Shown here: positions 1 to 64,000 of the stretch, piece after piece | Layout: each line of letters begins with the position of its first letter | Position numbering within the stretch: position 1 is the stretch's first letter | Origin: Cordylochernes scorpioides | Taxonomy: Eukaryota > Arthropoda > Arachnida > Pseudoscorpiones > Chernetidae | Assembly (NCBI GenBank): GCA_030710605.1 | Contig: CP092879.1 | Coordinates: forward strand, 27,211,982-27,275,981 | DNA: 64,000 nucleotides | Direction of reading: 5' to 3' | The notes under the pieces: model-generated | What the model was told of the DNA's origin: nothing | The model's input: the letters and a program-made list of their open reading frames with translations, nothing else | Database searches by the model: none | Made by a program: the position numbers and the translations under genes

Positions 1-1963
1 TCTTTTTATATATTAACGTGGTGGTGTCTTGTCCATGGAGCAGATCAGATCGGTCCGTGCACCCTGATTACAATACCGGCCAACCGAGGTACCTTGTCCG
101 TATGGATGTCCTCTTCTAGATTGATGTCTGCCATATATAGGACTGCAAGGATGGCCGGGCAACTGTATATAAGGTCCAGGGTGAACGTTTATTCATCTAT
201 TAAACAAGCTTATGTCAAAACTGATTATTGAACCTTATACGATGAAATATCGATTTGAGAATATGATTTTTTAACGACAACGTCAACTGAGCGATTAACA
301 GTTACAAATGCCCTCTCCCCTTCTATTTTAATAATGTATCAATAGTGACTAAAGCTTCAAACTAGACCAGCGATGAAAAAAGATAGTTCCCAAACCTAGA
401 AGTTATTTTACAATTTGTTCAAAATAGCGTTTTTTAATTAATATTTTACAATAAAAATTGAGCTTCATAAAAAAATATCCAAAAGAATATAAGTAAACAC
501 AAGGTAATAAGACCAAATATAAATATATAAATAGTGTGTGACAATACACCATTTATTTATTTGGATTTGGTTTTATTACCTTGTGTTTATAATCTATAAT
601 CCAAATTATGCAATATCGAAGATAAGTAAAGTATAAATCTATATATATAATGAATAGTAATTAAATAATTCCATCATTAATTATGGATATATTACAGTTC
701 AGACGCCTCAATAAAGACAATCTTTGGTTCAATAGAGGTTTTGAACGAGGTGTTTTAGAATGTTTTAGAACGTCTGATCTGTCCTGCCATTCTTTGGAAG
801 GCTTACAGCGAGCTATTGCAGAAGCATTCGACTACGGTTGAGATTGTATTAAGATCATGAAAATTCGGATTCTAATCTAGGCTGAGCAGAAGATATGGAA
901 TCAAAAATTATTCGAATTCGTCATATCGTTATCTTCTGACAAATGCCTAAGCTTCTAACCTATTTACCATAGTTTTGGCATATAGTCCTCTATAGTACAA
1001 AAGTGATTATGATTTCATAACGTGTTGAATTAGAGAGATACATAAAGTCTTCAGGAATTTTCCAAAATAAATAAATGCCAACTTGCACAAAGAAAGTGTC
1101 AGTAAAGTAAAGTATATTTCTAAATAAAGTATTTTCTCAATGAAATAACCAGGCGACAAATTTTAAAAAATAAACTTTTAAAATCATGATATTATGAAGC
1201 GAGTATTTAAAATTGGTGTGGAGAATTGATTTTTTTAATGGTAGACATTTAATACATTATATAATCAGGAAACGAAATTTGCACATTCATTTGGTTTCAG
1301 GAAATTATTTCCAAATATTTTCAGTTTTCTTTAATTTATGACATATGTCTGAAATATTCATTAACATTGAGCCTGCGCGTTTTTCTGATAGATTTAAATT
1401 CCCACAATTCACATCACGGTTTACCATCTGGTTATCAAATATAGTCTAAAATAAAAACAAAGAAGAGGTGAAAGCGAGTCGCTGAAATGTCGGAAATACA
1501 GACTAAGAAAGTTCGAAAAAGTGAATCAATAATGATATATTTAAAGGAAGGTCATTATAATCACAGAAAATAATTGTAAAATTATTTTTATCATCAATTA
1601 AATTGAAAAGCAAGGACAAACATGACATAAAATGAGCCGCATAATTTGACTCTTTACTTGTTCTTCAATTTGTCCTTCGTATAAATGCTCATCGTCTGGT
1701 ACATTTGTTGTAACAATCGTCTGCCAATTAATTAGATGGGTGATTGTATTGTCACAAATTCTCTTTCTGTTTGAGAATTCGAAGGTCACTATAACGCCAA
1801 CGTAATGATGGCCTGATCAATTTTAGCTGCAGCCGGGGAATTCTATTTGTTTCTTTTAAATTCTACTTTGAAACGATTGTAAAATTAAATTGGTACAAGG
1901 CCGATTCGGAAAATTACAGGAATAAAAGAAGGAAATGAAGCATTAAAAGGTTTGGAAAATATA
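1..1963. other. AT-rich intergenic stretch without recognisable genes
   Basis: No coding region here resembles a known family. Bases 1-190 are richer in GC than the rest and contain a TATA-like TATATAAGG near 169, so they could be the end of an old LTR or promoter, but I cannot find its partner or edges. The only structured item is the inverted repeat at 495-589, listed separately. Confidence 0.5.
495..589. repeat. Short inverted repeat, Penelope-like terminal family (copy 1)
   Basis: The left arm (495-518) reads ACACAAGGTAATAAGACCAAA and the right arm ending at 589 is its near-complement, separated by an AT-rich loop. A second copy with the same arms lies at 50393-50514. Its loop holds a GTAAC/GTTAC hairpin next to a CGAAAC-like motif, a layout I associate with Penelope-like element termini. 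Both copies are followed by the same sequence (AATCTATAATCCAAATT). Family assignment is tentative; the repeat itself is clear. Confidence 0.55.
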
Positions 1964-1975
1964 AACAGATGCACT

Positions 1976-2175
1976 TCTCTTCTTCTTTCTTATCTCCACT
2001 CAATCATATTAGGCTATCAAGCCTGCAGAGCTTGAGACTTTATGGTGTGGGTGAAGTAGAAAGCATTTGCCTTTGTCATTAAGACTCGGAGCACTACTCA
2101 GTGTCAGGCAGACTTAGCTCAAAAAGAAATGGCCACCTCTGACATGAGGAACAGACACCATGTGCAGCCGCTCCT
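1976..2175 (-). mobile_element. 5'-truncated retroposon with 12-bp TSD
   Basis: About 200 bp bounded by the direct repeat AACAGATGCACT (1964-1975 and 2176-2187), as left by target-primed reverse transcription. On the minus strand the element starts with AGGAGCGGCTGCACATGG and ends in an A/G-rich tail (GATAAGAAAGAAGAAGA). A longer copy of the same 3' sequence lies on the plus strand at about 49850-50278. No coding capacity is visible. It is either a SINE or the 3' end of a LINE; I cannot say which. Confidence 0.7.
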
Positions 2176-2317
2176 AACAGATGCACTAAACTACCAGAAA
2201 CATATGAAATAAAATGATCAGATACTATTCCATAGATGAAGGCAGTCTTCATACTACAATAGTTTGTGATTTTATTAATATGTTGTTTTATGTCTCATGA
2301 TAATATTTTTTGCTGTA

Positions 2318-2698
2318 TATATATTTTAATTGATTAATTATACCCACAGAGTATGTGTGTAAGATCACCAGTTAAAATGCGCTAATCGAAAATAAAAGTT
2401 CTTTTGTTTAATGTAAGTTTCTCTTTTATATTTGTTCTCTCTTTTGTGAATCAATAAATATAATGTTTAATTTTAATATATTTGTTGACTTTGCTTAGAA
2501 TTTTTAATGAAATTGATTCAAAGAATATTAATCAAAAATTATATTTATTGATTTACAAGAGAGAGAACAAAATATAAAAGGGAAACTAATATTGAAACAA
2601 AGAAACTTTTTTTTGTTACGGTTAGCCCCTATTTACCTATAAGCTTACAGACACTCTGTGGTAACAATTAATAAATATATACACAAGTATATACAACA
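2318..2698. repeat. Imperfect long hairpin (foldback) in AT-rich DNA
   Basis: The left arm from about 2318 (GCTGTATATATATTTTAA, then CCACAGAG near 2344) pairs with the right arm ending near 2698 (CTCTGTGG near 2654). Inner segments also pair, for example TTCTCTTTTATATTTGTTCTCTC with its complement near 2558-2585. The arms are diverged. Sequences flanking it (about 2178-2320) recur as a direct repeat at 2742-2786 plus 8580-8720, so the hairpin sits within a partly duplicated repeat. Confidence 0.55.
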
Positions 2699-2786
2699 CT
2701 ATTCTTGGAATCAGTTTCATTGAAAATTATAAGCAAAGTCAAAATGAACAGATGCATTAAACTACCATAAACATATGAAACAATAT

Positions 2787-3079
2787 TGTTCCAGCCTTAA
2801 ATATGCAAAATTGTTAGAATTTACTTTTGTTAATTATTGTTAAATTATGTAAATTTTGGAAATGTATATAAAATTGATTTTAGAAAATAAAGTTAGTTAT
2901 TAAAGTATACGTGGTTGAGTATTAGAGTTGGTGAGACAAGACAATAGCAGTCATTCAAGTTTGAAGGAGTTATAATTAGCTCGCTGAGTCAAGGAGCATA
3001 GAATTAAAACCAGCGTTAAAATAAGAATATAGGCGGTGATTCCTCCTTAGTGCCAGGAGGCCAAAGCCAATTCGATTCA
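2787..3079 (+). repeat. 5' LTR of the BEL/Pao element
   Basis: A 293-bp direct repeat of 8286-8579, starting TGTTCCAGCC and ending CGATTCA. I see one substitution and one single-base indel between the two LTRs. It contains AATAAAG near 2886, a likely polyadenylation signal. The U3 part should drive transcription of the element. Confidence 0.93.
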
Positions 3080-3096
3080 TGGTCCCTCGAGCCGGA
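3080..3096 (+). promoter_or_regulatory. Primer-binding site resembling tRNA-Tyr 3' end
   Basis: TGGTCCCTCGAGCCGGA begins immediately after the LTR. It matches the complement of the 3' end of animal cytosolic tRNA-Tyr at all but one position by memory of that tRNA. Reverse transcription of the minus strand would start here. Confidence 0.65.
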
Positions 3097-3153
3097 TTAG
3101 GATTTGAAACAGAAGAAATTTAGGCAAAAACTCAGCGAGAATACAATTGCGAA

Positions 3154-4458
3154 ATGTCTCGAGACGAGAGGATCCTCCAAAGAAAGTTAAGTTGCCAGAT
3201 AAGGCGAATTGATGGATTTATTGAAACTGTGGATTCAATTATTGAGGCAGGTGAAACAGTACGCTTAGAAATAATGGGTGAAGAATTAAAGGAGATCAAA
3301 GAAAAAATTGAGAAACTCTACGATGGGCTGTTTTCTTTGGATGAAGTTGATATAGATAGAGAAAGTGAGGCATATGATAGTTCAATGAACAAGATTGGAA
3401 GCTTGAGGGTAAAAATAGAAAATAAAAGAAAACTCAAAGACAAACTGGCGGACATAAAGCCAAATGGCTCTCAGGCAAATATAAAATTGCCTCAATTTGA
3501 CTTGCCGATATATGATGGAGATATGGGCACTTGGATCAACTTCAAAGAGCTATTCCTCACCACCATCGATGCACATCCAGGGTTAACTAATATACAGAAG
3601 TTACAATATTTGAATTCTGCAGTAAAAGGCGAAGCGGCCAGATTAATAAGGGGTTTCCCTTTACTAAGTGAAAATTATGGCCAAGCATGGAGTACACTGT
3701 TATCAAGATTTGATAACCCGAGAGAGCTAGCTTATGCCCAGGTGTCAAAAATCTTTTCTCTCCGGGCAATTAAGAATCCATCGGCTAAGTGTCTCCATGA
3801 ATTCATGGATGTTTGTAATGAAGCCATAAGAAACTTAGAAACGCTGGAATTGAAAAGAAATCAATTAGTGGATGTGATCCTGGTGCACTTCCTCCAGCAG
3901 AAGTTGAGTGAAAATCTAAGGTTGGATTGGGAACTGTCAGTGGACAACACTCTTCCATCTTATGACAAGTTCATAGCGTTCATTTCCAGACATGCGAGAA
4001 GCATGTCTTGTGCTGTCAAGGAATGTTCAAAAAAGGAAGAAACCACCGGATCGAGATTTCCCAAATGCCAAAGCTACGGGATGCTAATTGAGAGTTCGGA
4101 CACTTGCATATTATGCAAATCTAAGCATCATCCACTATACATGTGCAACTTATTTTGCAAAATGCCTTTAAAAGAAAAATTAAATGTAGTAAAGAGTCAT
4201 AAATTGTGCTTCAATTGCTTGAGGAAAGGCCATTTCTCATGGAATTGTAGGCTGAACCAACGATGCAAAGTATGCAAGGGGAAGCACCACACGATGATTC
4301 ATTATGATAAACCGAGCACGGAAGGCGCTTCGGCCCAAGTTGAGAACACAACTCCGAAGGAACATGAAAGTGCTATCAATTTGACTAATACTCAACAGGC
4401 AAACTGCAATGATAGCCACGTACTACTCGCAACAGCTGGAATCAAGATAAAAAATTGA
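3154..4458 (+). CDS. gag: BEL/Pao Gag region
   Basis: 434 codons. Residues 1-105 are charged and helical. Residues about 112-260 show the DUF1759-type capsid region of BEL/Pao elements (LPQFDLPIYDGDMGTW). A C-x2-C-x4-H-x4-C zinc knuckle lies at about residues 352-365 (CFNCLRKGHFSWNC), followed by a second cysteine/histidine cluster (CKVCKGKHH) for RNA binding. The first ATG after the primer site is taken as start. The frame ends at TGA 4456-4458, just before the protease. BEL/Pao Gag and Pol normally share one frame, and the downstream pol is in the same frame here. The TGA is therefore either a nonsense mutation or, less likely, a read-through stop. Confidence 0.88.
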   Translation: MSRDERILQRKLSCQIRRIDGFIETVDSIIEAGETVRLEIMGEELKEIKEKIEKLYDGLFSLDEVDIDRESEAYDSSMNKIGSLRVKIENKRKLKDKLADIKPNGSQANIKLPQFDLPIYDGDMGTWINFKELFLTTIDAHPGLTNIQKLQYLNSAVKGEAARLIRGFPLLSENYGQAWSTLLSRFDNPRELAYAQVSKIFSLRAIKNPSAKCLHEFMDVCNEAIRNLETLELKRNQLVDVILVHFLQQKLSENLRLDWELSVDNTLPSYDKFIAFISRHARSMSCAVKECSKKEETTGSRFPKCQSYGMLIESSDTCILCKSKHHPLYMCNLFCKMPLKEKLNVVKSHKLCFNCLRKGHFSWNCRLNQRCKVCKGKHHTMIHYDKPSTEGASAQVENTTPKEHESAINLTNTQQANCNDSHVLLATAGIKIKN

Positions 4459-6255
4459 CTCGGAAAGTTATGCACCTGCAGAGCCCTACTGGACAGCGGT
4501 TCCCAAGCCACTATGATAACAAAAGGATGCTGCGAAAGATTGGGACTTGTCCAAAGGAAATCAGATCGGATGATAATAGGGGTTGGAAACACACCAGTGC
4601 AGCATTCTTCATCGACAGTAAGTGTGACATTTTGTCCACTGAATAATTCTGAGGAATTCTCGGTAGAGGCAGTAGTCACGGGAGTGCTCACTTCAGAAAT
4701 TCCGAACTTCAGGTTGAAAGACCCTAATTGGCCAACTTTGAAGAACCTCAAATTGGCAGACCCAGAGTTCTACATACAAGCCCCAATAGATATGATATTG
4801 GGAGCAGATATATACACTGAACCTATGTTGAATGGCCCTATATCTCTCGGAGAAGGATTGCCAATGGCTATTAATACAAGACTAGGTTGGGTACTTCTAG
4901 GAAAACTCATGGGAACATCGGAGAGTAATACAGAAGTCTGTAACCTGAGTTTACAATCTGAACCAGAACTAGAATTCGTAATGAAAAGATTCTGGGAAAT
5001 TGAATCTGTGCCGTCACCGGATCTTTGTACACAGGACGAAGATTGTGAAAGTTTATTTTCGAATAACCATGGCAGAGATAGCCATGGAAGGTATTGGGTA
5101 AAATTGCCATTCAGACAACATCGACCGCTTCTGGGTGAATCAAGAGAAAAAGCTTTAAGAAGGTTCCTTTTGTTGGAAAGAAAATTGTGTAAGAATGTGA
5201 AATTATATGACCAATACCGGGGATTCATGAAGGAATATGAACACTTAAACCACATGGAAAGGGTCCCAATTGCAGAAGTGAAGCGAGAATTGTGCAGATG
5301 CTATTACATGCCTCATCATCCAGTAATTAGAGAGCAATCCACTACAACAAAAATGAGAGTTGTGTTTGATGCATCAGCTAAATCTGAAAATAATGTTTCT
5401 TTAAATCAATTTTTGCACAAGGGACCAAAAATCCAACAGGATGTATTTTTCATTCTCCTCAGATTCAGAACGTATCCTGTCGCCATAACTGCTGATATAG
5501 AAAAGATGTACCGCCAGATAAGAATTCATCCAGAAGATGCGGACTATCAGAGGATATTGTGGAGACCATCGCCAGAAGAGCCTGTGGTGGACTATCGACT
5601 ACTGACTGTTACCTATGGTACAACTTCGGCTCCATTTTTGGCAATGAGAACATTACAACAGTTAGCAGAAGATGAAGGCCAAAATTATCCTGAAGCTTCT
5701 AGGGTGACCTTGAATGATTTCTATGTCGATGATCTGCTAACAGGAGCTCAAACGATTGCTGAAACCAAAGAACAAATAGACCAATTAAAAGACTTAATGA
5801 AAAAGGGAGGGTTTCACTTAAGAAAGTGGAATTCAAATTGCCACGAGATAGTGTCTCATGTCGAGGAAATAAACGAAGAGAAGAAAATTAACTTGGAGAA
5901 AGGAGCCATATCCAAGATTTTAGGAATTGTATGGGATCATGTACAAGATACGTTTAGAGTTAATATAACTCTTCCTGAAGAAGTTGTTACCAAAAGAGAT
6001 CTTCTCTCCAATATTGCGAGGATTTTCGATCCAATTGGTTTCCTCTCACCTACTACAGTGGCTTTGAAAATAATAATGCAGGAGTTATGGAGAGGTGGGA
6101 CAGGCTGGGATGAGCATATTCCGAACGACATCAAGGAAAAGTGGAATAATTTTAGAGCCGAATTACTAAAATTAGGGGATTTGAGTATCCCAAGATACGT
6201 ATGGGCATGTGAAAAGGATCGAGATGTTCAACTCCACGGATTTTGTGACGCGTAA
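4459..6255 (+). CDS. pol: BEL/Pao Pol: protease, reverse transcriptase, start of RNase H
   Basis: Reading on in frame from the Gag stop; the first ATG is at 4513, inside the protease. The protease active-site triplet Asp-Ser-Gly is encoded at 4492-4500, upstream of that ATG, so translation must come from Gag. The RT carries VVFDAS, AITADIEKMYRQI and the catalytic YVDD at 5722-5733. The Peptidase_A17/RNase H region follows (HGFCDA), where TAA at 6253-6255 stops the frame right after the first RNase H aspartate. The downstream part continues in the same frame, so a single nonsense change is the simplest reading. As it stands, no complete Pol can be made. Confidence 0.88.
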   Translation, partial: LGKLCTCRALLDSGSQATMITKGCCERLGLVQRKSDRMIIGVGNTPVQHSSSTVSVTFCPLNNSEEFSVEAVVTGVLTSEIPNFRLKDPNWPTLKNLKLADPEFYIQAPIDMILGADIYTEPMLNGPISLGEGLPMAINTRLGWVLLGKLMGTSESNTEVCNLSLQSEPELEFVMKRFWEIESVPSPDLCTQDEDCESLFSNNHGRDSHGRYWVKLPFRQHRPLLGESREKALRRFLLLERKLCKNVKLYDQYRGFMKEYEHLNHMERVPIAEVKRELCRCYYMPHHPVIREQSTTTKMRVVFDASAKSENNVSLNQFLHKGPKIQQDVFFILLRFRTYPVAITADIEKMYRQIRIHPEDADYQRILWRPSPEEPVVDYRLLTVTYGTTSAPFLAMRTLQQLAEDEGQNYPEASRVTLNDFYVDDLLTGAQTIAETKEQIDQLKDLMKKGGFHLRKWNSNCHEIVSHVEEINEEKKINLEKGAISKILGIVWDHVQDTFRVNITLPEEVVTKRDLLSNIARIFDPIGFLSPTTVALKIIMQELWRGGTGWDEHIPNDIKEKWNNFRAELLKLGDLSIPRYVWACEKDRDVQLHGFCDA

Positions 6256-8316
6256 AGTGTAGCTTATTCGGCTGTGTGCTACTTAAGAACAGTCTCTCTG
6301 GATGGACAAGTCCATATATCAATGCTTGCAGCAAAAACCAGAGTTGCCCCATGTAAGTCTCTAACTCTACCAAGATTGGAATTGTGCGCGGCTCTCCTCC
6401 TGTCTCAGCTCTACAGATCTGTTGTTGATTCATTGAAGATTGATATTGGCAGGACATATTTGTGGTCAGATTCTCAGATCTCATTGAGTTGGATCAAATC
6501 GGATCCTAACAGATGGAAGACCTTTATACACAATAGAGTTGTGAAAATACAGCAACTGTCTGACAGAAACTCATGGCGTCACGTGTCTGGGAAGGATAAT
6601 CCCGCCGATTGTGCCTCTAGGGGAATAATGCCTGCTGCGTTATCTGGACATACACTGTGGTGGCAAGGACCGACTTGGTTGAAAGATAACAACTTTGTTC
6701 AGAATCAGGATAATTGCTATGGCCGAGAATGCCACGAGGAAGAAAAAGTAGCCTTAGCTTTCCAGTCCCGAGTTTCAGTCTGTCCAGAAATTGTAACAAA
6801 ATATTCCACTTTTATCAAGACGAGGCGAATCATAGCCTGGTGTTTGAGATTCATCACTAACTGTCGGGTGTCGCTGAAGAAAAGAGAAATTGGAACATTG
6901 TCGAAGAAGGAGTTAGAAAATGCAGTGATTAGGATTATTGGATGGATTCAGGAGGACGAATTCGGAGAAGAAATGCAGGATCTAAGAAATACAGGACATG
7001 CTTCAAGAAAAAGTAGAATTTTGCAGCTTAATCCTTTTATAGATGCATCTGGGATGTTAAGAGTAGGTGGTAGGATTCAGTTCGCGAATGTAAGCCCTGA
7101 TCAAAAATTCCCACTGTTATTACCGAAAAATCATCACTTTACCAAATTAATAATACTTCATTTTCACACGAGATATTTGCATGCTGGTCCACAGCTGGTC
7201 TTATCTCTAATACGAAATAGTTATTGGATCATGGGGGGTAGAGACATTGTAAGAAGAATCATTAAACAGTGTATAACCTGCTTCAGATTCAGGGCAAAAA
7301 CTGCAGTACAAATTATGGGGAATTTGCCTGCTGATAGAGTAAATCCATCAAGACCGTTTACCAAGACTGGAGTCGATTTGGCAGGACCTTACGAAATAAA
7401 ACCAAGTCTGACTAGATCGAAAGGGATGATCAAATGCTATGTGATTCTCTTTGTGTGTTTTTCGGTCAAGGCAATTCATTTGGAGATGGTGACTAGTCTC
7501 TCAACCAGTTCATTTATTGCAGCTCTCAGGAGGTTTATATCTCGTAGAGGAAAACCATCAAAAATTTACTCAGACAATGGAACGAACTTCAGAGGAACCG
7601 AAAGCTTCATGAAGAAACAATATAAATTAATGAATTCAAAGGAGACTAAAGACTTTTTAGCAGAAGAGTTTATAGAGTGGCATTTCATTCCTCCATCAGC
7701 TCCACACTTTGGAGGACTTTGGGAGGCAAACATCAAATGCTTAAAGGGTCATCTGAGCAAGGTAATAAAGTCATCACTTTTAAATATTGAGGAATTCATC
7801 ACACTACTCTGTCAAGTTGAGGCTTGCCTTAATTCCAGACCGTTAGTAGAGTTAAGTCCCGACCCTAACGATCTTCGAGCTTTGACTCCGGGACATTTCT
7901 TGATTGGCTCCCCTCTGATTGAGGACCCAGGATTGCAAAATTATGAGCGAGTAGATTTACGGTCAAGATGGAATATGGTACAAGGTCTGAGGAACTCTTT
8001 CTGGTCAAGATGGACAAGAGAGTACATTAACTCTTTGCAACAGAGAAATAAATGGAGGTTGTCACAAGACAATTTGAAGCCTAATCAGTTAGTGCTAATA
8101 AAAGAAGATAACCTTCCACCTCTACAGTGGCGTCTGGCCAGGATCCTCGAGGTATATCCGGGCTCTGACCAGAAGGTGCGAGTTGCCCAAGTTCGGGCTG
8201 CTACCGGAGTCTACCTACGACCTATTACGAAGTTGGCTCCGCTTCCCTTCAAATCTGAACCAGGGTTCAGCGGCCGGGGGGAGTATGTTCCAGCCTTAAA
8301 TATGCAAAATTGTTAG
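6256..8316 (+). CDS. pol: BEL/Pao Pol: RNase H and integrase
   Basis: This is the in-frame continuation after the TAA; the first ATG is at 6274. The RNase H region includes TYLWSDSQISL and DNPADCASRG. The integrase has an HHCC zinc domain (HFHTRYLHAG ... CITC). Its catalytic D,D,E core reads GVDLAGPYE, YSDNGTNFRG and GGLWEANIK. The C-terminal DUF5641-like tail (WRLARILEVYPG) is typical of BEL/Pao. The frame overlaps the 3' LTR start (8286) and ends at 8316. All catalytic residues I looked for are present, so only the upstream stops disable it. Confidence 0.88.
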   Translation, partial: SVAYSAVCYLRTVSLDGQVHISMLAAKTRVAPCKSLTLPRLELCAALLLSQLYRSVVDSLKIDIGRTYLWSDSQISLSWIKSDPNRWKTFIHNRVVKIQQLSDRNSWRHVSGKDNPADCASRGIMPAALSGHTLWWQGPTWLKDNNFVQNQDNCYGRECHEEEKVALAFQSRVSVCPEIVTKYSTFIKTRRIIAWCLRFITNCRVSLKKREIGTLSKKELENAVIRIIGWIQEDEFGEEMQDLRNTGHASRKSRILQLNPFIDASGMLRVGGRIQFANVSPDQKFPLLLPKNHHFTKLIILHFHTRYLHAGPQLVLSLIRNSYWIMGGRDIVRRIIKQCITCFRFRAKTAVQIMGNLPADRVNPSRPFTKTGVDLAGPYEIKPSLTRSKGMIKCYVILFVCFSVKAIHLEMVTSLSTSSFIAALRRFISRRGKPSKIYSDNGTNFRGTESFMKKQYKLMNSKETKDFLAEEFIEWHFIPPSAPHFGGLWEANIKCLKGHLSKVIKSSLLNIEEFITLLCQVEACLNSRPLVELSPDPNDLRALTPGHFLIGSPLIEDPGLQNYERVDLRSRWNMVQGLRNSFWSRWTREYINSLQQRNKWRLSQDNLKPNQLVLIKEDNLPPLQWRLARILEVYPGSDQKVRVAQVRAATGVYLRPITKLAPLPFKSEPGFSGRGEYVPALNMQNC

Positions 8317-8579
8317 AATTTACTTTTGTTAATTATTGTTAAATTATGTAAATTTTGGAAATGTATATAAACTTGATTTTAGAAAATAAAGTTAGTTATT
8401 AAAGTATACGTGGTTGAGTCATTAGAGTTGGTGAGACAAGACAATAGCAGTCATTCAAGTTTGAAGGAGTTATAATTAGCTCGCTGAGTCAAGGAGCATA
8501 GAATTAAAACCAGCGTTAAAATAAGAATATAGGCGGTGATTCCTCCTTAGTGCCAGGAGGCCAAAGCCAATTCGATTCA
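8286..8579 (+). repeat. 3' LTR of the BEL/Pao element
   Basis: A 294-bp copy of the 5' LTR. It is preceded by a G-rich run (GGCCGGGGGGAG, about 8272-8283) that fits a polypurine tract for plus-strand priming. Immediately after it comes the 5-bp target duplication AATAT. Confidence 0.93.
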
Positions 8580-8801
8580 AATATAATCAAATATTATCCC
8601 ATAGATATAGGTGTAATTTTCTATACTACAATAGTTCATAATTTTATTAATATGTTTTTTTATTTATCAGGATAATATTTTCGTTCTGTATATTTCTAAT
8701 ATGTATATATTTTTCAAACTTCTTTTTGAGTTTTGTAATAGTTTACTTTAAATATATAAATTTTCTTAATTTTATATGTATAGTTAAAATATGTAAATAA
8801 T

Positions 8802-9885
8802 ATTCCAAAGGGCTTGTGGCTTGATGCAATCAAAGAAATGTTGAAGGCTGTGTGTAATAATCCTTTATGTAAATAGGTGACATCTAAGAAGTTTGATGAT
8901 TTATTCTGGATCATTCCAAAGAGCTTGTGGCTTGGCTGCAATCAAAGTGGCGTTGAAGACTGTGTGTGATAATCCTTTATGTAAATAGGTGACATCTAAG
9001 AAGTTTGATGATCCATTCTGGATCGTCAAAAAGAGCTTGTGGCTTGGATGCAATCAAATATATGTTGAAGACTGTGTGTGAGATAATCCTTTATGAAAAT
9101 AGGTGACATCTAAGAAGTTTGATGATTTATTCTGGATCATTCCAAAGAGCTTGTGGCTTTTATGGAATCAAAGATATGTTGAAGACTGTATGTGATAATC
9201 CTTTATGTAAATAGGTGACATCTAAGAAGTTTGATGATTTATTCTGGATCATTCCAAAGAGCTTGTGGCTTGGATGCAATCAAAGTGGTGTTGAAGACTG
9301 AGTGTGATAATTCTTTATGTAAATAGGTGACATCTAAGAAGTTTAATGATCCATTCTGGATCGTCAAAAAGAGCTTGTGGCTTGGATGCAATCAAATATA
9401 TGTTGAAGACTGTGTGTGATAATCCTTTATGTAAATAGGTGACATCTAAGAAGTTTGATGATTTATTCTGGATCATTCCAAAGAGCTTGTGGCTTGGATG
9501 CAATCAAAGTGGTGTTGAAGACTGAGTGTGATAATTCTTTATGTAAATAGGTGACATATAAGAAGTTTAATGATTTATTCTGGATCGTCAAAAAGAGCTT
9601 GTGGCTTGGATGCAATCAAATATATGTTGAAGACTGTGTGTGATAATCCTTTATGTAAATAGGTGACATCTAAGAAGTTTGATGATTTATTCTGGATCAT
9701 TCCAAAGAGCTTGTGGCTTGGATGCAATCAAAGTGGTGTTGAAGACTGAGTGTGATAATTCTTTATGTAAATAGGTGACATATAAGAAGTTTAATGATTT
9801 ATTCTGGATCATTCCAAAGATCTTGTGGCTTGGATGCAATCAAAGTAGTGTTGAAGACTGAGTGTGATAATCCTTTATGTACTTT
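8802..9885 (+). repeat. 112-bp satellite array, about ten monomers, dimeric higher order
   Basis: The marker GCTTGTGGC starts at 8812, 8923, 9035, 9149, 9261, 9373, 9485, 9597 and 9709, with a variant at 9821. That is a steady 112-bp period, 111-114 in the older monomers. Two monomer types alternate in the middle: one joined by GATCATTCC with CAAATATATG, the other by GATCGTCAAAAAG with CAAAGTGGTG. This gives a 224-bp higher-order unit at about 9241-9709. There is no coding content. The array ends abruptly at about 9885 inside a monomer. Confidence 0.92.
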
Positions 9886-9894
9886 GTTTATGCT

Positions 9895-10260
9895 GGGAAT
9901 GTGTTTATAACGATCTCGTGTAAACTTGAGATGTTCCGTTTTGAATCAGGAAATTGTTGATTGTCCTTCTCTATTATTTTGTGGCTGTTTTCCTGTTCAG
10001 TTCTTTAAAAGTATACAAAGGGTAAGTGAAGGATATTTTCCAATTTATAAATCAGTTATGAAAAAATGCGCATTATTTCCTTGTAGGTCAGTAAAGAATT
10101 AGTAGGAATGCCCATGCTGCAAGCCTCATTTGCCAATTCATCTGCTGCCTCATTTCCATATATTACATAGCCATATGTAGGAGGGAATCCATTGTAAATA
10201 GACCTTGAGATGTTTTCTTCGGATAATTAATTGTTCTAAGAGTTGTGCGTTTCTTCTTTG
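9895..10260 (-). pseudogene. LINE RNase H and C-terminal remnant
   Basis: On the minus strand, 10104-10200 encodes a decayed RNase H end: LQWIPSY, a frameshift, then YGNEAADELANEAC. That is the WxPxHxGxxGNExAD(x)LA motif seen at the end of LINE RNase H domains. Reading on towards 9900 gives short tail-like pieces with stops. Similar but better kept RNase H ends occur at 25864-26040 and 40470-40530. It is a 5'-truncated fragment of an I/Jockey-type LINE. Confidence 0.6.
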
Positions 10261-11247
10261 GGATTATGGATATCCCCTGCATATGCTGAATGCAACTTTA
10301 AGGAAACTGTTTTCTCAAATTTAATGATGAAAATGTGAATATTAATTTTGACCGTTCTTCTAAACTATTACAATGGAAAATATATGCAAGCATGATACCC
10401 ATTATCGACTTATTTTCAACTTTTTGCTATTCTGTTTTTCGGTTAAAGCATTTTTGCATAAGACCAAAGGACTTAATAAAGGCTTATGTATGCATTTATG
10501 TAAATACTTGTATTTATATTTATTTTATATAATAGTCAAAATTTTATATATATATATTATTTATTATTATATATATTCACAAGTTTTTATATGTAAATAT
10601 AATTGATATGATTTATTTTTCAGGAGTAATTTCTGGAACCTTCAAAACCACATACAAAAAGCAACTTTCCCTTTTAGTAAGTGCATTAAATTAATGCATT
10701 TTATCGTTTATCTCTGTGCAGAGCTAACAGATTCATATCAAAGCCACAACACAAGCTCTGACAAATTCCGACAAAAGCTAACCTGTATATCATGGTTTCC
10801 AATTATCAGCCATTATCATGGCTATGGACCTGGCCAATAAATATTTCCTAATATCCGACGGGAGGTGCTATTGCAAATTCTTTGATGTTGAGTGTCTTTT
10901 TCGTTTCCTCTCTCGCTCTAATAGATGTCTTGGATACTATGCCCTGCTGCATGCCACATGTGATTGTACATTGCTCTGTTGAAGCTAGACAGCAGTCAAA
11001 CCTCGAAAGTGACGGAAGAAATAAATGGAGAAGGAAGACAATTTGAAAATTAACAAACTTTTTTTTACATCTTGTCAATACAGGTCAAAGGGCGAGAGAA
11101 GGCTCCATAAAACCTGAAAGAACTAGTAGTTACAGTTGTGGGTGTGCTAGAATTTTGTATTGAGCGAGTCCGGTAGTAAACTTCAATGGCTTTCCTTACT
11201 ATAATGCTAAATGGCTGTACGGTATGGCGATGCGTAATACATAAATG
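10261..11247. other. Intergenic, AT-rich, no feature recognised
   Basis: This stretch contains AT-rich low-complexity sequence at about 10480-10610 and no reading frame of recognisable family. I see no TIRs or LTRs. Confidence 0.5.
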
Positions 11248-11304
11248 CTACTCTGATCAAAAAGTTTGGACACTTTGCTCATAAAATCCTGAAAACTCAA
11301 TATA

Positions 11305-12736
11305 TACTCTATAACAAAAAAATCGACGCACCAAGGAGCAGTTGTCCGATTTATATGAAAATACGTAAACAAAGAGGTTTCGACCAAACATGCAAATGAT
11401 TGAAATTTGGTGGCCGATTTATGCAAAGCAAGAGCTCCAGCGCATCTGAACTTCGCATCCAGCACGAGCATTCTAGACTCAATATTCGGCACGGCACGAG
11501 CTGATTTTCAGAATTTCCGTTTAATATTTTAGCAGTATGCCTACTTCTACTGTATCAATGCCTCGCCGAAAGATTCGTGCTCATTACGAACATATGTCAG
11601 AGTTTGAAACTGGTCGTGCCATTGGATTGAAAGAGGCTGGTTGGTCTAATCGACTAATCGCGCGACATCTGTGTCGAAGTGATGCGGCTATTTGGCGATG
11701 TTGGCAAAAGTGGGTCAACAACGGAAGTACGAGTATGCAACGTCAAGACGGCAGCGGTCGACCAAGGGCAACAACAGAACTGGAGGACAGAGCAATTGTC
11801 AGAATGGCTGTCGCAGCACCGGAATCCACGTTATCTACCATCCAACGTGTGACCGGCACACAAGTGTCCAAAATGACCATCAACAGGCGACTGATAGAGC
11901 GGAATCTAAGAGCTCGCCGACCGTTACGATGCCTACCCCTCACACCCGTGCACCGACAAGTCCGACTACAGTGGTGTCGGGAGCGATCAACTTGGAACTG
12001 CGCTGAGTGGGGACGTATAGTCTTTAGTGACGAGTCCCGTTTCTTACTGTGTCATGACGACCGTCGCAAACGTGTCTGGAGACGTCCTGGGCAGCGTGTG
12101 GATCCTGGCCTTACCGTCGAACATCACACAAGTCCACAACAGGGCGTTATGGTCTGGGGTGCCATTTCATTTGATAGCAGGACCCCATTGGTAGTCCCCA
12201 TTCCTGCCACCCTGACAGCACAACGGTACGTAGATGACATTCTACGGCCTGTTTTGTTGCCGTTCCTCTCACATCACCCCGGGCTTACTTTTCAACAAGA
12301 TAATGCCCGGCCACACACGGCACGTGTTACTATGGATTGTCTTCAATCTTGCCGAACTCTTCCGTGGCCAGCAAGGTCGCCTGATCTCTCGCCCATAGAG
12401 CACATCTGGGACGTGATGGGAAGGCGATTGCAACCATCCCGGAATGTTGACTATTCAGCCCGACAGTTGGAGACAATTTGGCAAGAAATCCGGCAGCACA
12501 CTATCCGGAATCTTTATCAGTCCATGACACGCCGGGTGGCAGCCTGCATCCAGGCCAGTGGGGGTCCAACGACATATTGACATTCTCAATTTGTGACGAT
12601 CAAACTCTGAAATGACACAATTAATTGTTCTCAAATTTTAATCGTTTTTTTCCCATATACATGCTCTTTACATACACCAATTTTGTCCTAATCTGACAAC
12701 TCCTTCTTGGTGCGTCGATTTTTTTGTTATACAGTG
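11305..12736 (+). mobile_element. Intact Tc1-like transposon nested in the mariner
   Basis: A 1432-bp element with inverted repeats of about 45 bp sharing CTATAACAAAAAAATCGACG (left 11308) and its near-complement at the right end (about 12708-12736). TA is duplicated at 11303-11304 and 12737-12738. The uninterrupted mariner copy at 31347-32663 reads CAATATATTTTCTC at this place, which equals the flanks minus the element and one TA. One long transposase frame fills the middle. Structurally it could be mobile. Confidence 0.93.
11537..12580 (+). CDS. Tc1-like transposase, intact
   Basis: 347 residues, the usual size for Tc1 transposases (about 340). Domains in order: a paired-like helix-turn-helix pair at residues about 18-130 with a GRPR linker (SGRPRATTEL), then the catalytic DDE core. 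The catalytic residues are D in IVFSDESRF, D in FQQDNARPH and E in PDLSPIEHIWD. I count 32 residues between the second D and the E, against 34 in classical Tc1. A second ATG at 11558 (MPRRKIR) is an equally plausible start. The frame has no stops or shifts and sits between matching TIRs. The enzyme would bind those TIRs and cut and paste the element in the nucleus. Confidence 0.93.
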   Translation: MPTSTVSMPRRKIRAHYEHMSEFETGRAIGLKEAGWSNRLIARHLCRSDAAIWRCWQKWVNNGSTSMQRQDGSGRPRATTELEDRAIVRMAVAAPESTLSTIQRVTGTQVSKMTINRRLIERNLRARRPLRCLPLTPVHRQVRLQWCRERSTWNCAEWGRIVFSDESRFLLCHDDRRKRVWRRPGQRVDPGLTVEHHTSPQQGVMVWGAISFDSRTPLVVPIPATLTAQRYVDDILRPVLLPFLSHHPGLTFQQDNARPHTARVTMDCLQSCRTLPWPARSPDLSPIEHIWDVMGRRLQPSRNVDYSARQLETIWQEIRQHTIRNLYQSMTRRVAACIQASGGPTTY

Positions 12737-12883
12737 TATTTTCTCCCGGTTTGTGGCAAACGCAAGCGTCGCCCTTGGCTTGGAGACCTGCCAATTTTCA
12801 AAAATTACGCGCCACAACAGCGCGAGCAGCGGCTGTTCGAAGTGAAACCATTTTGCCCGTGCTTCGATTTCGTTAGTCACCGA

Positions 12884-13903
12884 AATGCAGGATCAACGAA
12901 TTTGCATCAAGTTCTGTGTGAAAATCGGAAGGCCGTCATGAGCTGAAGACGAGTTTTCGAGTGGTACAAGCGCTTCAAGGAGGGTCGGGGAGACCGCCGA
13001 CAACGAACGTTCCGGGAGACCGTCCACATCAACCACGCCTGAAGAAGTGGACAAGGTGTTGGAACTGGTGCGTGAAGACCGACGAATAACTGTCAGGGAG
13101 TTCGCCGAAGAAGCAGGGATATCATTCGGGTCGACTCAATCGATAATGAAGGACATTTTGGGAGTGAGAAGACTCAACGCCGTTCTCGTTCCCAAAGATT
13201 TGACTTTTGATCAAAAGAACGCCCGGAAAGAAACGGCCAGTCTCAATCTCGAAGCGACAACCGACGACCCCGAATTGCTGAAGAGGGTCATTACTGGAGA
13301 CGAAACATGGATTTACGGCTTTGATTCGGAAACTACCCAACAGGCATTGGAGTGGCGCTTCAAAAATGAGCCGAGACCAAAGAAAGCGAGGAAGGCTCCC
13401 AGCAAAGTCAAGGTCATGTTGACGGTGTTCTTCGACTACCAGGGCATCGTTCATCATGAATTTCAACAACAAGGCTCTACAATAACTGCTGACTCCTACC
13501 TGGGAGTTTTGAGGCGATTGAGGGAAGCGATCAGGCAGAAACGGCCGGAGCTGTGGAGGAGCAAGTCGTGGATCCTCCACCACGATAACGTGCCGGCGCA
13601 CACAGCCCTCAAAATTTCGAAGTTCCTGCAGGACCACTCAACCTCTGTGTTCCCCCAACCCCCCTACAGTCCCGATTTGGCCCCCTGCGACTTCTTCCTT
13701 TTTGGAAAGCTCAAAAAAAGTTAAAGAGTCGGAAATTTCAGAGCATAGAAGAGATCAAAGTGGAATCGAAGAAGGCCATGAAGGCGATCCAGAAAACAGA
13801 CTACCAGAGGTGTTTTGCCGACTGGAAAAAAAAGTGGCTGAAGTGCATCGCGGTCAACGGGGACTACTTTGAAGGGGACAATTTGAATTTGGTAGAAAAA
13901 TAA
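12884..13903 (+). pseudogene. Mariner transposase (copy a), broken
   Basis: The frame starts at ATG 12884 (MQDQRICIKFC) but loses a block after about 15 codons, where a stretch present in copy d is missing, and shifts frame. From 13047 a 225-codon stretch is clean. It has the second helix-turn-helix, then TGDETWIYGFD, HHDNVPAH and YSPDLAPCDFFLF, the three aspartates of the DD34D mariner triad. A one-base shift in an A-run near 13716 separates the last 60 codons, which end at TAA 13901-13903. No functional protein is expected. Confidence 0.88.
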
Positions 13904-13956
13904 AGTTTTTTTTAAAAACTTATGAGCAAAGTGTCGAAACCTTTTGATCAGAGTAG

Positions 13957-15367
13957 TATATTGTATTGCCACAGTACCGCCTGATTCGGCCTGGATACGC
14001 CTATCGTAATGTGGAAGAACGATTCAAGATTCGTCTGAAAGAACAATGTCGTGTCATTCGCTTGTCTATATCTGGCATTCGTTTCAACCCATCATTGCAT
14101 TATTTTTACAATCTATGGTTTCACAATAAATGTCATTCGCAGCAATAGATACTTTGCAAAGATTCCTCTAATCTTCAGACGACGTGGATGAAGTGCTGAC
14201 CGAGTGAAGTGGCGGTATGAATAACCAAAACCTTGTACACAACACACCTGTCCTCTTGTTCAGTAATGTGGCGATTTTAGAGCCATTGTTGTCACCGATC
14301 AGTCCAGCCCTTCTTCTCACACAAATTCAATATTCATAGAATTGTAATTTCGTCTACAAGGAGGATCTATTTCTGGGCAGGATAATCTGGAGTTTCTATA
14401 ATCCACACGTCAAACACGGAAAATGACACAAATAAATCCTTTAAGGCAAATATTTTTCAACAAGGCTTAAAGAGACCAATCTCGCAAAGAAACAGTGGCA
14501 AGTAACAAGTACAATATTTCATGCTAACTTTCTATTTGATTTTTATAGTTCTTTTATATGTCGTTTATGTAGTCCATCCCTAAAATTCTCCTATAACAAT
14601 GTCTTAATGATTATATATAAATACACAGTGTCCGGGTTCTTTGACCTCTTATTGTACGATCATATTTCTCAGGACAGTTGATATATACATCGATATACTA
14701 ATATTAAATTTGAAGTCATTCATATATATATATACTTCCTATGTAGTGTTGGCTTTGGATAGCCAGTATTGTATATCCATTATGTCCCTTAACACAAACG
14801 CATCAGAGAAAAATTATTTATTCTTCATGTCTTCGTTACCTATTTGAATTCAATATTCCATGAGAAAAATGACCGAAATACACGGAAAGAAAACCTCGAA
14901 AAAGTAAAAGAATATATAAAGCTAACAGAGAAGTGAGATACAATGTCCAATGGAATAGCGATTCTTTATGTTTTCTATGGCAAAGATTTATTCACGAGAT
15001 TGATCCAAAGCTCAAGCATAAAACGATTGTAAGGTAGTTGTATACTTTTTCGGGAAGGACCTTATTTTCCTTATTTCTTCTTATATCGGCCATATTGGCT
15101 GAAACACAAAGTTGATGCCGTCCATTGACTTAGCATATAAACCGGGACCGACAAATCTCTCCTAATTGATGACACTTGTGGTGATCACATCTAACGACAG
15201 AAGCTGAACGAAGGTCACGCAAAAATGTCAAAGTGTGGTGAAAATGTCAGTTGACTTTTTGAATATACTATTGTTGGGATTTAAAGCAAAGATAGAAAAA
15301 AATGAATTTAGAAAACTATGAATAACCAAATGACCAATTTAAATAGATAGTTTTTGTGTCTAACTAT
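13957..15367. other. Intergenic, no gene recognised
   Basis: Mixed-composition DNA with short AT dinucleotide runs near 14700-14720. No protein family, LTR or TIR stands out. It could contain unrecognised old repeats. Confidence 0.5.
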
Positions 15368-15450
15368 TGTAGCGATAGGCAGGTGGTATTCCTGAGGGAA
15401 ATGAACGACAGGGTTTGGTGATCTCAAATATAATGGGCTTTATTTAACTA

Positions 15451-15908
15451 CTAGACGAAAGGCCCGGGCAACGCCCGGGGTTTACCCGAGTGCGAATATA
15501 TTTTAAAAACGTTGTCTTAGGTGGTCGCTATTGACAGGGTGGTTTGTATAGACAGGTGGATGTATCACACAGCTGATAACAGGGTTGCCTAGAGTGACCG
15601 CTATGACAGGGTGGTCTGTATAGACAGGTGGATGTATCACACAGCTGATAACAGGGTTGTCTAGAGTGGCCGCTTAAGACAGAGTGGTCTGTTTAGACAG
15701 GTGGATGTAGCACACTGCTGATAACAGGGTTGTCTAGAGTGGCCGCTATAGACAGGTGTATGTATCGCACAGCTGATAACAGGGTTGTCTAGAGGGGGGC
15801 AGGGAGGCCACGTGTTCGCTGGCAGCCAATGGGCGCGCATTCTATCCGTGAGCTTCAGACAAACAGACAAACAAACAGACAGAATAAGGCAAATATATAA
15901 GTAGATGA
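15451..15908 (-). mobile_element. Small non-autonomous Helitron
   Basis: On the minus strand the 5' end starts TC (TCATCTACTTATATATTTG; a start three bases inside is equally possible). The 3' end is a perfect 7-bp-stem hairpin (CCCGGGC-GTT-GCCCGGG), then eight bases, then CTAG followed by T. This is the Helitron signature (5' TC, 3' hairpin plus CTRR, insertion between A and T without duplication). It carries no Rep/helicase. The interior contains a 72-bp minisatellite. A related 5' end appears at 63685. Confidence 0.75.
15508..15800. repeat. 72-bp minisatellite inside the Helitron, about four units
   Basis: GCTGATAACAGGGTT recurs at about 15572, 15644, 15717 and 15772, giving units of 72, 73 and 55 bp; the last has lost about 18 bp. 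Units share GACAGGTGGATGTATC. Tandem arrays are common within Helitrons. Confidence 0.88.
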
Positions 15909-16302
15909 TGAACGACACACAAAATTAAACTTATCTCAGTTGGAGAAAGTAACAGGCTATTCTGCCAATCACCCCTTTGCCAACTTTAGCTTTTTCCCGT
16001 TCTTCAAATTTCATAAGGCTTTTCCTCAACTTGAGCTCTTTCACTTTCTTCAATTTCTACAAGAGGCTTCCCATAGATTTCTTTATCCCTTTATTCTTCT
16101 GAGCTCTAGTATTCTATCTCCTAGGCTCTAATATCTTCCTCAACCTAATTCCCCTGCTAATCTCACCAACTCTGCTAATCCCCACCCACCGGCCATCCCG
16201 CCGTGCCTTTTATACATTCCTTGCCCGTGCAAAGTCTCACCTGATTGGTTCTCGTGATCCGCGGATGATACTATACAAATGATCTTATGCAAATCACACT
16301 AT

Positions 16303-18373
16303 GTAAATTATTTAGTTTTAACAACTACATTTCCTTTTTTGTGAGATAGAAGTCGATGAAATATAATGAAAATACATTAGCTATAATGTCATTGTCTATG
16401 AGAGAGGTAAACAAAGGAAAATATATTTCAATAATTGGACTATAGCATAAATATGTCAATAGAAAGATTCAAAATAGGCCAAAGAAGTAAAATTAGAGAG
16501 CTTGTCGACTTGATAAAATATAACAATGAAGATATCAAACTAACCTATTTTAAAGAAATATATAAACCTATATTAATGATGAAATGCTAATTTCAGATAA
16601 ATTCTTTTTATATTAATATATTATTATATATATCTGCAAATTATATCTACGAATAACCAAATGATCAAAGACAGTGAAATTTCAAATTTATATTTGCAAA
16701 AAAAAAAAAAAAAAAATGCAGGAAATGATCAAAGATGAGCAAAGAAAAAGACGCCGGTGCATGTGGTAGGTGAACCAATGCGCTCACCTCGACATCCTGA
16801 TAGCTCAATGGGTCTAACTATGCTCAATTCCACTGTAAGAAAGCACTGCCACTGTATATGTGATCTGTAAATATGGATCATACTTATTGATGGTATTGTG
16901 AATGATACTCAGTTCTTGTGTGTGTGTGAGTCCATGACGAGACGATTAGATGAAACTGTACTCTGTGCCAAGTAGACATTTTTACCTTCTCAAGGATTAT
17001 CATTTTCATTTATCGAGTAACTATTGTCAAAGCATGTTTAGATATTTTGGATTCTTGGTTATCTAACCATTGTTTTAACATTGTGGAAAGGACAAACTCG
17101 GTACCAAATAAGAATTGTGGACATTTATAAAGATTAAATCTAAATATATCTGAATATATTAATATTTATGCCATGATAGGTAAGTACGACTTTACATTGT
17201 TCCTACCAATTATATCTCTGGACTTGTGTGTAGTAATCTCAATGTACTGTGAAACTTCCTTCAATCAGAAGCTGATAATTCTTCATCAATATTTATTAAG
17301 TGTTAAGGAAGTGTTGGAAAGATGTTTCTCTAACTTATATAAATTGTATGTTAGGATAATAGCTGAAATGATGCTTACTTGCGTCATTGTGCGATTTTTA
17401 GTTACACAATCAGGAGATGCCTTTTACTTAATTTATCCACCTGATCCTAGCACAATTTCACTTTTGTACGACTTTTAAACAAATTTAGACAAACGTTTAG
17501 TTTATTTTTATTCAACTAGATGGCGCACTGCCATGTCTTATTTGGGATCTTAGGTTGATGGACTCGCTATTCAGATAGGATAAAGAAGTGGCCTGTTTTA
17601 TTCACATGCTGATATACTATGGATTTGATGTCATGGTTATTAACATTGCGCTTATGTTAGGAAATTATGGTGTTTACATATCTTCCAGTCAGCGAATTGT
17701 GAATCGTGAACAAGACACATATTTGAAAAAATCTTTCCACGATTGATTCCAGAATTTTTTCGTCTGAATTATTCTAACAGTCATTTATAACCAGGCATGG
17801 GAATTTTAAACATTTTCCACAATCTATACATCAAAGAATCCTGGTTATTTCTGTGGTCATGGAGTGAAACATACTATACATCTTCTCTAATAAAATTTTA
17901 TTCATTTTTTATGTTTACTTCAACATAATACTACCTATAAAAATAATAACTAATAATCATGTGAGTGAAAAATAGTACAAATGTGAAATTGTATTTTTAT
18001 TACCAGTTGCAAACAAGACACGCTATATCCGATCTGGATAATTGCGCGTGAAACTATTTACAATAATTCATATTGTAGTAGAGTAGTTAACAGAATTGTC
18101 AAAAGAAAATAAACAATTAAGAAAAAGAGCATTAAATAAACATATACATTAAACAAATAAGCAACAACATAAACAAATAGAAGATATCACAAGGTAGTTA
18201 TTTACAGTATGTTAAGCAATGATGGAAGTAGATTTAATGAAGTTATCTGTAATAATTAGTATCGTGGAGAGAGAAAGTTGATCAAGTTGAGCTATTTACA
18301 ATGAGTTATATTCTAAAGTAACTTATTAATTATTTACATTGATGTAAATCAAGTCGCATAGTAGTGTAGTTCC
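16303..18373. other. AT-rich intergenic stretch with a poly-A run and one repeat edge
   Basis: A run of about 21 A lies near 16690-16710. A 101-codon open frame at 17173-17478 matches no family I know and its end overlaps a dispersed repeat (AGGAGATGCCTTTT near 17412), so I do not call it a gene. At 17513-17527 an AACTAGATGGCGCAC sequence begins a repeat also seen at 57170-57250 and 58870-58950. Confidence 0.5.
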
Positions 18374-19040
18374 TCAAGCTGCATGAAGCTGTCTATTTAT
18401 AATAAAAAAAAGTCTGCAGAACCTATTAAATTTCGTATATCTTTCCCTATTATAAACTATTTGACCCAGATAGGTTCTTTCCATCTTGCTCTGCTGTCTT
18501 AGGTTTGACACCAGTAGGCATGAGTTCAGAATGTGTTCAGGGGTTTCTTCTTCCGCTCCACAAGAGCATCTGGGCGAATCTATTTTTCTAATTCTGAAGA
18601 GATATGATTTGAAGTTACCATGACCCGTAAAGAATTGAACATTGTAGAAGTTTGGTTTGACAAATTTTGGTATTTTTGAGGAGGTTAAAAAACGTTTGAA
18701 ATTATTGTTGGATTCTTCATAGTATTCCTGTAATTTTCTTTCATTATAGTTAGCAATTTCTTTTATGCTTGATAAATTAAATCTATTGTAGCCTATTTCA
18801 TTTTTCAATATGTTGATTCTATGTGATCTGTGAGTTTTGGTATTTGTGTTGGTATATGTGTACAGTTTGACGATGTTGTGGTATATGCCTGTATGCAGTG
18901 TTTTAGAATATTATACTGCAGGGAATTTAGTTTGTCTTTGGCTTTCTTGCTTATAAATGGAAACCATATTGTTTGACCACATGTTATTGTACTTCGGAAT
19001 ATTGTCTTGTATAAAGTTAATTTTCGTCTGCATTGTATTG
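18374..19040 (-). pseudogene. LINE C-terminal fragment (RT thumb/post-RNase H tail)
   Basis: The minus strand from about 19040 encodes pieces such as TLYKTIFRSTITCGQTIW, as in the thumb region after the RT of non-LTR elements. An open 144-codon stretch (18808-18374) ends with the zinc-like motif CSCGAEEETPEHILNSC, the C-terminal CxC...H...C finger of I/R1/Jockey-type LINE ORF2. Upstream RT and endonuclease are absent, so the copy is 5'-truncated. Frame breaks lie between the two parts. Confidence 0.7.
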
Positions 19041-19054
19041 GGATAAGAAGGATA

Positions 19055-19163
19055 AATTAAGAAAAAGGCATCTCATTATCGTGTAACTGAAAGTCGAAAT
19101 CACTGAAACAAGCCATCTCAGCAACTTTCAATTTCACGATAAGGAGATGCCTTTTTCTTAATC
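19055..19163. repeat. Hairpin repeat ending GGCATCTC/GAGATGCC
   Basis: ATTAAGAAAAAGGCATCTC at about 19057 is mirrored by GAGATGCCTTTTTCTTAAT ending at about 19163, with partly paired inner sequence (CGTGTAAC / TTTCACGAT). The same end sequence appears singly at about 17412 and 23481. It is a small foldback or MITE family. Confidence 0.65.
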
Positions 19164-19617
19164 ATATGTGTATCCCCTCTAATTTGCACTCTAGAAATGA
19201 GAATTTATTCTGAACTTTTATAAAAAGAGACGATATTATATAATTATAAAAAATAATAAATTAGAAAAATAAAATACATTTTATCTTCTAAAATTTTGAG
19301 ACACAATCATTTATAAATAAATATTATAATCGTAAACTAATATAATAAACTCTCTCTTTCTCTTCTCATTTATTATTCTTTATATTCCGCATCTATGACG
19401 TGTAACTGCCGAAGCCTCTGTATGAATGCTGTTAGAGCATTTTATTTTTTAAAATATAAAATAAATTTTAGAAATCTTCAATATATATATATATATGGTA
19501 ATTTAAACCAACAACCCTATATTGTATACTACTTATAACAAGATTGTCATGTTGTATATAGAAACACATCTATAAATAATTATACGCATGATTGACATGT
19601 GTCATTGCATCACCATA

Positions 19618-20250
19618 TGTTATGTACTTTGTACAAACTGAGGATGAATAAATAAAACTATGTAATAGATTAAGAGCTGAGCTAAGAAAAGAGATCGAGA
19701 TAGAAATACAACAACCCTAAAAAGGAATTTGGCAAGACGTTGCCATCAAGGTCAAAGGGTGCAGAATAGCGCAGACGCCCCCACGCCCTTTGGGCCTGTT
19801 CAAAGTCCAAATTCTCGCATGTCTCCCTCCTCGGCAAAGGTATATAAAACCTCGGTTTTAGCCGAAATTACTGTCACTTCACCATCGGCGTGAGCCCTTG
19901 TCGGTTGTACCCAGGACCACCTCATCGACCATGTAAAACAGTAAGAATTCTTCTAACTCCATCTTGCTCTCTTAGCTCGACTTTTATCTGTTCACGGAAC
20001 TTTCCTACTACAACGGTGTCTCTTCGTTTTTTGTGTGTGGACATTCCCAAGCTTTCCACTCTGCCTCGACCACGACTGACTGTACTCTGTGAGAACTGTT
20101 AAAGGTCCTCCAAGGTGCAGAGAGGTACTGGAAAACTCTCCACGCCCTGACTGTCCCTCTCGGTTACTACAGGTTTGACCCTCGGTTACCACAGCTATAG
20201 CGAGAGTCGACAGGATACCTCATCACAGATAAGTCGACAGGACCTTATCA
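19618..20250 (+). mobile_element. Probable solo LTR, 633 bp
   Basis: GC-rich relative to its AT-rich flanks, starting TGTTATGTAC and ending GACCTTATCA (TG...CA). It is flanked by a 4-bp duplication CATA (19614-19617 and 20251-20254). A TATA box (GTATATAAAA, about 19840) is placed as in a U3/R boundary. I see no internal retrotransposon sequence next to it. Boundaries rest on the TSD and terminal bases only, so they could be chance; the promoter-like content supports the call. Confidence 0.55.
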
Positions 20251-20384
20251 CATATATTTATTCTTCTTTTTCTATTTCCTTGAAAATATATCGCTCAAAA
20301 TATTTTAGGATTTTTATTTACTTTTTTCACATATATATTTATACTAAAAATTGTTTCAATATATTAATATATTACAATTGAAAA

Positions 20385-20690
20385 CACGAAGACGCGAATG
20401 TTTCTTTTCATATTTAAATGTAATTCTACTGTCCTAAAAGCTTATGTCTATATTTTGCTTAAATACCATTTCTGAGATTCCACCCTTCAGTGTATCATAT
20501 AAAAGCAGAATTATCCAATACAGTATTAAAGTATAAAGAAGTGGTCTGGTAGATTAAATTGGCGAAACCGTTGGGAGGGTTCACCACTGATGAGCCAAGC
20601 CCTTCCAATATAACTTTTTTCATCGCAGCAAGGAAAGTAGAAGTTTGATTCATTTGTGAAAAGAAACTTTCGCGTCTTGGTGTTTTCATT
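20385..20690. repeat. Foldback family A, copy 1
   Basis: It shares with five other places in the window the string of motifs GACGCGAATGTTTCTTTT, TCTACTGTCC, CCAATACAGTATT, GGTTCACCACTGATGAGCC, CATCGCAG and GAAACTTTCGCGTC in palindromic order. The outer ends (AAGACGCGAATG at 20390 and CGCGTCTTGGTG at 20671) are complementary. No coding sequence. The element is about 300 bp and probably a MITE-like foldback. Confidence 0.65.
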
Positions 20691-20866
20691 TCGCATTATT
20701 GCTGTATATTAATATATGACTACACTTGAAGCTACACCGCATGAGTTTCTTTTTAACGAAAATTAAAATTTTATTTCAAGGTGAAATATCGACCATTTCT
20801 AACCCTTTTGGATGAGGTATGAAAGGATGAATTATGAAGAGTAATGACGAACGGAAAAATAAAAGT

Positions 20867-20940
20867 GTCCAGGGATGGGAATCGAACCCACAATGTTCCG
20901 CTTACCGGGCAGATGCCATGTCCACTAGGCTACCCTGGAC
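20867..20940 (-). other. tRNA-like sequence (tRNA-derived repeat), left arm
   Basis: A 74-nt block whose ends GTCCAGG and CCTGGAC pair perfectly as a 7-bp acceptor stem. It has an A-box-like TAGCCTAGTGG and a B-box-like GGTTCGATTCC, the internal RNA polymerase III promoter elements. The anticodon stem is poor and the loop lacks the expected U33, so a working tRNA is unlikely. I read it as the pol III head of a tRNA-derived repeat. Confidence 0.65.
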
Positions 20941-21034
20941 GTATTTTTCCGTTCGTAAATGATACATAAAGTAACCTATAACCAATAATTGTATTATAGG
21001 TTACTTTATGTATCATTTACGAACTGAAAAATAC

Positions 21035-21108
21035 GTCCAGGGTAGCCTAGTGGACATGGCATCTTCCCGGTAAGCGGAACATTGTGGGTTCGATTCCCAT
21101 CCCTGGAC
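21035..21108 (+). other. tRNA-like sequence (tRNA-derived repeat), right arm
   Basis: The mirror copy of the left-arm block with the same acceptor pairing and A/B boxes. It differs from the left copy by at least one base in the anticodon arm (CTTCC against CTGCC). As both copies point toward the outer ends of the palindrome, transcription from either would run out through its own arm. Confidence 0.65.
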
Positions 21109-21286
21109 ACTTTTATTTTTCCGTTCGTCATTACTCTTCATAATTCATCCTTTCATACCTCATCCAAAAGGGTTAGAAATGGTCGATATTTCACCTTGAA
21201 ATAAAATTTCAATTTTCGTTAAAAAGAAACTCATGCGGTGTAGCTTCAAGTGTCGTTTTACAAGCACAGGCCGCAGTGTATTATAT

Positions 21287-21534
21287 TGTGGCGAAGAAAT
21301 ATTTTATAATTTAATTTAATATTATTCAATGAAAATATTCAACAGATTATAAAAATATATATTACTCTGTATTTGTGAAATCATCTTTGAAATATTTCTT
21401 TGCTTGCTTGCTTAAGATTCCCTAACTGTAGATAGTTTGGTTGAGTTGTTAATAATTGTAGACTCGTCGCTGTGACGTTATCAATAAATACTTTTACATC
21501 TTAGGATATTTCAAGGCTTGATTTCTACGCTACA
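21287..21534 (+). repeat. 5' LTR of the gag-only element
   Basis: Starts TGTGGCGAAG and ends TTCTACGCTACA. It contains AATAAATAC near 21484, a probable polyadenylation signal. It differs from the 3' LTR at two places (GAAATA/GAAATT and GACGTT/GACGTC). Confidence 0.92.
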
Positions 21535-21536
21535 AC

Positions 21537-21548
21537 TGGTGGAGATGC
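21537..21548 (+). promoter_or_regulatory. Primer-binding site resembling tRNA-Ala 3' end
   Basis: TGGTGGAGATGC lies two bases after the LTR and matches the complement of the acceptor end of animal tRNA-Ala as I remember it (CATCTCCACCA). The match weakens after 12 bases. Confidence 0.6.
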
Positions 21549-21610
21549 TGGATCGATACCCATTCAGAAAAAAACGTAAAATTGATTCGGTTGAGCAAGA
21601 AGAAACAACC

Positions 21611-22780
21611 ATGACCATCAAGAAAGAAGCAACAACTCAGGTCGGTTCATTTTTTATACAACATCTACCTAGAAACCCCTCAATGTTCTCTGGTGAGGGT
21701 GATGAAGATCCCCATAACTGGTTGAAAAAGTACGAACGTGTGGCGAAGCATAACCAATGGGATGAAACACTTTGTCTCGCCAACGTTTACTTTTATTTGA
21801 CCGGCACTGCTCTCAAATGGTTTGAGAACAATGAGAAGAGCATCCTGACATGGAAGGAGTTCATGTCCCAGTTAAAATCAGTTTTCGGAAAAAACGAAAA
21901 CTTGAGGTTACGAGCATAGAAAACCTTAAAAACTCGCGCACAATTAAAATGTGGAAGCACCGAATTTTATATTCAAGACGTCCTGCGCCTCTGCAAAGAG
22001 GTAGACCCTCATATGAATGAGGAAGATAAAATATCCCATTTAATGAAAGGGATAGCAGAGGAGCTCTACCAGGCACTTCTTTCAAGAGATGCACATACCA
22101 CTGAACAATTTGTCACCGAGTGTCGCCGCATTGAAGCGCTACATTGTAAGCGAGTGACCCCAACCAGGTACGAGCGACTACCAAATGTGGCGTCTCTCAG
22201 TGATCATGGTGACAGGGCAGATCTGTCATCTATGATTAGGCAAATTGTTCGCGAGGAGGTACAGCGAGCATTAGCATCTCCTCGAGAAGAACCAGAAATT
22301 TCTGCAATTGAACATATGGTGCGGCAAGAAATTGAAAAAACCATTGCGCCAATTTCTAGAAGTTTCCCTCAAAATAGAGCGCCAAGGCCATTACCAAGCC
22401 CTAGGTACGAGTTCCAACCCAGAAATTTCCAACCTAGACCGCAGCAGCCGAAACAAGTAAACGGAAGACGCGACACCAACGAATGGCGAACCACGGAAGG
22501 TAAGCCAATCTGTTTCCACTGCGGACGCCCTGGCCACGTCGTGCGCTACTGCCGTGACAGGAGGAGAGAATATGAAGGAGAACAAACTTGGAATTACAAA
22601 CAGAGATATAGGCAAGAGCCTAGAACATTCTATAATTCTCGGAGCAGCCAAGAGCCCAACGACGACCTGCCAAGAGAAAATATACGCCGCTACCGAAGCC
22701 CCTCTCCTTACACTGGCCGAAAAGGACAACATTCGTCTCCTGAGAGAAGACCCTGCCAGTCGCCTCGCCGTTCCCGTTAG
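21611..22780 (+). CDS. gag: Ty3/Gypsy-type Gag with one in-frame stop
   Basis: One frame from about 21518 to 22780, interrupted only by TAG at 21917-21919. I take ATG 21611 as start because earlier ATGs overlap the LTR and primer site. The first part carries the retrotransposon gag/capsid motif (DPHNWLKKYERVA ... LTGTALKWFE). After the stop the capsid C-terminal half and an arginine-rich linker follow, then a zinc knuckle CFHCGRPGHVVRYC (C-x2-C-x4-H-x4-C) at about 22511-22552. The C-terminus is Arg/Ser-rich. In this copy Gag would be truncated in the capsid unless the stop is suppressed. Confidence 0.82.
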
Positions 22781-22784
22781 GAAA

Positions 22785-23088
22785 AACTAATGAGACGTTA
22801 CTTCGGCCCATACAAAGTAACCCGAAAATATCTGATGTGACCTATGATGTTGAAACATTCGGAAACCAGCAAGGTCGTCGTAAAACAAAAGATTTAGTTC
22901 ACAATTGTAGGATGAAACCATATTTAAACCCAGAGGACCAGGAGGACCACCTAGAAGAGGACCCAGAAGATGACTCGACAAACTTCCAGGAAGAAGACAT
23001 CCCCACTGAACGAACACAACAACCACAGACCCGCGAAGAGATCTCAAGCCCTATCACCCGATCTCGAGCCTTGAGACTGAGGATGTAA
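22785..23088 (+). pseudogene. Integrase C-terminal tail remnant
   Basis: About 10 codons of the Gypsy integrase GPY/F-like motif (YFGPYKVTRK), then a one-base frameshift, then ISDVTYDVE and an acidic tail ending at TGA-like stop 23086-23088. In full-length relatives this lies after the integrase core, so everything between Gag and here has been deleted. It shows that the element is a deletion derivative rather than an unrelated gag-only lineage. Confidence 0.7.
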
Positions 23089-23134
23089 GTCTCCTTCTGA
23101 GCATCGGGTCGATGCTCTTTATAGGAGGAGGCTA

Positions 23135-23382
23135 TGTGGCGAAGAAATATTTTATAATTTAATTTAATATTATTCAATGAAAATATTCAACAGATTATAA
23201 AAATATATATTACTCTGTATTTGTGAAATCATCTTTGAAATTTTTCTTTGCTTGCTTGCTTAAGATTCCCTAACTGTAGATAGTTTGGTTGAGTTGTTAA
23301 TAATTGTAGACTCGTCGCTGTGACGTCATCAATAAATACTTTTACATCTTAGGATATTTCAAGGCTTGATTTCTACGCTACA
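23135..23382 (+). repeat. 3' LTR of the gag-only element
   Basis: A 248-bp copy of the 5' LTR, directly preceded by the purine-rich GGAGGAGGCTA and followed by the ATAT duplication. Confidence 0.92.
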
Positions 23383-23668
23383 ATATTATATTAATATATG
23401 TGAAAAAATAGTACAAATGTGTACTTGTACTGGGAAAAGGTGAATACATTTTTTTTAAAATACATCTTCAGTTACACGATACGGAGATGCCTTTTCTTAA
23501 TATATTAATATATTTTTAAAAGATGCATATATTGGATTTATAAATATTTTATATTAACACAAAGCAATAACGCGCCATCTATATATATAAAATAAAAGGA
23601 TTTAAAAGCGCGAATGTTTCTTTTATACATAAAACGAACTTCTACTGTCCTTACTGCGATGAAAAATA

Positions 23669-24809
23669 CGAGGGCCATCCAATAAATAAGTTTCCCTATT
23701 TTTTAACAAATAAACCACATTATTTACAATTATGCAGTTATTTTATTTTCATTATACAACTCATAGACTACTTCTCTAAATAATCACCATTTCTGTCCAA
23801 ACATTTTTGGTACCGTTGTAGCAATTTTTTGATACCACTGTTGTACCAAGCCGTGTCCTGTCTTCGTAGCCAGTGGTTCTCCTCAGCCTGCACTTCGTCA
23901 TCATTCGCAAAGTGCTTGCCTCCAAGGTGCCACTTGAGTGCTGGAAAAAGATGGAAGTCGCTTGGGGCAAATTCCGGAGAATAAGGTGGATGTGTGAATA
24001 TTTCCCATTTGAAGTTTTCCATAGCCATAACTTTGCCTGCAGAGATTGTGACCTTCGCCTTTTTTGGTGCACTTTCCTCAGGCTTCTTCCACACCATGTT
24101 TTGTCGTTTTGTTTCAGGAGTTGAATGATGCACCCAGCTTTCATCTCCAGTGACAATACGGGGAAACAGTTGATCTCCATCTCTTTGATGCATTTCCAGG
24201 AAAGCTCGGGCTGCCTCCATCCGTTGTTGCTTGTGATTTTCCAAGAGCAAACGTGGGACCCATCTTGCGCAGACTTTGCGAAAATTCAAAATATCTGACA
24301 TGATTGTTCCAATCGAAGAGCGTCCAATTTCGATTCCAGGAGGCAGTCGAATCATTATTTCGTCAATGGTGACGCGGCGATCTGCTTCCACCACATTCCG
24401 AACAGCAGCAGCGGCTGCATTGTCCGTAGCAGTAACGGGCCTGCCGCTTCGCTCGTCATCATGCACGTTTTGCCGTCCTTCTAAGAACCATGAACGCCAT
24501 CGGCGAACCATTTGGATGCTCATACATTCTTCACCATACACTGACACTAAATTGCGATGAATATTGACCGCAGTTTCATTTTTCGCCGTGAAAAAACGAT
24601 TACAGAACGGAGTTCGCAAGTGGACACGTTCACCAGTGGTAGCTCCATGGAAACTGAAGCGCTACGGACTTGCGCGTACGAGTAGCGTGATTTTGAAGGT
24701 CACCAGCTTCCAACGCATCCTAGTGACCATTTCTTCTATACTAACTAATTTTTACAACGTTTCGTTTGCAGAAAAAAAATAGGGAAACCTATTTATTGGA
24801 CGGCCCTCG
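23669..24809 (-). mobile_element. Mariner element (copy b), internally deleted
   Basis: 1141 bp between TA 23667-23668 and TA 24810-24811. Inverted repeats CGAGGGCCATCCAATAAATA (left) and CGAGGGCCGTCCAATAAATA (right, minus strand). It sits in foldback family A; copies at 31240 and 47060 show the empty TA. The transposase frame is open but lacks a catalytic block. Confidence 0.9.
23768..24619 (-). CDS. Mariner-type transposase lacking the second catalytic Asp
   Basis: 283 codons without a stop. The N-terminal helix-turn-helix region (YGEECMSIQMVRRWRSWF), the SGRPVTAT linker and TGDESWVHHSTPE with the first Asp are present. After SAGKVMA the sequence jumps to ENFKWEIFTHPPYSP, so the segment that normally holds the HDN motif is gone, in frame. 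The third site reads YSPEFAPSDFHLFP with D kept. Family transposases are about 345 residues. The protein, if made, could bind DNA but not catalyse transposition; a repressor-like role is conceivable but speculative. Confidence 0.85.
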   Translation of the reverse strand: MRTPFCNRFFTAKNETAVNIHRNLVSVYGEECMSIQMVRRWRSWFLEGRQNVHDDERSGRPVTATDNAAAAAVRNVVEADRRVTIDEIMIRLPPGIEIGRSSIGTIMSDILNFRKVCARWVPRLLLENHKQQRMEAARAFLEMHQRDGDQLFPRIVTGDESWVHHSTPETKRQNMVWKKPEESAPKKAKVTISAGKVMAMENFKWEIFTHPPYSPEFAPSDFHLFPALKWHLGGKHFANDDEVQAEENHWLRRQDTAWYNSGIKKLLQRYQKCLDRNGDYLEK

Positions 24810-25022
24810 TATATTGGGAGGGCTTGGCTCATCAGTGGTGAACCCTCCCAGCGATTTCGCCAATTAAATCCACCAGACCGCTTCTCAGAGCTCTAATACT
24901 GTATTGGATAAAAGCAGAATGATCCAATACAGTATTAGAGCTCTGAGAAGCGGTCTGGTGGATTAAATTGGCGAAATCGCTGGGGGGGGTTCACCACTGA
25001 TGAGCCAAGCCCTCCCAATATA

Positions 25023-25420
25023 CAGGGTGATCCAAAAGTCCCGCACTATTTTAAAAAATAATAACTCCGCGAATATTTGCGCTAGAGCAATGCGGTAAGC
25101 ACCATTGTGTTCAGGATGCAATGGGATTTTTTATGGCAATAATGAAAAATTCGAAATTGATTTAGTTACAATTTTATTCACCAGATGGCGCTCTACCAGA
25201 ATCAGAGATTCAGCGGCCAAATTGTTTGATAAATTAAAAAAATATAACTGATCGACACGTATTTTTCCTTTTTGAATACCAGGAAAGAACACTAATAATT
25301 TCAAATAACAAATTAATAAAACACCACTTCGCCAAAAGCATGAAGAATTGGTTAACGATTTTCAAATACAATCAGAGATATGTAAAATAGGTAAATGCAA
25401 ATTAAAACATGTAGCAAAAA
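25023..25420 (+). repeat. Left 398-bp TIR of the 5.27-kb element
   Basis: Complementary to 29898-30295. It includes an ACCAGATGGCGCTC sequence at 25180-25193 (CTCF-like core) and an open-frame-like stretch. That stretch is an 82-codon frame in the right copy (30176-29928, minus; ITDRHVFFLFEYQERTL) and is broken in this copy. I do not recognise that peptide. Confidence 0.88.
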
Positions 25421-25559
25421 GAAAATTGATATTTTAGATACGGTTTGTTTCCGAAGATAATAAATTTCTAATATTTTTAATTCAACTCTCACTCAATATC
25501 GATTATATTTATTTTAATTCATTTGAAAAATATGTATCTATCTCTGATAATTTATTTTA

Positions 25560-26396
25560 CTCTGGAATGCCGTTGTTGTTGTCGTGTCCAATAAAGAGCC
25601 TTAGATGTATCCATGCATCTCCATCACAGCAGCAGCAATGTCCACTATCTTGGGTGTGTAAAGCTGCTGCTCTGGGTCTATGTCAATTTTCTGCAAGGCT
25701 GCGGCCATTGCTAGCTATGAGAATATGTGGGTAGGTGTTAGATCCACACCAGGACAGTTGTTGCATGTCCTATAGGTTATTGTGCCATCTGGATGTATTG
25801 TCATTCCTTTATAGTGTTTTGTTCTAAGTCTTGTTATAGTTTTTGTCATATTTCTCTCAGAGTTTATTTCGCATTTTGATCTTTTCTTATTTTTTTTTGT
25901 TTAATTATCTTGTATTTTGACAAAGAATCAGCGTCAAATAATGACATTTGTTCTTTCCTTTGGCTCAACTTTCTGGCTTCCTTTGCCAATTCAAATGCCA
26001 TTTCATTACCCCCGATCCCAGCATGGGCAGGGATCCAATGTAGAATGCAGTTATTCTCCAATGGTTCCAGTCGGGTAAGTAACGAGTGTATTTTCTGTGT
26101 GATTTTAGTATTGCCCTTCTGAATTGCTTCTAGAGCGGATATGGAGTCTCTGTATATTAAATGAATCCTTCTGCTTGATGCAGGGATGGATGGTTAAGGC
26201 ATACATCAAGGGCTTTCCAGATAGCTGTCAGTTCACAAGTGAAGTTTGACGAAATCTGTCCTGCTCCTTCTTTGATTTTGATGTTTGTTTCATCTTGCAG
26301 TATTATGTTACTTCCGGCCCCTCTATTACTCAGGGTAAGGTCTGAAGATCCATCTGTATATGCTGTTAAAGGGTGTGGCCTAGCATTTTTAATCAA
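25560..26396 (-). pseudogene. LINE 3' part: RNase H and C-terminal zinc motif
   Basis: On the minus strand from 26396: LTAYTDGSSDLT (first RNase H Asp), TCELTAIWKALDVC (Glu), a frameshift near 26157, YRDSISALEAIQ (Asp), and LHWIPAHAGIGGNEMAFELAK. Then come a tail with RLRTKHYKG-like sequence and a C-x2-C...H motif (TCNNCPG). The RT is absent. It abuts, in opposite orientation, endonuclease/RT sequence at 26400, which suggests one inverted copy (see findings). Confidence 0.75.
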
Positions 26397-26399
26397 GAA

Positions 26400-27815
26400 T
26401 TTGTACTATGAGGACATAGCCGTTAATATTAAAAACACATTAGACCTCGAAGCCCAAGGTATCAAAGTCTACCTCAATCAAAACAAAGCCATCAACATAT
26501 ACAATATGTATCACCCTCTAAACAATACATTTATTGACGATGGAACAATGGCTCAATTTCTTACACAGACAACACTATTATTGTAGGTGACCTTAATGCC
26601 AAACATCAACTATGAGGATGTTCCACGCCAAACCCAAGAGGCAAAATACTATCAAACATATTTAACGACAATGCCTTCATTTGCTTAAATGATGGGAATC
26701 CTACCCATCATTCCTACAAGCTATAATACTGCACAAGCCCTTGATATAAGTTTTTACTATCCTGACATTTTCCACAAATGAAAATAGCAAATATTAAAAA
26801 GTTTTGGAAGTGATCATTTGCCTAATTTGATAGAAATTAGCACCAAGACCAAAACTAGCTATATTAAGAAAAATTCTGGAACTTCAAAAAGGCTAATATG
26901 ATATCTTTCGAAAACACCATTATTGAAGCAGCCAAAGTTTCAATACCAAGAGGTATAATAATTTTCCACAAATGAAAATAGCAAATATTAAAAAGTTTTG
27001 GAAGTGATCATTTGCCTAATTTGATAGAAATTAGCACCAAGACCAAAACTAGCTATATTAAGAAAAATTCTGGAACTTCAAAAAGGCTAATATGATATCT
27101 TTCGAAAACACCATTATTGAAGCAGCCAAAGTTTCAATACCAAGAGGTATAATATTAAGAAATAATTTCCAAATTATACACACCAGGCAAAAAATATTCA
27201 AACACTTATAACTAAAAGAAATGAACTACAAAAAAGTGCACCCAAAACCAAACAAATTGTAGAACTGAACTGAACATTGTGATTGCAAAAATAAAAAGAT
27301 TATACGTAAATGTGAAAAGGGAAAAATGGAAACAAACCTATGAAAACCTGAACCCAAGAAACCCAAATACAAAACTTTGGAATTTGGCAAAACAAATTGA
27401 CAGAGTCCAGCCACAAACTGAAAACACAAATATGATTAAGAATACAGATGGTACACCAGCAACTAATGACAAAATAGCTGCCAATCTTTTAGGTAATTCA
27501 TATCAAATAAGTAGTAAAATCAAGGTTGAAAAAAGGCCCGAAAGATTATTCATGACTAAAAATGTCACCAGCACTCATAATATTTTCCATGAAAAAAATC
27601 AATATGAAAGAGCTAGCTTATGCATTAGAAAACACTGACCTAAACAAGACTCCTGGGCCAGATGGAATCCATGGCCGAATGATATCAAACTTGGGCAAAA
27701 TTGGCAAAGAAAGACTTCTTAATATTTTCAATAACTCCTGGAAAACTGTAAAATTGCCTCAAGACTGTAAAAATGCAACAATAATTCCCATTAAAAACTT
27801 GACAAATCTGCTGAT
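26400..27815 (+). pseudogene. LINE 5' part: endonuclease and N-terminal RT fragment
   Basis: 26401-26586 encodes part of an apurinic-like endonuclease (INIYNMYHP). After a frameshift come VGDLNAKH (catalytic GDxN) and NDGNPTHHS near 26585-26710, also broken. From 27279 the RT N-terminal region appears, with TPGPDGIHGRMI and NATIIPI typical of I/Jockey RTs, ending near 27815 where a mariner begins. A 194-bp block within it is duplicated in tandem (26767-27154). No intact frame remains. Confidence 0.7.
26767..27154 (+). repeat. Exact 194-bp tandem duplication
   Basis: 26767-26960 and 26961-27154 read identically over their full length, both starting ATTTTCCACAAATGAAAATA and ending AGAGGTATAATA. 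It lies in decayed LINE sequence with no other identical repeats, so it is either very recent or an assembly artefact. Confidence 0.93.
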
Positions 27816-28752
27816 GTGAACGACGAAGAGCGTGCCGGACGCCCGAGCACTTCAACAACAGACGAAAAAATTAATGAAGTGGAGAAAATGATATTGGCCA
27901 ATCGTCGAATCACCGTTAGAGAAGTTGCTGAGGACCTAAACATATCGATTGGTTCGTGCCATTCGATTTTTATCAATGATTTGGGCATGAGACGGGTCGC
28001 CGCGAAATTCGTACCAAAATTGCTCAATTGCGACCAAAAACAGCATCGCATGAACATTGCTAATTAGATGTTGGACTCTGTCCGCGACGACCCAAATTTG
28101 CTCCAGAGGGTCATAACTAGTGACGAAGCGTGGGTTTATGGTTATGACGTGGAAACCAAAGCTCAATCATCTCAATGGAAGCTGCCGCACGAACCAAGAC
28201 CGAAAAAAGCGCGCCAAGTTCGGTCGAATGTGAAAGTTTTGCTGACAGTTTTCTTCGATTGCAGGGGCGTGGTGCATCATGAGTTCTTACCACAGGGTAG
28301 AACGGTCAATAAGGAATATTACCTGCAAGTTATGCGCAATTTGCGCGAAGCAATCCGCCAGAAACGCCCGGATTTGTGGAAGAACAAAAATTGGCTTTTG
28401 CACCACGATAACGCCCCTGCTCACACATCGTTGCTTGTGCGCGACTTTTTGGCCAAAAACAACACACTAATAATGCCGCGCAGCCACCGTATTCCCCAGA
28501 TCTAAACTGAAGAGGCCCATGAAAGGACGACATTACGCTACGCTTGACGAGATAAAGACGGCATCGAAGAAAGAGCTGAAAAAGATTTTTTTTTAAATGA
28601 TTTTTTGAAGTGCTTCGAAGATTGGAAAAACCGTTGGCACAAGTGTATAATATCTCATGGGATTCTTTGAAGGGGACAAAATAAGTATTCATGAATAAAT
28701 AAATAATTTTTGAAAAAACACAAAAGTCGCGATACTTTCTGAACACACCTCG
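27803..28752 (+). pseudogene. Mariner (copy c), 5'-truncated and decayed
   Basis: It starts abruptly inside the transposase (NDEERAGRPSTST) next to LINE sequence. Continues through the second helix-turn-helix, stop TAG at 28065-28067, then TSDEAWVYGYD and HHDNAPAHTS. A frameshift near 28470 and a deletion after SPDL remove the third catalytic Asp. The right inverted repeat (TCGCGATACTTTCTGAACAC) ends at 28752 with TA at 28753-28754. It is a different subfamily from copies a and d. Confidence 0.85.
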
Positions 28753-28754
28753 TA

Positions 28755-29530
28755 AACTTCTTTCTTGGTCACTGGGGTCCTCAGTGATCTACCTCTAAAG
28801 CATCCTGTCTGCGAACTCATTACCTTCGATGAGGCTGTGTCTCCTAAACCAAGGGAGCTCCGGATCCCGCGTCATCATCTTCAGCTCCTGGATTATTTTA
28901 TGCGCGAGTTGACCTTTCTCCAGATTGATGGAGACGAGGGCCGACATACAATCTGAATAGAGGCGGTCCGGACTGAAGTTCTTCTCGGCACACACTCTGA
29001 GGGCTACCCTGATCGCAACCAGCTCGGCTGAAAAGACCAATTCGTCCACTCTGAGTGTTAAACTTTCTTGGAAGATCAGCTCTCCATTAGTGAATATCAC
29101 TACCCCAGCTCCAGTATTGGTTCCAGACTTACTACCATCAGTGAAAACCTCCGTGCCAATCCCCGACGGCCCTCCAGGACTCCAATTCCACTTTGGCAAC
29201 CACTGCTGAGGCTTCCTTGGGTCCCTCTTCGATTCCAGGGCCCCCGCTTTAAGTCCCAGGGCATCTTCCCTGTTCTCCGAGATCTTCTGTCTGTGGTCTC
29301 CTCCTCTAGTTTCAATCCCAGGGGAATAAGCCCAGCGAGGACCAAAAAGGCCTCACTGCTAGTAGTGCGATAATCCCCCTGTGATTCTGAGTGCCGCTGT
29401 CCTCTGCACTCTCTCTAGAGTTGTTGCCACCTTCTGATCCCTGTTTCGGCGCCACCAAGCCCCGGAAGCATATATCAAGATTGGCTCGACACAGGAGAGG
29501 CAGAGGTTCCTAAAAATAGTACCCACGTTT
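28755..29530 (-). pseudogene. LINE fragment: RT thumb and RNase H
   Basis: On the minus strand from about 29530: NLCLSCVEPILIYASGAWW (RT thumb), ERVQRTAALRITGG, two stops, then RNase H with EVFTDGSKSGTNTGAGVV, FSAELVAIRVALRV and LYSDCMSALVSI. The end EGNEFADRML is cut by the mariner right end at 28752. The GC-rich codon use differs from the AT-rich surroundings. It resembles the LINE at 36354-41100 in type but is not the same copy or obviously the same family. Confidence 0.75.
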
Positions 29531-29897
29531 TTAAACGCAAAAGGTCGATCTAAAAATTATTTTTATTTGAGGGGACACATTTTTAAAATTGTGTACAGTA
29601 TAATAAACAATGATAACATTTGACAAGCCCATAGGATATTTGGAGTAAAGTACGACAAATATATTTTGTCACTCCCCTCTATATTTCATTTGTTGGATCA
29701 TGACAAATATTCAGTTAAATAGTCAAGGGTCGCCAATCAGTCAAGAAACTACACATTTCTTATAGCAAGAAATCCTATTAATAGTGCCATCATAATTTTT
29801 GGTACTATATTAACATTTCAAAAATTCGTGTATTGATATCAGCAGTGTTTTTCAAACATGCAATCTATTTCACAAAACCCCATATAAAATATAAATA

Positions 29898-30295
29898 TTT
29901 TTGCTACATGTTTTAATTTGCATTTACCTATTTTACATATCTCTGATTGTATTTGAAAATCGTTAACCAATTCTTCATACTTTTGGCGAAGTGGTGTTTC
30001 ATTAATTTGTTATTTGTAATTATTAGGGTTCTTTCCTGGTATTCAAAAAGGAAAAATACGTGTCGATCAGTTATATTTTTCAATTTATCAAACAATTTGG
30101 CCGCTGAATCTCTGATTCTGGTAGAGCGCCATCTGGCGAATAAAATTGTAACTAAACTCAATTTCGAATTTTTCATTATTTGCCATAAAAAATCCCATTG
30201 CTTCTGAACACAATGGTGTTTACCGCATTGCTCTATCGCAAATATTCGCGGAGTTATTAATTTTTAAAATAGTGCGGGACTTTTGGATCACCCTG
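29898..30295 (-). repeat. Right 398-bp TIR of the 5.27-kb element
   Basis: Inverted copy of 25023-25420. It contains the CTCF-like core at 30125-30139 (minus strand, CCAGATGGCGCT). The 82-codon open stretch at 30176-29928 is unbroken only in this copy. Confidence 0.88.
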
Positions 30296-30397
30296 TATTT
30301 TTCATCGCAGTAAGGACAGTAGAAGTTCGTTTTATGTATAAAAGAAACATTCGCGCTTTTAAATCCTTTTATTTTAACTATTTTATAGCTCCAATAT

Positions 30398-30566
30398 TTG
30401 AGGGGCAACTCGCCTCTCTTTATCGAGTATGTTTATGTTTTTCACTAATACAATTTTTCATTGGCCTTGTAGAACGAGAGTGGTGTACGCGTGCTCGCAT
30501 GTTTTAGTGAAAAACATAAACATCCTCGATAAAGTAAGGCGAGTTGCCCCTTGAAATATCGGAACA
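30398..30566. repeat. Inverted repeat, about 60-bp arms
   Basis: Left GGGGCAACTCGCCTCTCTTT (30410) with TTATGTTTTTCACTAA (30432) pairs with GTTTTAGTGAAAAACATAAA and AAGGCGAGTTGCCCC (about 30500-30553). The loop of roughly 50 bp is not paired. It is probably another foldback family, with no coding sequence. Confidence 0.75.
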
Positions 30567-31124
30567 ATAAAATAATTATAAATCCAATATATGCGTATTT
30601 TTTAAATATAATTTTAATTATGGATTGCTCAATCTTCAAAATATTAATATATATTTGTGTTTTGGTCAAATATGAGCATTTTTACTTCTCAACGATAGTC
30701 AAATTGTAGCGTACATTTAAACCAAACTTTTGTTTCAAAAACAATAAAAACTCTATAAATGATTACACTACTTTTTTAAAATATAAGGCATTGTTTCAGT
30801 GCTTAATTACTCTCGATGTACCATTTTCTAAGTATTGCTGCTGTGATTGAAATAAAAGAGATATTTTCCTCTAAATCTAATGTTAAGGAAGTGGGAAAAT
30901 ACAATGTAATTGTTCACTGAGAAATCATTAAAACAATTTCAATACTCCAGATTGTTTCTCTCTGTTTGTATAAGTCACTCCTAGTTTCCTCAACTTACAG
31001 AAGTCACTTTCTATTTTCCACAATTATTTTCCGTTTAATAGATCTTTTCTATTATTTCCTTAAAGAAGGTCTCCAAATTTTATTTCGCAACTTTCTCAAA
31101 ATAGAAGTAATAAATATGAACTAC
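30567..31124. other. AT-rich intergenic, nothing recognised
   Basis: No protein family, TIR or LTR is visible; short AT runs only. Confidence 0.5.
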
Positions 31125-31320
31125 TACATAGAATAAACGCGTCATCTATATAATAAAAATGAAAACATAAAAACGCGCGATTGTTTCTTTTCACCACTGG
31201 GATTGACCAATGATGAACAAAGCCCTCCCAATATTTTTTTCATCGCAGTGGTGACAGTAAAAGTTTAATTTATTTGTAAAAAGAAACATTCGAGTTTTGG
31301 TGTTTTCATTTGAAATATGA
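31125..31320. repeat. Foldback family A, copy 3
   Basis: Contains AAAACGCGCGATTGTTTC, CCAATGATGAACAAAGCCCTCCCAATATTTTT, CATCGCAG and AACATTCGAGTTTTGGTG in family order. It preserves the CCCAATATTTTTTTCATC site that is occupied in copy 2, so it serves as an empty-site reference. Confidence 0.65.
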
Positions 31321-31346
31321 ACTAACTTGAGCTTCTCAGTAATATA

Positions 31347-32663
31347 CTACTCTGATCAATAAGTTTCGACACTTTACTCATAAGTTAAAAAAAAAAAACT
31401 TTATTATTCTACCAAATTGTCCCCTTCAAAGTAGTCCCCGTTGGCCGCGATGCACTTCAGCCACCTTTTTTTTTCCAGTCGGCAAAACACCTCTGGTAGT
31501 CTGTCTTCGGGATCGCCTTCATGGCCTTCTTCGATTCCACTTTGATCTCTTCTATGCTCTGAAATTTCCGACCCTTTAACTTTTTTTTGAGCTTTCCAAA
31601 GAGGAAAAAGTCGCAGGGGGCCAAATCGGGACTGTAGGGGGATTGGGGGAACACAGAGGTTCCAATTTTAGTATATGTACCGTCGAACAAGCTGCAGGAA
31701 CTTCGAGATTTTGAGGGCTGTGTGCGCCGGCGCGTTATCGTGGTGGAGAATCCACGACTTGCTCCTCCACAGCACCGGCCGTTTCTGCCTGATCGCTTCC
31801 CTCAATCGCCTCAAAATTCCCAGGTAGGAGTCAGCAGTTATTGTAGAGCCTTGTTGTTGAAATTTATGATGAACGATGCCCTGGTAGTCGAAGAACACCG
31901 TCAACATGACCTTGGCTTTGCTGGGAGCCTTCCTCGCTTTCTTTGGTCTCGGCTCATTTTTGAAGCGCCACTCCGATGCCTGTTGGGTAGTTTCCGAGTC
32001 AAAGCCGTTAATCCATGTTTCGTCTCCAGTAATGACCCTCTTCAGCAATTCGGGGTCGTCGGTTGTCGCTTCGAGATTGAGACTGGCCGTTTCTTTCCGG
32101 GCGTTCTTTTGATCAAAAGTCAAATCTTTGGGAACGAGAACGGCGTTGAGTCTTCTCACTCCCAAAATGTCCTTCATTATCGATTGAGTGGACCTGAATG
32201 ATATCCCTGCTTCTTCGGCGACCTCCCTGACAGTTCCAACCCCTTGTCCACTTTTTCAGGCGTGGTTGATGTGGACGGTCTCTCAGAACGCTCGTTGTCG
32301 GCGGTCTCTTCCTGACCCTCCTTGAAGCGCTTGTACCACTCGAAAACTCGTCTTCGGCTCATGACGGCATCCCCGTAGGCTGTTTGCAACATCCAAAAAA
32401 AATCGGCACCCTTGAATCCGTTTTTCACACAGAACTTGATGCAAATTCGTTGATCCTCCATTTCGGTGACTAACGAAATCGAAGCACGGGCAAAATGGCT
32501 TCACTTTGAACAGCCGTTGCTTGCGCTGTTGTGGCGCGTGATTTTTGAAAATTGGCAGGTCTCCAAGCCAAGGGCAACGCTTGCGTTTGCCACAAACCGG
32601 GAGAAAATATATTGAGTTTTCAGGTTTTTTGAGCAAAATGTCGAAACTTTTTGATCAGAGTAG
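31347..32663 (-). mobile_element. Mariner element (copy d), uninterrupted
   Basis: 1317 bp between TA 31345-31346 and TA 32664-32665, with terminal repeats CTACTCTGATCA at both ends. It is the same subfamily as copy a (11248-13956), but without the Tc1 insertion. Confidence 0.92.
31457..32461 (-). pseudogene. Mariner transposase (copy d), frameshifted
   Basis: It starts at ATG (32461, MEDQRICIKFC) with the first helix-turn-helix (SRRRVFEWYKRF). The frame shifts near 32180; the next 170 codons carry TGDETWINGFD and LHHDNAPAHTA. A second break near 31670-31690 involves a short insertion, and the last part has YSPDLAPCDFFLFGKLK. All three aspartates of the DD34D triad are readable but in different frames. 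The extreme C-terminus is also damaged by an extra-A run. Confidence 0.88.
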
Positions 32664-33124
32664 TAAGGTTGCCCCAAAAGTTCGTGTTTTTCTTATTACT
32701 TGGCGAATAATACTGTAAGGTAGAAAATTAGGAAGGACAAACTTCAGAATGACACATCAATTTATTTAAGGCATAAACACAAAGCAACATTTATAAGATA
32801 TAAGTTAAGCAACGAGGGAAGTTTCCAGAGTAGCAAATTATAAATAATCTGTACATAAAATATAATAAATAATTTTCTATAATATTATTACGGCGAATAC
32901 ATAATAATACATAATACAATTACTTTATAAATAATAAATACAAAGACCTTATACATAACGGTCAATAATATTGGTATATCAATATTTTGCAAGTGTTTAC
33001 GAACTTTTAGGACAACCTTGTAAAAAAGGAAAAATTCAAGAGATATTGTGTAGATTTATTCTGTCCATTAAGCTAATTTAATGTCCATAGTTTCTTTAAA
33101 AACCTTAGCCAAGAATTCCTTTCA
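32664..33124. other. AT-rich intergenic, nothing recognised
   Basis: A possible inverted-repeat end (AGGTTGCCCCAAAAGTTCGTG, 32666) and its partial complement near 32998-33022 (TTACGAACTTTTAGGACAACCTT) could delimit a MITE of about 355 bp. The arms match imperfectly and there is no coding content. Confidence 0.4.
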
Positions 33125-33285
33125 AGTGACGGATATATAAGCAGAATAACTTAATACAGTATTTGATTAAACTTGCGAAACATCGTGTAGGGCTCACCAC
33201 TGATGAGCCAAGCCCTTCCAAAATGTTTCCATAGCCGTAGGAGTAATTGTAAACGTTTTATTTGTGAAATAAAAATTGAGCTGGA
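33125..33285. repeat. Foldback family A, copy 4 (diverged)
   Basis: Contains AATACAGTATTTGATTAAACTTGCGAAAC, GGCTCACCACTGATGAGCC and AAGCCCTTCCAAAATG in the family order, but the outer arms have decayed. Confidence 0.5.
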
Positions 33286-33360
33286 TTGGTTTAATTTCAT
33301 GAATATTGTTTTCTATTGTCAGTTTTTTTAAATTTATGAAATACACAGCGTGTGTATTTG

Positions 33361-33475
33361 TAAGTGTAAAAGTCGAACTGTTCTCACGTGTGTAGACATG
33401 TGATGCACTAACAGTAAAACAGTCGCCAACTTCTAACCACCATGATTATCATGGTCTGTACCACGTGTATTAGGG
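33361..33475 (+). repeat. Dispersed repeat C, copy 1
   Basis: AAGTGTAAAAGTCGAACTG, AGACATGTGATGCA and GATTATCATGGTCTGTA recur in the same order on the minus strand at about 57820-57935. About 70-80% similar by eye; function unknown. Confidence 0.6.
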
Positions 33476-33479
33476 ATAA

Positions 33480-34120
33480 TAATAATAAAAGTGTGTGTGT
33501 ATGCAGAGTCTCCCATGAGAGTCTACCTAAACATGCTCAATCCTGTCTCTCCTGGAAGTAGTCTCTCATCAGAGACTAAGATTTTGTTTGAAAGACTCCT
33601 TATGACTTAGTCAAACATAATACATTCTCTGATAAGAAACCAACTCCAAGAGAGATCTGTTTTACTCTTTCATTTGTCTATTGTCATTTACTGATCACAC
33701 GCGCCGAAAGAATCAATGTGGTGAGACATTGCGAAAGCACGGTATAAAAAGCACAGAAGGATGGCCGGTGGTGTATTTGTTTATTTATGAAGAATTTATT
33801 GTTTGGGTCGGGATGACAGGAGGAAGAAAAATAGTTCCAATTCAGAGCTTGAGGTAGAATAAATTTAAGAATTAGATTGGAGTGCCTGAAAAAAAGAAAG
33901 ACAAGGAATCAAACTCCGAAAGAAAACAGAAGCGGATCTTCTTTACGAAAAAGAGGTAATCGGCTAAATAGTTACAGATTACCACCAGCCCATCGCTACT
34001 GTAATTATAATATTTAGATACACATATTTCTATTTTCTTCTCCTTCTCTTTTTCCAACAGGTGGTATCTAGCTGAAAGCTTAATTATAGCAATAAAATAG
34101 AGAAAACACTTACGTTGTAA
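33480..34120. other. Promoter-like block, possible LTR of uncertain extent
   Basis: It has a TATA-like GGTATAAAAAGC (about 33750), an AATAAA about 100 bp later (33859), and a CCAACA followed by TGGTATCTAGC (34055-34072) reminiscent of an LTR end plus primer site. I could not find a 5' boundary with a matching duplication, nor internal coding sequence, so the call stays open. Confidence 0.25.
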
Positions 34121-34124
34121 ATTA

Positions 34125-35424
34125 CGAGGGGTGTCCCATAAGTCGTTGGCCCTACATATAAAGAAAATGACTAATAAAATTATTATGATTTATTTTTCAA
34201 CACAATCCTCTTCAAGGTCTATACACTTTTTCCAGGGATGTTCTAATGCTTTTATGCCCTCAAAAAAGAACGATGTTTCAAATGACTCAAAAAATGAGGT
34301 TACAGTATCAATGACCTCATCATCTGACCTAAAATGAATGCCAGAAAGTGATTTTTTCAAATTAGGAAATAGGTGGAAATCAGACGGAGCTAGATCTGGT
34401 GAATAGGGTGCATGTGGTAAAAGTTCAAAGCCAGAATCATAAATAGCAGCCATGGCTTGCAGTGACCGATGACTTGGAGCATTGTCTTGATGGTAAACAA
34501 TCTTTCTGGACAACTTTCTTCTTCTCTTTTCTTTAATAGCTTCTCGTAGTTGCTTAACAAGATTTGCATAATAATTGCCAGTGATGGTTTGACCCTTATT
34601 CAGAATGTCTATAAGAAGTACACCTCGGAATCCCAAAAGACAGACACCATAACCTTCCCTGCTGATGGAACTGTCTTGGCTTTCTTGGGGGGAGGGGAAC
34701 CGGAATGTCTCCGTTGCATGGATTGTTGCTTGGACTCTGTTGTGAAGTGATGGGTCCAAGTCTCATCCATGGTAACAAATCTATTAACAAATTCCTCTGG
34801 ATTGGCTTCAAATAACGCAATATTGTCCGAAGATAACTTTCTCCTTACAGCATTTTGATCGGGTGTCAAAAGTTTGGGAACCCAACGGGCAGAAAGCTTC
34901 CTGAGGCCCAAGTGTTCTCTCATGATCCGATCCACTGTTGTTTTTGGATTACCCAAGGTCTCTTCTAACTGACGAACTGTCATTCTTCTGTCCAACATAA
35001 CCAAATCATGTATCGTGTCGAAGTTTTCTTGAGTTACTGACTAAACAGGTCTTCCTGGTCGATGTTCGACTTCGGTGCTGATCTTCCCTAATTTAAACGC
35101 AGCTACCCATTTTTTTTACTGTGCTAAAGGAAGGAGCATTTTCCCTTAATGTATCCACCATATCCTCATAGATTTCCTTCGGCGACATTCCTTTCTTACA
35201 AAGATATTTTATTACAGCACGAATCTTGTTTGTCTCCATTTTAGATTATTCCTGTTTCTTGTCCTCTTTCAGAACCTATAACAAAAAAAAAAAAAACGGT
35301 TAGTTGTAGAAACTTTAAAATTTACATATCTTTATACAAGGCTTTAAGGTATATATGGTAAAATTTATCAGTTTCTAATATTTCGTTCTCATGGTCGGGC
35401 CATGGACTTATGGGATACCCCTCG
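34125..35424 (-). mobile_element. Mariner element (copy e), full length
   Basis: 1300 bp between TA 34123-34124 and TA 35425-35426. Inverted repeats CGAGGGGTGTCCCATAAGTC (left) and CGAGGGGTATCCCATAAGTC (right, minus strand). This is a distinct subfamily from copies a, b, c and d. Confidence 0.92.
34190..35239 (-). pseudogene. Mariner-type transposase (copy e), two frameshifts
   Basis: Starts at ATG 35239 (METNKIRAVIKYLCKKGMS) and includes the first helix-turn-helix. The next part, from 35004 in another frame, has MTVRQLEETLG, LSARWVPKLL and TMDETWTHHFTTE with the first Asp. It ends near 34609. The C-terminal part (from about 34680) returns to the first frame with VYHQDNAPSHR and YSPDLAPSDFHLFP (second and third Asp), stopping at 34190. 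The catalytic triad is complete but split over frames. Length fits the family. Confidence 0.87.
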
Positions 35425-35458
35425 TATATACATACATAAGTAAAATATAGATATCTTA

Positions 35459-35699
35459 AAACGACATTTGAAATATTATCCCGCATGTGATTCTTTTCAA
35501 CGAAAAATCAAAATTTATTTTAAGGAAAATAAACGATTATTTACAACCTTAGGGATGAGGTATGAAAGGATGAATTGTGAAGAGTAATGATGAACGGAAA
35601 AATAAAAGTGTCCAGGGAATCGTTATTTCTCCTTAAAATAAATTTTGCTTTTCCGTTGAAAAGAAACACATGCGGGATAATTTTACAAATGTCGTTTTA
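35459..35699. repeat. Palindrome family B, shorter copy
   Basis: The left arm AAACGACATTTGAAATATTATCCCGCATG pairs with the right arm ending GACATTTGTAAAATTATCCCGCATG in complement (35670-35699). The left half still carries TGAGGTATGAAAGGATGAATTGTGAAGAGTAATGATGAACGG and the first bases of the tRNA-like block (GTGTCCAGGGA), as in the long copy. Most of the tRNA-like block and the mirror of the left inner part are deleted. Confidence 0.75.
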
Positions 35700-36353
35700 C
35701 AATCACAAGCCGCATTATATTATGTTCTATAGATATCTTAGTTTATTTTAGTATATATAATTGGGGGCTATCGAGATTTCACTCTTTAACATACAAAAGG
35801 AGTTATGATGAATGAACTTGGGAGAGAGCGATTGGTTGAAATCATCAGGAACAGCAATCGGGAATCACATAACTCACTTTCTCCTACGTTCACCCTTAAT
35901 ATCACCTCCTTTAAATAGAAAAATCTCTTAAAAATAAATTATATAACTGCGAAAGAATTTATCTCTTTGTTTAATCGTAGTATCAAAATACTATTTGAGT
36001 TATGTTGTATCGCTAGATAGAGATGTAGCCAAGATGTTGACAAATTAGGTGTTGTTTCTCTTAGGTCACCACGGACTTAGGAAATATTAGACATACCCTA
36101 CAATATCCTACTGAATGACTACTGGTGCCGTTATTTATATACAAATTCCTAAAGCTATCATTGAGTATGCAAAGAGGAAATTTGCATTTATACAAATAAC
36201 CAAGCATGCAAATACACTACAAGTTATAAATGAAACATTTCGCTCTAGTTTTGATCCGTTTCTAGAGAGTTTCTTCACAGATTACGTCGAGACAATAGTG
36301 TTCCTGTCTGGTTAGTCTTTTGAAGTAAATTTGCTATTGATAGTTTATTTTTT
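35700..36353. other. Intergenic; 3' part may be the LINE 5' UTR
   Basis: No recognisable gene. The last 80-100 bases before ATG 36354 probably belong to the LINE that follows, but its 5' edge is not marked by any repeat I can see. Confidence 0.4.
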
Positions 36354-37510
36354 ATGGAGCAGAACCAGTATGATGGTGGTGGTGGTGGAGGAGGTCAGCA
36401 GACCAACAAAAAGCGGCCGCGTCCTGGGGACGAAGACCTCCTCCCGTCTTCCCACAATCAATTCAAGTTCAACAGCACAGCAAGCTTGTTCAACTTTGGG
36501 TGCCGGACCTTCGAGGCGATTATTGCGGACACCAGCTTGGACACCCCCGAAAAAATGCAGATGGCCACCAGAGGACTGATGCTGACTCTCGTCCAAGAGG
36601 CAGAACTTCTTCTTGAGGACGCCTTCAAGGGAGCCAGTCTTGGAAGACACAATCCCGCAGCCAACATCCCGATCCCCTCCACCTCATTCGCCTCGGTAGT
36701 GGCTGAGAAAGAGAAGCCGGTAAGGCCTGCACTTCCGAAGCCCAAAGTGAAAGCCACATTTGTGAATCTGGCTCCTTCCTTTGAATCGCATGTCGTCGTC
36801 AAGTCGGCTGACCCCAAATCCAACCCTAGGGAAATATTAAGGGAAATTCAAAAGATACATCCCTCCCTAGCGTCATCAAAAGACGTGGTGGCGTCCATAA
36901 ACACCAGCGGCAAGGTTGTTTTCCACACCAAAACGACCCAAATGGCAAAGTCGCTGGCCTCGGGGCTGACCACCCTGCCAACGGGTCTAAGCTGCCACGA
37001 GCGCCCGGTTATCCTGCCAAGATACTGCCTCTTCAGAGTGGACGGGGGGTGCGGGACGAGGAGATTTGCGAGAGCCTCCGCTCCAACCACACCGTGCAGT
37101 CACTCCAGGGGAAACGTGACATCAAGGTAGTCCATCGATCGAAGAATGCGGCACACAACACCAGTACAGTGTTAATCGAAGTGGACATCCAAGTCGCCGA
37201 AATCCTCGGTCAACATGGACGTATCCCAGTGGCAGGTCTAATGCACAAGTATGAGCGCAGTCATACTTTAAAGCAATGCTTCCGTTGCTGTGGCTTCGGC
37301 CACCGCGCGTCTGCCTGTCCAGCTGCCCATCCAATCTGTTATCGCTGCGGCTCTGCAGAGCATGAGGGCTTCCAATGCTCGGTCGAGCCAAGCCAAAGCC
37401 GCTGCTGCCGCTGCAGCAAAAAATCTGGAGCTCCCGTCAACCACTTTGCCACCTCACCTTCCTGTCCCTTTGTAAAAGAGAGAATAGCCCGAACAAGAAA
37501 CAATGTCTAG
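36354..37510 (+). pseudogene. LINE ORF1 (Gag-like, zinc knuckles), one frameshift
   Basis: Opens at ATG 36354 with a glycine-run N-terminus and a KKRPRPGDED basic segment, then a structured middle part. The frame shifts by one base near 37050 in a G-run (GGACGGGGGGTGCGG). The second frame ends at 37508-37510 and carries CFRCCGFGHRASAC and CYRCGSAEHEGFQC (both C-x2-C-x4-H-x4-C) and a third CxxC...H...C cluster. This is the classic ORF1 of I/R1-group LINEs that coats the RNA. The stop overlaps the ORF2 start region by a few bases. Confidence 0.85.
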
Positions 37511-40500
37511 GCCATTGAGTGTCCTGCAGGTGAACGCTAGAAAATCACCAACTGCCATTCTTGAAATTGCAAATTTGGCAATTTCGACACAGGCCGACAT
37601 CGTGCTCCTGCAAGAACTCCCAACTAACTTCTTCTGGCCCACACCTGGGTTTCAAGCATTTTTTGTCCCTGGCGCCTACATCCCCTCGGGAATTGTGGCA
37701 CGTAGCAACCTTCATCCCATCCCTCTAACCTCCCCAGACACCGCCATAACCTCCATAGCCATATGTCTAGAGCAGAGTATCATCGCGGTGTACTCGGCTT
37801 ACTGGCACGGCCTTAGAGCTGCCGAGGATTTCATCCCTCTTCTGGAAGATACAATAAGACGGGCCTCTCTTCCAGTAATCCTGGGTATGGACACTAACGC
37901 CCACTCTCCTACCTGGGGTATGGGTGCGAGGTTGGACTTCCGGGGTGCTAATCTGGAAGAATTCGCCAGCTTCAATGATCTTCATTTCTTGGACCCCCTG
38001 TGATCTCTACCTGGTCAAATGGGTCTTTGTCTTCTTCTATAGATGTCACTCTGGCCTCCAGCTCACTGGCTATCCATGCCACTAGGGGTTTATTAGGTGA
38101 GATGGCCTTCACTGACCATATACCTATCTGGACTACATTCCATGACATGGTCAATAACGAGACGAACTCCTCCTGGGTTGAATCCTCATGTAAAGAACAG
38201 ACCTTTAAATCCTTCCTAAACTCTTCTCTCCACCAGGTAACTGCCCAATTGAACGAGGCCTCTACCCCAGAAGATATTGATAGGGTGGTCCTCCTTTTGA
38301 CTTCCATCCTGCAATCAGCTTGTGACTCTTCCATGAGGAGACGCTCCAATACTACAAGACCGTCAAAGCCGTGGTGGACCCCCGAACTGAGTCGGATCAG
38401 AAGGTTTGTTATCTCCCTCCGCCGTTGCAGTCAGAGTGTCCGGAGTCCTATTAGGAACTTCTTCCGCGGTTTATACCGAGCGTGCCATAATCGACTGAAG
38501 GCGGCTATACGGAAAGCTAAAAGTAAATCCTGGCTTAATCTCTGCGAGGAGGTGTCATCCGCATCCTGGAGTGCCATACATCGATTTATCGCCCGGGCCG
38601 CGGCTCCCCCAGAGGTCCGCCACTTCTCAAACATGATAACGGCTCTCCTTACTATCCTCATGAGACTTGCCAGGCCGTGTTAAATTACTTTTTCCTACCT
38701 GACACCAGACCTCACCCGCAAAGGAATGCAATTTCTGCGCACTCAGACGAACCTGAATTCAAACCCTGGCAAGTTTTGCGAGCCATTCATCGCTGTGGAA
38801 AAAGGAAAGCCCCGGGCCCCGACTGTCTTGGTTCAAAGTGCCTAGACCTGGGCGGCCCCTCCTTGCAATTCCTGCTGGCCGAATTGTTCACCAAATGCCT
38901 TCGTATGGGCCACTTCCCCCATCCATGGAAAGAAGGCCGCCTCATACTTCTGCCTAAACCCTCCAATTCAGCCACCAGTCAGCTGGAGAAATACAGAGCT
39001 ATTACTTTATTGAACACTATGGCCAAAGTCTTCGAGAGATGTATCCTGGCCAGACTTCAGTGGCTCGCGGATCGTCACGGATGGTTCTTTGAAGATCAAT
39101 ACGGTTTTGTAAATGGTCGTTCTGCGGAAGATGCACTGGCAAGTATCACTCAATTCATTGAAGAAAGACAAGCTCACTGGAGGAAAACTCTTGTCATCAG
39201 TTTGGATATCAGTAAGGCCTTCGACACTGTTTGGAGGCCGGCAATCATTCAAAATCTTGAACGCCTAAATTGCCCAGAGTATATCACCGGCTTAGAAAAA
39301 GCTTTTTGGAAGACCGGAGGGTCTCTTATTCAGCTTGGACAGCAACAGAGTGTACATCCTCCCAGCTCGGCACTCCCCAGGGTTCAGCGCTAAGTCTTTT
39401 CCTGTGGAACATAGTTGCTCGGACCATCTTCACCCTTCCCTCTATCAAAGATAGCCGATTAATAGCTTACGCGGACGACTTCACCCTTATGATTCAGGTT
39501 CGTGGTCGCCTGCCGGTCTCTGCCACCAACAACTTCTTGGAAAGGTTGACATCTTGGTGCACGATGTGCGGTCTTAATATAAACCCCAGTAAGACTCAAG
39601 CTTGCCTGTTCCAATGGCGTAATGTCCACCCCAACTCCGAGACAGGGCTTAAAATCCTTGGTCAACCTTTAAACATCAAGAAGACAATCACAATCTTGGG
39701 AGTAGAATTGGACCAGACCCGCGGATTTGTCGCCCACCTACGCAAGATCACACGTAGATGCAGATCAATAATCCCATGACTCACCAACTCCATAAAGGGT
39801 AAATTTGGAATCTCCTTTTCAGCTGGAACTAGGATTTTCGACGCGGTGGTGGTGCCTGCCCTCCTTTACGGACGTCAGCATGGGGACGTCGTGCTCTCTC
39901 CAACGAAGGCATTAGGCAGCTTAGGAGCCTTCACTACAATTTTGCGAAACGCGTACTGAGAGGAGGTCCTCGCACACCAACAGTCTCAGCTATCTCCATC
40001 ACTGGCAGCCCTCCTCTCGATATTATTGTTAGGTCTCGTACGGCGTTCCTAAAGGAAATCAATGAAGGAAATTTTGAATCTAGACCAGGCCCTGCTTCTT
40101 TGCCATACCCTCCAGAGAGACGTCAATTGTCTTTCAGTCAAAGCATCGAGGAGATAACAACACCCATAATATATACAGACGGATCAAAAAATGAGGCTGG
40201 GGTGGGCGCTGCAATTGTTCCCTCATCAGAAGATCAGCAGACCGTTCTCTTACGGCTCCATCCAGACTGCTCAGCCTTCCAGGCTGAACTTCTGGCAATC
40301 CGCTGGGCGGTCCGTTTGGTGGAGGAAGGTTATTCTAGAGAGGAAATCACTATCGCGTCGGACTGCAAATCAGCTCTGTCAGCCATATGTACGTCAGGTC
40401 CAGTTCGATCGACCTTAGTTGCTGAGATTGTTCTCGCACTGAACACCAACCAAAATGTAAAGCTGTGTTGGGTGCCGGGTCACTGCGGCATCGATGGGAA

Positions 40501-40999
40501 CGAAAGAGCAGACAGAGCTGCTAAGAACGCGGCCGTTTCTACCTTAGAGCCAACATTTTCCATCCTGCCTAGAAGCCTGGCCCGTAACCACTCACGGACG
40601 GCAGCCCTAGACGCATGGACGGAGGTTTATTGCCGGGACCACTCCAACAGGCACTTGAGGAGAATAGCCCATACTCCAGACCGGTTGCTCCAATTCCTCC
40701 CTAAGGTCCGTCCTGGAGAAGTCACCACCACCTTACTTACAGGACATGGCCATGTTCGGGCAGACTTGGTTCTCTGGCAGCCCGGTGAAGACCCATCTTG
40801 CCCACATTGTATGGAGGAACAACAGACGGTGGACCACCTTCTGTTCAGATGCCCTGCTTTCATGCGACACAGAATGCAGACAGCCCTGCTGCTTGGGAGG
40901 ACCTCCTTCGACACAGTCTCTTTGGCTGGACTCCCGGATTCCCTGCAGGCATGGAACTTCTTGACCAGCTGGTTCGGTCCTGCAATTGGCTTGGTATAA
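37503..40999 (+). pseudogene. LINE ORF2: endonuclease, RT, RNase H, with at least four frame breaks
   Basis: Endonuclease from ATG 37503 (VLQVNARKSPTAI, ADIVLLQELP, GMDTNAHSPTWG; catalytic E, D and N), broken near 38000 just before IDVTLAS and FTDHIPI. The RT begins in the next frame near 38677 (GKRKAPGPDCLG, YRAITLLNTMAKVFER, ISLDISKAFDTVW), and another break near 39340 precedes LGTPQGSALS and the catalytic YADD (39463-39474). TGA at 39777-39779 and a shift lead to RNase H from 40100 (YTDGSKNEAGVG, AELLAIRW, ASDCKSAL, WVPGHCGIDGNERAD). A C-terminal finger (CPHCMEEQQTVDHLLFRC) follows. ORF2 cannot be translated intact. Confidence 0.88.
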
Positions 41000-41135
41000 A
41001 TGTAGTCTAGAGTGGCTGGTTTCTACTGGTTAGCTGGACAGCCCGGGCAGTTGGCCTTTTTTGCGCTCCAGGGGCCCGGGGAACCCTTATTTCTCTATCT
41101 CTAGTTTTGATGATTTTAATACATATTATAATATA

Positions 41136-41247
41136 TTAAAAATGGCATATCCTGACCAGGAGCACATGTGCTTTACATGTGCTACCAGATGGCGCTCTGC
41201 CTTCTGTAAAGCACATGTGCTCCTGGTCAGGATATGCCATTTTTAAT
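41136..41247. repeat. Perfect hairpin of about 42-bp arms with CTCF-like loop
   Basis: TTAAAAATGGCATATCCTGA (41137) through GCTTTACA pairs exactly with TGTAAAGC through TCAGGATATGCCATTTTTAA (ending 41247). The unpaired loop is TGTGCTACCAGATGGCGCTC plus six bases. Related end sequences occur at 57240 and 58930. Confidence 0.9.
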
Positions 41248-41499
41248 ATTGATTTCAACACCTGATCTTTTTATCTTTTTTTTTTCGTTTTTTAATATTA
41301 TAATATATACAAATTTTGTGTTTTTAGTTCTGAATTATAGAAGCTATACTCATGGACTATAGTTGTAGACAATGGTTGTCGCGGCACAAAGTTAAGACCA
41401 AAATAACAAAGTGATAAATTGGTACAAATTGGTATGAATTTCCGAGTCGTCAAACCTTATATAACATTTTCCTTGGAATAGAAAATAGTATTTTCAATT

Positions 41500-41765
41500 T
41501 TCTATTTTCGGATAGGAGCTATAGACGATCCAGGGTGTGGAGAAAGAAGGCAGGATTCCAGTCACCTGCTTGTTGAATGTCCAATCTTCCAGAACTACAG
41601 AAATCGGGAAAACATTGAATACAAGGATCTTTTTATGTTTATAAATAGTAAGGACTCATATTTAAAATTTAAGAAATTCTGTAAATATATCTATGATTTT
41701 CTCTTTTGGTTAAAAAACCGTAATTGCCAAACTATGTATATTTATTTGTATTTATTTCATTAGCT
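41500..41765 (+). pseudogene. LINE ORF2 extreme C-terminus fragment
   Basis: Encodes CGERRQDSSHLLVECPIF, the CxxR...HLLxECP zinc-like motif found at the end of LINE ORF2 proteins, followed by about 45 codons to a stop near 41721-41765. No RT or RNase H precedes it. It is a strongly 5'-truncated copy of a family different from the preceding full-length LINE. Confidence 0.55.
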
Positions 41766-42300
41766 GGTTGTAAATTCAAGTATGATTTTGGTGTCCTTTA
41801 CTTTTTGACGTGACAACGTCTTAAATTAGGTTGCGGCTGGGAGTCACTTATGAAAAAGTGTAACGCCCGGTAACGTTACGATGAGTCACCGAACGAGAGT
41901 GCTGCGCGCGCAGCGCTAGAGAATTAGGCGCATTGAATCGGCGCATGCTTGTCTCTGTCTTTGTCTTTCTCGAACGTTCTTGGCGTTGGAAAAACAAGAA
42001 AGCGTCATAATACAAGTTCACACGTGTGGTTAAAGTACCGTCAGCTGTGTCTGTAGTGAAAATGTGGAGTGCTTAGATTCGTCATTTACAATAACTACAA
42101 CAATAAAGGTAAATAATTGTACCCTGATATTTCATTATCGTAAACTATGATTGATTGATTAATTGTTAGATTGACAAAAAAGTTGAGAAACTGAGTTTAT
42201 AGGTTATGTCATACTATTGATAAATGTTGATAGTGTTAAGTAAATTATTAGTTTAAAATTAATTAATTAATTAATTATTATTTTACAAATTTTAAATAGT

Positions 42301-42567
42301 TTCAAATTTATTTAGCAAAAATTTGAACCTTCGATCTGAATAAATGTTTTGATTTTCGAATTGATTCTTTAAAATTACAAATATTAAGAAAAAGTGGCAG
42401 ATATAAGAAAACTTTATTTAAACTGTGTTGAGCAAGAATTTTAACATCTAATTTAAGTAAATGTTTTAATTTTCAACTTCATCATTTACAATTACAAATT
42501 TTATTTAATTTCAAATTTATTTAGCAAAAATTTGAACCTTCGATCTGAATAAGTGTTTTGATTTTCA
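42301..42567 (+). repeat. 58-bp direct repeat, 209 bp apart
   Basis: TTCAAATTTATTTAGCAAAA at 42301 and 42510, each continuing with TTTGAACCTTCGATCTGAATAA, nearly identical for about 58 bp. Such a pair would be expected from a local duplication; the space between has a weaker similar stretch (TTTAAGTAAATGTTTTAATTTTC). Confidence 0.8.
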
Positions 42568-42588
42568 AATACCAACGCGGCTGGTGGA

Positions 42589-43110
42589 GTGGCGATCTAT
42601 CGTAAATTATCATCGACATCTACGGCGGAAGTGTTCCAAGTTGCGATTACAGACGTAACTCGTGTCATTAAAACCAAGGGTGACATGTGCATGACTGAAG
42701 TTACTTGCTTCGCCGCTAATACTAGCTTCAAGTTTATACTCGGTGCTGTATATATTCATCCAGGAGCTAGTATGCAGGATATTGGAATGTTACTATGGCA
42801 AGGACTCGGTCCGTACATTCACAACAGCCAGTACGTGCCACCGTTCGTGCAAGTTGATTCTAGTATACCGATTCTTCTGTGTGGTGATTTTAACAAAAAC
42901 GTAAAGCCTGACAACTCGTTTCTTAAATTCATGAAAAATACGTATAATCTTGATTGCGTATCAAACGTTTCTAAGTCAACTACGTTAAAAGGAACAACTA
43001 TCGACTTGACTTTCGCAAGACACATTACAGCAGAAACACTTCCTTTCATTTCATATTTCTCCTATCATCGTCCTATCCTCAACAAAATCACTCAAATAGG
43101 AATTAGTTAA
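42589..43110 (+). CDS. Endonuclease/exonuclease/phosphatase-fold domain fragment
   Basis: 174 codons from ATG 42589 (in-frame sequence already starts near 42570, AAGGVAIYRKLSS-like). Motifs: FILGAVYIHPGASMQDI, PILLCGDFNKNV (catalytic GDFN), LKGTTIDLTFARHI (the SxIDHVFxR-like site) and FISYFSYHRPIL with a catalytic-type His. This is the C-terminal half of an EEP endonuclease; the N-terminal half is absent. From memory, the TTID...YFSYHRPI ending is common in the endonuclease attached to Helentron Rep/helicase proteins. A LINE endonuclease is less likely as no RT follows. A mariner starts 250 bp downstream. Confidence 0.65.
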   Translation: MAIYRKLSSTSTAEVFQVAITDVTRVIKTKGDMCMTEVTCFAANTSFKFILGAVYIHPGASMQDIGMLLWQGLGPYIHNSQYVPPFVQVDSSIPILLCGDFNKNVKPDNSFLKFMKNTYNLDCVSNVSKSTTLKGTTIDLTFARHITAETLPFISYFSYHRPILNKITQIGIS

Positions 43111-43356
43111 GTTTAAGTTTACATGTACAATGTTTTAGTAAACAAAATATATTTCTATAGTTAAAATTTGTGCAATTCTTATTTTCATTCAATTCCTTGT
43201 TCCTATTGTGCAATTTAATTATATTCATATCAATAAATATTCTACCGTTGTCACGTAAAATCTTCGCCCGTAAAACCGACTTTACAGGCAACCATTTGTT
43301 TTTCTTCTTTAAACTCTACTCAAACCTTGTAATTATTCAATTGTTTGTGTAATATA

Positions 43357-44674
43357 CAAGGTGTGTCCAATAATTATTGAGACCGTTCAAAAACAAGGAA
43401 AAAATGAAAATATATATATTTTTAAAAGTCTATTAAAAAATAGAAAGCTTCAGCTACAATGCGGTATATCACATCACGTGATTGCGCGCGCAGTCGTAAA
43501 TTGTAAGCTTGTAAAAAGAACGCCTTGCATGACAACTTCTAATTTGTAATGGATAGAATATTCGAACAACGAATTTGTATTAAATTTTGCTACAAAATTG
43601 GGAAATCGGCTCCAGAAACTTTAGATTTGTTGAAATTGGCATTTGGAAATGGAAATGTAATTAAGCCCACCACATTTAGATGGTTTTCACGATTTAAAAA
43701 TGGAATGGAATCGGTGAAAGATGAGAAGCGTGTTGGACGTCCAATTCTGCACAGGAAACCTGAAAAGGTGAGCCAAATTTTGAATTTTAATAAAATAAAA
43801 TCCACGAATAGGGTTACGAGACATTGAGGAAGAAACAGGGATATCAAAATCATTAGTTGGATCGATAATTAAAGAAGACTTGCAGTTATAAAGAAGACAC
43901 CTTCAAAATATGTCCCTAAAATGCTCACAATCCAACATAAGGAGAATCGCGTTGAAGTTGCCAAAAAATGCTTGAAATGGTAGAAGAAAACACTAATTGG
44001 AAGGAAAAAGTAATAACTGGAGACGAGACATGGGTTTACGGGTATGGCCCGGAAACAAAACGCCAATCCATGGAGTGGAAAGGAAAAGATGAACCAAGAA
44101 CGAAGAAATCCCGACTTTGCAAGTCAAAAAACAAAGTCTTATTGGTCACGTTCTTTGACATAAAGGGAATTGTGCATCATGAATATCTAGAGGAAGGTCA
44201 AACAATCAATAAGGAGTCTTATTTAAACATTATGAGACGTGTACGTAAATCAATTCGTCTGAAAAGTAGTGAAATGTGGAGTTCCAAAAATTGGATTATC
44301 CATCATGATAATGCACCACCACACACCGCTACATCTGTACTGACTTATTTGGCTAAACACGGCATCCAAATACTTCAACAACCTCCCTATTCCCCAGATC
44401 TAGCTCCAAATGAATTTTTTCTCTTTCCAAAACTTAAAATGGCTCTAAAAGGAAGGAGATTTGACACTAGAGAGTCCATCATAGCGGATTCGAAAAAGGT
44501 CTTGCACATCCCGAAAGATGCCTTTTCTAAATGTTTTAAATCATGGGAGAAGCGATGGAAATTATGTATAGATGTGGGAGAGGACTATTTTGAAAAATAC
44601 TAAAACAAATATTTTTAATCATTCTATTTTTTCTTTATTTTTGACCAGTCTCATTATTTATTGGACACACCTTG
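43357..44674 (+). mobile_element. Mariner element (copy f), full length
   Basis: 1318 bp between TA 43355-43356 and TA 44675-44676, with inverted repeats CAAGGTGTGTCCAATAATTA (left) and CAAGGTGTGTCCAATAAATA (right, minus strand). Confidence 0.93.
43549..44603 (+). pseudogene. Mariner transposase (copy f), frameshifted, DD34E-like third site
   Basis: ATG 43549 opens 92 codons with the first helix-turn-helix (KPTTFRWFSRFKNG) and a VGRPI linker. One or more frameshifts and a stop lie between 43790 and 43968. The catalytic part is open from 43968 to 44603: TGDETWVYGYGPE, IHHDNAPPHTA, then YSPDLAPNEFFLFP. The third catalytic residue, Asp in nearly all mariners, is Glu here with the usual 34-residue spacing. 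The C-terminus EDYFEKY is normal. Confidence 0.88.
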
Positions 44675-44749
44675 TAGTATCTAAATTTAGTGTTGTTTCT
44701 TGATGCAAACATCCATTGTGGGGATATCGCGCCTGATTTGATAATAAAT

Positions 44750-45362
44750 AAACAAAACTTTTAATTGAACAGGCTTATAATGGATCAAAATATAATTTAT
44801 TCACCAATATTTCAGTTTGCTGAAGACCAACCTTTTTCAAGTATTCATCAGTATACATGTTATAAAAAAAAAGAGATTTCTGTTGATTTTGGATTATCTT
44901 GAGGATTATGCTATGTTAATGCAGTCGTGGTTAAAATATTGAAAGTATAATAAAAATAGTTAAGATCAAAAATAGCTTTAATTGAGCTTATGGTATATAT
45001 AAAAACATAATTTGCTAAAAGTACTGCCTGGCTTAAGGCGTAAGAATAAAAAAATGAAAAACTTATTTACATAATGTACAAAAGGTTTGAGCCGGCCATC
45101 GGGAAACAACAACAATGTGTTTTTATAGGGGAAGCGTGACCTCTGGCGGTTGATTTAGCAGAGTATTTGAATTAATGAAATATAATTTTGAATAAAATAA
45201 TATTTTTTATATAACATACATACAAGTATATTTTTCTTTTTTAAGGTATACATAAATAGGTTATAATACCTTGAAAAAGGTTGGCGTTCAGCCAACTGAA
45301 TATTGGTAAATAAATTATATTTTGATCCAATACATGCCTTTTTAATTAAATATTTATTTATG
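44750..45362. repeat. Inverted repeat with about 90-bp arms, Penelope-like ends
   Basis: GGATCAAAATATAATTTATT, CCAATATTTCAGTT and CCAACCTTTTTCAAG at 44782-44840 are mirrored at 45258-45332 (CTTGAAAAAGGTTGG, AACTGAATATTGG, AAATTATATTTTGATCC). Terminal sequences of the type ...GGTTGGCGTTCAGCC... are known to me from Penelope-like elements; no coding remnant lies between, so classification is tentative. Confidence 0.65.
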
Positions 45363-45552
45363 GATTGCTCTATTTTCAAAAAGAAAATAGTATATAATAT
45401 ATATTTTAATTTTAAATACAAAATCTATATATTTGTTGTCGGTCAAGAGTTTTTATTTTAGACTATTAAGACCTATATTTAATGCTGATTTAAGTAACGT
45501 TTCAGGTATAAATTCAAAATAAGTTTTATATGTTTGAAACAAGTGGGGAATA

Positions 45553-46806
45553 CATAGGACACCAGGAATGTTTTGCAATATGACTTTATTACTTACAGTC
45601 TTTCAAATATTTTCCACCACAATCAATAGACTTCTCCATCTTTCGAAACCAGCCATCAAACCAACTCTTCCATGTTTCCTCAGGGAGCTGTCGTCGTCCC
45701 ATGCCCTCAAAAGGTCTTCTTCGCAAAAAAAGGCGTTTACCTTTTTGTCTGTTCTTCACGTGAGGAAAAAGGACAAAGGCGCATGGTGCCAGGCCTGGAC
45801 TATATTGGATTCTACAACAAATTTAGTCCAATACGTACCAAATAATCGGCGCAGACCTTCGAACGGTGAGCTGGAGCATTGTCATCGTGAAAAAGCCATG
45901 TGTCAGTCCTTGAGTTTGGAGGTAACCTTTTGATAGCTTGAAGAACTTTAGGAAGGCATTCCTCAGTGTACCACTTGGCAGTGAATGTATTTTGATTTTC
46001 CAGTGCCGCACGACTCGCAGCTCCTCTGGCAGTAAATAAGACAGCTAACATTTTCTTCTTAATGGATTTGGAATTTCGTTAAGACACAGGCGTGTTTTCA
46101 GCTTAAAAGATCCATGCTTTGTTCGGGGCTTTAGTAGGCATACCAAAATAATAAAGCCAAGCTTCATAACCTTTTATGATGCTATTGACATAACGAGATA
46201 ATCCATTATAAAAATTTTGAGCATCTCTCGGCACCATGAAACACATCGAGTCATCTGTACATCAGTTGAGGAATGGGGAACCTACAGGGAACAAACTTTA
46301 CTCACCTTTAGATGGTCGTGCAGAATGGAATGAATTGTTGGTTCTGGAATATCTAAACTCTCCTCTATCTGGTGATAAGTTATATGTCGATCAGTCTCCA
46401 ATAATTTCTTGAAAGCAGCGATGTTTTCCTCATTAACTGACGAAGCTGGACGTCCTTATCTTTGCACGTCTCTTATGCATTATTTTACATTCTGAAACTC
46501 AATACCACCTGAATATGGTAGCATGATGTGTTCAATAATTTACCAGTACAGGAGTCATTTCTTGCAAGCATTCTTCAATGCCCAAACCGAGTTCAAAATT
46601 ATATCACAGAATTACTCTGTATTCAATTTTGCGCCAGGTAAACATTCTTAATATTTTGACACTACACAGTTTAAAAAGAATACTAACATCTAGCAAATGA
46701 TATTTTGACTGCAGTTTAAATATAAACAGGGAATAACAAGTTCGAATTCGTGCCCACGTGGGCGCAAGGATTGGAGCGTATTGTGAAAATTTCCTAATGC
46801 CCCTTG
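45553..46806 (-). pseudogene. Mariner element (copy g), heavily decayed
   Basis: 1254 bp between TA 45551-45552 and TA 46807-46808. The inverted repeats are diverged (CATAGGACACCAGGAATG and CAAGGGGCATTAGGAAA). On the minus strand fragments of transposase appear in several frames: RPASSVNEENIAAFKKLLE (46440), LENQNTFTAKWYTEECLPKV and WLFHDDNAPAHRSKVCADYL (second catalytic Asp, about 45890). C-terminal ETWKSWFDGWFRKMEKSI follows. The third-Asp region is not intact. The family is unlike the other copies. Confidence 0.8.
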
Positions 46807-46939
46807 TAGGAAATTGAAAATTCTTAAGTGTAAGTAATTTTCTCACTATATATTTTGGTTTTAATATTTGAGTAAGAATTTAAAAAAAAAGTATTTGTTA
46901 CAACGTCAACTAAAGAGTATATTCAGAAAATTAAAACAA

Positions 46940-47170
46940 TCATTCAAACTTCTACTGTCTTTACTGCGATGAAAAACTATATTGGAAGGGCTTGGCTAAT
47001 CAGTGGTGACCCTCCCAGCGGTTTCGCCACTGATGAGCCAAGCCCTCCCAATATATATTTTTCTTCGCAATAAGGACAGTAGGAGTTTGATTGATGTGTG
47101 AAATAAACATTCGAGTCTTGATGTTTCATTTGTTGAACAGATGTTGTATTGTAAATAGATGGCGCGTTAT
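46940..47170. repeat. Foldback family A, copy 5
   Basis: CTTCTACTGTCTTTACTGCGATG (46950) and CGCAATAAGGACAGTAGGAG (47068) form the outer pair; TATTGGAAGGGCTTGGCTAATCAG and its mirror CTGATGAGCCAAGCCCTCCCAATA the inner pair. A TAGATGGCGCG core ends the copy at 47157-47167. It shows the uninterrupted CCCAATATATATTTTTC site used as empty-site evidence for the 5.27-kb element. Confidence 0.8.
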
Positions 47171-49082
47171 TGTTTCATATCAAAAGAGTATGCTAAAAAA
47201 CGAGCACATGTCGCTTCGAAACCATTAATGTCAACCAGGAAAGTTTAGGATGAGATATTTCATACCTCTGCGAGATTCCTGATAGTTGCGATGCCAGGAA
47301 GATGTTTGCGAGCTCTAGGAAATTCTTCTAGGACTTCATCAGCTCCGAGTGACCGATGTACCGAGGTTTCCTCTGAGGAAAGTTAGGACAGGTAAAATTA
47401 GTGAAGACAAATTTGGCTAAGTCAAGTGACAAAGCCAGAGACGACATAACAGCCCTTGCATCCTCCTTTTCTAACCCTGTGCCGATTTCAAATATAATTA
47501 ATAATTAAATCTGCGGCAAAATAAAACTCAATAATCTGTCTCTGCAAGGCAACATGAAGATGCATCAAAGGGTTGCTAAAGAAACGGTTCACTTTATTTA
47601 AATCTCAAAATTTGACATAGATTGAACAAAATTTTTCATTTTACGAAATATCTTTATAAAAGATAGAAAGAAAGTTTTACAAGAGAAATATAAAGAAATA
47701 TGTAAGAAATAAATGAAGGAAATACAGTTCTGAAATGTCAGTTTTTAAAATTTCATTCTTCCCTGTTACATACTCATTCCATGAAATTTGCATTGTATCT
47801 TTCTCCGCGCCCACCGCGCGCCCTCAGCTCCGAAGTAAACATGTCTTTAACCAATTAGGATTTCATTTGAAGATCTATACAAACGAAGGTCATTAAGTGA
47901 AACAGTTATCATAAGGGTTTTGTGAATTATCTAAATCTGGTGTTGTGACATTTTCAACGATCCGAGTCATCGTAATTGTATAAACAGCCAATAGATAGCG
48001 CAATATTTTAAAATTTGTCTTTATATTTGAAGATTATTTCCTTATTTAAACAATATACAACCTATTTCATAAATATAATTCCCTGATGGTTATCTCCTCT
48101 CTGAATCCGATGTAATTTGTGATGACGCGCTATTGTTTCTTCACCACATCTCTTTATAGAGGGAGAAAGACAACGAAATCTCACGAGGAAAATACATTTC
48201 TTGTTCGAATAAGAAGTGGTTTGAGAACAATGAAATCTATATTCAGCTTTGTCGGCTTCTAATGGGTAATTTTGTCACTCTCTCTATACAGATTCTTCGC
48301 CAAAATTGAAAAACAAGGAAATGTATCCTTAGATTGTGCGTATAGTAATCATTATTTCTAGGGAATCCGTCCTATGACTGGTGTACCTGCTCAAGTAAGC
48401 TTCTCTAGTACGATCTCTCTCCAAAGGTTTCAATAATATAGCACTTCTCGTATGTATACATGATTGAAACTTATATTGAAAGACGAGAATGATGATATAT
48501 CAAAGAAAAATACAAATTACACATTTTAATCTTTCTTTCCACAAAGCACACTCATGCACAAAATATATTGAAGTGAAAAGTCTTTGATATTGACGGTCGA
48601 AGATGACAGAGGTAAATTTGTTCAAACTGGATCATCTCGTGTGTCTTCAATAAAGGTCACTGTAACATCTTTCAGAGTTATTGTCTGAATCCCGATATAC
48701 ATGCTAAAAGGTCTAACTTCCTTTGTCCATGAGTGTATACCAACATATTTTCGACTAAATATTTTATAACGTACATTCTCTTATAAATCATGAGAACTTT
48801 GAAACTTTTTATGAACATATTGTAGATATAGTTTAGGAATAAAAATATTCTCTCGACAAAATTTCAAATATATTTTTATGCTAAGATTTTTGGTGCCGAA
48901 TTTTTTCTTTTTTTTAAACGCCCCGTGCATGCAAATTCTAACTGCTTTCTACACACAATAGACATATTTTACAGCAAAAGCAGTCATAAACCATGATCAC
49001 ATCATGATCAACTTGGATTGTACAATGTGTAATGAATAAATAACAAAACTATTTGGAGTATTCATTTTTCAATTCTTATATA
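47171..49082. other. AT-rich intergenic, no feature recognised
   Basis: The longest stretch (1.9 kb) without a mobile element I can name. There are no coding signatures and short purine or AT runs only. If the host has a regulatory or unique region in this window, this is a candidate place. Confidence 0.5.
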
Positions 49083-49394
49083 TGTGGGATGGTCTCGTGC
49101 GTGCTGGTGTGGCTTGTGGAAAGGCCGCTGATAAAATTATAATTATTTTTATAAAATAAGTTAATTTATTTAAAGCCAGAAATATATAAAGAGAGAAGAA
49201 GTAACGGCCGTTGGAAGCAAGCCTTGTTGTTGACGACGCGCGTGGCCAGAGAGTCCCCGGATGCCGCCCGCGCATGCGTAGCTAGGTGTTCTCCCAGCAC
49301 GCGCTTGCCGAGGCGTAGTGAGGTCGCCACACTACTGCCCGTATGTGTATTGAAGCTTTGTCCGCACTCGCTGAAGCAAAGTGTGGTCGCCACA
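49083..49394 (-). mobile_element. Solo LTR, 312 bp
   Basis: On the minus strand it begins TGTGGCGACCACAC and ends ACCATCCCACA; the 4-bp duplication TATA flanks it (49079-49082, 49395-49398). It is GC-rich in U3, with a TATA-like TTTATATATTTC (about 49190) and AAATAAA (about 49160) in the right order for the minus strand. An internal repeat of GTGGCGACC occurs near 49330. No internal region, so it was formed by LTR recombination. Confidence 0.75.
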
Positions 49395-49589
49395 TATAGA
49401 TAAAAATTGGATTCCTGAATTTTCAAAAGAATAGAGGAAAGAATATGAACCACGTCAAAATATGTAAAAAATGTAAAATATTTTATCTCACTATCAATGC
49501 TGTTAGTTTTGAAAAGTACATTTATCATTATCGTAAAGATAGAGGCTGCCCCTGGCCTGGATTCATACTTCTTCAAATTAAAGATACTT

Positions 49590-49830
49590 CGGCCAGTAAA
49601 TATTTTTCAATGTCTCGACGTTTCGACAAAAAGCTTTTGTCTTCGTCAGGAGCTCACAAAAATAAAAACATTTGGCAAAGCGTTAAAACTGATTCAGCCT
49701 TAGAATAATTTTTAACGCTTTGACAAAAGTTTTGATTTTTGTTCGCTCCTGACGAGGACAAAGGATTTTTGTCGAAACGTCGAGACAATAAAAAATATAT
49801 ACTGGCCGAAGTATCTTTAATTTTAAGAAC
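49590..49830. repeat. Inverted repeat with CGAAACGTCG ends (Penelope-like)
   Basis: CTTCGGCCAGTAAATATTTTTC, GTCTCGACGTTTCGACAAAAA and CTTCGTCAGGAGC on the left (49588-49655) mirror GCTCCTGACGAGGACAAAGG, TTTTTGTCGAAACGTCGAGAC and ACTGGCCGAAG on the right (49745-49812). The motif TTTCGAC...TCCTGACGA is characteristic of Penelope-like terminal repeats as I remember them. Arms are about 80 bp; no coding sequence. Confidence 0.7.
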
Positions 49831-49849
49831 TATTTATAATTTTGTCATT

Positions 49850-50278
49850 TGGGAGCCAGGGTCCCAGTCACAGGGAGCAGACATTGATGGCCAGGGTAGG
49901 CTGATCTGTTTAAGCCAGTGTCACCGCACCACTCTGTGGGTACTGACCGCTGCCTAGTCTCACGGTCGGTCTCCACCTTTGCCGGTCCCAAGCCCAGATG
50001 AAAAAGGTGGAGGGGGGGCAGTAACAAGCTCACTAAAAAACCTGGGCTCAGCGTTTGTATTCCATGTTAGGAGCGGCTGCACATGGCGTCTGTTCCTCAT
50101 GTCAGAGGCGGCCATTTCTTTTGGAGCTAAGTCGGCCTGCCACTGAGTAGTGCTCCCAGTCTTAATGACAAAGACAAAGGCCAGACAAAGACAGACGCAT
50201 TCTAATTCACCCAATCATGATGGTTGTCAACTTTACAAGCTCGATACCCTAATATGATTGAGTGGAGATAAGAAAGAA
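49850..50278 (+). mobile_element. Retroposon copy, longer than the one at 1976
   Basis: The 3' part (about 50068-50278) matches the minus-strand element at 1976-2175, including TTAGGAGCGGCTGCACATGG and the tail GATAAGAAAGAAGAAGA. The 5' part extends about 200 bp further (TCCCAGTCACAGGGAGCAG, GTGTCACCGCACCACTCTG). It may be the 3' UTR of a LINE. A flanking duplication was not found. Confidence 0.6.
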
Positions 50279-50392
50279 GAAGACGGTCGGGCTGTCCAGT
50301 CTTCCGACCGTCTAGCGGTTGTTCTGCAGCAGTCTATCCGCCGTGCTGAGCTACATTCATCATAGATAATAATTTATATAACGATAGATTAT

Positions 50393-50514
50393 ACAAGGTA
50401 ATAAGACCAAATCCAAATAGATAAATAATATATGAAGTTTCGGTAACAGCGTTGTTACCATCTTCAGGCAAAAGTACTGAATTTATCTATTTGTATTTGG
50501 TCTTATTATCTTGT
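50393..50514. repeat. Penelope-like terminal inverted repeat (copy 2)
   Basis: ACAAGGTAATAAGACCAAAT (50393) pairs with its mirror ending 50514. The loop includes GAAGTTTCGGTAACAGCG, TTGTTACC and ATCTTCAGG. See 495-589 for copy 1. Confidence 0.7.
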
Positions 50515-50516
50515 GT

Positions 50517-51355
50517 TTGTAATCTATAATCCAAATTGTGCCTTATCAACGCTAGCTTATTTTATAGAGGACACATATTTCACTATTTCACATATTTCCT
50601 ATAGCGTCAAATTATTTTAGCAAAAGAATGTATAAAAACAATTTGCTCTCAACGAAGCCATTTGAATCAAAGAGATGACCCTATGCGTTTGAATCAAATA
50701 ATTACTATAAAATCTGTATATAATAAATGTACAAAAATGTATTTTGCAATATTTAAGATAAATTTCTCAAATTTTACTAGTGAAATAAATTATCATAGCA
50801 ACAATGGGTATATCAAATATATGATGGAATTATCAAACTTGAAATCTGACAGGTAGCTCGCTCGCTTCAGACTTTTAAAGACTGGTACTTAAGCAAATGA
50901 TCTTGCAAACTTCATTTGGAGACAAACAAGATTTTCAAGTCAAACAAGATATTTCTTATAATTCAAAAATATTACCAGTGAAAAATTTGGCTAAAGAATA
51001 TTTTTACTTCACTTTTTACTTGAAGATGAGAAAGTTCTTCGGGGAGTGATCTTATGCCTACGTCAAAATTTCCCAAATAAAAGGTGAATAGCAAATTTAT
51101 ATTGACTAATGAATCAAAAATAGTTGCAAAAGTAGAATCGCAATTCATCAATATATCAGGATAATTTCAATAAGTTTCTTTATAAAGTTAAACATTTTTA
51201 AATATATAAATTCTTTCTACACCCATATATTGTAGGTATTTGCGAAACAATTGTCCTAATGATAAGCTAACGCTTGAGAGCTTGCCATTTTATCATAATA
51301 AAGAAACTTATATTGGTTATTAGAAAGACATTTTTTATGATTATCTTTTCAACTA
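50517..51355. other. AT-rich intergenic, nothing recognised
   Basis: No family or structural repeat is visible. A short open frame at 50662-50856 has no recognisable motif. Confidence 0.5.
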
Positions 51356-51530
51356 CAGTAAAACCTCCCTGTAAAGGACACCTATTTGCAGAGCCAAAGT
51401 GTTCTTTAAGGAGAGGTGTCCTTTTACCGGATAGCTACTAAATAGTAAAAATGGTCATTTTGCAAATGAAAACTGTCCTTTGTAGAGAGGTGTCCTCTAG
51501 CGTGAGTGTCCTCTCATGGAGGTTCTACTG
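51356..51530. mobile_element. pogo/Tigger-like MITE
   Basis: 175 bp with inverted ends CAGTAAAACCTCC (51356) and GGAGGTTCTACTG (ending 51530); internal GAGAGGTGTCCT copies occur near both ends. TA precedes the left end; the right flank reads TG, one base off. The end sequence resembles pogo/Tigger transposons. No transposase. Confidence 0.72.
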
Positions 51531-51949
51531 TGATATTGTAACTGAATAATTTTATTCTATTCAAATATCTACTATATTATTTTACAGATGAAGTTGCTTC
51601 ACGAGATTTATTTATTGAATAAATATTTTTATTTGACACAGTAAAGCGACTTTAAGACTGAATAATATTCAAAATTCACTTCATCAGCTATATCTGTAAT
51701 ATCTCTGTAGTATTTACAGAGGCAAATGAAAACATTAAGACGCGATTGTTTCTTTTTACAAATAAATCAAACTTCTACTGTCCTTATTGCGATGACAAAT
51801 TTTGGAAGGGCTTGACCTCCAGCGGTTTCGCCTATTCAATCCCCCAGAACGCTTATTTAGAGCTCCAATACTGTATTGGTTGATTCTACTTATATATGCT
51901 CATATATAGGCATAAATTAATACAAACCAATAAAGCGCCATCTATATAT

Positions 51950-52266
51950 TGCCACGTTTTTATTTTTAAAACGCTAATTTTAGTTTAGTAAAACTTTATT
52001 TTTAAAGTTTATTATTTTAAAAGTGAAATGTTTGTTAATGAAATAGACATTTTGCCTAAACTCATTTATTGCTGCTTTCTTTTACAAGCCATTTGTTTAT
52101 GTATATTATTACATATCGTTTTTATTGAGTTTTTTTTACTAATTTAGTATGTACATCATTGACTTTTAATGAATGGAAAATAAAAATGAAAATAAACACA
52201 TGAAAAATTAAAATAACATTTTAAAGGAATTTATGTACAATTGAAAATTGTTTCTGTAACGTCTCA
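51950..52266 (-). repeat. 3' LTR of the intact Gypsy element
   Basis: On the minus strand it starts TGAGACGTTACAG and ends ACGTGGCA, 317 bp, with no difference from the other LTR by eye. Preceded (minus strand) by the polypurine tract. Confidence 0.93.
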
Positions 52267-52286
52267 TATTCCCCTTCTTGAAGCAT

Positions 52287-55200
52287 TTATTCTCGGGTAA
52301 TAAATGGTCGAAGTTGAGATATGTGAACGCGTCTTGCTTGCTTTTGGTCTTTCAGAGAGATATCGTAGGTTACATCAGATATCTTTTTTTGAATGACAAA
52401 GGGTCCTTCATATTTTGGTGATGTCTTGATGAGACGAGGGTCGTTGAAGGCAATTTTTCTTATGACTAAGTCTCCTTCTTTAAAGACATACTTGGGGTGA
52501 TGGCTATCGTGTTTAATCTTCCACTTACTTCTAATTTGTTCTGTCCGCAGGCTAGCTTTCTTCCTGGCTTCTTCAATTGTAATTGGAGTTTGGTCGGCAA
52601 ATTCGGGTACATTACCGATTCCATACATTAAGAAAAGCGGTGAAAAACCAGTCACGTCATGTGGTGTGGAATTATAATTTTTGACAACTTGCGGTAACAA
52701 TGAGCTCCATTTACATCTAGGTTTCTCTAGAACAGCTATTCTCAGTTTTGTCATTATCGTATCATTTAATTTCTCACAAATGCCATTGCACTGAGGATGA
52801 TAAGGCGAAGTATATGTGTGTTTAATTCCTTGTAAAGAAAGAAATTTGTTGAACTCTTTTGATATAAAATTTTTGCCATTATCTGTTAAGATAGTATTGA
52901 TCGAATTAACAGATTTGATTATCTTATCAAGACATTGAGTGACAGTTTGAGCAGTGTTTGTTATTGTGGGATATGCCCATAGATAACGAGTTGCGTGATC
53001 AACAAAAACTTGAATGAATTTATGCTTTGTGTTAGCTGCTGCTGTTCCCAGTACAATAGTGTCACAACCGATCATTTGTAATGGTTGGATATTTGACGTT
53101 GGAGTGATCATTTCTCCTAAAGTTGGTTCATGTCTGACCTTCACTAGTTGACAAGATTTACAAGATCGAACATAATTCTTGATATCAGTTGTTATTCCTT
53201 TCCACCAATAACATTGAGTTATAAGTTTGCATGTTTTGGTTATTGATGGGTGACTCAATGAATCGTGATATTCTTCCAATATTTTTTTGGTAAGCGAGTT
53301 TGGGACAACTGCTTTAAAAACTCCTTTTTGTTTGATCATTACCACACCGTCGTGAGTGTGGGAATTTTTCAAGAAACTCAAATCTGAATTTTGTTGGTGT
53401 TCTTGAAGTTCTTGAGTTGCAATGTTAACAACTGGGAGTCTTGATAGGGCGTCAACATGAGTTTGTTGCTTTCCAGAACGATGAACGATGTTACATGATT
53501 TCGAGGATAAACTAAGAATCCATCTAAAATACTTAGGTTTCGGTTTCTTCATGGTGAAAAGCCATTGGAGCGCCGCATGATCAGTGATGATTTCAAATGG
53601 TTGGTTTTCTATGTATACATGAAAGTGATCAGTTGCTTGTATCACGGCTAGGCATTCCATCTCATAAGCAGAATAATTCTCTTGGTGTGGTTGCAGTGTT
53701 TTGGAGTAATAAGCAATTACATGTTCCTCATTGTCTGGACCAATTTGTTTTAGAATTGCTCCAATTCCATATTTGGAGGCATCTGTATAAACTTTAGAGG
53801 GGTAGTCCGGGTTGTAAATAGCAAGGACAGGTTTTGTAGATAGTGCCATTTTAAGTTTAGCGAATGACTCCTCTATTTCCTCATTCCAGATGAAGGGCTG
53901 ATTCTTCCGAGTGAGTCGAACCAAGGGGAATGAAATTTTAGAAAAGTCCTTCACAAATTTTCTGTAATAATTTGCCAATCCCATGAACTGACGAACTTTC
54001 TTTACAGTATCAGGTCTTGGAAAGTCTTGAATAGATTTTACTTTTCCTGGATCAGGTTTTAATTGATTGTGACTGATGATATGTCCGAGGTATTTTACTT
54101 CAGTTCTTCCAAAAATACATTTCGACAATTTTAATTTCATGTTGTACTGTCTTAATTTGTCAAAAACTTTACTAAGAAGCTCTATGTGCTCTTGCCATGT
54201 TTTCGTGTACACCAATATGTCATCTTGGAAAGAGCAAGTTCCTTTCCATAATAATTCACCTAGAATATGTTGGATTATCCTTTGAAACGTTGAAGCAGCA
54301 TTTTTTAAACCAAAGGGCATCACTAAAAACTCATAATGACCATCGTTTGTGACGAATGCAGTTTTTTGAATAGATTGCGGGTCCATTTCGATCTGCCAAT
54401 AACCCCATGCAACATCAAGGGTAGAGAAGAATCTGGATCCATGCAATCGATCAAACATGTCCTGTATGTGAGGTAGGGGTTGCCTGTCATCCAGTGTGAT
54501 CTCATTAAGACGTCTGTAATCAATGCACATCCTTTTATTTCCATCCTTCTTGGGAACCATAACAACAGGAAATGCCCAAGGAGAATCTGAAATTCTTATT
54601 AACTTGTGTTCGAGAAGTTCTTTAACTTGTTCAGCTATCTCTTCATACTCTTTTAGAGGACGACGATAGGGTCTAAGAGAAATTGGTTGTTCACTTTTCG
54701 TGATGATCTTATGTTGTATAGCTACTTTTCCCAAATCAATAGCATGCTGAGAAAATACATTCCTATTGTGTTCAAGTAATTCTTTTAATTCATGTTCTCT
54801 TATCTCTTCTAGATGATTTACAAGAATTGGATTTTGTAATCCATCAAATTTGGTGTAAATTGTTTTGTCTCTGACATCTATTAAAAGATTAAAAAGAGAT
54901 GCAACATCTAATCCGATCAAGAGTGGATATTTAAAGTTCTTCATTACATGGAGAGTTACAGGTTTAATTAGTTTATCTATTCTTACCTTGGTCTGAAGGC
55001 TTCCACATGTCCTGGTAACACCATCCGCTTGGCTGATGTGAATGTCTGAATTTGGTTGAAGTTGAAGACGGGTTCGCTTGAACAATCGCCAATTGATTAT
55101 TGATACTGTTGCTCCAGTATCCACAAATGCTTGCGCAGGAATTCCATTTACTTCAACACTTATGTTGATAAGCTTGAAAGCTCCTTGTGTAGGGGTATTT

Positions 55201-55922
55201 GTCAAAGTACTTACATTCAACAATTCCGGGGCTCCGCATACTTGTTTCACTGAAGTGTTTTGATTAGACCTATCCTTTTTATAATTAGGATCATAATCCT
55301 CACAATCTGTGACCCAATGTTTAATTTTTATTCCCTTTTTCGAACATATTGGACACCAGAATGGGCAAACATTTTTTCTATTATCATTATTTTTTGTCGC
55401 GAGATGTATTTTGTTTTTAGGCTTAAACTGAATTGAAGCCCTATTTTGTTCAATTGAAGCTGCGATATGGAACCATTTCGTGGTGTCAGTTGGCTGTGCA
55501 GCCACAATTAAATCTTTCCAATCATTTGGAAGTCCGTCTGTTAATAAATTAATTTTTTCCTCCTTCGTTAGATGGGTTTGATTTAACAGGCGAATTTTAT
55601 CTTGAAAATAATTTTCTATTGATTCTTCTCGTTTTAATCTTCGATGTGATGCTGAGACAATTGGATTTGCGTTGTATGAACCAAATCTTTGAATCAACTT
55701 TTCCTTTACAACTTCCCATCTTTTTATTGCAGGATTTGAAATAATCTCGTCTGCATACCATTCAAGTGCTGAATCTGTCAAGTAGTACATAAGATTTTTG
55801 ATTTTTTCATCTTCCTTTAAAGAATTATTTTCAAAATCATATAATTTGATCCATGACTCAGGCCTAATTGCCGACTTCGAGCCGTTGAATTTTTGCAACC
55901 GGTTGTTTGGATTTTCCGCCAT
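52287..55922 (-). CDS. gag-pol: Gypsy Gag-Pol polyprotein, single open frame
   Basis: About 1211 codons from ATG 55922 (MAENPNNRLQKF). The open frame extends to an ATG at 55961, but that lies in the LTR and primer site. Order: capsid (YYLTDSALEWYADEI); a long-spaced zinc knuckle (CPICSKKGIKIKHWVTDC); protease (AFVDTGATVSI); RT (CIDYRRLNEIT, LDVAWGYWQIEM, FLVMPFGLKNA and FQDD at 54219-54230 where YxDD is usual); RNase H (YTDASKYGIGAI, SAYEMECLAV, ITDHAALQWL); integrase zinc domain (HDSLSHPS ... CKSCQ) and D,D,E core (IGCDTIV, LTDNGKNF, NGICEKLNDT); GPF-type C-terminus (PKYEGPFVIQ). No stop or frameshift. Gag and Pol are fused, unlike relatives that frameshift. Confidence 0.94.
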   Translation of the reverse strand: MAENPNNRLQKFNGSKSAIRPESWIKLYDFENNSLKEDEKIKNLMYYLTDSALEWYADEIISNPAIKRWEVVKEKLIQRFGSYNANPIVSASHRRLKREESIENYFQDKIRLLNQTHLTKEEKINLLTDGLPNDWKDLIVAAQPTDTTKWFHIAASIEQNRASIQFKPKNKIHLATKNNDNRKNVCPFWCPICSKKGIKIKHWVTDCEDYDPNYKKDRSNQNTSVKQVCGAPELLNVSTLTNTPTQGAFKLINISVEVNGIPAQAFVDTGATVSIINWRLFKRTRLQLQPNSDIHISQADGVTRTCGSLQTKVRIDKLIKPVTLHVMKNFKYPLLIGLDVASLFNLLIDVRDKTIYTKFDGLQNPILVNHLEEIREHELKELLEHNRNVFSQHAIDLGKVAIQHKIITKSEQPISLRPYRRPLKEYEEIAEQVKELLEHKLIRISDSPWAFPVVMVPKKDGNKRMCIDYRRLNEITLDDRQPLPHIQDMFDRLHGSRFFSTLDVAWGYWQIEMDPQSIQKTAFVTNDGHYEFLVMPFGLKNAASTFQRIIQHILGELLWKGTCSFQDDILVYTKTWQEHIELLSKVFDKLRQYNMKLKLSKCIFGRTEVKYLGHIISHNQLKPDPGKVKSIQDFPRPDTVKKVRQFMGLANYYRKFVKDFSKISFPLVRLTRKNQPFIWNEEIEESFAKLKMALSTKPVLAIYNPDYPSKVYTDASKYGIGAILKQIGPDNEEHVIAYYSKTLQPHQENYSAYEMECLAVIQATDHFHVYIENQPFEIITDHAALQWLFTMKKPKPKYFRWILSLSSKSCNIVHRSGKQQTHVDALSRLPVVNIATQELQEHQQNSDLSFLKNSHTHDGVVMIKQKGVFKAVVPNSLTKKILEEYHDSLSHPSITKTCKLITQCYWWKGITTDIKNYVRSCKSCQLVKVRHEPTLGEMITPTSNIQPLQMIGCDTIVLGTAAANTKHKFIQVFVDHATRYLWAYPTITNTAQTVTQCLDKIIKSVNSINTILTDNGKNFISKEFNKFLSLQGIKHTYTSPYHPQCNGICEKLNDTIMTKLRIAVLEKPRCKWSSLLPQVVKNYNSTPHDVTGFSPLFLMYGIGNVPEFADQTPITIEEARKKASLRTEQIRSKWKIKHDSHHPKYVFKEGDLVIRKIAFNDPRLIKTSPKYEGPFVIQKKISDVTYDISLKDQKQARRVHISQLRPFITRE

Positions 55923-55935
55923 TTTTTCTTTCCGT

Positions 55936-55953
55936 ATCCTGTCGGCTGCGCCA
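55936..55953 (-). promoter_or_regulatory. Primer-binding site resembling tRNA-Ser 3' end
   Basis: On the minus strand, TGGCGCAGCCGACAGGAT lies two bases inside the 5' LTR. It is close to the TGGCGCAGTCGGTAGGAT-type site that 17.6/297-group elements use with tRNA-Ser (from memory). Confidence 0.6.
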
Positions 55954-55955
55954 AA

Positions 55956-56272
55956 TGCCACGTTTTTATTTTTAAAACGCTAATTTTAGTTTAGTAAAAC
56001 TTTATTTTTAAAGTTTATTATTTTAAAAGTGAAATGTTTGTTAATGAAATAGACATTTTGCCTAAACTCATTTATTGCTGCTTTCTTTTACAAGCCATTT
56101 GTTTATGTATATTATTACATATCGTTTTTATTGAGTTTTTTTTACTAATTTAGTATGTACATCATTGACTTTTAATGAATGGAAAATAAAAATGAAAATA
56201 AACACATGAAAAATTAAAATAACATTTTAAAGGAATTTATGTACAATTGAAAATTGTTTCTGTAACGTCTCA
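55956..56272 (-). repeat. 5' LTR of the intact Gypsy element
   Basis: 317 bp, identical to 51950-52266 by eye. U3-R-U5 should hold the promoter; I see no strong TATA in this AT-rich LTR. Confidence 0.93.
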
Positions 56273-56708
56273 ATATAACAAATAAAAGCATTAAGACGCG
56301 AATGTTTTCATTTGTTATATATAGATGGCGCGTTTTTGCTTTGTATTAATTTAGAGAGACAGTTTAGGTTTAAGGTCGAGGAACTCTTCCAATTTGCATT
56401 ATGAATTATGCATGCTGTCGTCGTATGTTTGGGAGATTTCCCTGTTTGCTTCTGAATATTTATTTCTCTAATTATCCGCAGAACATAAGATTTCCTCACT
56501 ACACAGTGTGTAAATATTATTTTGACATATTTCTATAACATATTGAATTCTAGAGATCAAGTATAAATGTAATTTATAAAATCATGTTATTTTCAAAGAA
56601 AAAATACCCCCAAACGGAAGCATGAAGATTTGGACAAACGCTTCAAATATAATGACTCTATTTTGAGAATTTATTTACATTGTTGTTTGACATTAAAATA
56701 TATTCACT

Positions 56709-56841
56709 AAAAGATGCCTATCTACATTTAGTTGTGCATCAGAACGATGGCCCTGCGCATCGCCTTAGTAAAAACTGTACTAGGGTGAATCACAGTGCCC
56801 CGTCGTTCTGATGCACAACTAAATGGAGATAGGCATCTTTT
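56709..56841. repeat. Hairpin repeat, about 40-bp arms
   Basis: AAAAGATGCCTATCTACATT and TAGTTGTGCATCAGAACGA (left) mirror TCGTTCTGATGCACAACTA and AATGGAGATAGGCATCTTTT (right). The loop of about 50 bp includes GCGCATCGCC and a weaker inner pairing. It is a MITE/foldback of its own family. Confidence 0.85.
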
Positions 56842-56960
56842 GGTAGATTAAAATCAACCTCCTACAACTTTGTTATATAAATATATATATGAAAAATAAT
56901 AAAATCATAATTTTAAATAGAAAAATGGTCATGTGTTATATTAAAAAGAAAATAGGCTTT

Positions 56961-57248
56961 TCCTGACTGACAGCTCACACGATCTTTCTAGTTGGCAGAG
57001 CACCATCTAGTGAATCAAAAATCAACTAAATGTTTATTTAGCTTGTTCCAAAGATATTGTAGAGGTACAGTCTGCACCACTCTGACTAGGGCCAACAGCC
57101 CGAAACGCGTACGTTGTTGACTTTTCCTGATTTAAAGAAATTGAGTCGGCCAAATATCACGGAATAAGTTAAATAAACATTTAATTTATTTTTGTTCCAC
57201 TAGATGGCGCTCCTACATCAAGAAAGCTCATGTGAGCGGTCAGGAAAT
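56961..57248. repeat. Penelope-like inverted repeat with CTCF-like sites in both arms
   Basis: Left arm CCTGACTGACAGCTCAC ... AAATGTTTATTTAGCTTGTTCC (56961-57048) and right arm (57166-57248) are complementary with scattered changes. The loop carries CAGCCCGAAACGCGTACG, a Penelope-like terminal motif. The AGATGGYGC core is at 56999-57013 (minus) and 57197-57211 (plus). Partial single-arm copies lie at 17490-17540 and 58870-58950. Confidence 0.75.
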
Positions 57249-57819
57249 GCCTTATTTTTTAAAATATATATAGCAATGTATATGATGGTTATTTTGGTAC
57301 AATATCGCCCACAGTAGAGCAATTCAAAAGTAAGACCACATAGTCATCTTTAGACTGTCTCTTATTTACATATTACCAATTCTATAAAGCTGTTTTGCAT
57401 GAATAATCTATGATAGTTATTTATCGCTATCTCCTATTGTCACTATTTTTAAGGTTTTAATATATGTAAATACCCCCCCCCCCCCCCCCGTAATCTATTT
57501 TTCTTATATTTATTTTGGTCTCTTTGGACTTACCAAATGAATGTATGTGAGTGATTAATTTTCTTAATGAAGGCTTTAGGTGCATATACAATATTTATTA
57601 TTAAATAAAAAAAAATATATTTTTTCCTTTTTTCGACTTTGAGGTGAATACAATCTGTAATTTTATTTGTCATAACAAAGACTTTATATGTGATTAATCT
57701 TTATTTTTCTATTCAAGTTATCTCAACGCCAATGTCATTAAAGAAGATATTAAATAGTGAAAAGGTAATAAGAAGGTGCGTATATAGTTTGTTTTTATTA
57801 CACCTCGTAAAAATTATAC
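57249..57819. other. AT-rich intergenic with a poly-C tract
   Basis: A run of about 17 C at 57473-57489 stands in strongly AT-rich DNA. Nothing else is recognised. Confidence 0.6.
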
Positions 57820-57935
57820 AGACCATGATAATCTTGGTAAGTAGTAGTTGGCTTTTACTCTAAATGCTCCACATGTCTAAACACGTAGAAAGCAGTTAGT
57901 CTTTTGCACTTAAAATGCGTCAGAACCTCGTTTAC
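57820..57935 (-). repeat. Dispersed repeat C, copy 2
   Basis: On the minus strand AAGTGCAAAAGACTAACTG, AGACATGTGGAGCA and GATTATCATGGTCTGTA follow the order of copy 1 at 33361-33475. Confidence 0.6.
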
Positions 57936-58009
57936 TTGCACTAACTGATGGGGTTAAACTCTTGCAAGATCTGTAGCCCATTGGAGCAATATTTTATTCA
58001 GGGAAAAAG

Positions 58010-58087
58010 TGCCCAATGCGAGATTCGATCCCGGGTCATGGCTTTGAGATATCGACAGTTTAAACCTCTCGTCCACCGACCACCCAG
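58010..58087 (-). other. tRNA-like sequence, possible SINE head
   Basis: The minus strand shows a B-box-like GGATCGAATCTC and, about 45 bases upstream, an A-box-like stretch within GTGGTCGGTGGACGAGAGG. The distance fits a tRNA-derived pol III promoter. Acceptor pairing is poor, so it is not a functional tRNA; a decayed SINE head is the likeliest reading. Confidence 0.4.
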
Positions 58088-58865
58088 TATGTAAAGTGAG
58101 TTTGAGCTTTGAAAGAAGTTATAAAACGGTCAAATAAGTTGATAAATGAGTTGGCTAATTAAATTAAACTATTAAAAAAGGTTTCTGGAAATATCAACCC
58201 ATATGATAATTCCAATAAAAAATTAAATAATAGTAAATATGCAAATACTCTAATTGTATAAGAATTTATTCTAAATAAAACAATATGCAAAAATATCCTA
58301 ATTAATGCATATATATGTGTGTATATAGATTTATAATAGTTTAGCATCAGGCGTCGTTTTATTCATTGTATATGTTCTCCTGTAGAAGGGCAGAGATGTC
58401 ATAAAGCTTGAGATGGTATTTGAAATAAAAAGAAACTCATCTCCGGATACTTTTTATTATAATTCAATTAATGTCCAGGATATTTAGATCAATTCATATG
58501 AGTGTGTTACTGAGATATGGTGGAATTGGAAGGATACCAGTTGTCTGGAAAAGGAAGATCGATATATGTCTATCATTTGTTTCTAGATGAAGGAAGGGAG
58601 TTGCTGTGACAAGCTGCCACGAGGGGGAGTTCGAGGAAGTGGGTTGCGACCTGGATCCAAGCGGCCAAGTTCAAGGCAGAGGTGGTTGACCGCACGCTGG
58701 TGAGTTACCTGGACAACTTATTATATTTATATCTACAGACATTTCGTGTCATATTTGTACACCTCTTCTTACACCTTATCCATGTTCTAGCTCTCTCCCC
58801 TATATATCTTGTCATTTGCTAAGAAAATGGGTTAGCCAAAATTCAGGGAACAGGTTATATCAACG
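58088..58865. other. Intergenic; GC-rich island at 58600-58700
   Basis: Bases 58600-58710 are GC-rich (CTGCCACGAGGGGGAGTTCG, GCGACCTGGATCCAAGCGG) and end with a splice-donor-like GGTGAGT. No protein family is recognised in any frame. It may be part of an unrecognised repeat or an exon remnant. Confidence 0.35.
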
Positions 58866-58950
58866 TTTAGTTGATTTCTGTTCCACTAGATAGCGCTCTG
58901 CTATCTAGAAAACGCTCATGTTAGTGATCAGGATATGCCTTGTTTTTAAT
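58866..58950 (+). repeat. Single-arm copy of the CTCF-motif repeat
   Basis: AACGTTTAGTTGATTTCTGTTCCACTAGATAGCGCTC and GCTCATGTTAGTGATCAGGATATGCC align with 57175-57250. One base in the core is changed (GATAGCGC). Confidence 0.65.
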
Positions 58951-59324
58951 ATCAACACCTGACCTTTTTATTTATTTTTATTTTTCATATATAAGAAATA
59001 GAATATATATTTTCATAGATATTCATTTTTCTATGCTATTTTTGTTGAAAATTACTGCGTCAATGAAAATTAAAGATTTTAAAAAGCTTCATGCGGTCGC
59101 GCTTCATCAGTCCAAAGGCTCTGCAAAGGCATGCAACATGCATGCAATGTATATTCTCATAAAAATATATTTCAAACTAAATTTAAAAATAAATACAGAT
59201 TATTTTCAGTTGTAGAGGTTTAGGGAGCAATTTATGTGGCATTATCTGCTTTCAATAGGCTGGAACTGCTGAAGTATATGAATTATTTTGTTTATGCTGT
59301 TGTTGTTTTTGGAGATGGAAGAAT

Positions 59325-59600
59325 TCAGAACGAGTTTATTGTCTTTGGAAACCATGTTATGGAAATGACAAAACAAAATTTGACATTTTGTAGGTTAAAC
59401 TGATGACCTGTATAATTGTCGTGCTGGAATATTAAAGATTTGTTATCTTGGTTTCTGATATTACGGCTATGTTCTTTAATTCTTTTGTCTATTGATCTGC
59501 TGGTATCTCCTATGTAAAAGACATTGTCGGCAGGAGATGGAGTTCTGTTTATTTCTCGACTCTGTTTTATTATTATTGGATTTGGTTATGGGGTTTCTAA
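59325..59600 (-). pseudogene. Penelope-like GIY-YIG endonuclease C-terminus
   Basis: Open on the minus strand from about 59600 to TGA 59325-59327: VFYIGDTSRSIDKRIKEH followed by SRNIRNQDNKS. The YIG triplet and the conserved Arg (RSIDKRIKEH) are those of the GIY-YIG nuclease that follows RT in Penelope-like elements; the first GIY half is lost. The sequence continues with HDNYTGHQFNLQNV to the stop. It is the mirror of the copy at 59690-59995. Confidence 0.72.
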
Positions 59601-59689
59601 TTGTGTGTGTGTGTCTGGTCTATGTTAAAGACCCTGCCCTAAAAAAATATGGCCTATATCGCACAAATAGTAATCTACAATATTCCCCA

Positions 59690-59995
59690 TTCAATGAGAG
59701 GTTATTCCATGAATTAAGAAAATATGGTATAAAATGCTCATTTCGAAATTCCCGAACCATTGGTCAAGTTATTAGAAATCCCATCACCAAATCCAATATT
59801 GATACATAGTCGAGAAACAAGCAAAACGCCATATACTCCTTCTCATGCCAGCAATGCAACGTTTCATGCTTCATATATAGGAGTGAACATTAGATCAATA
59901 GACATAAGAATTAAAAAGCATAACCGTAATATCAGAAACTAAGATAACAAATCCATAATATTCCAGCACGAAAATTCCAAATGTCATCAGTTTAA
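59690..59995 (+). pseudogene. Penelope-like RT end and GIY-YIG remnant
   Basis: 59640-59809 encodes SPFNERLFHELRKYGIKCSF, as found between RT and endonuclease of Penelope-like elements. After a frame change SYIGVNIRSIDIRIKKHNRN (YIG and Arg) follows, ending at 59942. The DNA also aligns, inverted, with 59395-59610. Both copies are partial, so an original head-to-head Penelope dimer has decayed. Confidence 0.68.
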
Positions 59996-60069
59996 CCTAC
60001 AGAATGTCATATGTGTTTTTTTTTTTGTTGTTGTTTTGCTATTTCCATAACATACATAGTGTGATATAA

Positions 60070-60698
60070 TTTCCAGGAATGATAAATATTTAAAGAAATA
60101 CAAAAGTACAATAATGTTTTATTTAAAATTTCTCAAAATAATCACCGTCACTATCTATACACTTGGTCCATCTTTTTTCCAGATATCAAAACCCCTCTGA
60201 AAATCCTCATCTTTCAGACTTTTCGAAATATTCTTCGTATTCTCCTTTATTTCAGGTATTGTGTCAAATCGACGTCCTTTCAAGACTTTTTTAATTTTAG
60301 GGTAAACGAAAAAGTCGTTGGGAGCAAGGTCAGGAAAACAGGGTGGCTGGAGTAGTAAAGCAATTCCGTGTTTAGCCAAATAGAGTTGTACAGAGACGGC
60401 CATATGTGGCCGTGCGTTGTCATGATGCAAGAGCCAATTTTTCTGATACCATTTTTCGTGTCGTTTCTGACGCACATCCTAACTTAAACGTCGCAATATA
60501 TCAAGATAGTAATGTTGATTAATGGTCTGACCCTCGGGCACGAATTCATAAGAGTACCAATCTATTTACATCAAAGAAAGTGATGAGAAGACATTTAAGC
60601 TTCGATTTGATCATCCTTGCTTTCTTGAATCTTGGTTCTCCAGGCTCTAGCCACTGGCTTGATTGCTTCTTAGTCTTGGGATCATATCAGTACACCCA
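60070..60698 (-). pseudogene. Mariner 3' half (copy h), cut by a Gypsy LTR
   Basis: From 60698 on the minus strand: a WVY box (after which the original Gly codon is a stop), SSQWLEPGEPRFKKARMIK, FVPEGQTINQHYYLDILRRL, WLLHHDNARPHMAV (second Asp) and FPDLAPNDFFVYPKIKK (third Asp), ending TGA-like near 60155. The upstream half is missing because an LTR begins exactly at 60699. It should lie beyond the right end of the window if the Gypsy insertion is intact. Confidence 0.75.
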
Positions 60699-61151
60699 TG
60701 TGTTATTTTACTTATTAAATAATTTACTTGAAACTTATATTAAACAAAATGAAAGATATCTGCACTTATAAAATAAAAGAAGTTTATTTCTCTTCTTTAA
60801 GAATATTTGCATCCAAACAAACTAACAAAACAAATTTTAATTAAAATTGAACGAACAAAATTTACGTATCTCTCGACAGAATGAATTTACTTTTTCTTCG
60901 TCAAAAACCAATAAATAAATAAATTAATTAATATTCAATTATTATTTATATTTTATATTTATATAATATTATTTAATATTCAACTACTACAACAACAACA
61001 ACAAAACAACTTTATTAGGGCATCTTGCCCTGTACCGATTCGCCGTGGCATTACAGACAATATTAAACACAAGAGAAAAGGGGAAGATGGAGTATTTACA
61101 GTTATATTCAACTACTAATATTTAATTATTTTTATAAGTTCATTTACATCA
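60699..61151 (-). repeat. 3' LTR of the second Gypsy element, with a retroposon inside
   Basis: On the minus strand it begins TGATGTAAATGAAC right after a purine tract (AAAAAAGGGGGAGT) and ends AAATAACACA at 60699, where mariner sequence starts. It contains AATAAAC (about 60783). About 325 bp without the insertion at 60990-61104. The right-end duplication cannot be checked as the 5' LTR is outside the window. Confidence 0.6.
60990..61104 (-). mobile_element. 115-bp retroposon with (TTG)n tail and 13-bp TSD
   Basis: TATTCAACTACTA occurs on both sides (60977-60989 and 61105-61117). On the minus strand the insert ends GATGCCCTAATAAAGTTG followed by TTG repeats, a simple-repeat tail of the LINE/SINE type. 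A tiny, 5'-truncated copy; no coding sequence. Confidence 0.85.
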
Positions 61152-61181
61152 ACTCCCCCTTTTTTAAGATAGCAACACTTA

Positions 61182-63686
61182 TTAAGGTACATATCTATCC
61201 GGTGGTCTCCTCTCTCGTAGTGGATATCTCCGGGAAGGTGTAGATTCAGTCGGTGGTCCAGGTGTAGATTCTGCTACTATTGTAGCAGGAGTCAGGGGAC
61301 TTGACGTCTGAGGCCTTGGGTAGCTTATTCCTTCTTCTGATGACGAAACATCCTTTCTCTCCATACTTCTCCTCATATAGTTGGTGTGTACTTTCTTTTC
61401 AATTCCATCAGTTTCTATCATACAGCTGTTGCTTCCTACTATTCTCTTTACAATCCCAAACATCCATTTCGGTTTTCCTCTTTCCATCCATCTGTATCTT
61501 ACTCTATCATTTATTTTGTAGCTATTGCTCTGTTTTTTATTTTTCAATCTCCCCACTCTTACTGATTTCTTGCTCAACATGGAAATCTTCGTTCTAATCT
61601 CGCGATTTAAAATATTCCAGCAGGGGATTTTTCCGTTCTAGTCAAAGGACTCAACCTATATGCATATAATGCCTTTATCAAAGCAAACTCAAGGGGTAAT
61701 TCTCTTTCCTCCGAAATAATTCTTTTCATAGCTTTTTTTTTATCTCTCTTACAGACACTTCCGCTAGTCCGTTGCTCTCTGGATGGTAAGCGGGGCTAAA
61801 CATCGCATGTATGCCGTTTCTTTCGAAAAATGTTTTCATTTCATAACTTCTAAACGGGGGCCCATTATCCATTACCGCCACCTCCGGGATACCATATCTC
61901 GCTAAACATTCTCTCAAAAAGTCTATGCAGAATCCCGCCGATGTATTTGGAACCATTTGACATTCTATCCAATTAGAATGCGCATCCACTAATATCAAAA
62001 AAAAATTTCCCGCAAAATAGAAATAGTCAAAATGAATCCTCTTCCAAACTTTGTTTGGTGGAGTCCACTCAGTAAATTTCTGGTTTGGCAGCTTTGATGT
62101 GTTTTCCATACAAATGCTACAGCTTTTAGACAATTTTTCAATTTGCTCATCCATTCCTGGCCAATATACAGAACTTCTGGCCAGAGTCTTCATTTTATTT
62201 ATTCCAATATGATTTTCATGAATGATATTCAAAACGTATGCTCTTAAGGAATCGGGGATTATCATTCTATTTCCGAAAACTAGGCAATTTCTCACTATTG
62301 TTATCTCGTTTTTAATTCTAATATAAGGTTTTATATCTACATCTGAGTCAATATCATACTTATCATACTTGACTAATTTATATAGTTTTCTAAGAGTTGG
62401 ATCTTCTTGGGTTTTGTAAGATACCAAGACGTAATCTAATATTGAATTTTCTATTAATAATATTTCTCCCATTTCCTCTTCCTTCTCCCCGTTTTCAGGA
62501 TTTGGAAATCTTGAAAGAAAATCTACAAGAGGTATTTCAGTTCCCTTAGTATATTTAATTTCAAAATTAAAATTTGATATTGAGAGTGACCATCTATGTA
62601 ATCTATTTGCCACTAAGGCTGGTAAATTATTTTTATCGCCAAAAATGGCTAGTAATGGTTTGTGATCTGTATTAATAATAAATTTTCTTCCGTAAAGAAA
62701 TTGTTTTAGCCTGTTTAAGGTAAAGAATATTGATACACCTTCTTTTTCTATCTGGGAATATTTCTTTTCTGTGTCATTTAGTGTTCTCGAAACAAAAGTA
62801 ATTGGTTTCTCAATGCCGTTTACAATATGGGAAATATATCCTCCTATATCATAATTTGATGCATCACAAGTAACATAAAGAGGTAAATCTTGCGAATAAT
62901 GCGTCAAACAAGCTTTTGTACTAATCAAATTTTTACATTTTTCGAAAGCCTGATCATGTTCTTTTTTCCAATTCCAATTATAACTTCTTTTCAATAGAGA
63001 GAATAAAGGATTTGCATGTATGGATAAATTTTAACGAATTTACTGTAAAATGACAACATGCCCAAGAAAGATTTCAATTCTGAAATGTTACTCGGTTTAG
63101 GACATTTTTTTATACTGTCCAATTTATCCTCAAGAGAATAGATTCCATTTTTATTTATTTTATGTCCCAAGTAATTGATTTCATCAACAAAAAACAAAGA
63201 TTTTTCTTTATTAATTGAAAAATTAAAATTAGATAATTTATTCATGACTGTCTCAATATCTGAAATATGCTCATTTACATAAGACGATGCTATAAGAATA
63301 TCGTCTAAATATATTATTACATTTTTAAGACCGGAAAAAATATTGTCCATAGTTCTTTGGAAAATAGTCGCTCCGGACTTGATACCGAAGGGCAGCCTTT
63401 TATATTTAAAAAGGCCTTTATGGGTAGAAATAACTGTCAATTTTTGTGATTCCTCGTCTAGAAGTATCTGATGATATGCGCTTGAAAGATCAATTTTACT
63501 AAATATAATTTTACCAAAAAAAGAATGTAAAACATTATCGATGTTCGGTATCGGATATTTAAGATCTTCGATAAATGGATTTAAGGTTCTCTTAAAGTCT
63601 GCACAAATTCTAATTTTGCCGTTTTTCTTAGGGACGCATACTAGCGGTGAAGCTATTGGGCTATCCACTACATTTTCAATAATATC
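61182..63686 (-). pseudogene. pol: Second Ty3/Gypsy Pol: RT, RNase H, integrase, frameshifted and interrupted
   Basis: Minus strand from 63686: RT (SPLVCVPKKNGKIRICADF, SKIDLSSAYHQI, YKRLPFGIKSGATIF, IYLDDILIAS), a one-base shift near 62992, RNase H (YVTCDASNYDIGGYIS, INTDHKPLLAIF) and an integrase zinc domain (HENHIG ... CSICME). The integrase core follows (RIHFDYFYF, VMDNGPPFRS, HPESNGLAEVSV). A shift in an A-run near 61735 follows, then a stop and the tail (VRYRWMERGKPKWMFG) ending at 61182. The RT is cut at 63686 by a Helitron end; protease and Gag would be beyond the window. It is a K02A2.6-like lineage different from the intact Gypsy at 52 kb. Confidence 0.87.
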
Positions 63687-64000
63687 ATCTATATATATAA
63701 AATTGAATGTCTGTGTGTGTGTGTGTCTGTCTGTGTGTCCTCTATGGATTCAAAAACCATACATCCAATCGCCGTGCAAATTTGGGATCTTATTAGGCGT
63801 ATCCCCGGAAAGGTTTACGAAAAATAATTTCTTGAATATCTTGAATATCCTTAGAGTTATTTGCAGATTTGTAGCTTTAACTCGCAAGCAGCGCCATCTT
63901 GCAACGGATATCTGCCCCTCCCCCCCCCCCTGCCCTCCCCTGCCCCGTCCGGCCGCCGGCCAGTTGGTTGGACAGTCCAAGTTCACACCGACCAATCAGA
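63685..64000 (+). mobile_element. Helitron-like 5' end, continues beyond the window
   Basis: Begins TCATCTATATATATAAAATTG (or three bases later) after A, inside the Gypsy RT, without a visible duplication. The next bases (TGTCTGTGTGTGTG) and the GC/C-rich block at 63910-63965 parallel the 5' half of the Helitron at 15451-15908, which reads TCATCTACTTATATATTTG and TGTCTGTTTG. The 3' end is not in the window. Confidence 0.5.

What the first reader, a model, noticed from the sequence alone, without database searches (positions are those of the whole stretch)
25023..30295. Unclassified 5.27-kb element with 398-bp TIRs enclosing rearranged LINE and mariner fragments
Two 398-bp inverted copies starting CAGGGTGATCCAAAAG bound a 4.5-kb interior, with TA on both sides. 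The site is in a repeat whose unoccupied form is at 47042-47070. The interior has no transposase of its own but holds three different element fragments. It may be a large composite or capture-type transposon family not described before; alternatively two MITEs in inverse orientation trapped the DNA between them.
Basis: partly seen in the sequence, partly recalled or inferred. Interest (0 to 1): 0.75.

Follow-up and report, generated by a model that had tools for sequence, protein, structure and literature searches.

The report
LINE-loaded mariner-type DNA transposon
A cut-and-paste DNA transposon in what looks like a pseudoscorpion genome swallowed other jumping genes, and the same scrambled insert also occurs elsewhere in that animal's genome, so a broken retrotransposon may be hitch-hiking on it.

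Summary
Two 398-bp inverted copies (386 of 396 aligned bases identical) bound 25023-30295, with TA on both sides, inside a palindromic repeat. Five arms of four other copies of that repeat run through the same point without the insert, differing from the joined flanks by up to 3 bases there. The inner borders of the arms show no second terminus, so these are terminal inverted repeats of one insertion, not two MITEs.

The interior can be explained stepwise. One Jockey-type LINE lies in 5'-inverted form. A second LINE carries a mariner inserted at TA. A deletion fuses mariner to LINE.

The inversion junction is not private to this locus. Seven gene models of Cordylochernes scorpioides (the likely host) span it in the same frame and one in antisense, on six chromosome-sized contigs. 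Those that cover it share a 75-nt deletion with the window. So a defective, rearranged interior has multiplied.

Best reading: a non-autonomous Tc1/mariner-type element with long TIRs, loaded by nested insertions and then moved as a composite, as published for MER6. Not shown: that the other junction copies lie between the same TIRs. The genome search did not complete (21 calls).

The parts
25021..25022 (.). TA target-site duplication, left
   Evidence: Read directly; unoccupied copies of the target repeat run through this point.
25023..25420 (+). Left terminal inverted repeat, 398 bp, starts CAGGGTGATCCAAAAGTCCCGC
   Evidence: 386 of 396 aligned bases identical to the right arm.
25421..25550 (.). 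AT-rich stretch without similarity, probably the element's own interior (right limit approximate)
   Evidence: No blastx hit to the 128 fetched proteins at E 1e-3; ORF crossing it has no Pfam match above a curated cut-off.
25551..26366 (-). 3' part of a Jockey-type LINE: RNase H to C-terminus (protein-supported 25604-26363)
   Evidence: maps to residues 771-1003 of P0010, in which the EN/RT part precedes it.
26364..26368 (.). Inversion junction between the two parts of that LINE
   Evidence: same junction in 7 C. scorpioides gene models in this frame and in P0005 in antisense.
26368..27801 (+). EN and first part of RT of the same LINE family, 5'-truncated, frameshifted, with a 75-nt deletion
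   Evidence: maps to residues 156-502 of P0010; deletion.
26767..27154 (+). Perfect 194-bp tandem duplication inside the LINE part
27813..28752 (+). 5'-truncated mariner with its 3' terminus present, followed by TA at 28753-28754
   Evidence: Transposase_1, E 7.6e-20; similar to other window mariners; terminus read by eye.
28755..29510 (-). Second LINE: RNase H and preceding region, interrupted by the mariner (limit at 29510 approximate)
   Evidence: RNase H; 72-90% to six C. scorpioides models.
29511..29897 (.). AT-rich stretch without similarity, probably the element's own interior (left limit approximate)
   Evidence: No hit; ORFs tested have no Pfam match.
29898..30295 (-). Right terminal inverted repeat, 398 bp
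30296..30297 (.). TA target-site duplication, right
24810..25022 (.). Target: near-perfect 213-bp palindrome of a repeat family; the element sits at its right outer TA
   Evidence: 24808-25022 folds at -124.6 kcal/mol, z -29.7.

Best explanation
This is one insertion of a non-autonomous Tc1/mariner-type (TA-target) DNA transposon with unusually long 398-bp terminal inverted repeats. Shown: a single TA-flanked unit in a repeat that exists unoccupied elsewhere in the window, with arms in which no inner terminus was found. Inferred: it was once an element of about 1.3 kb or more (two arms plus the two dissimilar inner stretches). A Jockey-type LINE inserted into it in 5'-inverted form (twin priming). 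A second LINE landed beside it, and a mariner landed at a TA in that second LINE. One deletion then removed the mariner's start, the second LINE's end and the distal RT part, leaving the present mosaic. Shown: the inversion junction is also present in eight other gene models of the likely host, and those covering the place share a private deletion. Inferred: they got there because a transposase supplied in trans moved the loaded element as a composite, so that dead LINE sequence multiplied by cut-and-paste.
For: TIR, TA and empty sites. No inner terminus: the 40-bp end against the rest of the left arm scored no better than shuffles (43% of 500 forward, 85% of 500 reverse). Canonical LINE order EN/RT then RNase H in P0010. 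Junction in P0057, P0065, P0080, P0086, P0100, P0110, P0121: 7 of the 73 places in the 128 fetched proteins that match my EN-motif expression (65 canonical, 1 other); antisense in P0005; six contig lengths of 64.6 to 107.5 Mb. P0110 is 125 of 132 identical across the junction. The 75-nt deletion: present in P0065 and P0086 in frame and in P0100 in another frame, the three junction models covering the place, as in the window; 63 other proteins have the full 25-residue stretch, none of them a junction model. P0057 keeps the LINE up to residue 891 of P0037, before RNase H at 947, as twin priming predicts. P0005 and P0002 have the second LINE upstream of the first in the window's order. The TIR end resembles rosa DD41D ends: 20 of 5000 shuffles reach the score, the best of six families' ends compared (letters from PMC5490172).
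Against: No other copy of the TIR was seen anywhere: not in the window, not by exact patterns in viral contigs or prokaryote contigs, and the arm's ORF had no protein hit. These collections hold little or no animal DNA, so this is weak. The junction copies are known only as gene models; their flanks are unread, so the vehicle is inferred. P0100 has only about 7 residues of the antisense side and P0121 about 14. No target-site duplications above 10 bp were found around the nested LINEs. Four of the six second-LINE models do not show the first LINE, and P0001 and P0006 join it to mariner sequence in another arrangement (by eye). Of the frameshift markers, RPERLFMT is also in two canonical models. 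The unoccupied copies are not letter-exact at the insertion point.
Confidence: 0.65

Rival explanations
1. An ordinary empty non-autonomous element inserted here, and the LINEs and mariner fell into it afterwards at this locus. The junction copies elsewhere spread by another route (segmental duplication or another carrier), and one such piece came to lie in this element.
For: Nested insertion is common in so TE-dense a stretch. The TIR of the other copies was not seen.
Against: It needs the same rearranged LINE to be mobile by some unknown means and to land inside this element. The two arms differ by 2.6% and the closest junction copy differs at 7 of 132 residues, which I estimate at 2-3% of bases, so both are of similar age.
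Confidence: 0.23
2. Two separate 398-bp MITEs in opposite orientation trapped the DNA between them.
For: The arms are MITE-sized and no third long copy is in the window.
Against: No inner terminus was found in the arms. One TA pair brackets the whole unit, and unoccupied target copies join at that point within 3 bases. Two independent insertions would leave target-repeat sequence between them.
Confidence: 0.04
3. An active capture transposon family (Pack-type) that acquires fragments by copying during repair.
For: A mosaic interior of fragments from three elements, without recognisable flanking duplications.
Against: Each piece has a simple insertion history (5'-inverted LINE, truncated LINE, mariner at TA, one deletion), and P0057 and P0005 show fuller forms of the same order.
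Confidence: 0.08

Closest known systems
MER6 / MER6A of mammals (PMC6887750)
   Same: Non-autonomous Tc1/mariner element with TA duplications into which a retroelement inserted, after which the composite diversified and multiplied.
   Different: MER6 has 24-bp TIRs, is 865 bp long and carries a SINE; here the TIRs are 398 bp and the unit is 5.27 kb with LINE and mariner pieces. Amplification between the same TIRs is inferred here.
rosa (DD41D, Crmar2-like) mariner-like elements and their MITEs in aphids (PMC5490172)
   Same: Terminal letters (AAGGGTGTCTCAAAAAGAACGCCGGATTTRAA in Apismar4.1) align with this end; TA target.
   Different: rosa TIRs are about 28-32 bp; no transposase is present here to test membership.
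LTIR clade (DD40-41D) in aphids (PMC5490172)
   Same: TIRs of 460-466 bp in TA-target elements; short non-autonomous derivatives exist.
   Different: Terminal sequences do not match better than shuffles.
Bari2/Bari3 of Drosophila (PMC4877112)
   Same: Tc1-mariner superfamily elements with long inverted repeats of about 250 nt.
   Different: Bari ends hold three 18-nt direct repeats; a search for a repeat of the end motif within the arm found nothing above shuffles.

Membership tests
Tc1/mariner superfamily | TA target-site duplication | tested here: met
   TA on both sides; uninterrupted target copies align through the point within 3 bases.
Tc1/mariner superfamily | Terminal inverted repeats | tested here: met
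   398 bp, 386 of 396 identical.
Tc1/mariner superfamily | DDE/D transposase belonging to these ends | not testable with these tools
   None recognised in this copy; the mariner fragment inside has its own, different terminus. The genome search did not complete.
rosa DD41D | Terminal motif | tested here: inconclusive
   Score 9; 20 of 5000 shuffles reach it. Terminal letters only.
rosa DD41D | Short TIR of about 28-32 bp | tested here: not met
   398 bp.
LTIR DD40-41D clade | TIR of about 460 bp | tested here: inconclusive
   398 bp, similar in scale.
LTIR DD40-41D clade | Terminal sequence of the aphid members | tested here: not met
   1570 and 1168 of 2000 shuffles reach the scores.
Pair of inverted MITEs | Each 398-bp unit has its own two ends | tested here: not met
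   No terminus found at the inner border.
MER6-type composite | Retroelement nested in a non-autonomous mariner-type element | tested here: met
   LINE pieces between TA-flanked TIRs; the superfamily assignment itself rests on TA and TIRs.
MER6-type composite | Many copies of the composite between the same TIRs | tested here: inconclusive
   Interior junction in eight other gene models; the DNA around them is unread.

The most novel reading that the evidence does not exclude
A family of large composite DNA transposons in a pseudoscorpion has turned a dead, 5'-inverted LINE into cut-and-paste cargo, so that one defective retrotransposon copy, with its private deletion and frameshifts, now sits on at least six chromosome-sized contigs and enters host gene models, one of them named POLR1A.
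Probability: 0.5. Interest if true: 0.6.

Novelty: new variant of a known kind. Interest (0 to 1): 0.45.

Why it matters
If the vehicle is confirmed, it shows a route by which retrotransposon sequence that can no longer copy itself keeps multiplying, on a larger scale than the short SINE-carrying MER6. It also warns that LINE copy number in TE-dense arachnid genomes can include copies made by DNA transposons. The shared junction and the shared deletion give clean markers for tracing such a composite through a genome.

Tried and rejected
Two MITEs: rejected, see the rivals. Chance inverted repeat: rejected, 398 bp at 97% with an unoccupied site. A second transposase-binding repeat inside the arm: the 40-bp end against the rest of the left arm scored no better than shuffles. 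Target duplications around the nested pieces: nothing above 10 bp. Coding content: the arm and inner-stretch ORFs tested (one, six) had no Pfam match above a curated cut-off. Literature search by terminal letters: 70 papers hold CAGGGTGATCC; the 20 listed look unrelated by title. Literature search for AGATGGCGC: 239 papers, 15 listed, none used. Search for the host's genome papers: 17 hold the terms, 10 listed, none read. Other searches used to place the element: (listings), with PMC5490172, PMC4877112 and PMC6887750 seen in passages and one outline. No search covered Repbase or Dfam, so whether this TIR has a catalogue name is unknown.

Species: inferred from LINE matches to C. scorpioides models (72-90%, up to 95%); no tool names the window's source.

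Correction made on re-check: my notebook calls the shared deletion 84 nt; counted it is 25 residues, 75 nt. My draft also overstated how exactly the unoccupied sites join; confidence was lowered from 0.66 to 0.65 for that.
Full report
OBSERVATION. The two arms are real: 25023-25420 and 29898-30295 match as inverted repeats with 386 of 396 aligned bases identical, 10 substitutions and 4 gap columns. Beyond 398 bp the similarity decays. Both outer ends are flanked by TA. No other long copy of the arm lies in the window.

ONE INSERTION. The element lies at the outer TA of a 213-bp near-perfect palindrome (24810-25022; DNA fold of 24808-25022 is -124.6 kcal/mol against a shuffled mean of -25.1), whose repeat family has other copies in the window. 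When the two flanks are joined, they align through the insertion point with five arms of four other copies, at about 20.6, 47.05 and 46.95 (-) (two arms of one copy), 31.2 and 51.8 kb (-). None is letter-exact there: they carry 3, 2 and 1 extra bases, a substitution, and two missing bases respectively. No terminus was found at the inner border of the arms: the 40-bp end against the rest of the left arm scored no better than shuffles (forward 43%, reverse 85% of 500). So the 398-bp arms are TIRs of a single element, and the two-MITE reading fails.

HOST. The LINE pieces match gene models of Cordylochernes scorpioides (Pseudoscorpiones) better than anything else. In one search, 8 of 133 candidates reached E 1e-5 and the best six are this species (72-90% identity). 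In one search, 153 of 7995 scored candidates reached E 1e-5, 120 were listed, and the best 63 rows (P0009-P0071) are all this species. I take the window to be this species or close kin; no tool names it.

INTERIOR. Pfam finds RNase H in three ORFs on the minus strand (two just above the curated cut-off of 25.8 bits, one just below at 25.6) and a mariner transposase (Transposase_1, E 7.6e-20) on the plus strand. Mapped on the long C. scorpioides model P0010, the plus-strand part 26368-27801 is EN/RT (residues 156-502), and the minus-strand part 26306-25604 is RNase H to the C-terminus (771-1003) of the same LINE family; in P0010 they follow each other in that order. Here they meet head to head at 26364-26368. 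The other LINE (28755 to about 29510, minus strand) is broken by the mariner, whose 3' terminus ends at 28752 before a TA (read). The mariner lacks its 5' part, and that break joins the first LINE at about 27801-27813.

THE INTERIOR IS MULTI-COPY. The reading frame that crosses the inversion junction (antisense RNase H into EN) is present in C. scorpioides gene models P0110 (125 of 132 identical), P0057, P0080, P0086, P0121 and P0065 and P0100: 7 of the 73 places in the 128 fetched proteins that match my EN-motif expression, against 65 canonical and 1 other. P0100 has only about 7 residues of the antisense side and P0121 about 14. P0005 crosses the junction in the opposite sense (84% over 87 aa, of which 13 lie beyond the junction). 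These eight models lie on contigs of six different lengths, 64.6 to 107.5 Mb. They agree on a private lesion: a 25-residue (75-nt) deletion, also in the window, is in frame in P0065 and P0086 and in another frame in P0100, the three that cover the place, while 63 other proteins hold the full stretch and none of those is a junction model. Of two frameshift markers, PALIIF is in three junction models, one unclassified model and no canonical one; RPERLFMT is in three junction models but also in two canonical ones, so it is less clean. These are copies of one defective ancestor, not independent LINE insertions. P0005 and P0002 also have the second LINE upstream of the first in the window's order. 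The other four of the six second-LINE models do not show the first LINE, and P0001 and P0006 are joined to mariner sequence in an arrangement unlike the window (by eye).

HISTORY. In P0057 the EN/RT part continues from the same junction to residue 891 of P0037, before its RNase H at 947. That is what twin priming of one LINE predicts: the 5' part inverted, the 3' part upright, the two halves parting near one point of the transcript. In P0005 the second LINE runs on past the place where the mariner sits in the window. One deletion, from inside the mariner across the end of the second LINE into RT, then turns the fuller order into the window's. The stretches 25421-25550 and 29511-29897, without similarity to anything fetched, are probably remains of the carrier, which would have been about 1.3 kb or more. 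This paragraph is inference from order and orientation, and gene models may join exons that lie far apart.

HOW IT WORKS. TA duplications and terminal repeats point to the Tc1/mariner superfamily. The terminal letters resemble a rosa DD41D end of aphids (score reached by 20 of 5000 shuffles; five other ends compared, irritans and LTIR, are reached by 10 to 79% of 2000 shuffles; letters from PMC5490172, passages seen). The element codes for no recognised transposase of its own, so movement in trans is inferred. The arms differ by 2.6% and the closest junction copy by 7 of 132 residues; I estimate 2-3% at the DNA level, so the spread of the interior and the age of this insertion look alike. That fits transposition of the loaded element but does not prove it.

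LIMITS. The census that would decide (arms against interiors in the whole genome) could not be run: the genome search failed to answer in 21 tries. Exact-pattern searches of viral and prokaryote contigs found nothing, as expected for animal DNA. The arm's ORF had no protein hit (only proteins of 0.55 to 1.75 times its length are candidates). The evidence for spread is from gene models; only the junction alignments themselves are contiguous.

KNOWN KINDS. MER6 of mammals is the closest published case found: a mariner-type MITE into which a SINE inserted and which then multiplied (PMC6887750; outline with abstract and passages). Long TIRs are known in the LTIR clade (460-466 bp, PMC5490172) and in Bari2/3 (about 250 nt, PMC4877112, passages). 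The combination of long TIRs, a 5-kb size and a multiplied 5'-inverted LINE did not come up in my searches; these do not cover repeat databases or most subscription journals.

Noticed in passing
23669-24809: A different mariner-like element (1141 bp, TIRs starting CGAGGGCC, TA on both sides) sits at the mirror-image TA in the other arm of the same palindromic target repeat, so both arms were hit at the same position by different TA-target elements.
   Followed up: partly
17518, 23572, 25183, 30126, 41187, 47157, 51935, 56323, 57202, 63891: The 9-mer AGATGGCGC occurs 10 times against a mean of 0.08 in 100 shuffles, in several unrelated repeat contexts including both TIRs. It resembles the core of the Drosophila CTCF site (recalled, not tested); mobile elements may be spreading such sites.
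   Followed up: partly
26767-27154: Perfect 194-bp tandem duplication inside an otherwise decayed LINE piece: recent, or an assembly artefact.
   Followed up: no
8802-9881: Tandem array of a 112-bp unit, 9.6 copies, 89% matches, just after long open frames at 3124-8313 that look like a BEL/Pao element by eye.
   Followed up: no
52290-55979: A single 1230-residue open frame that looks, by eye, like a gypsy-type retrotransposon gag-pol; possibly a young copy.
   Followed up: no
11299-12742: A 351-residue open frame that looks, by eye, like a Tc1-type transposase between 53-bp inverted repeats 89% identical: a possibly intact element.
   Followed up: no
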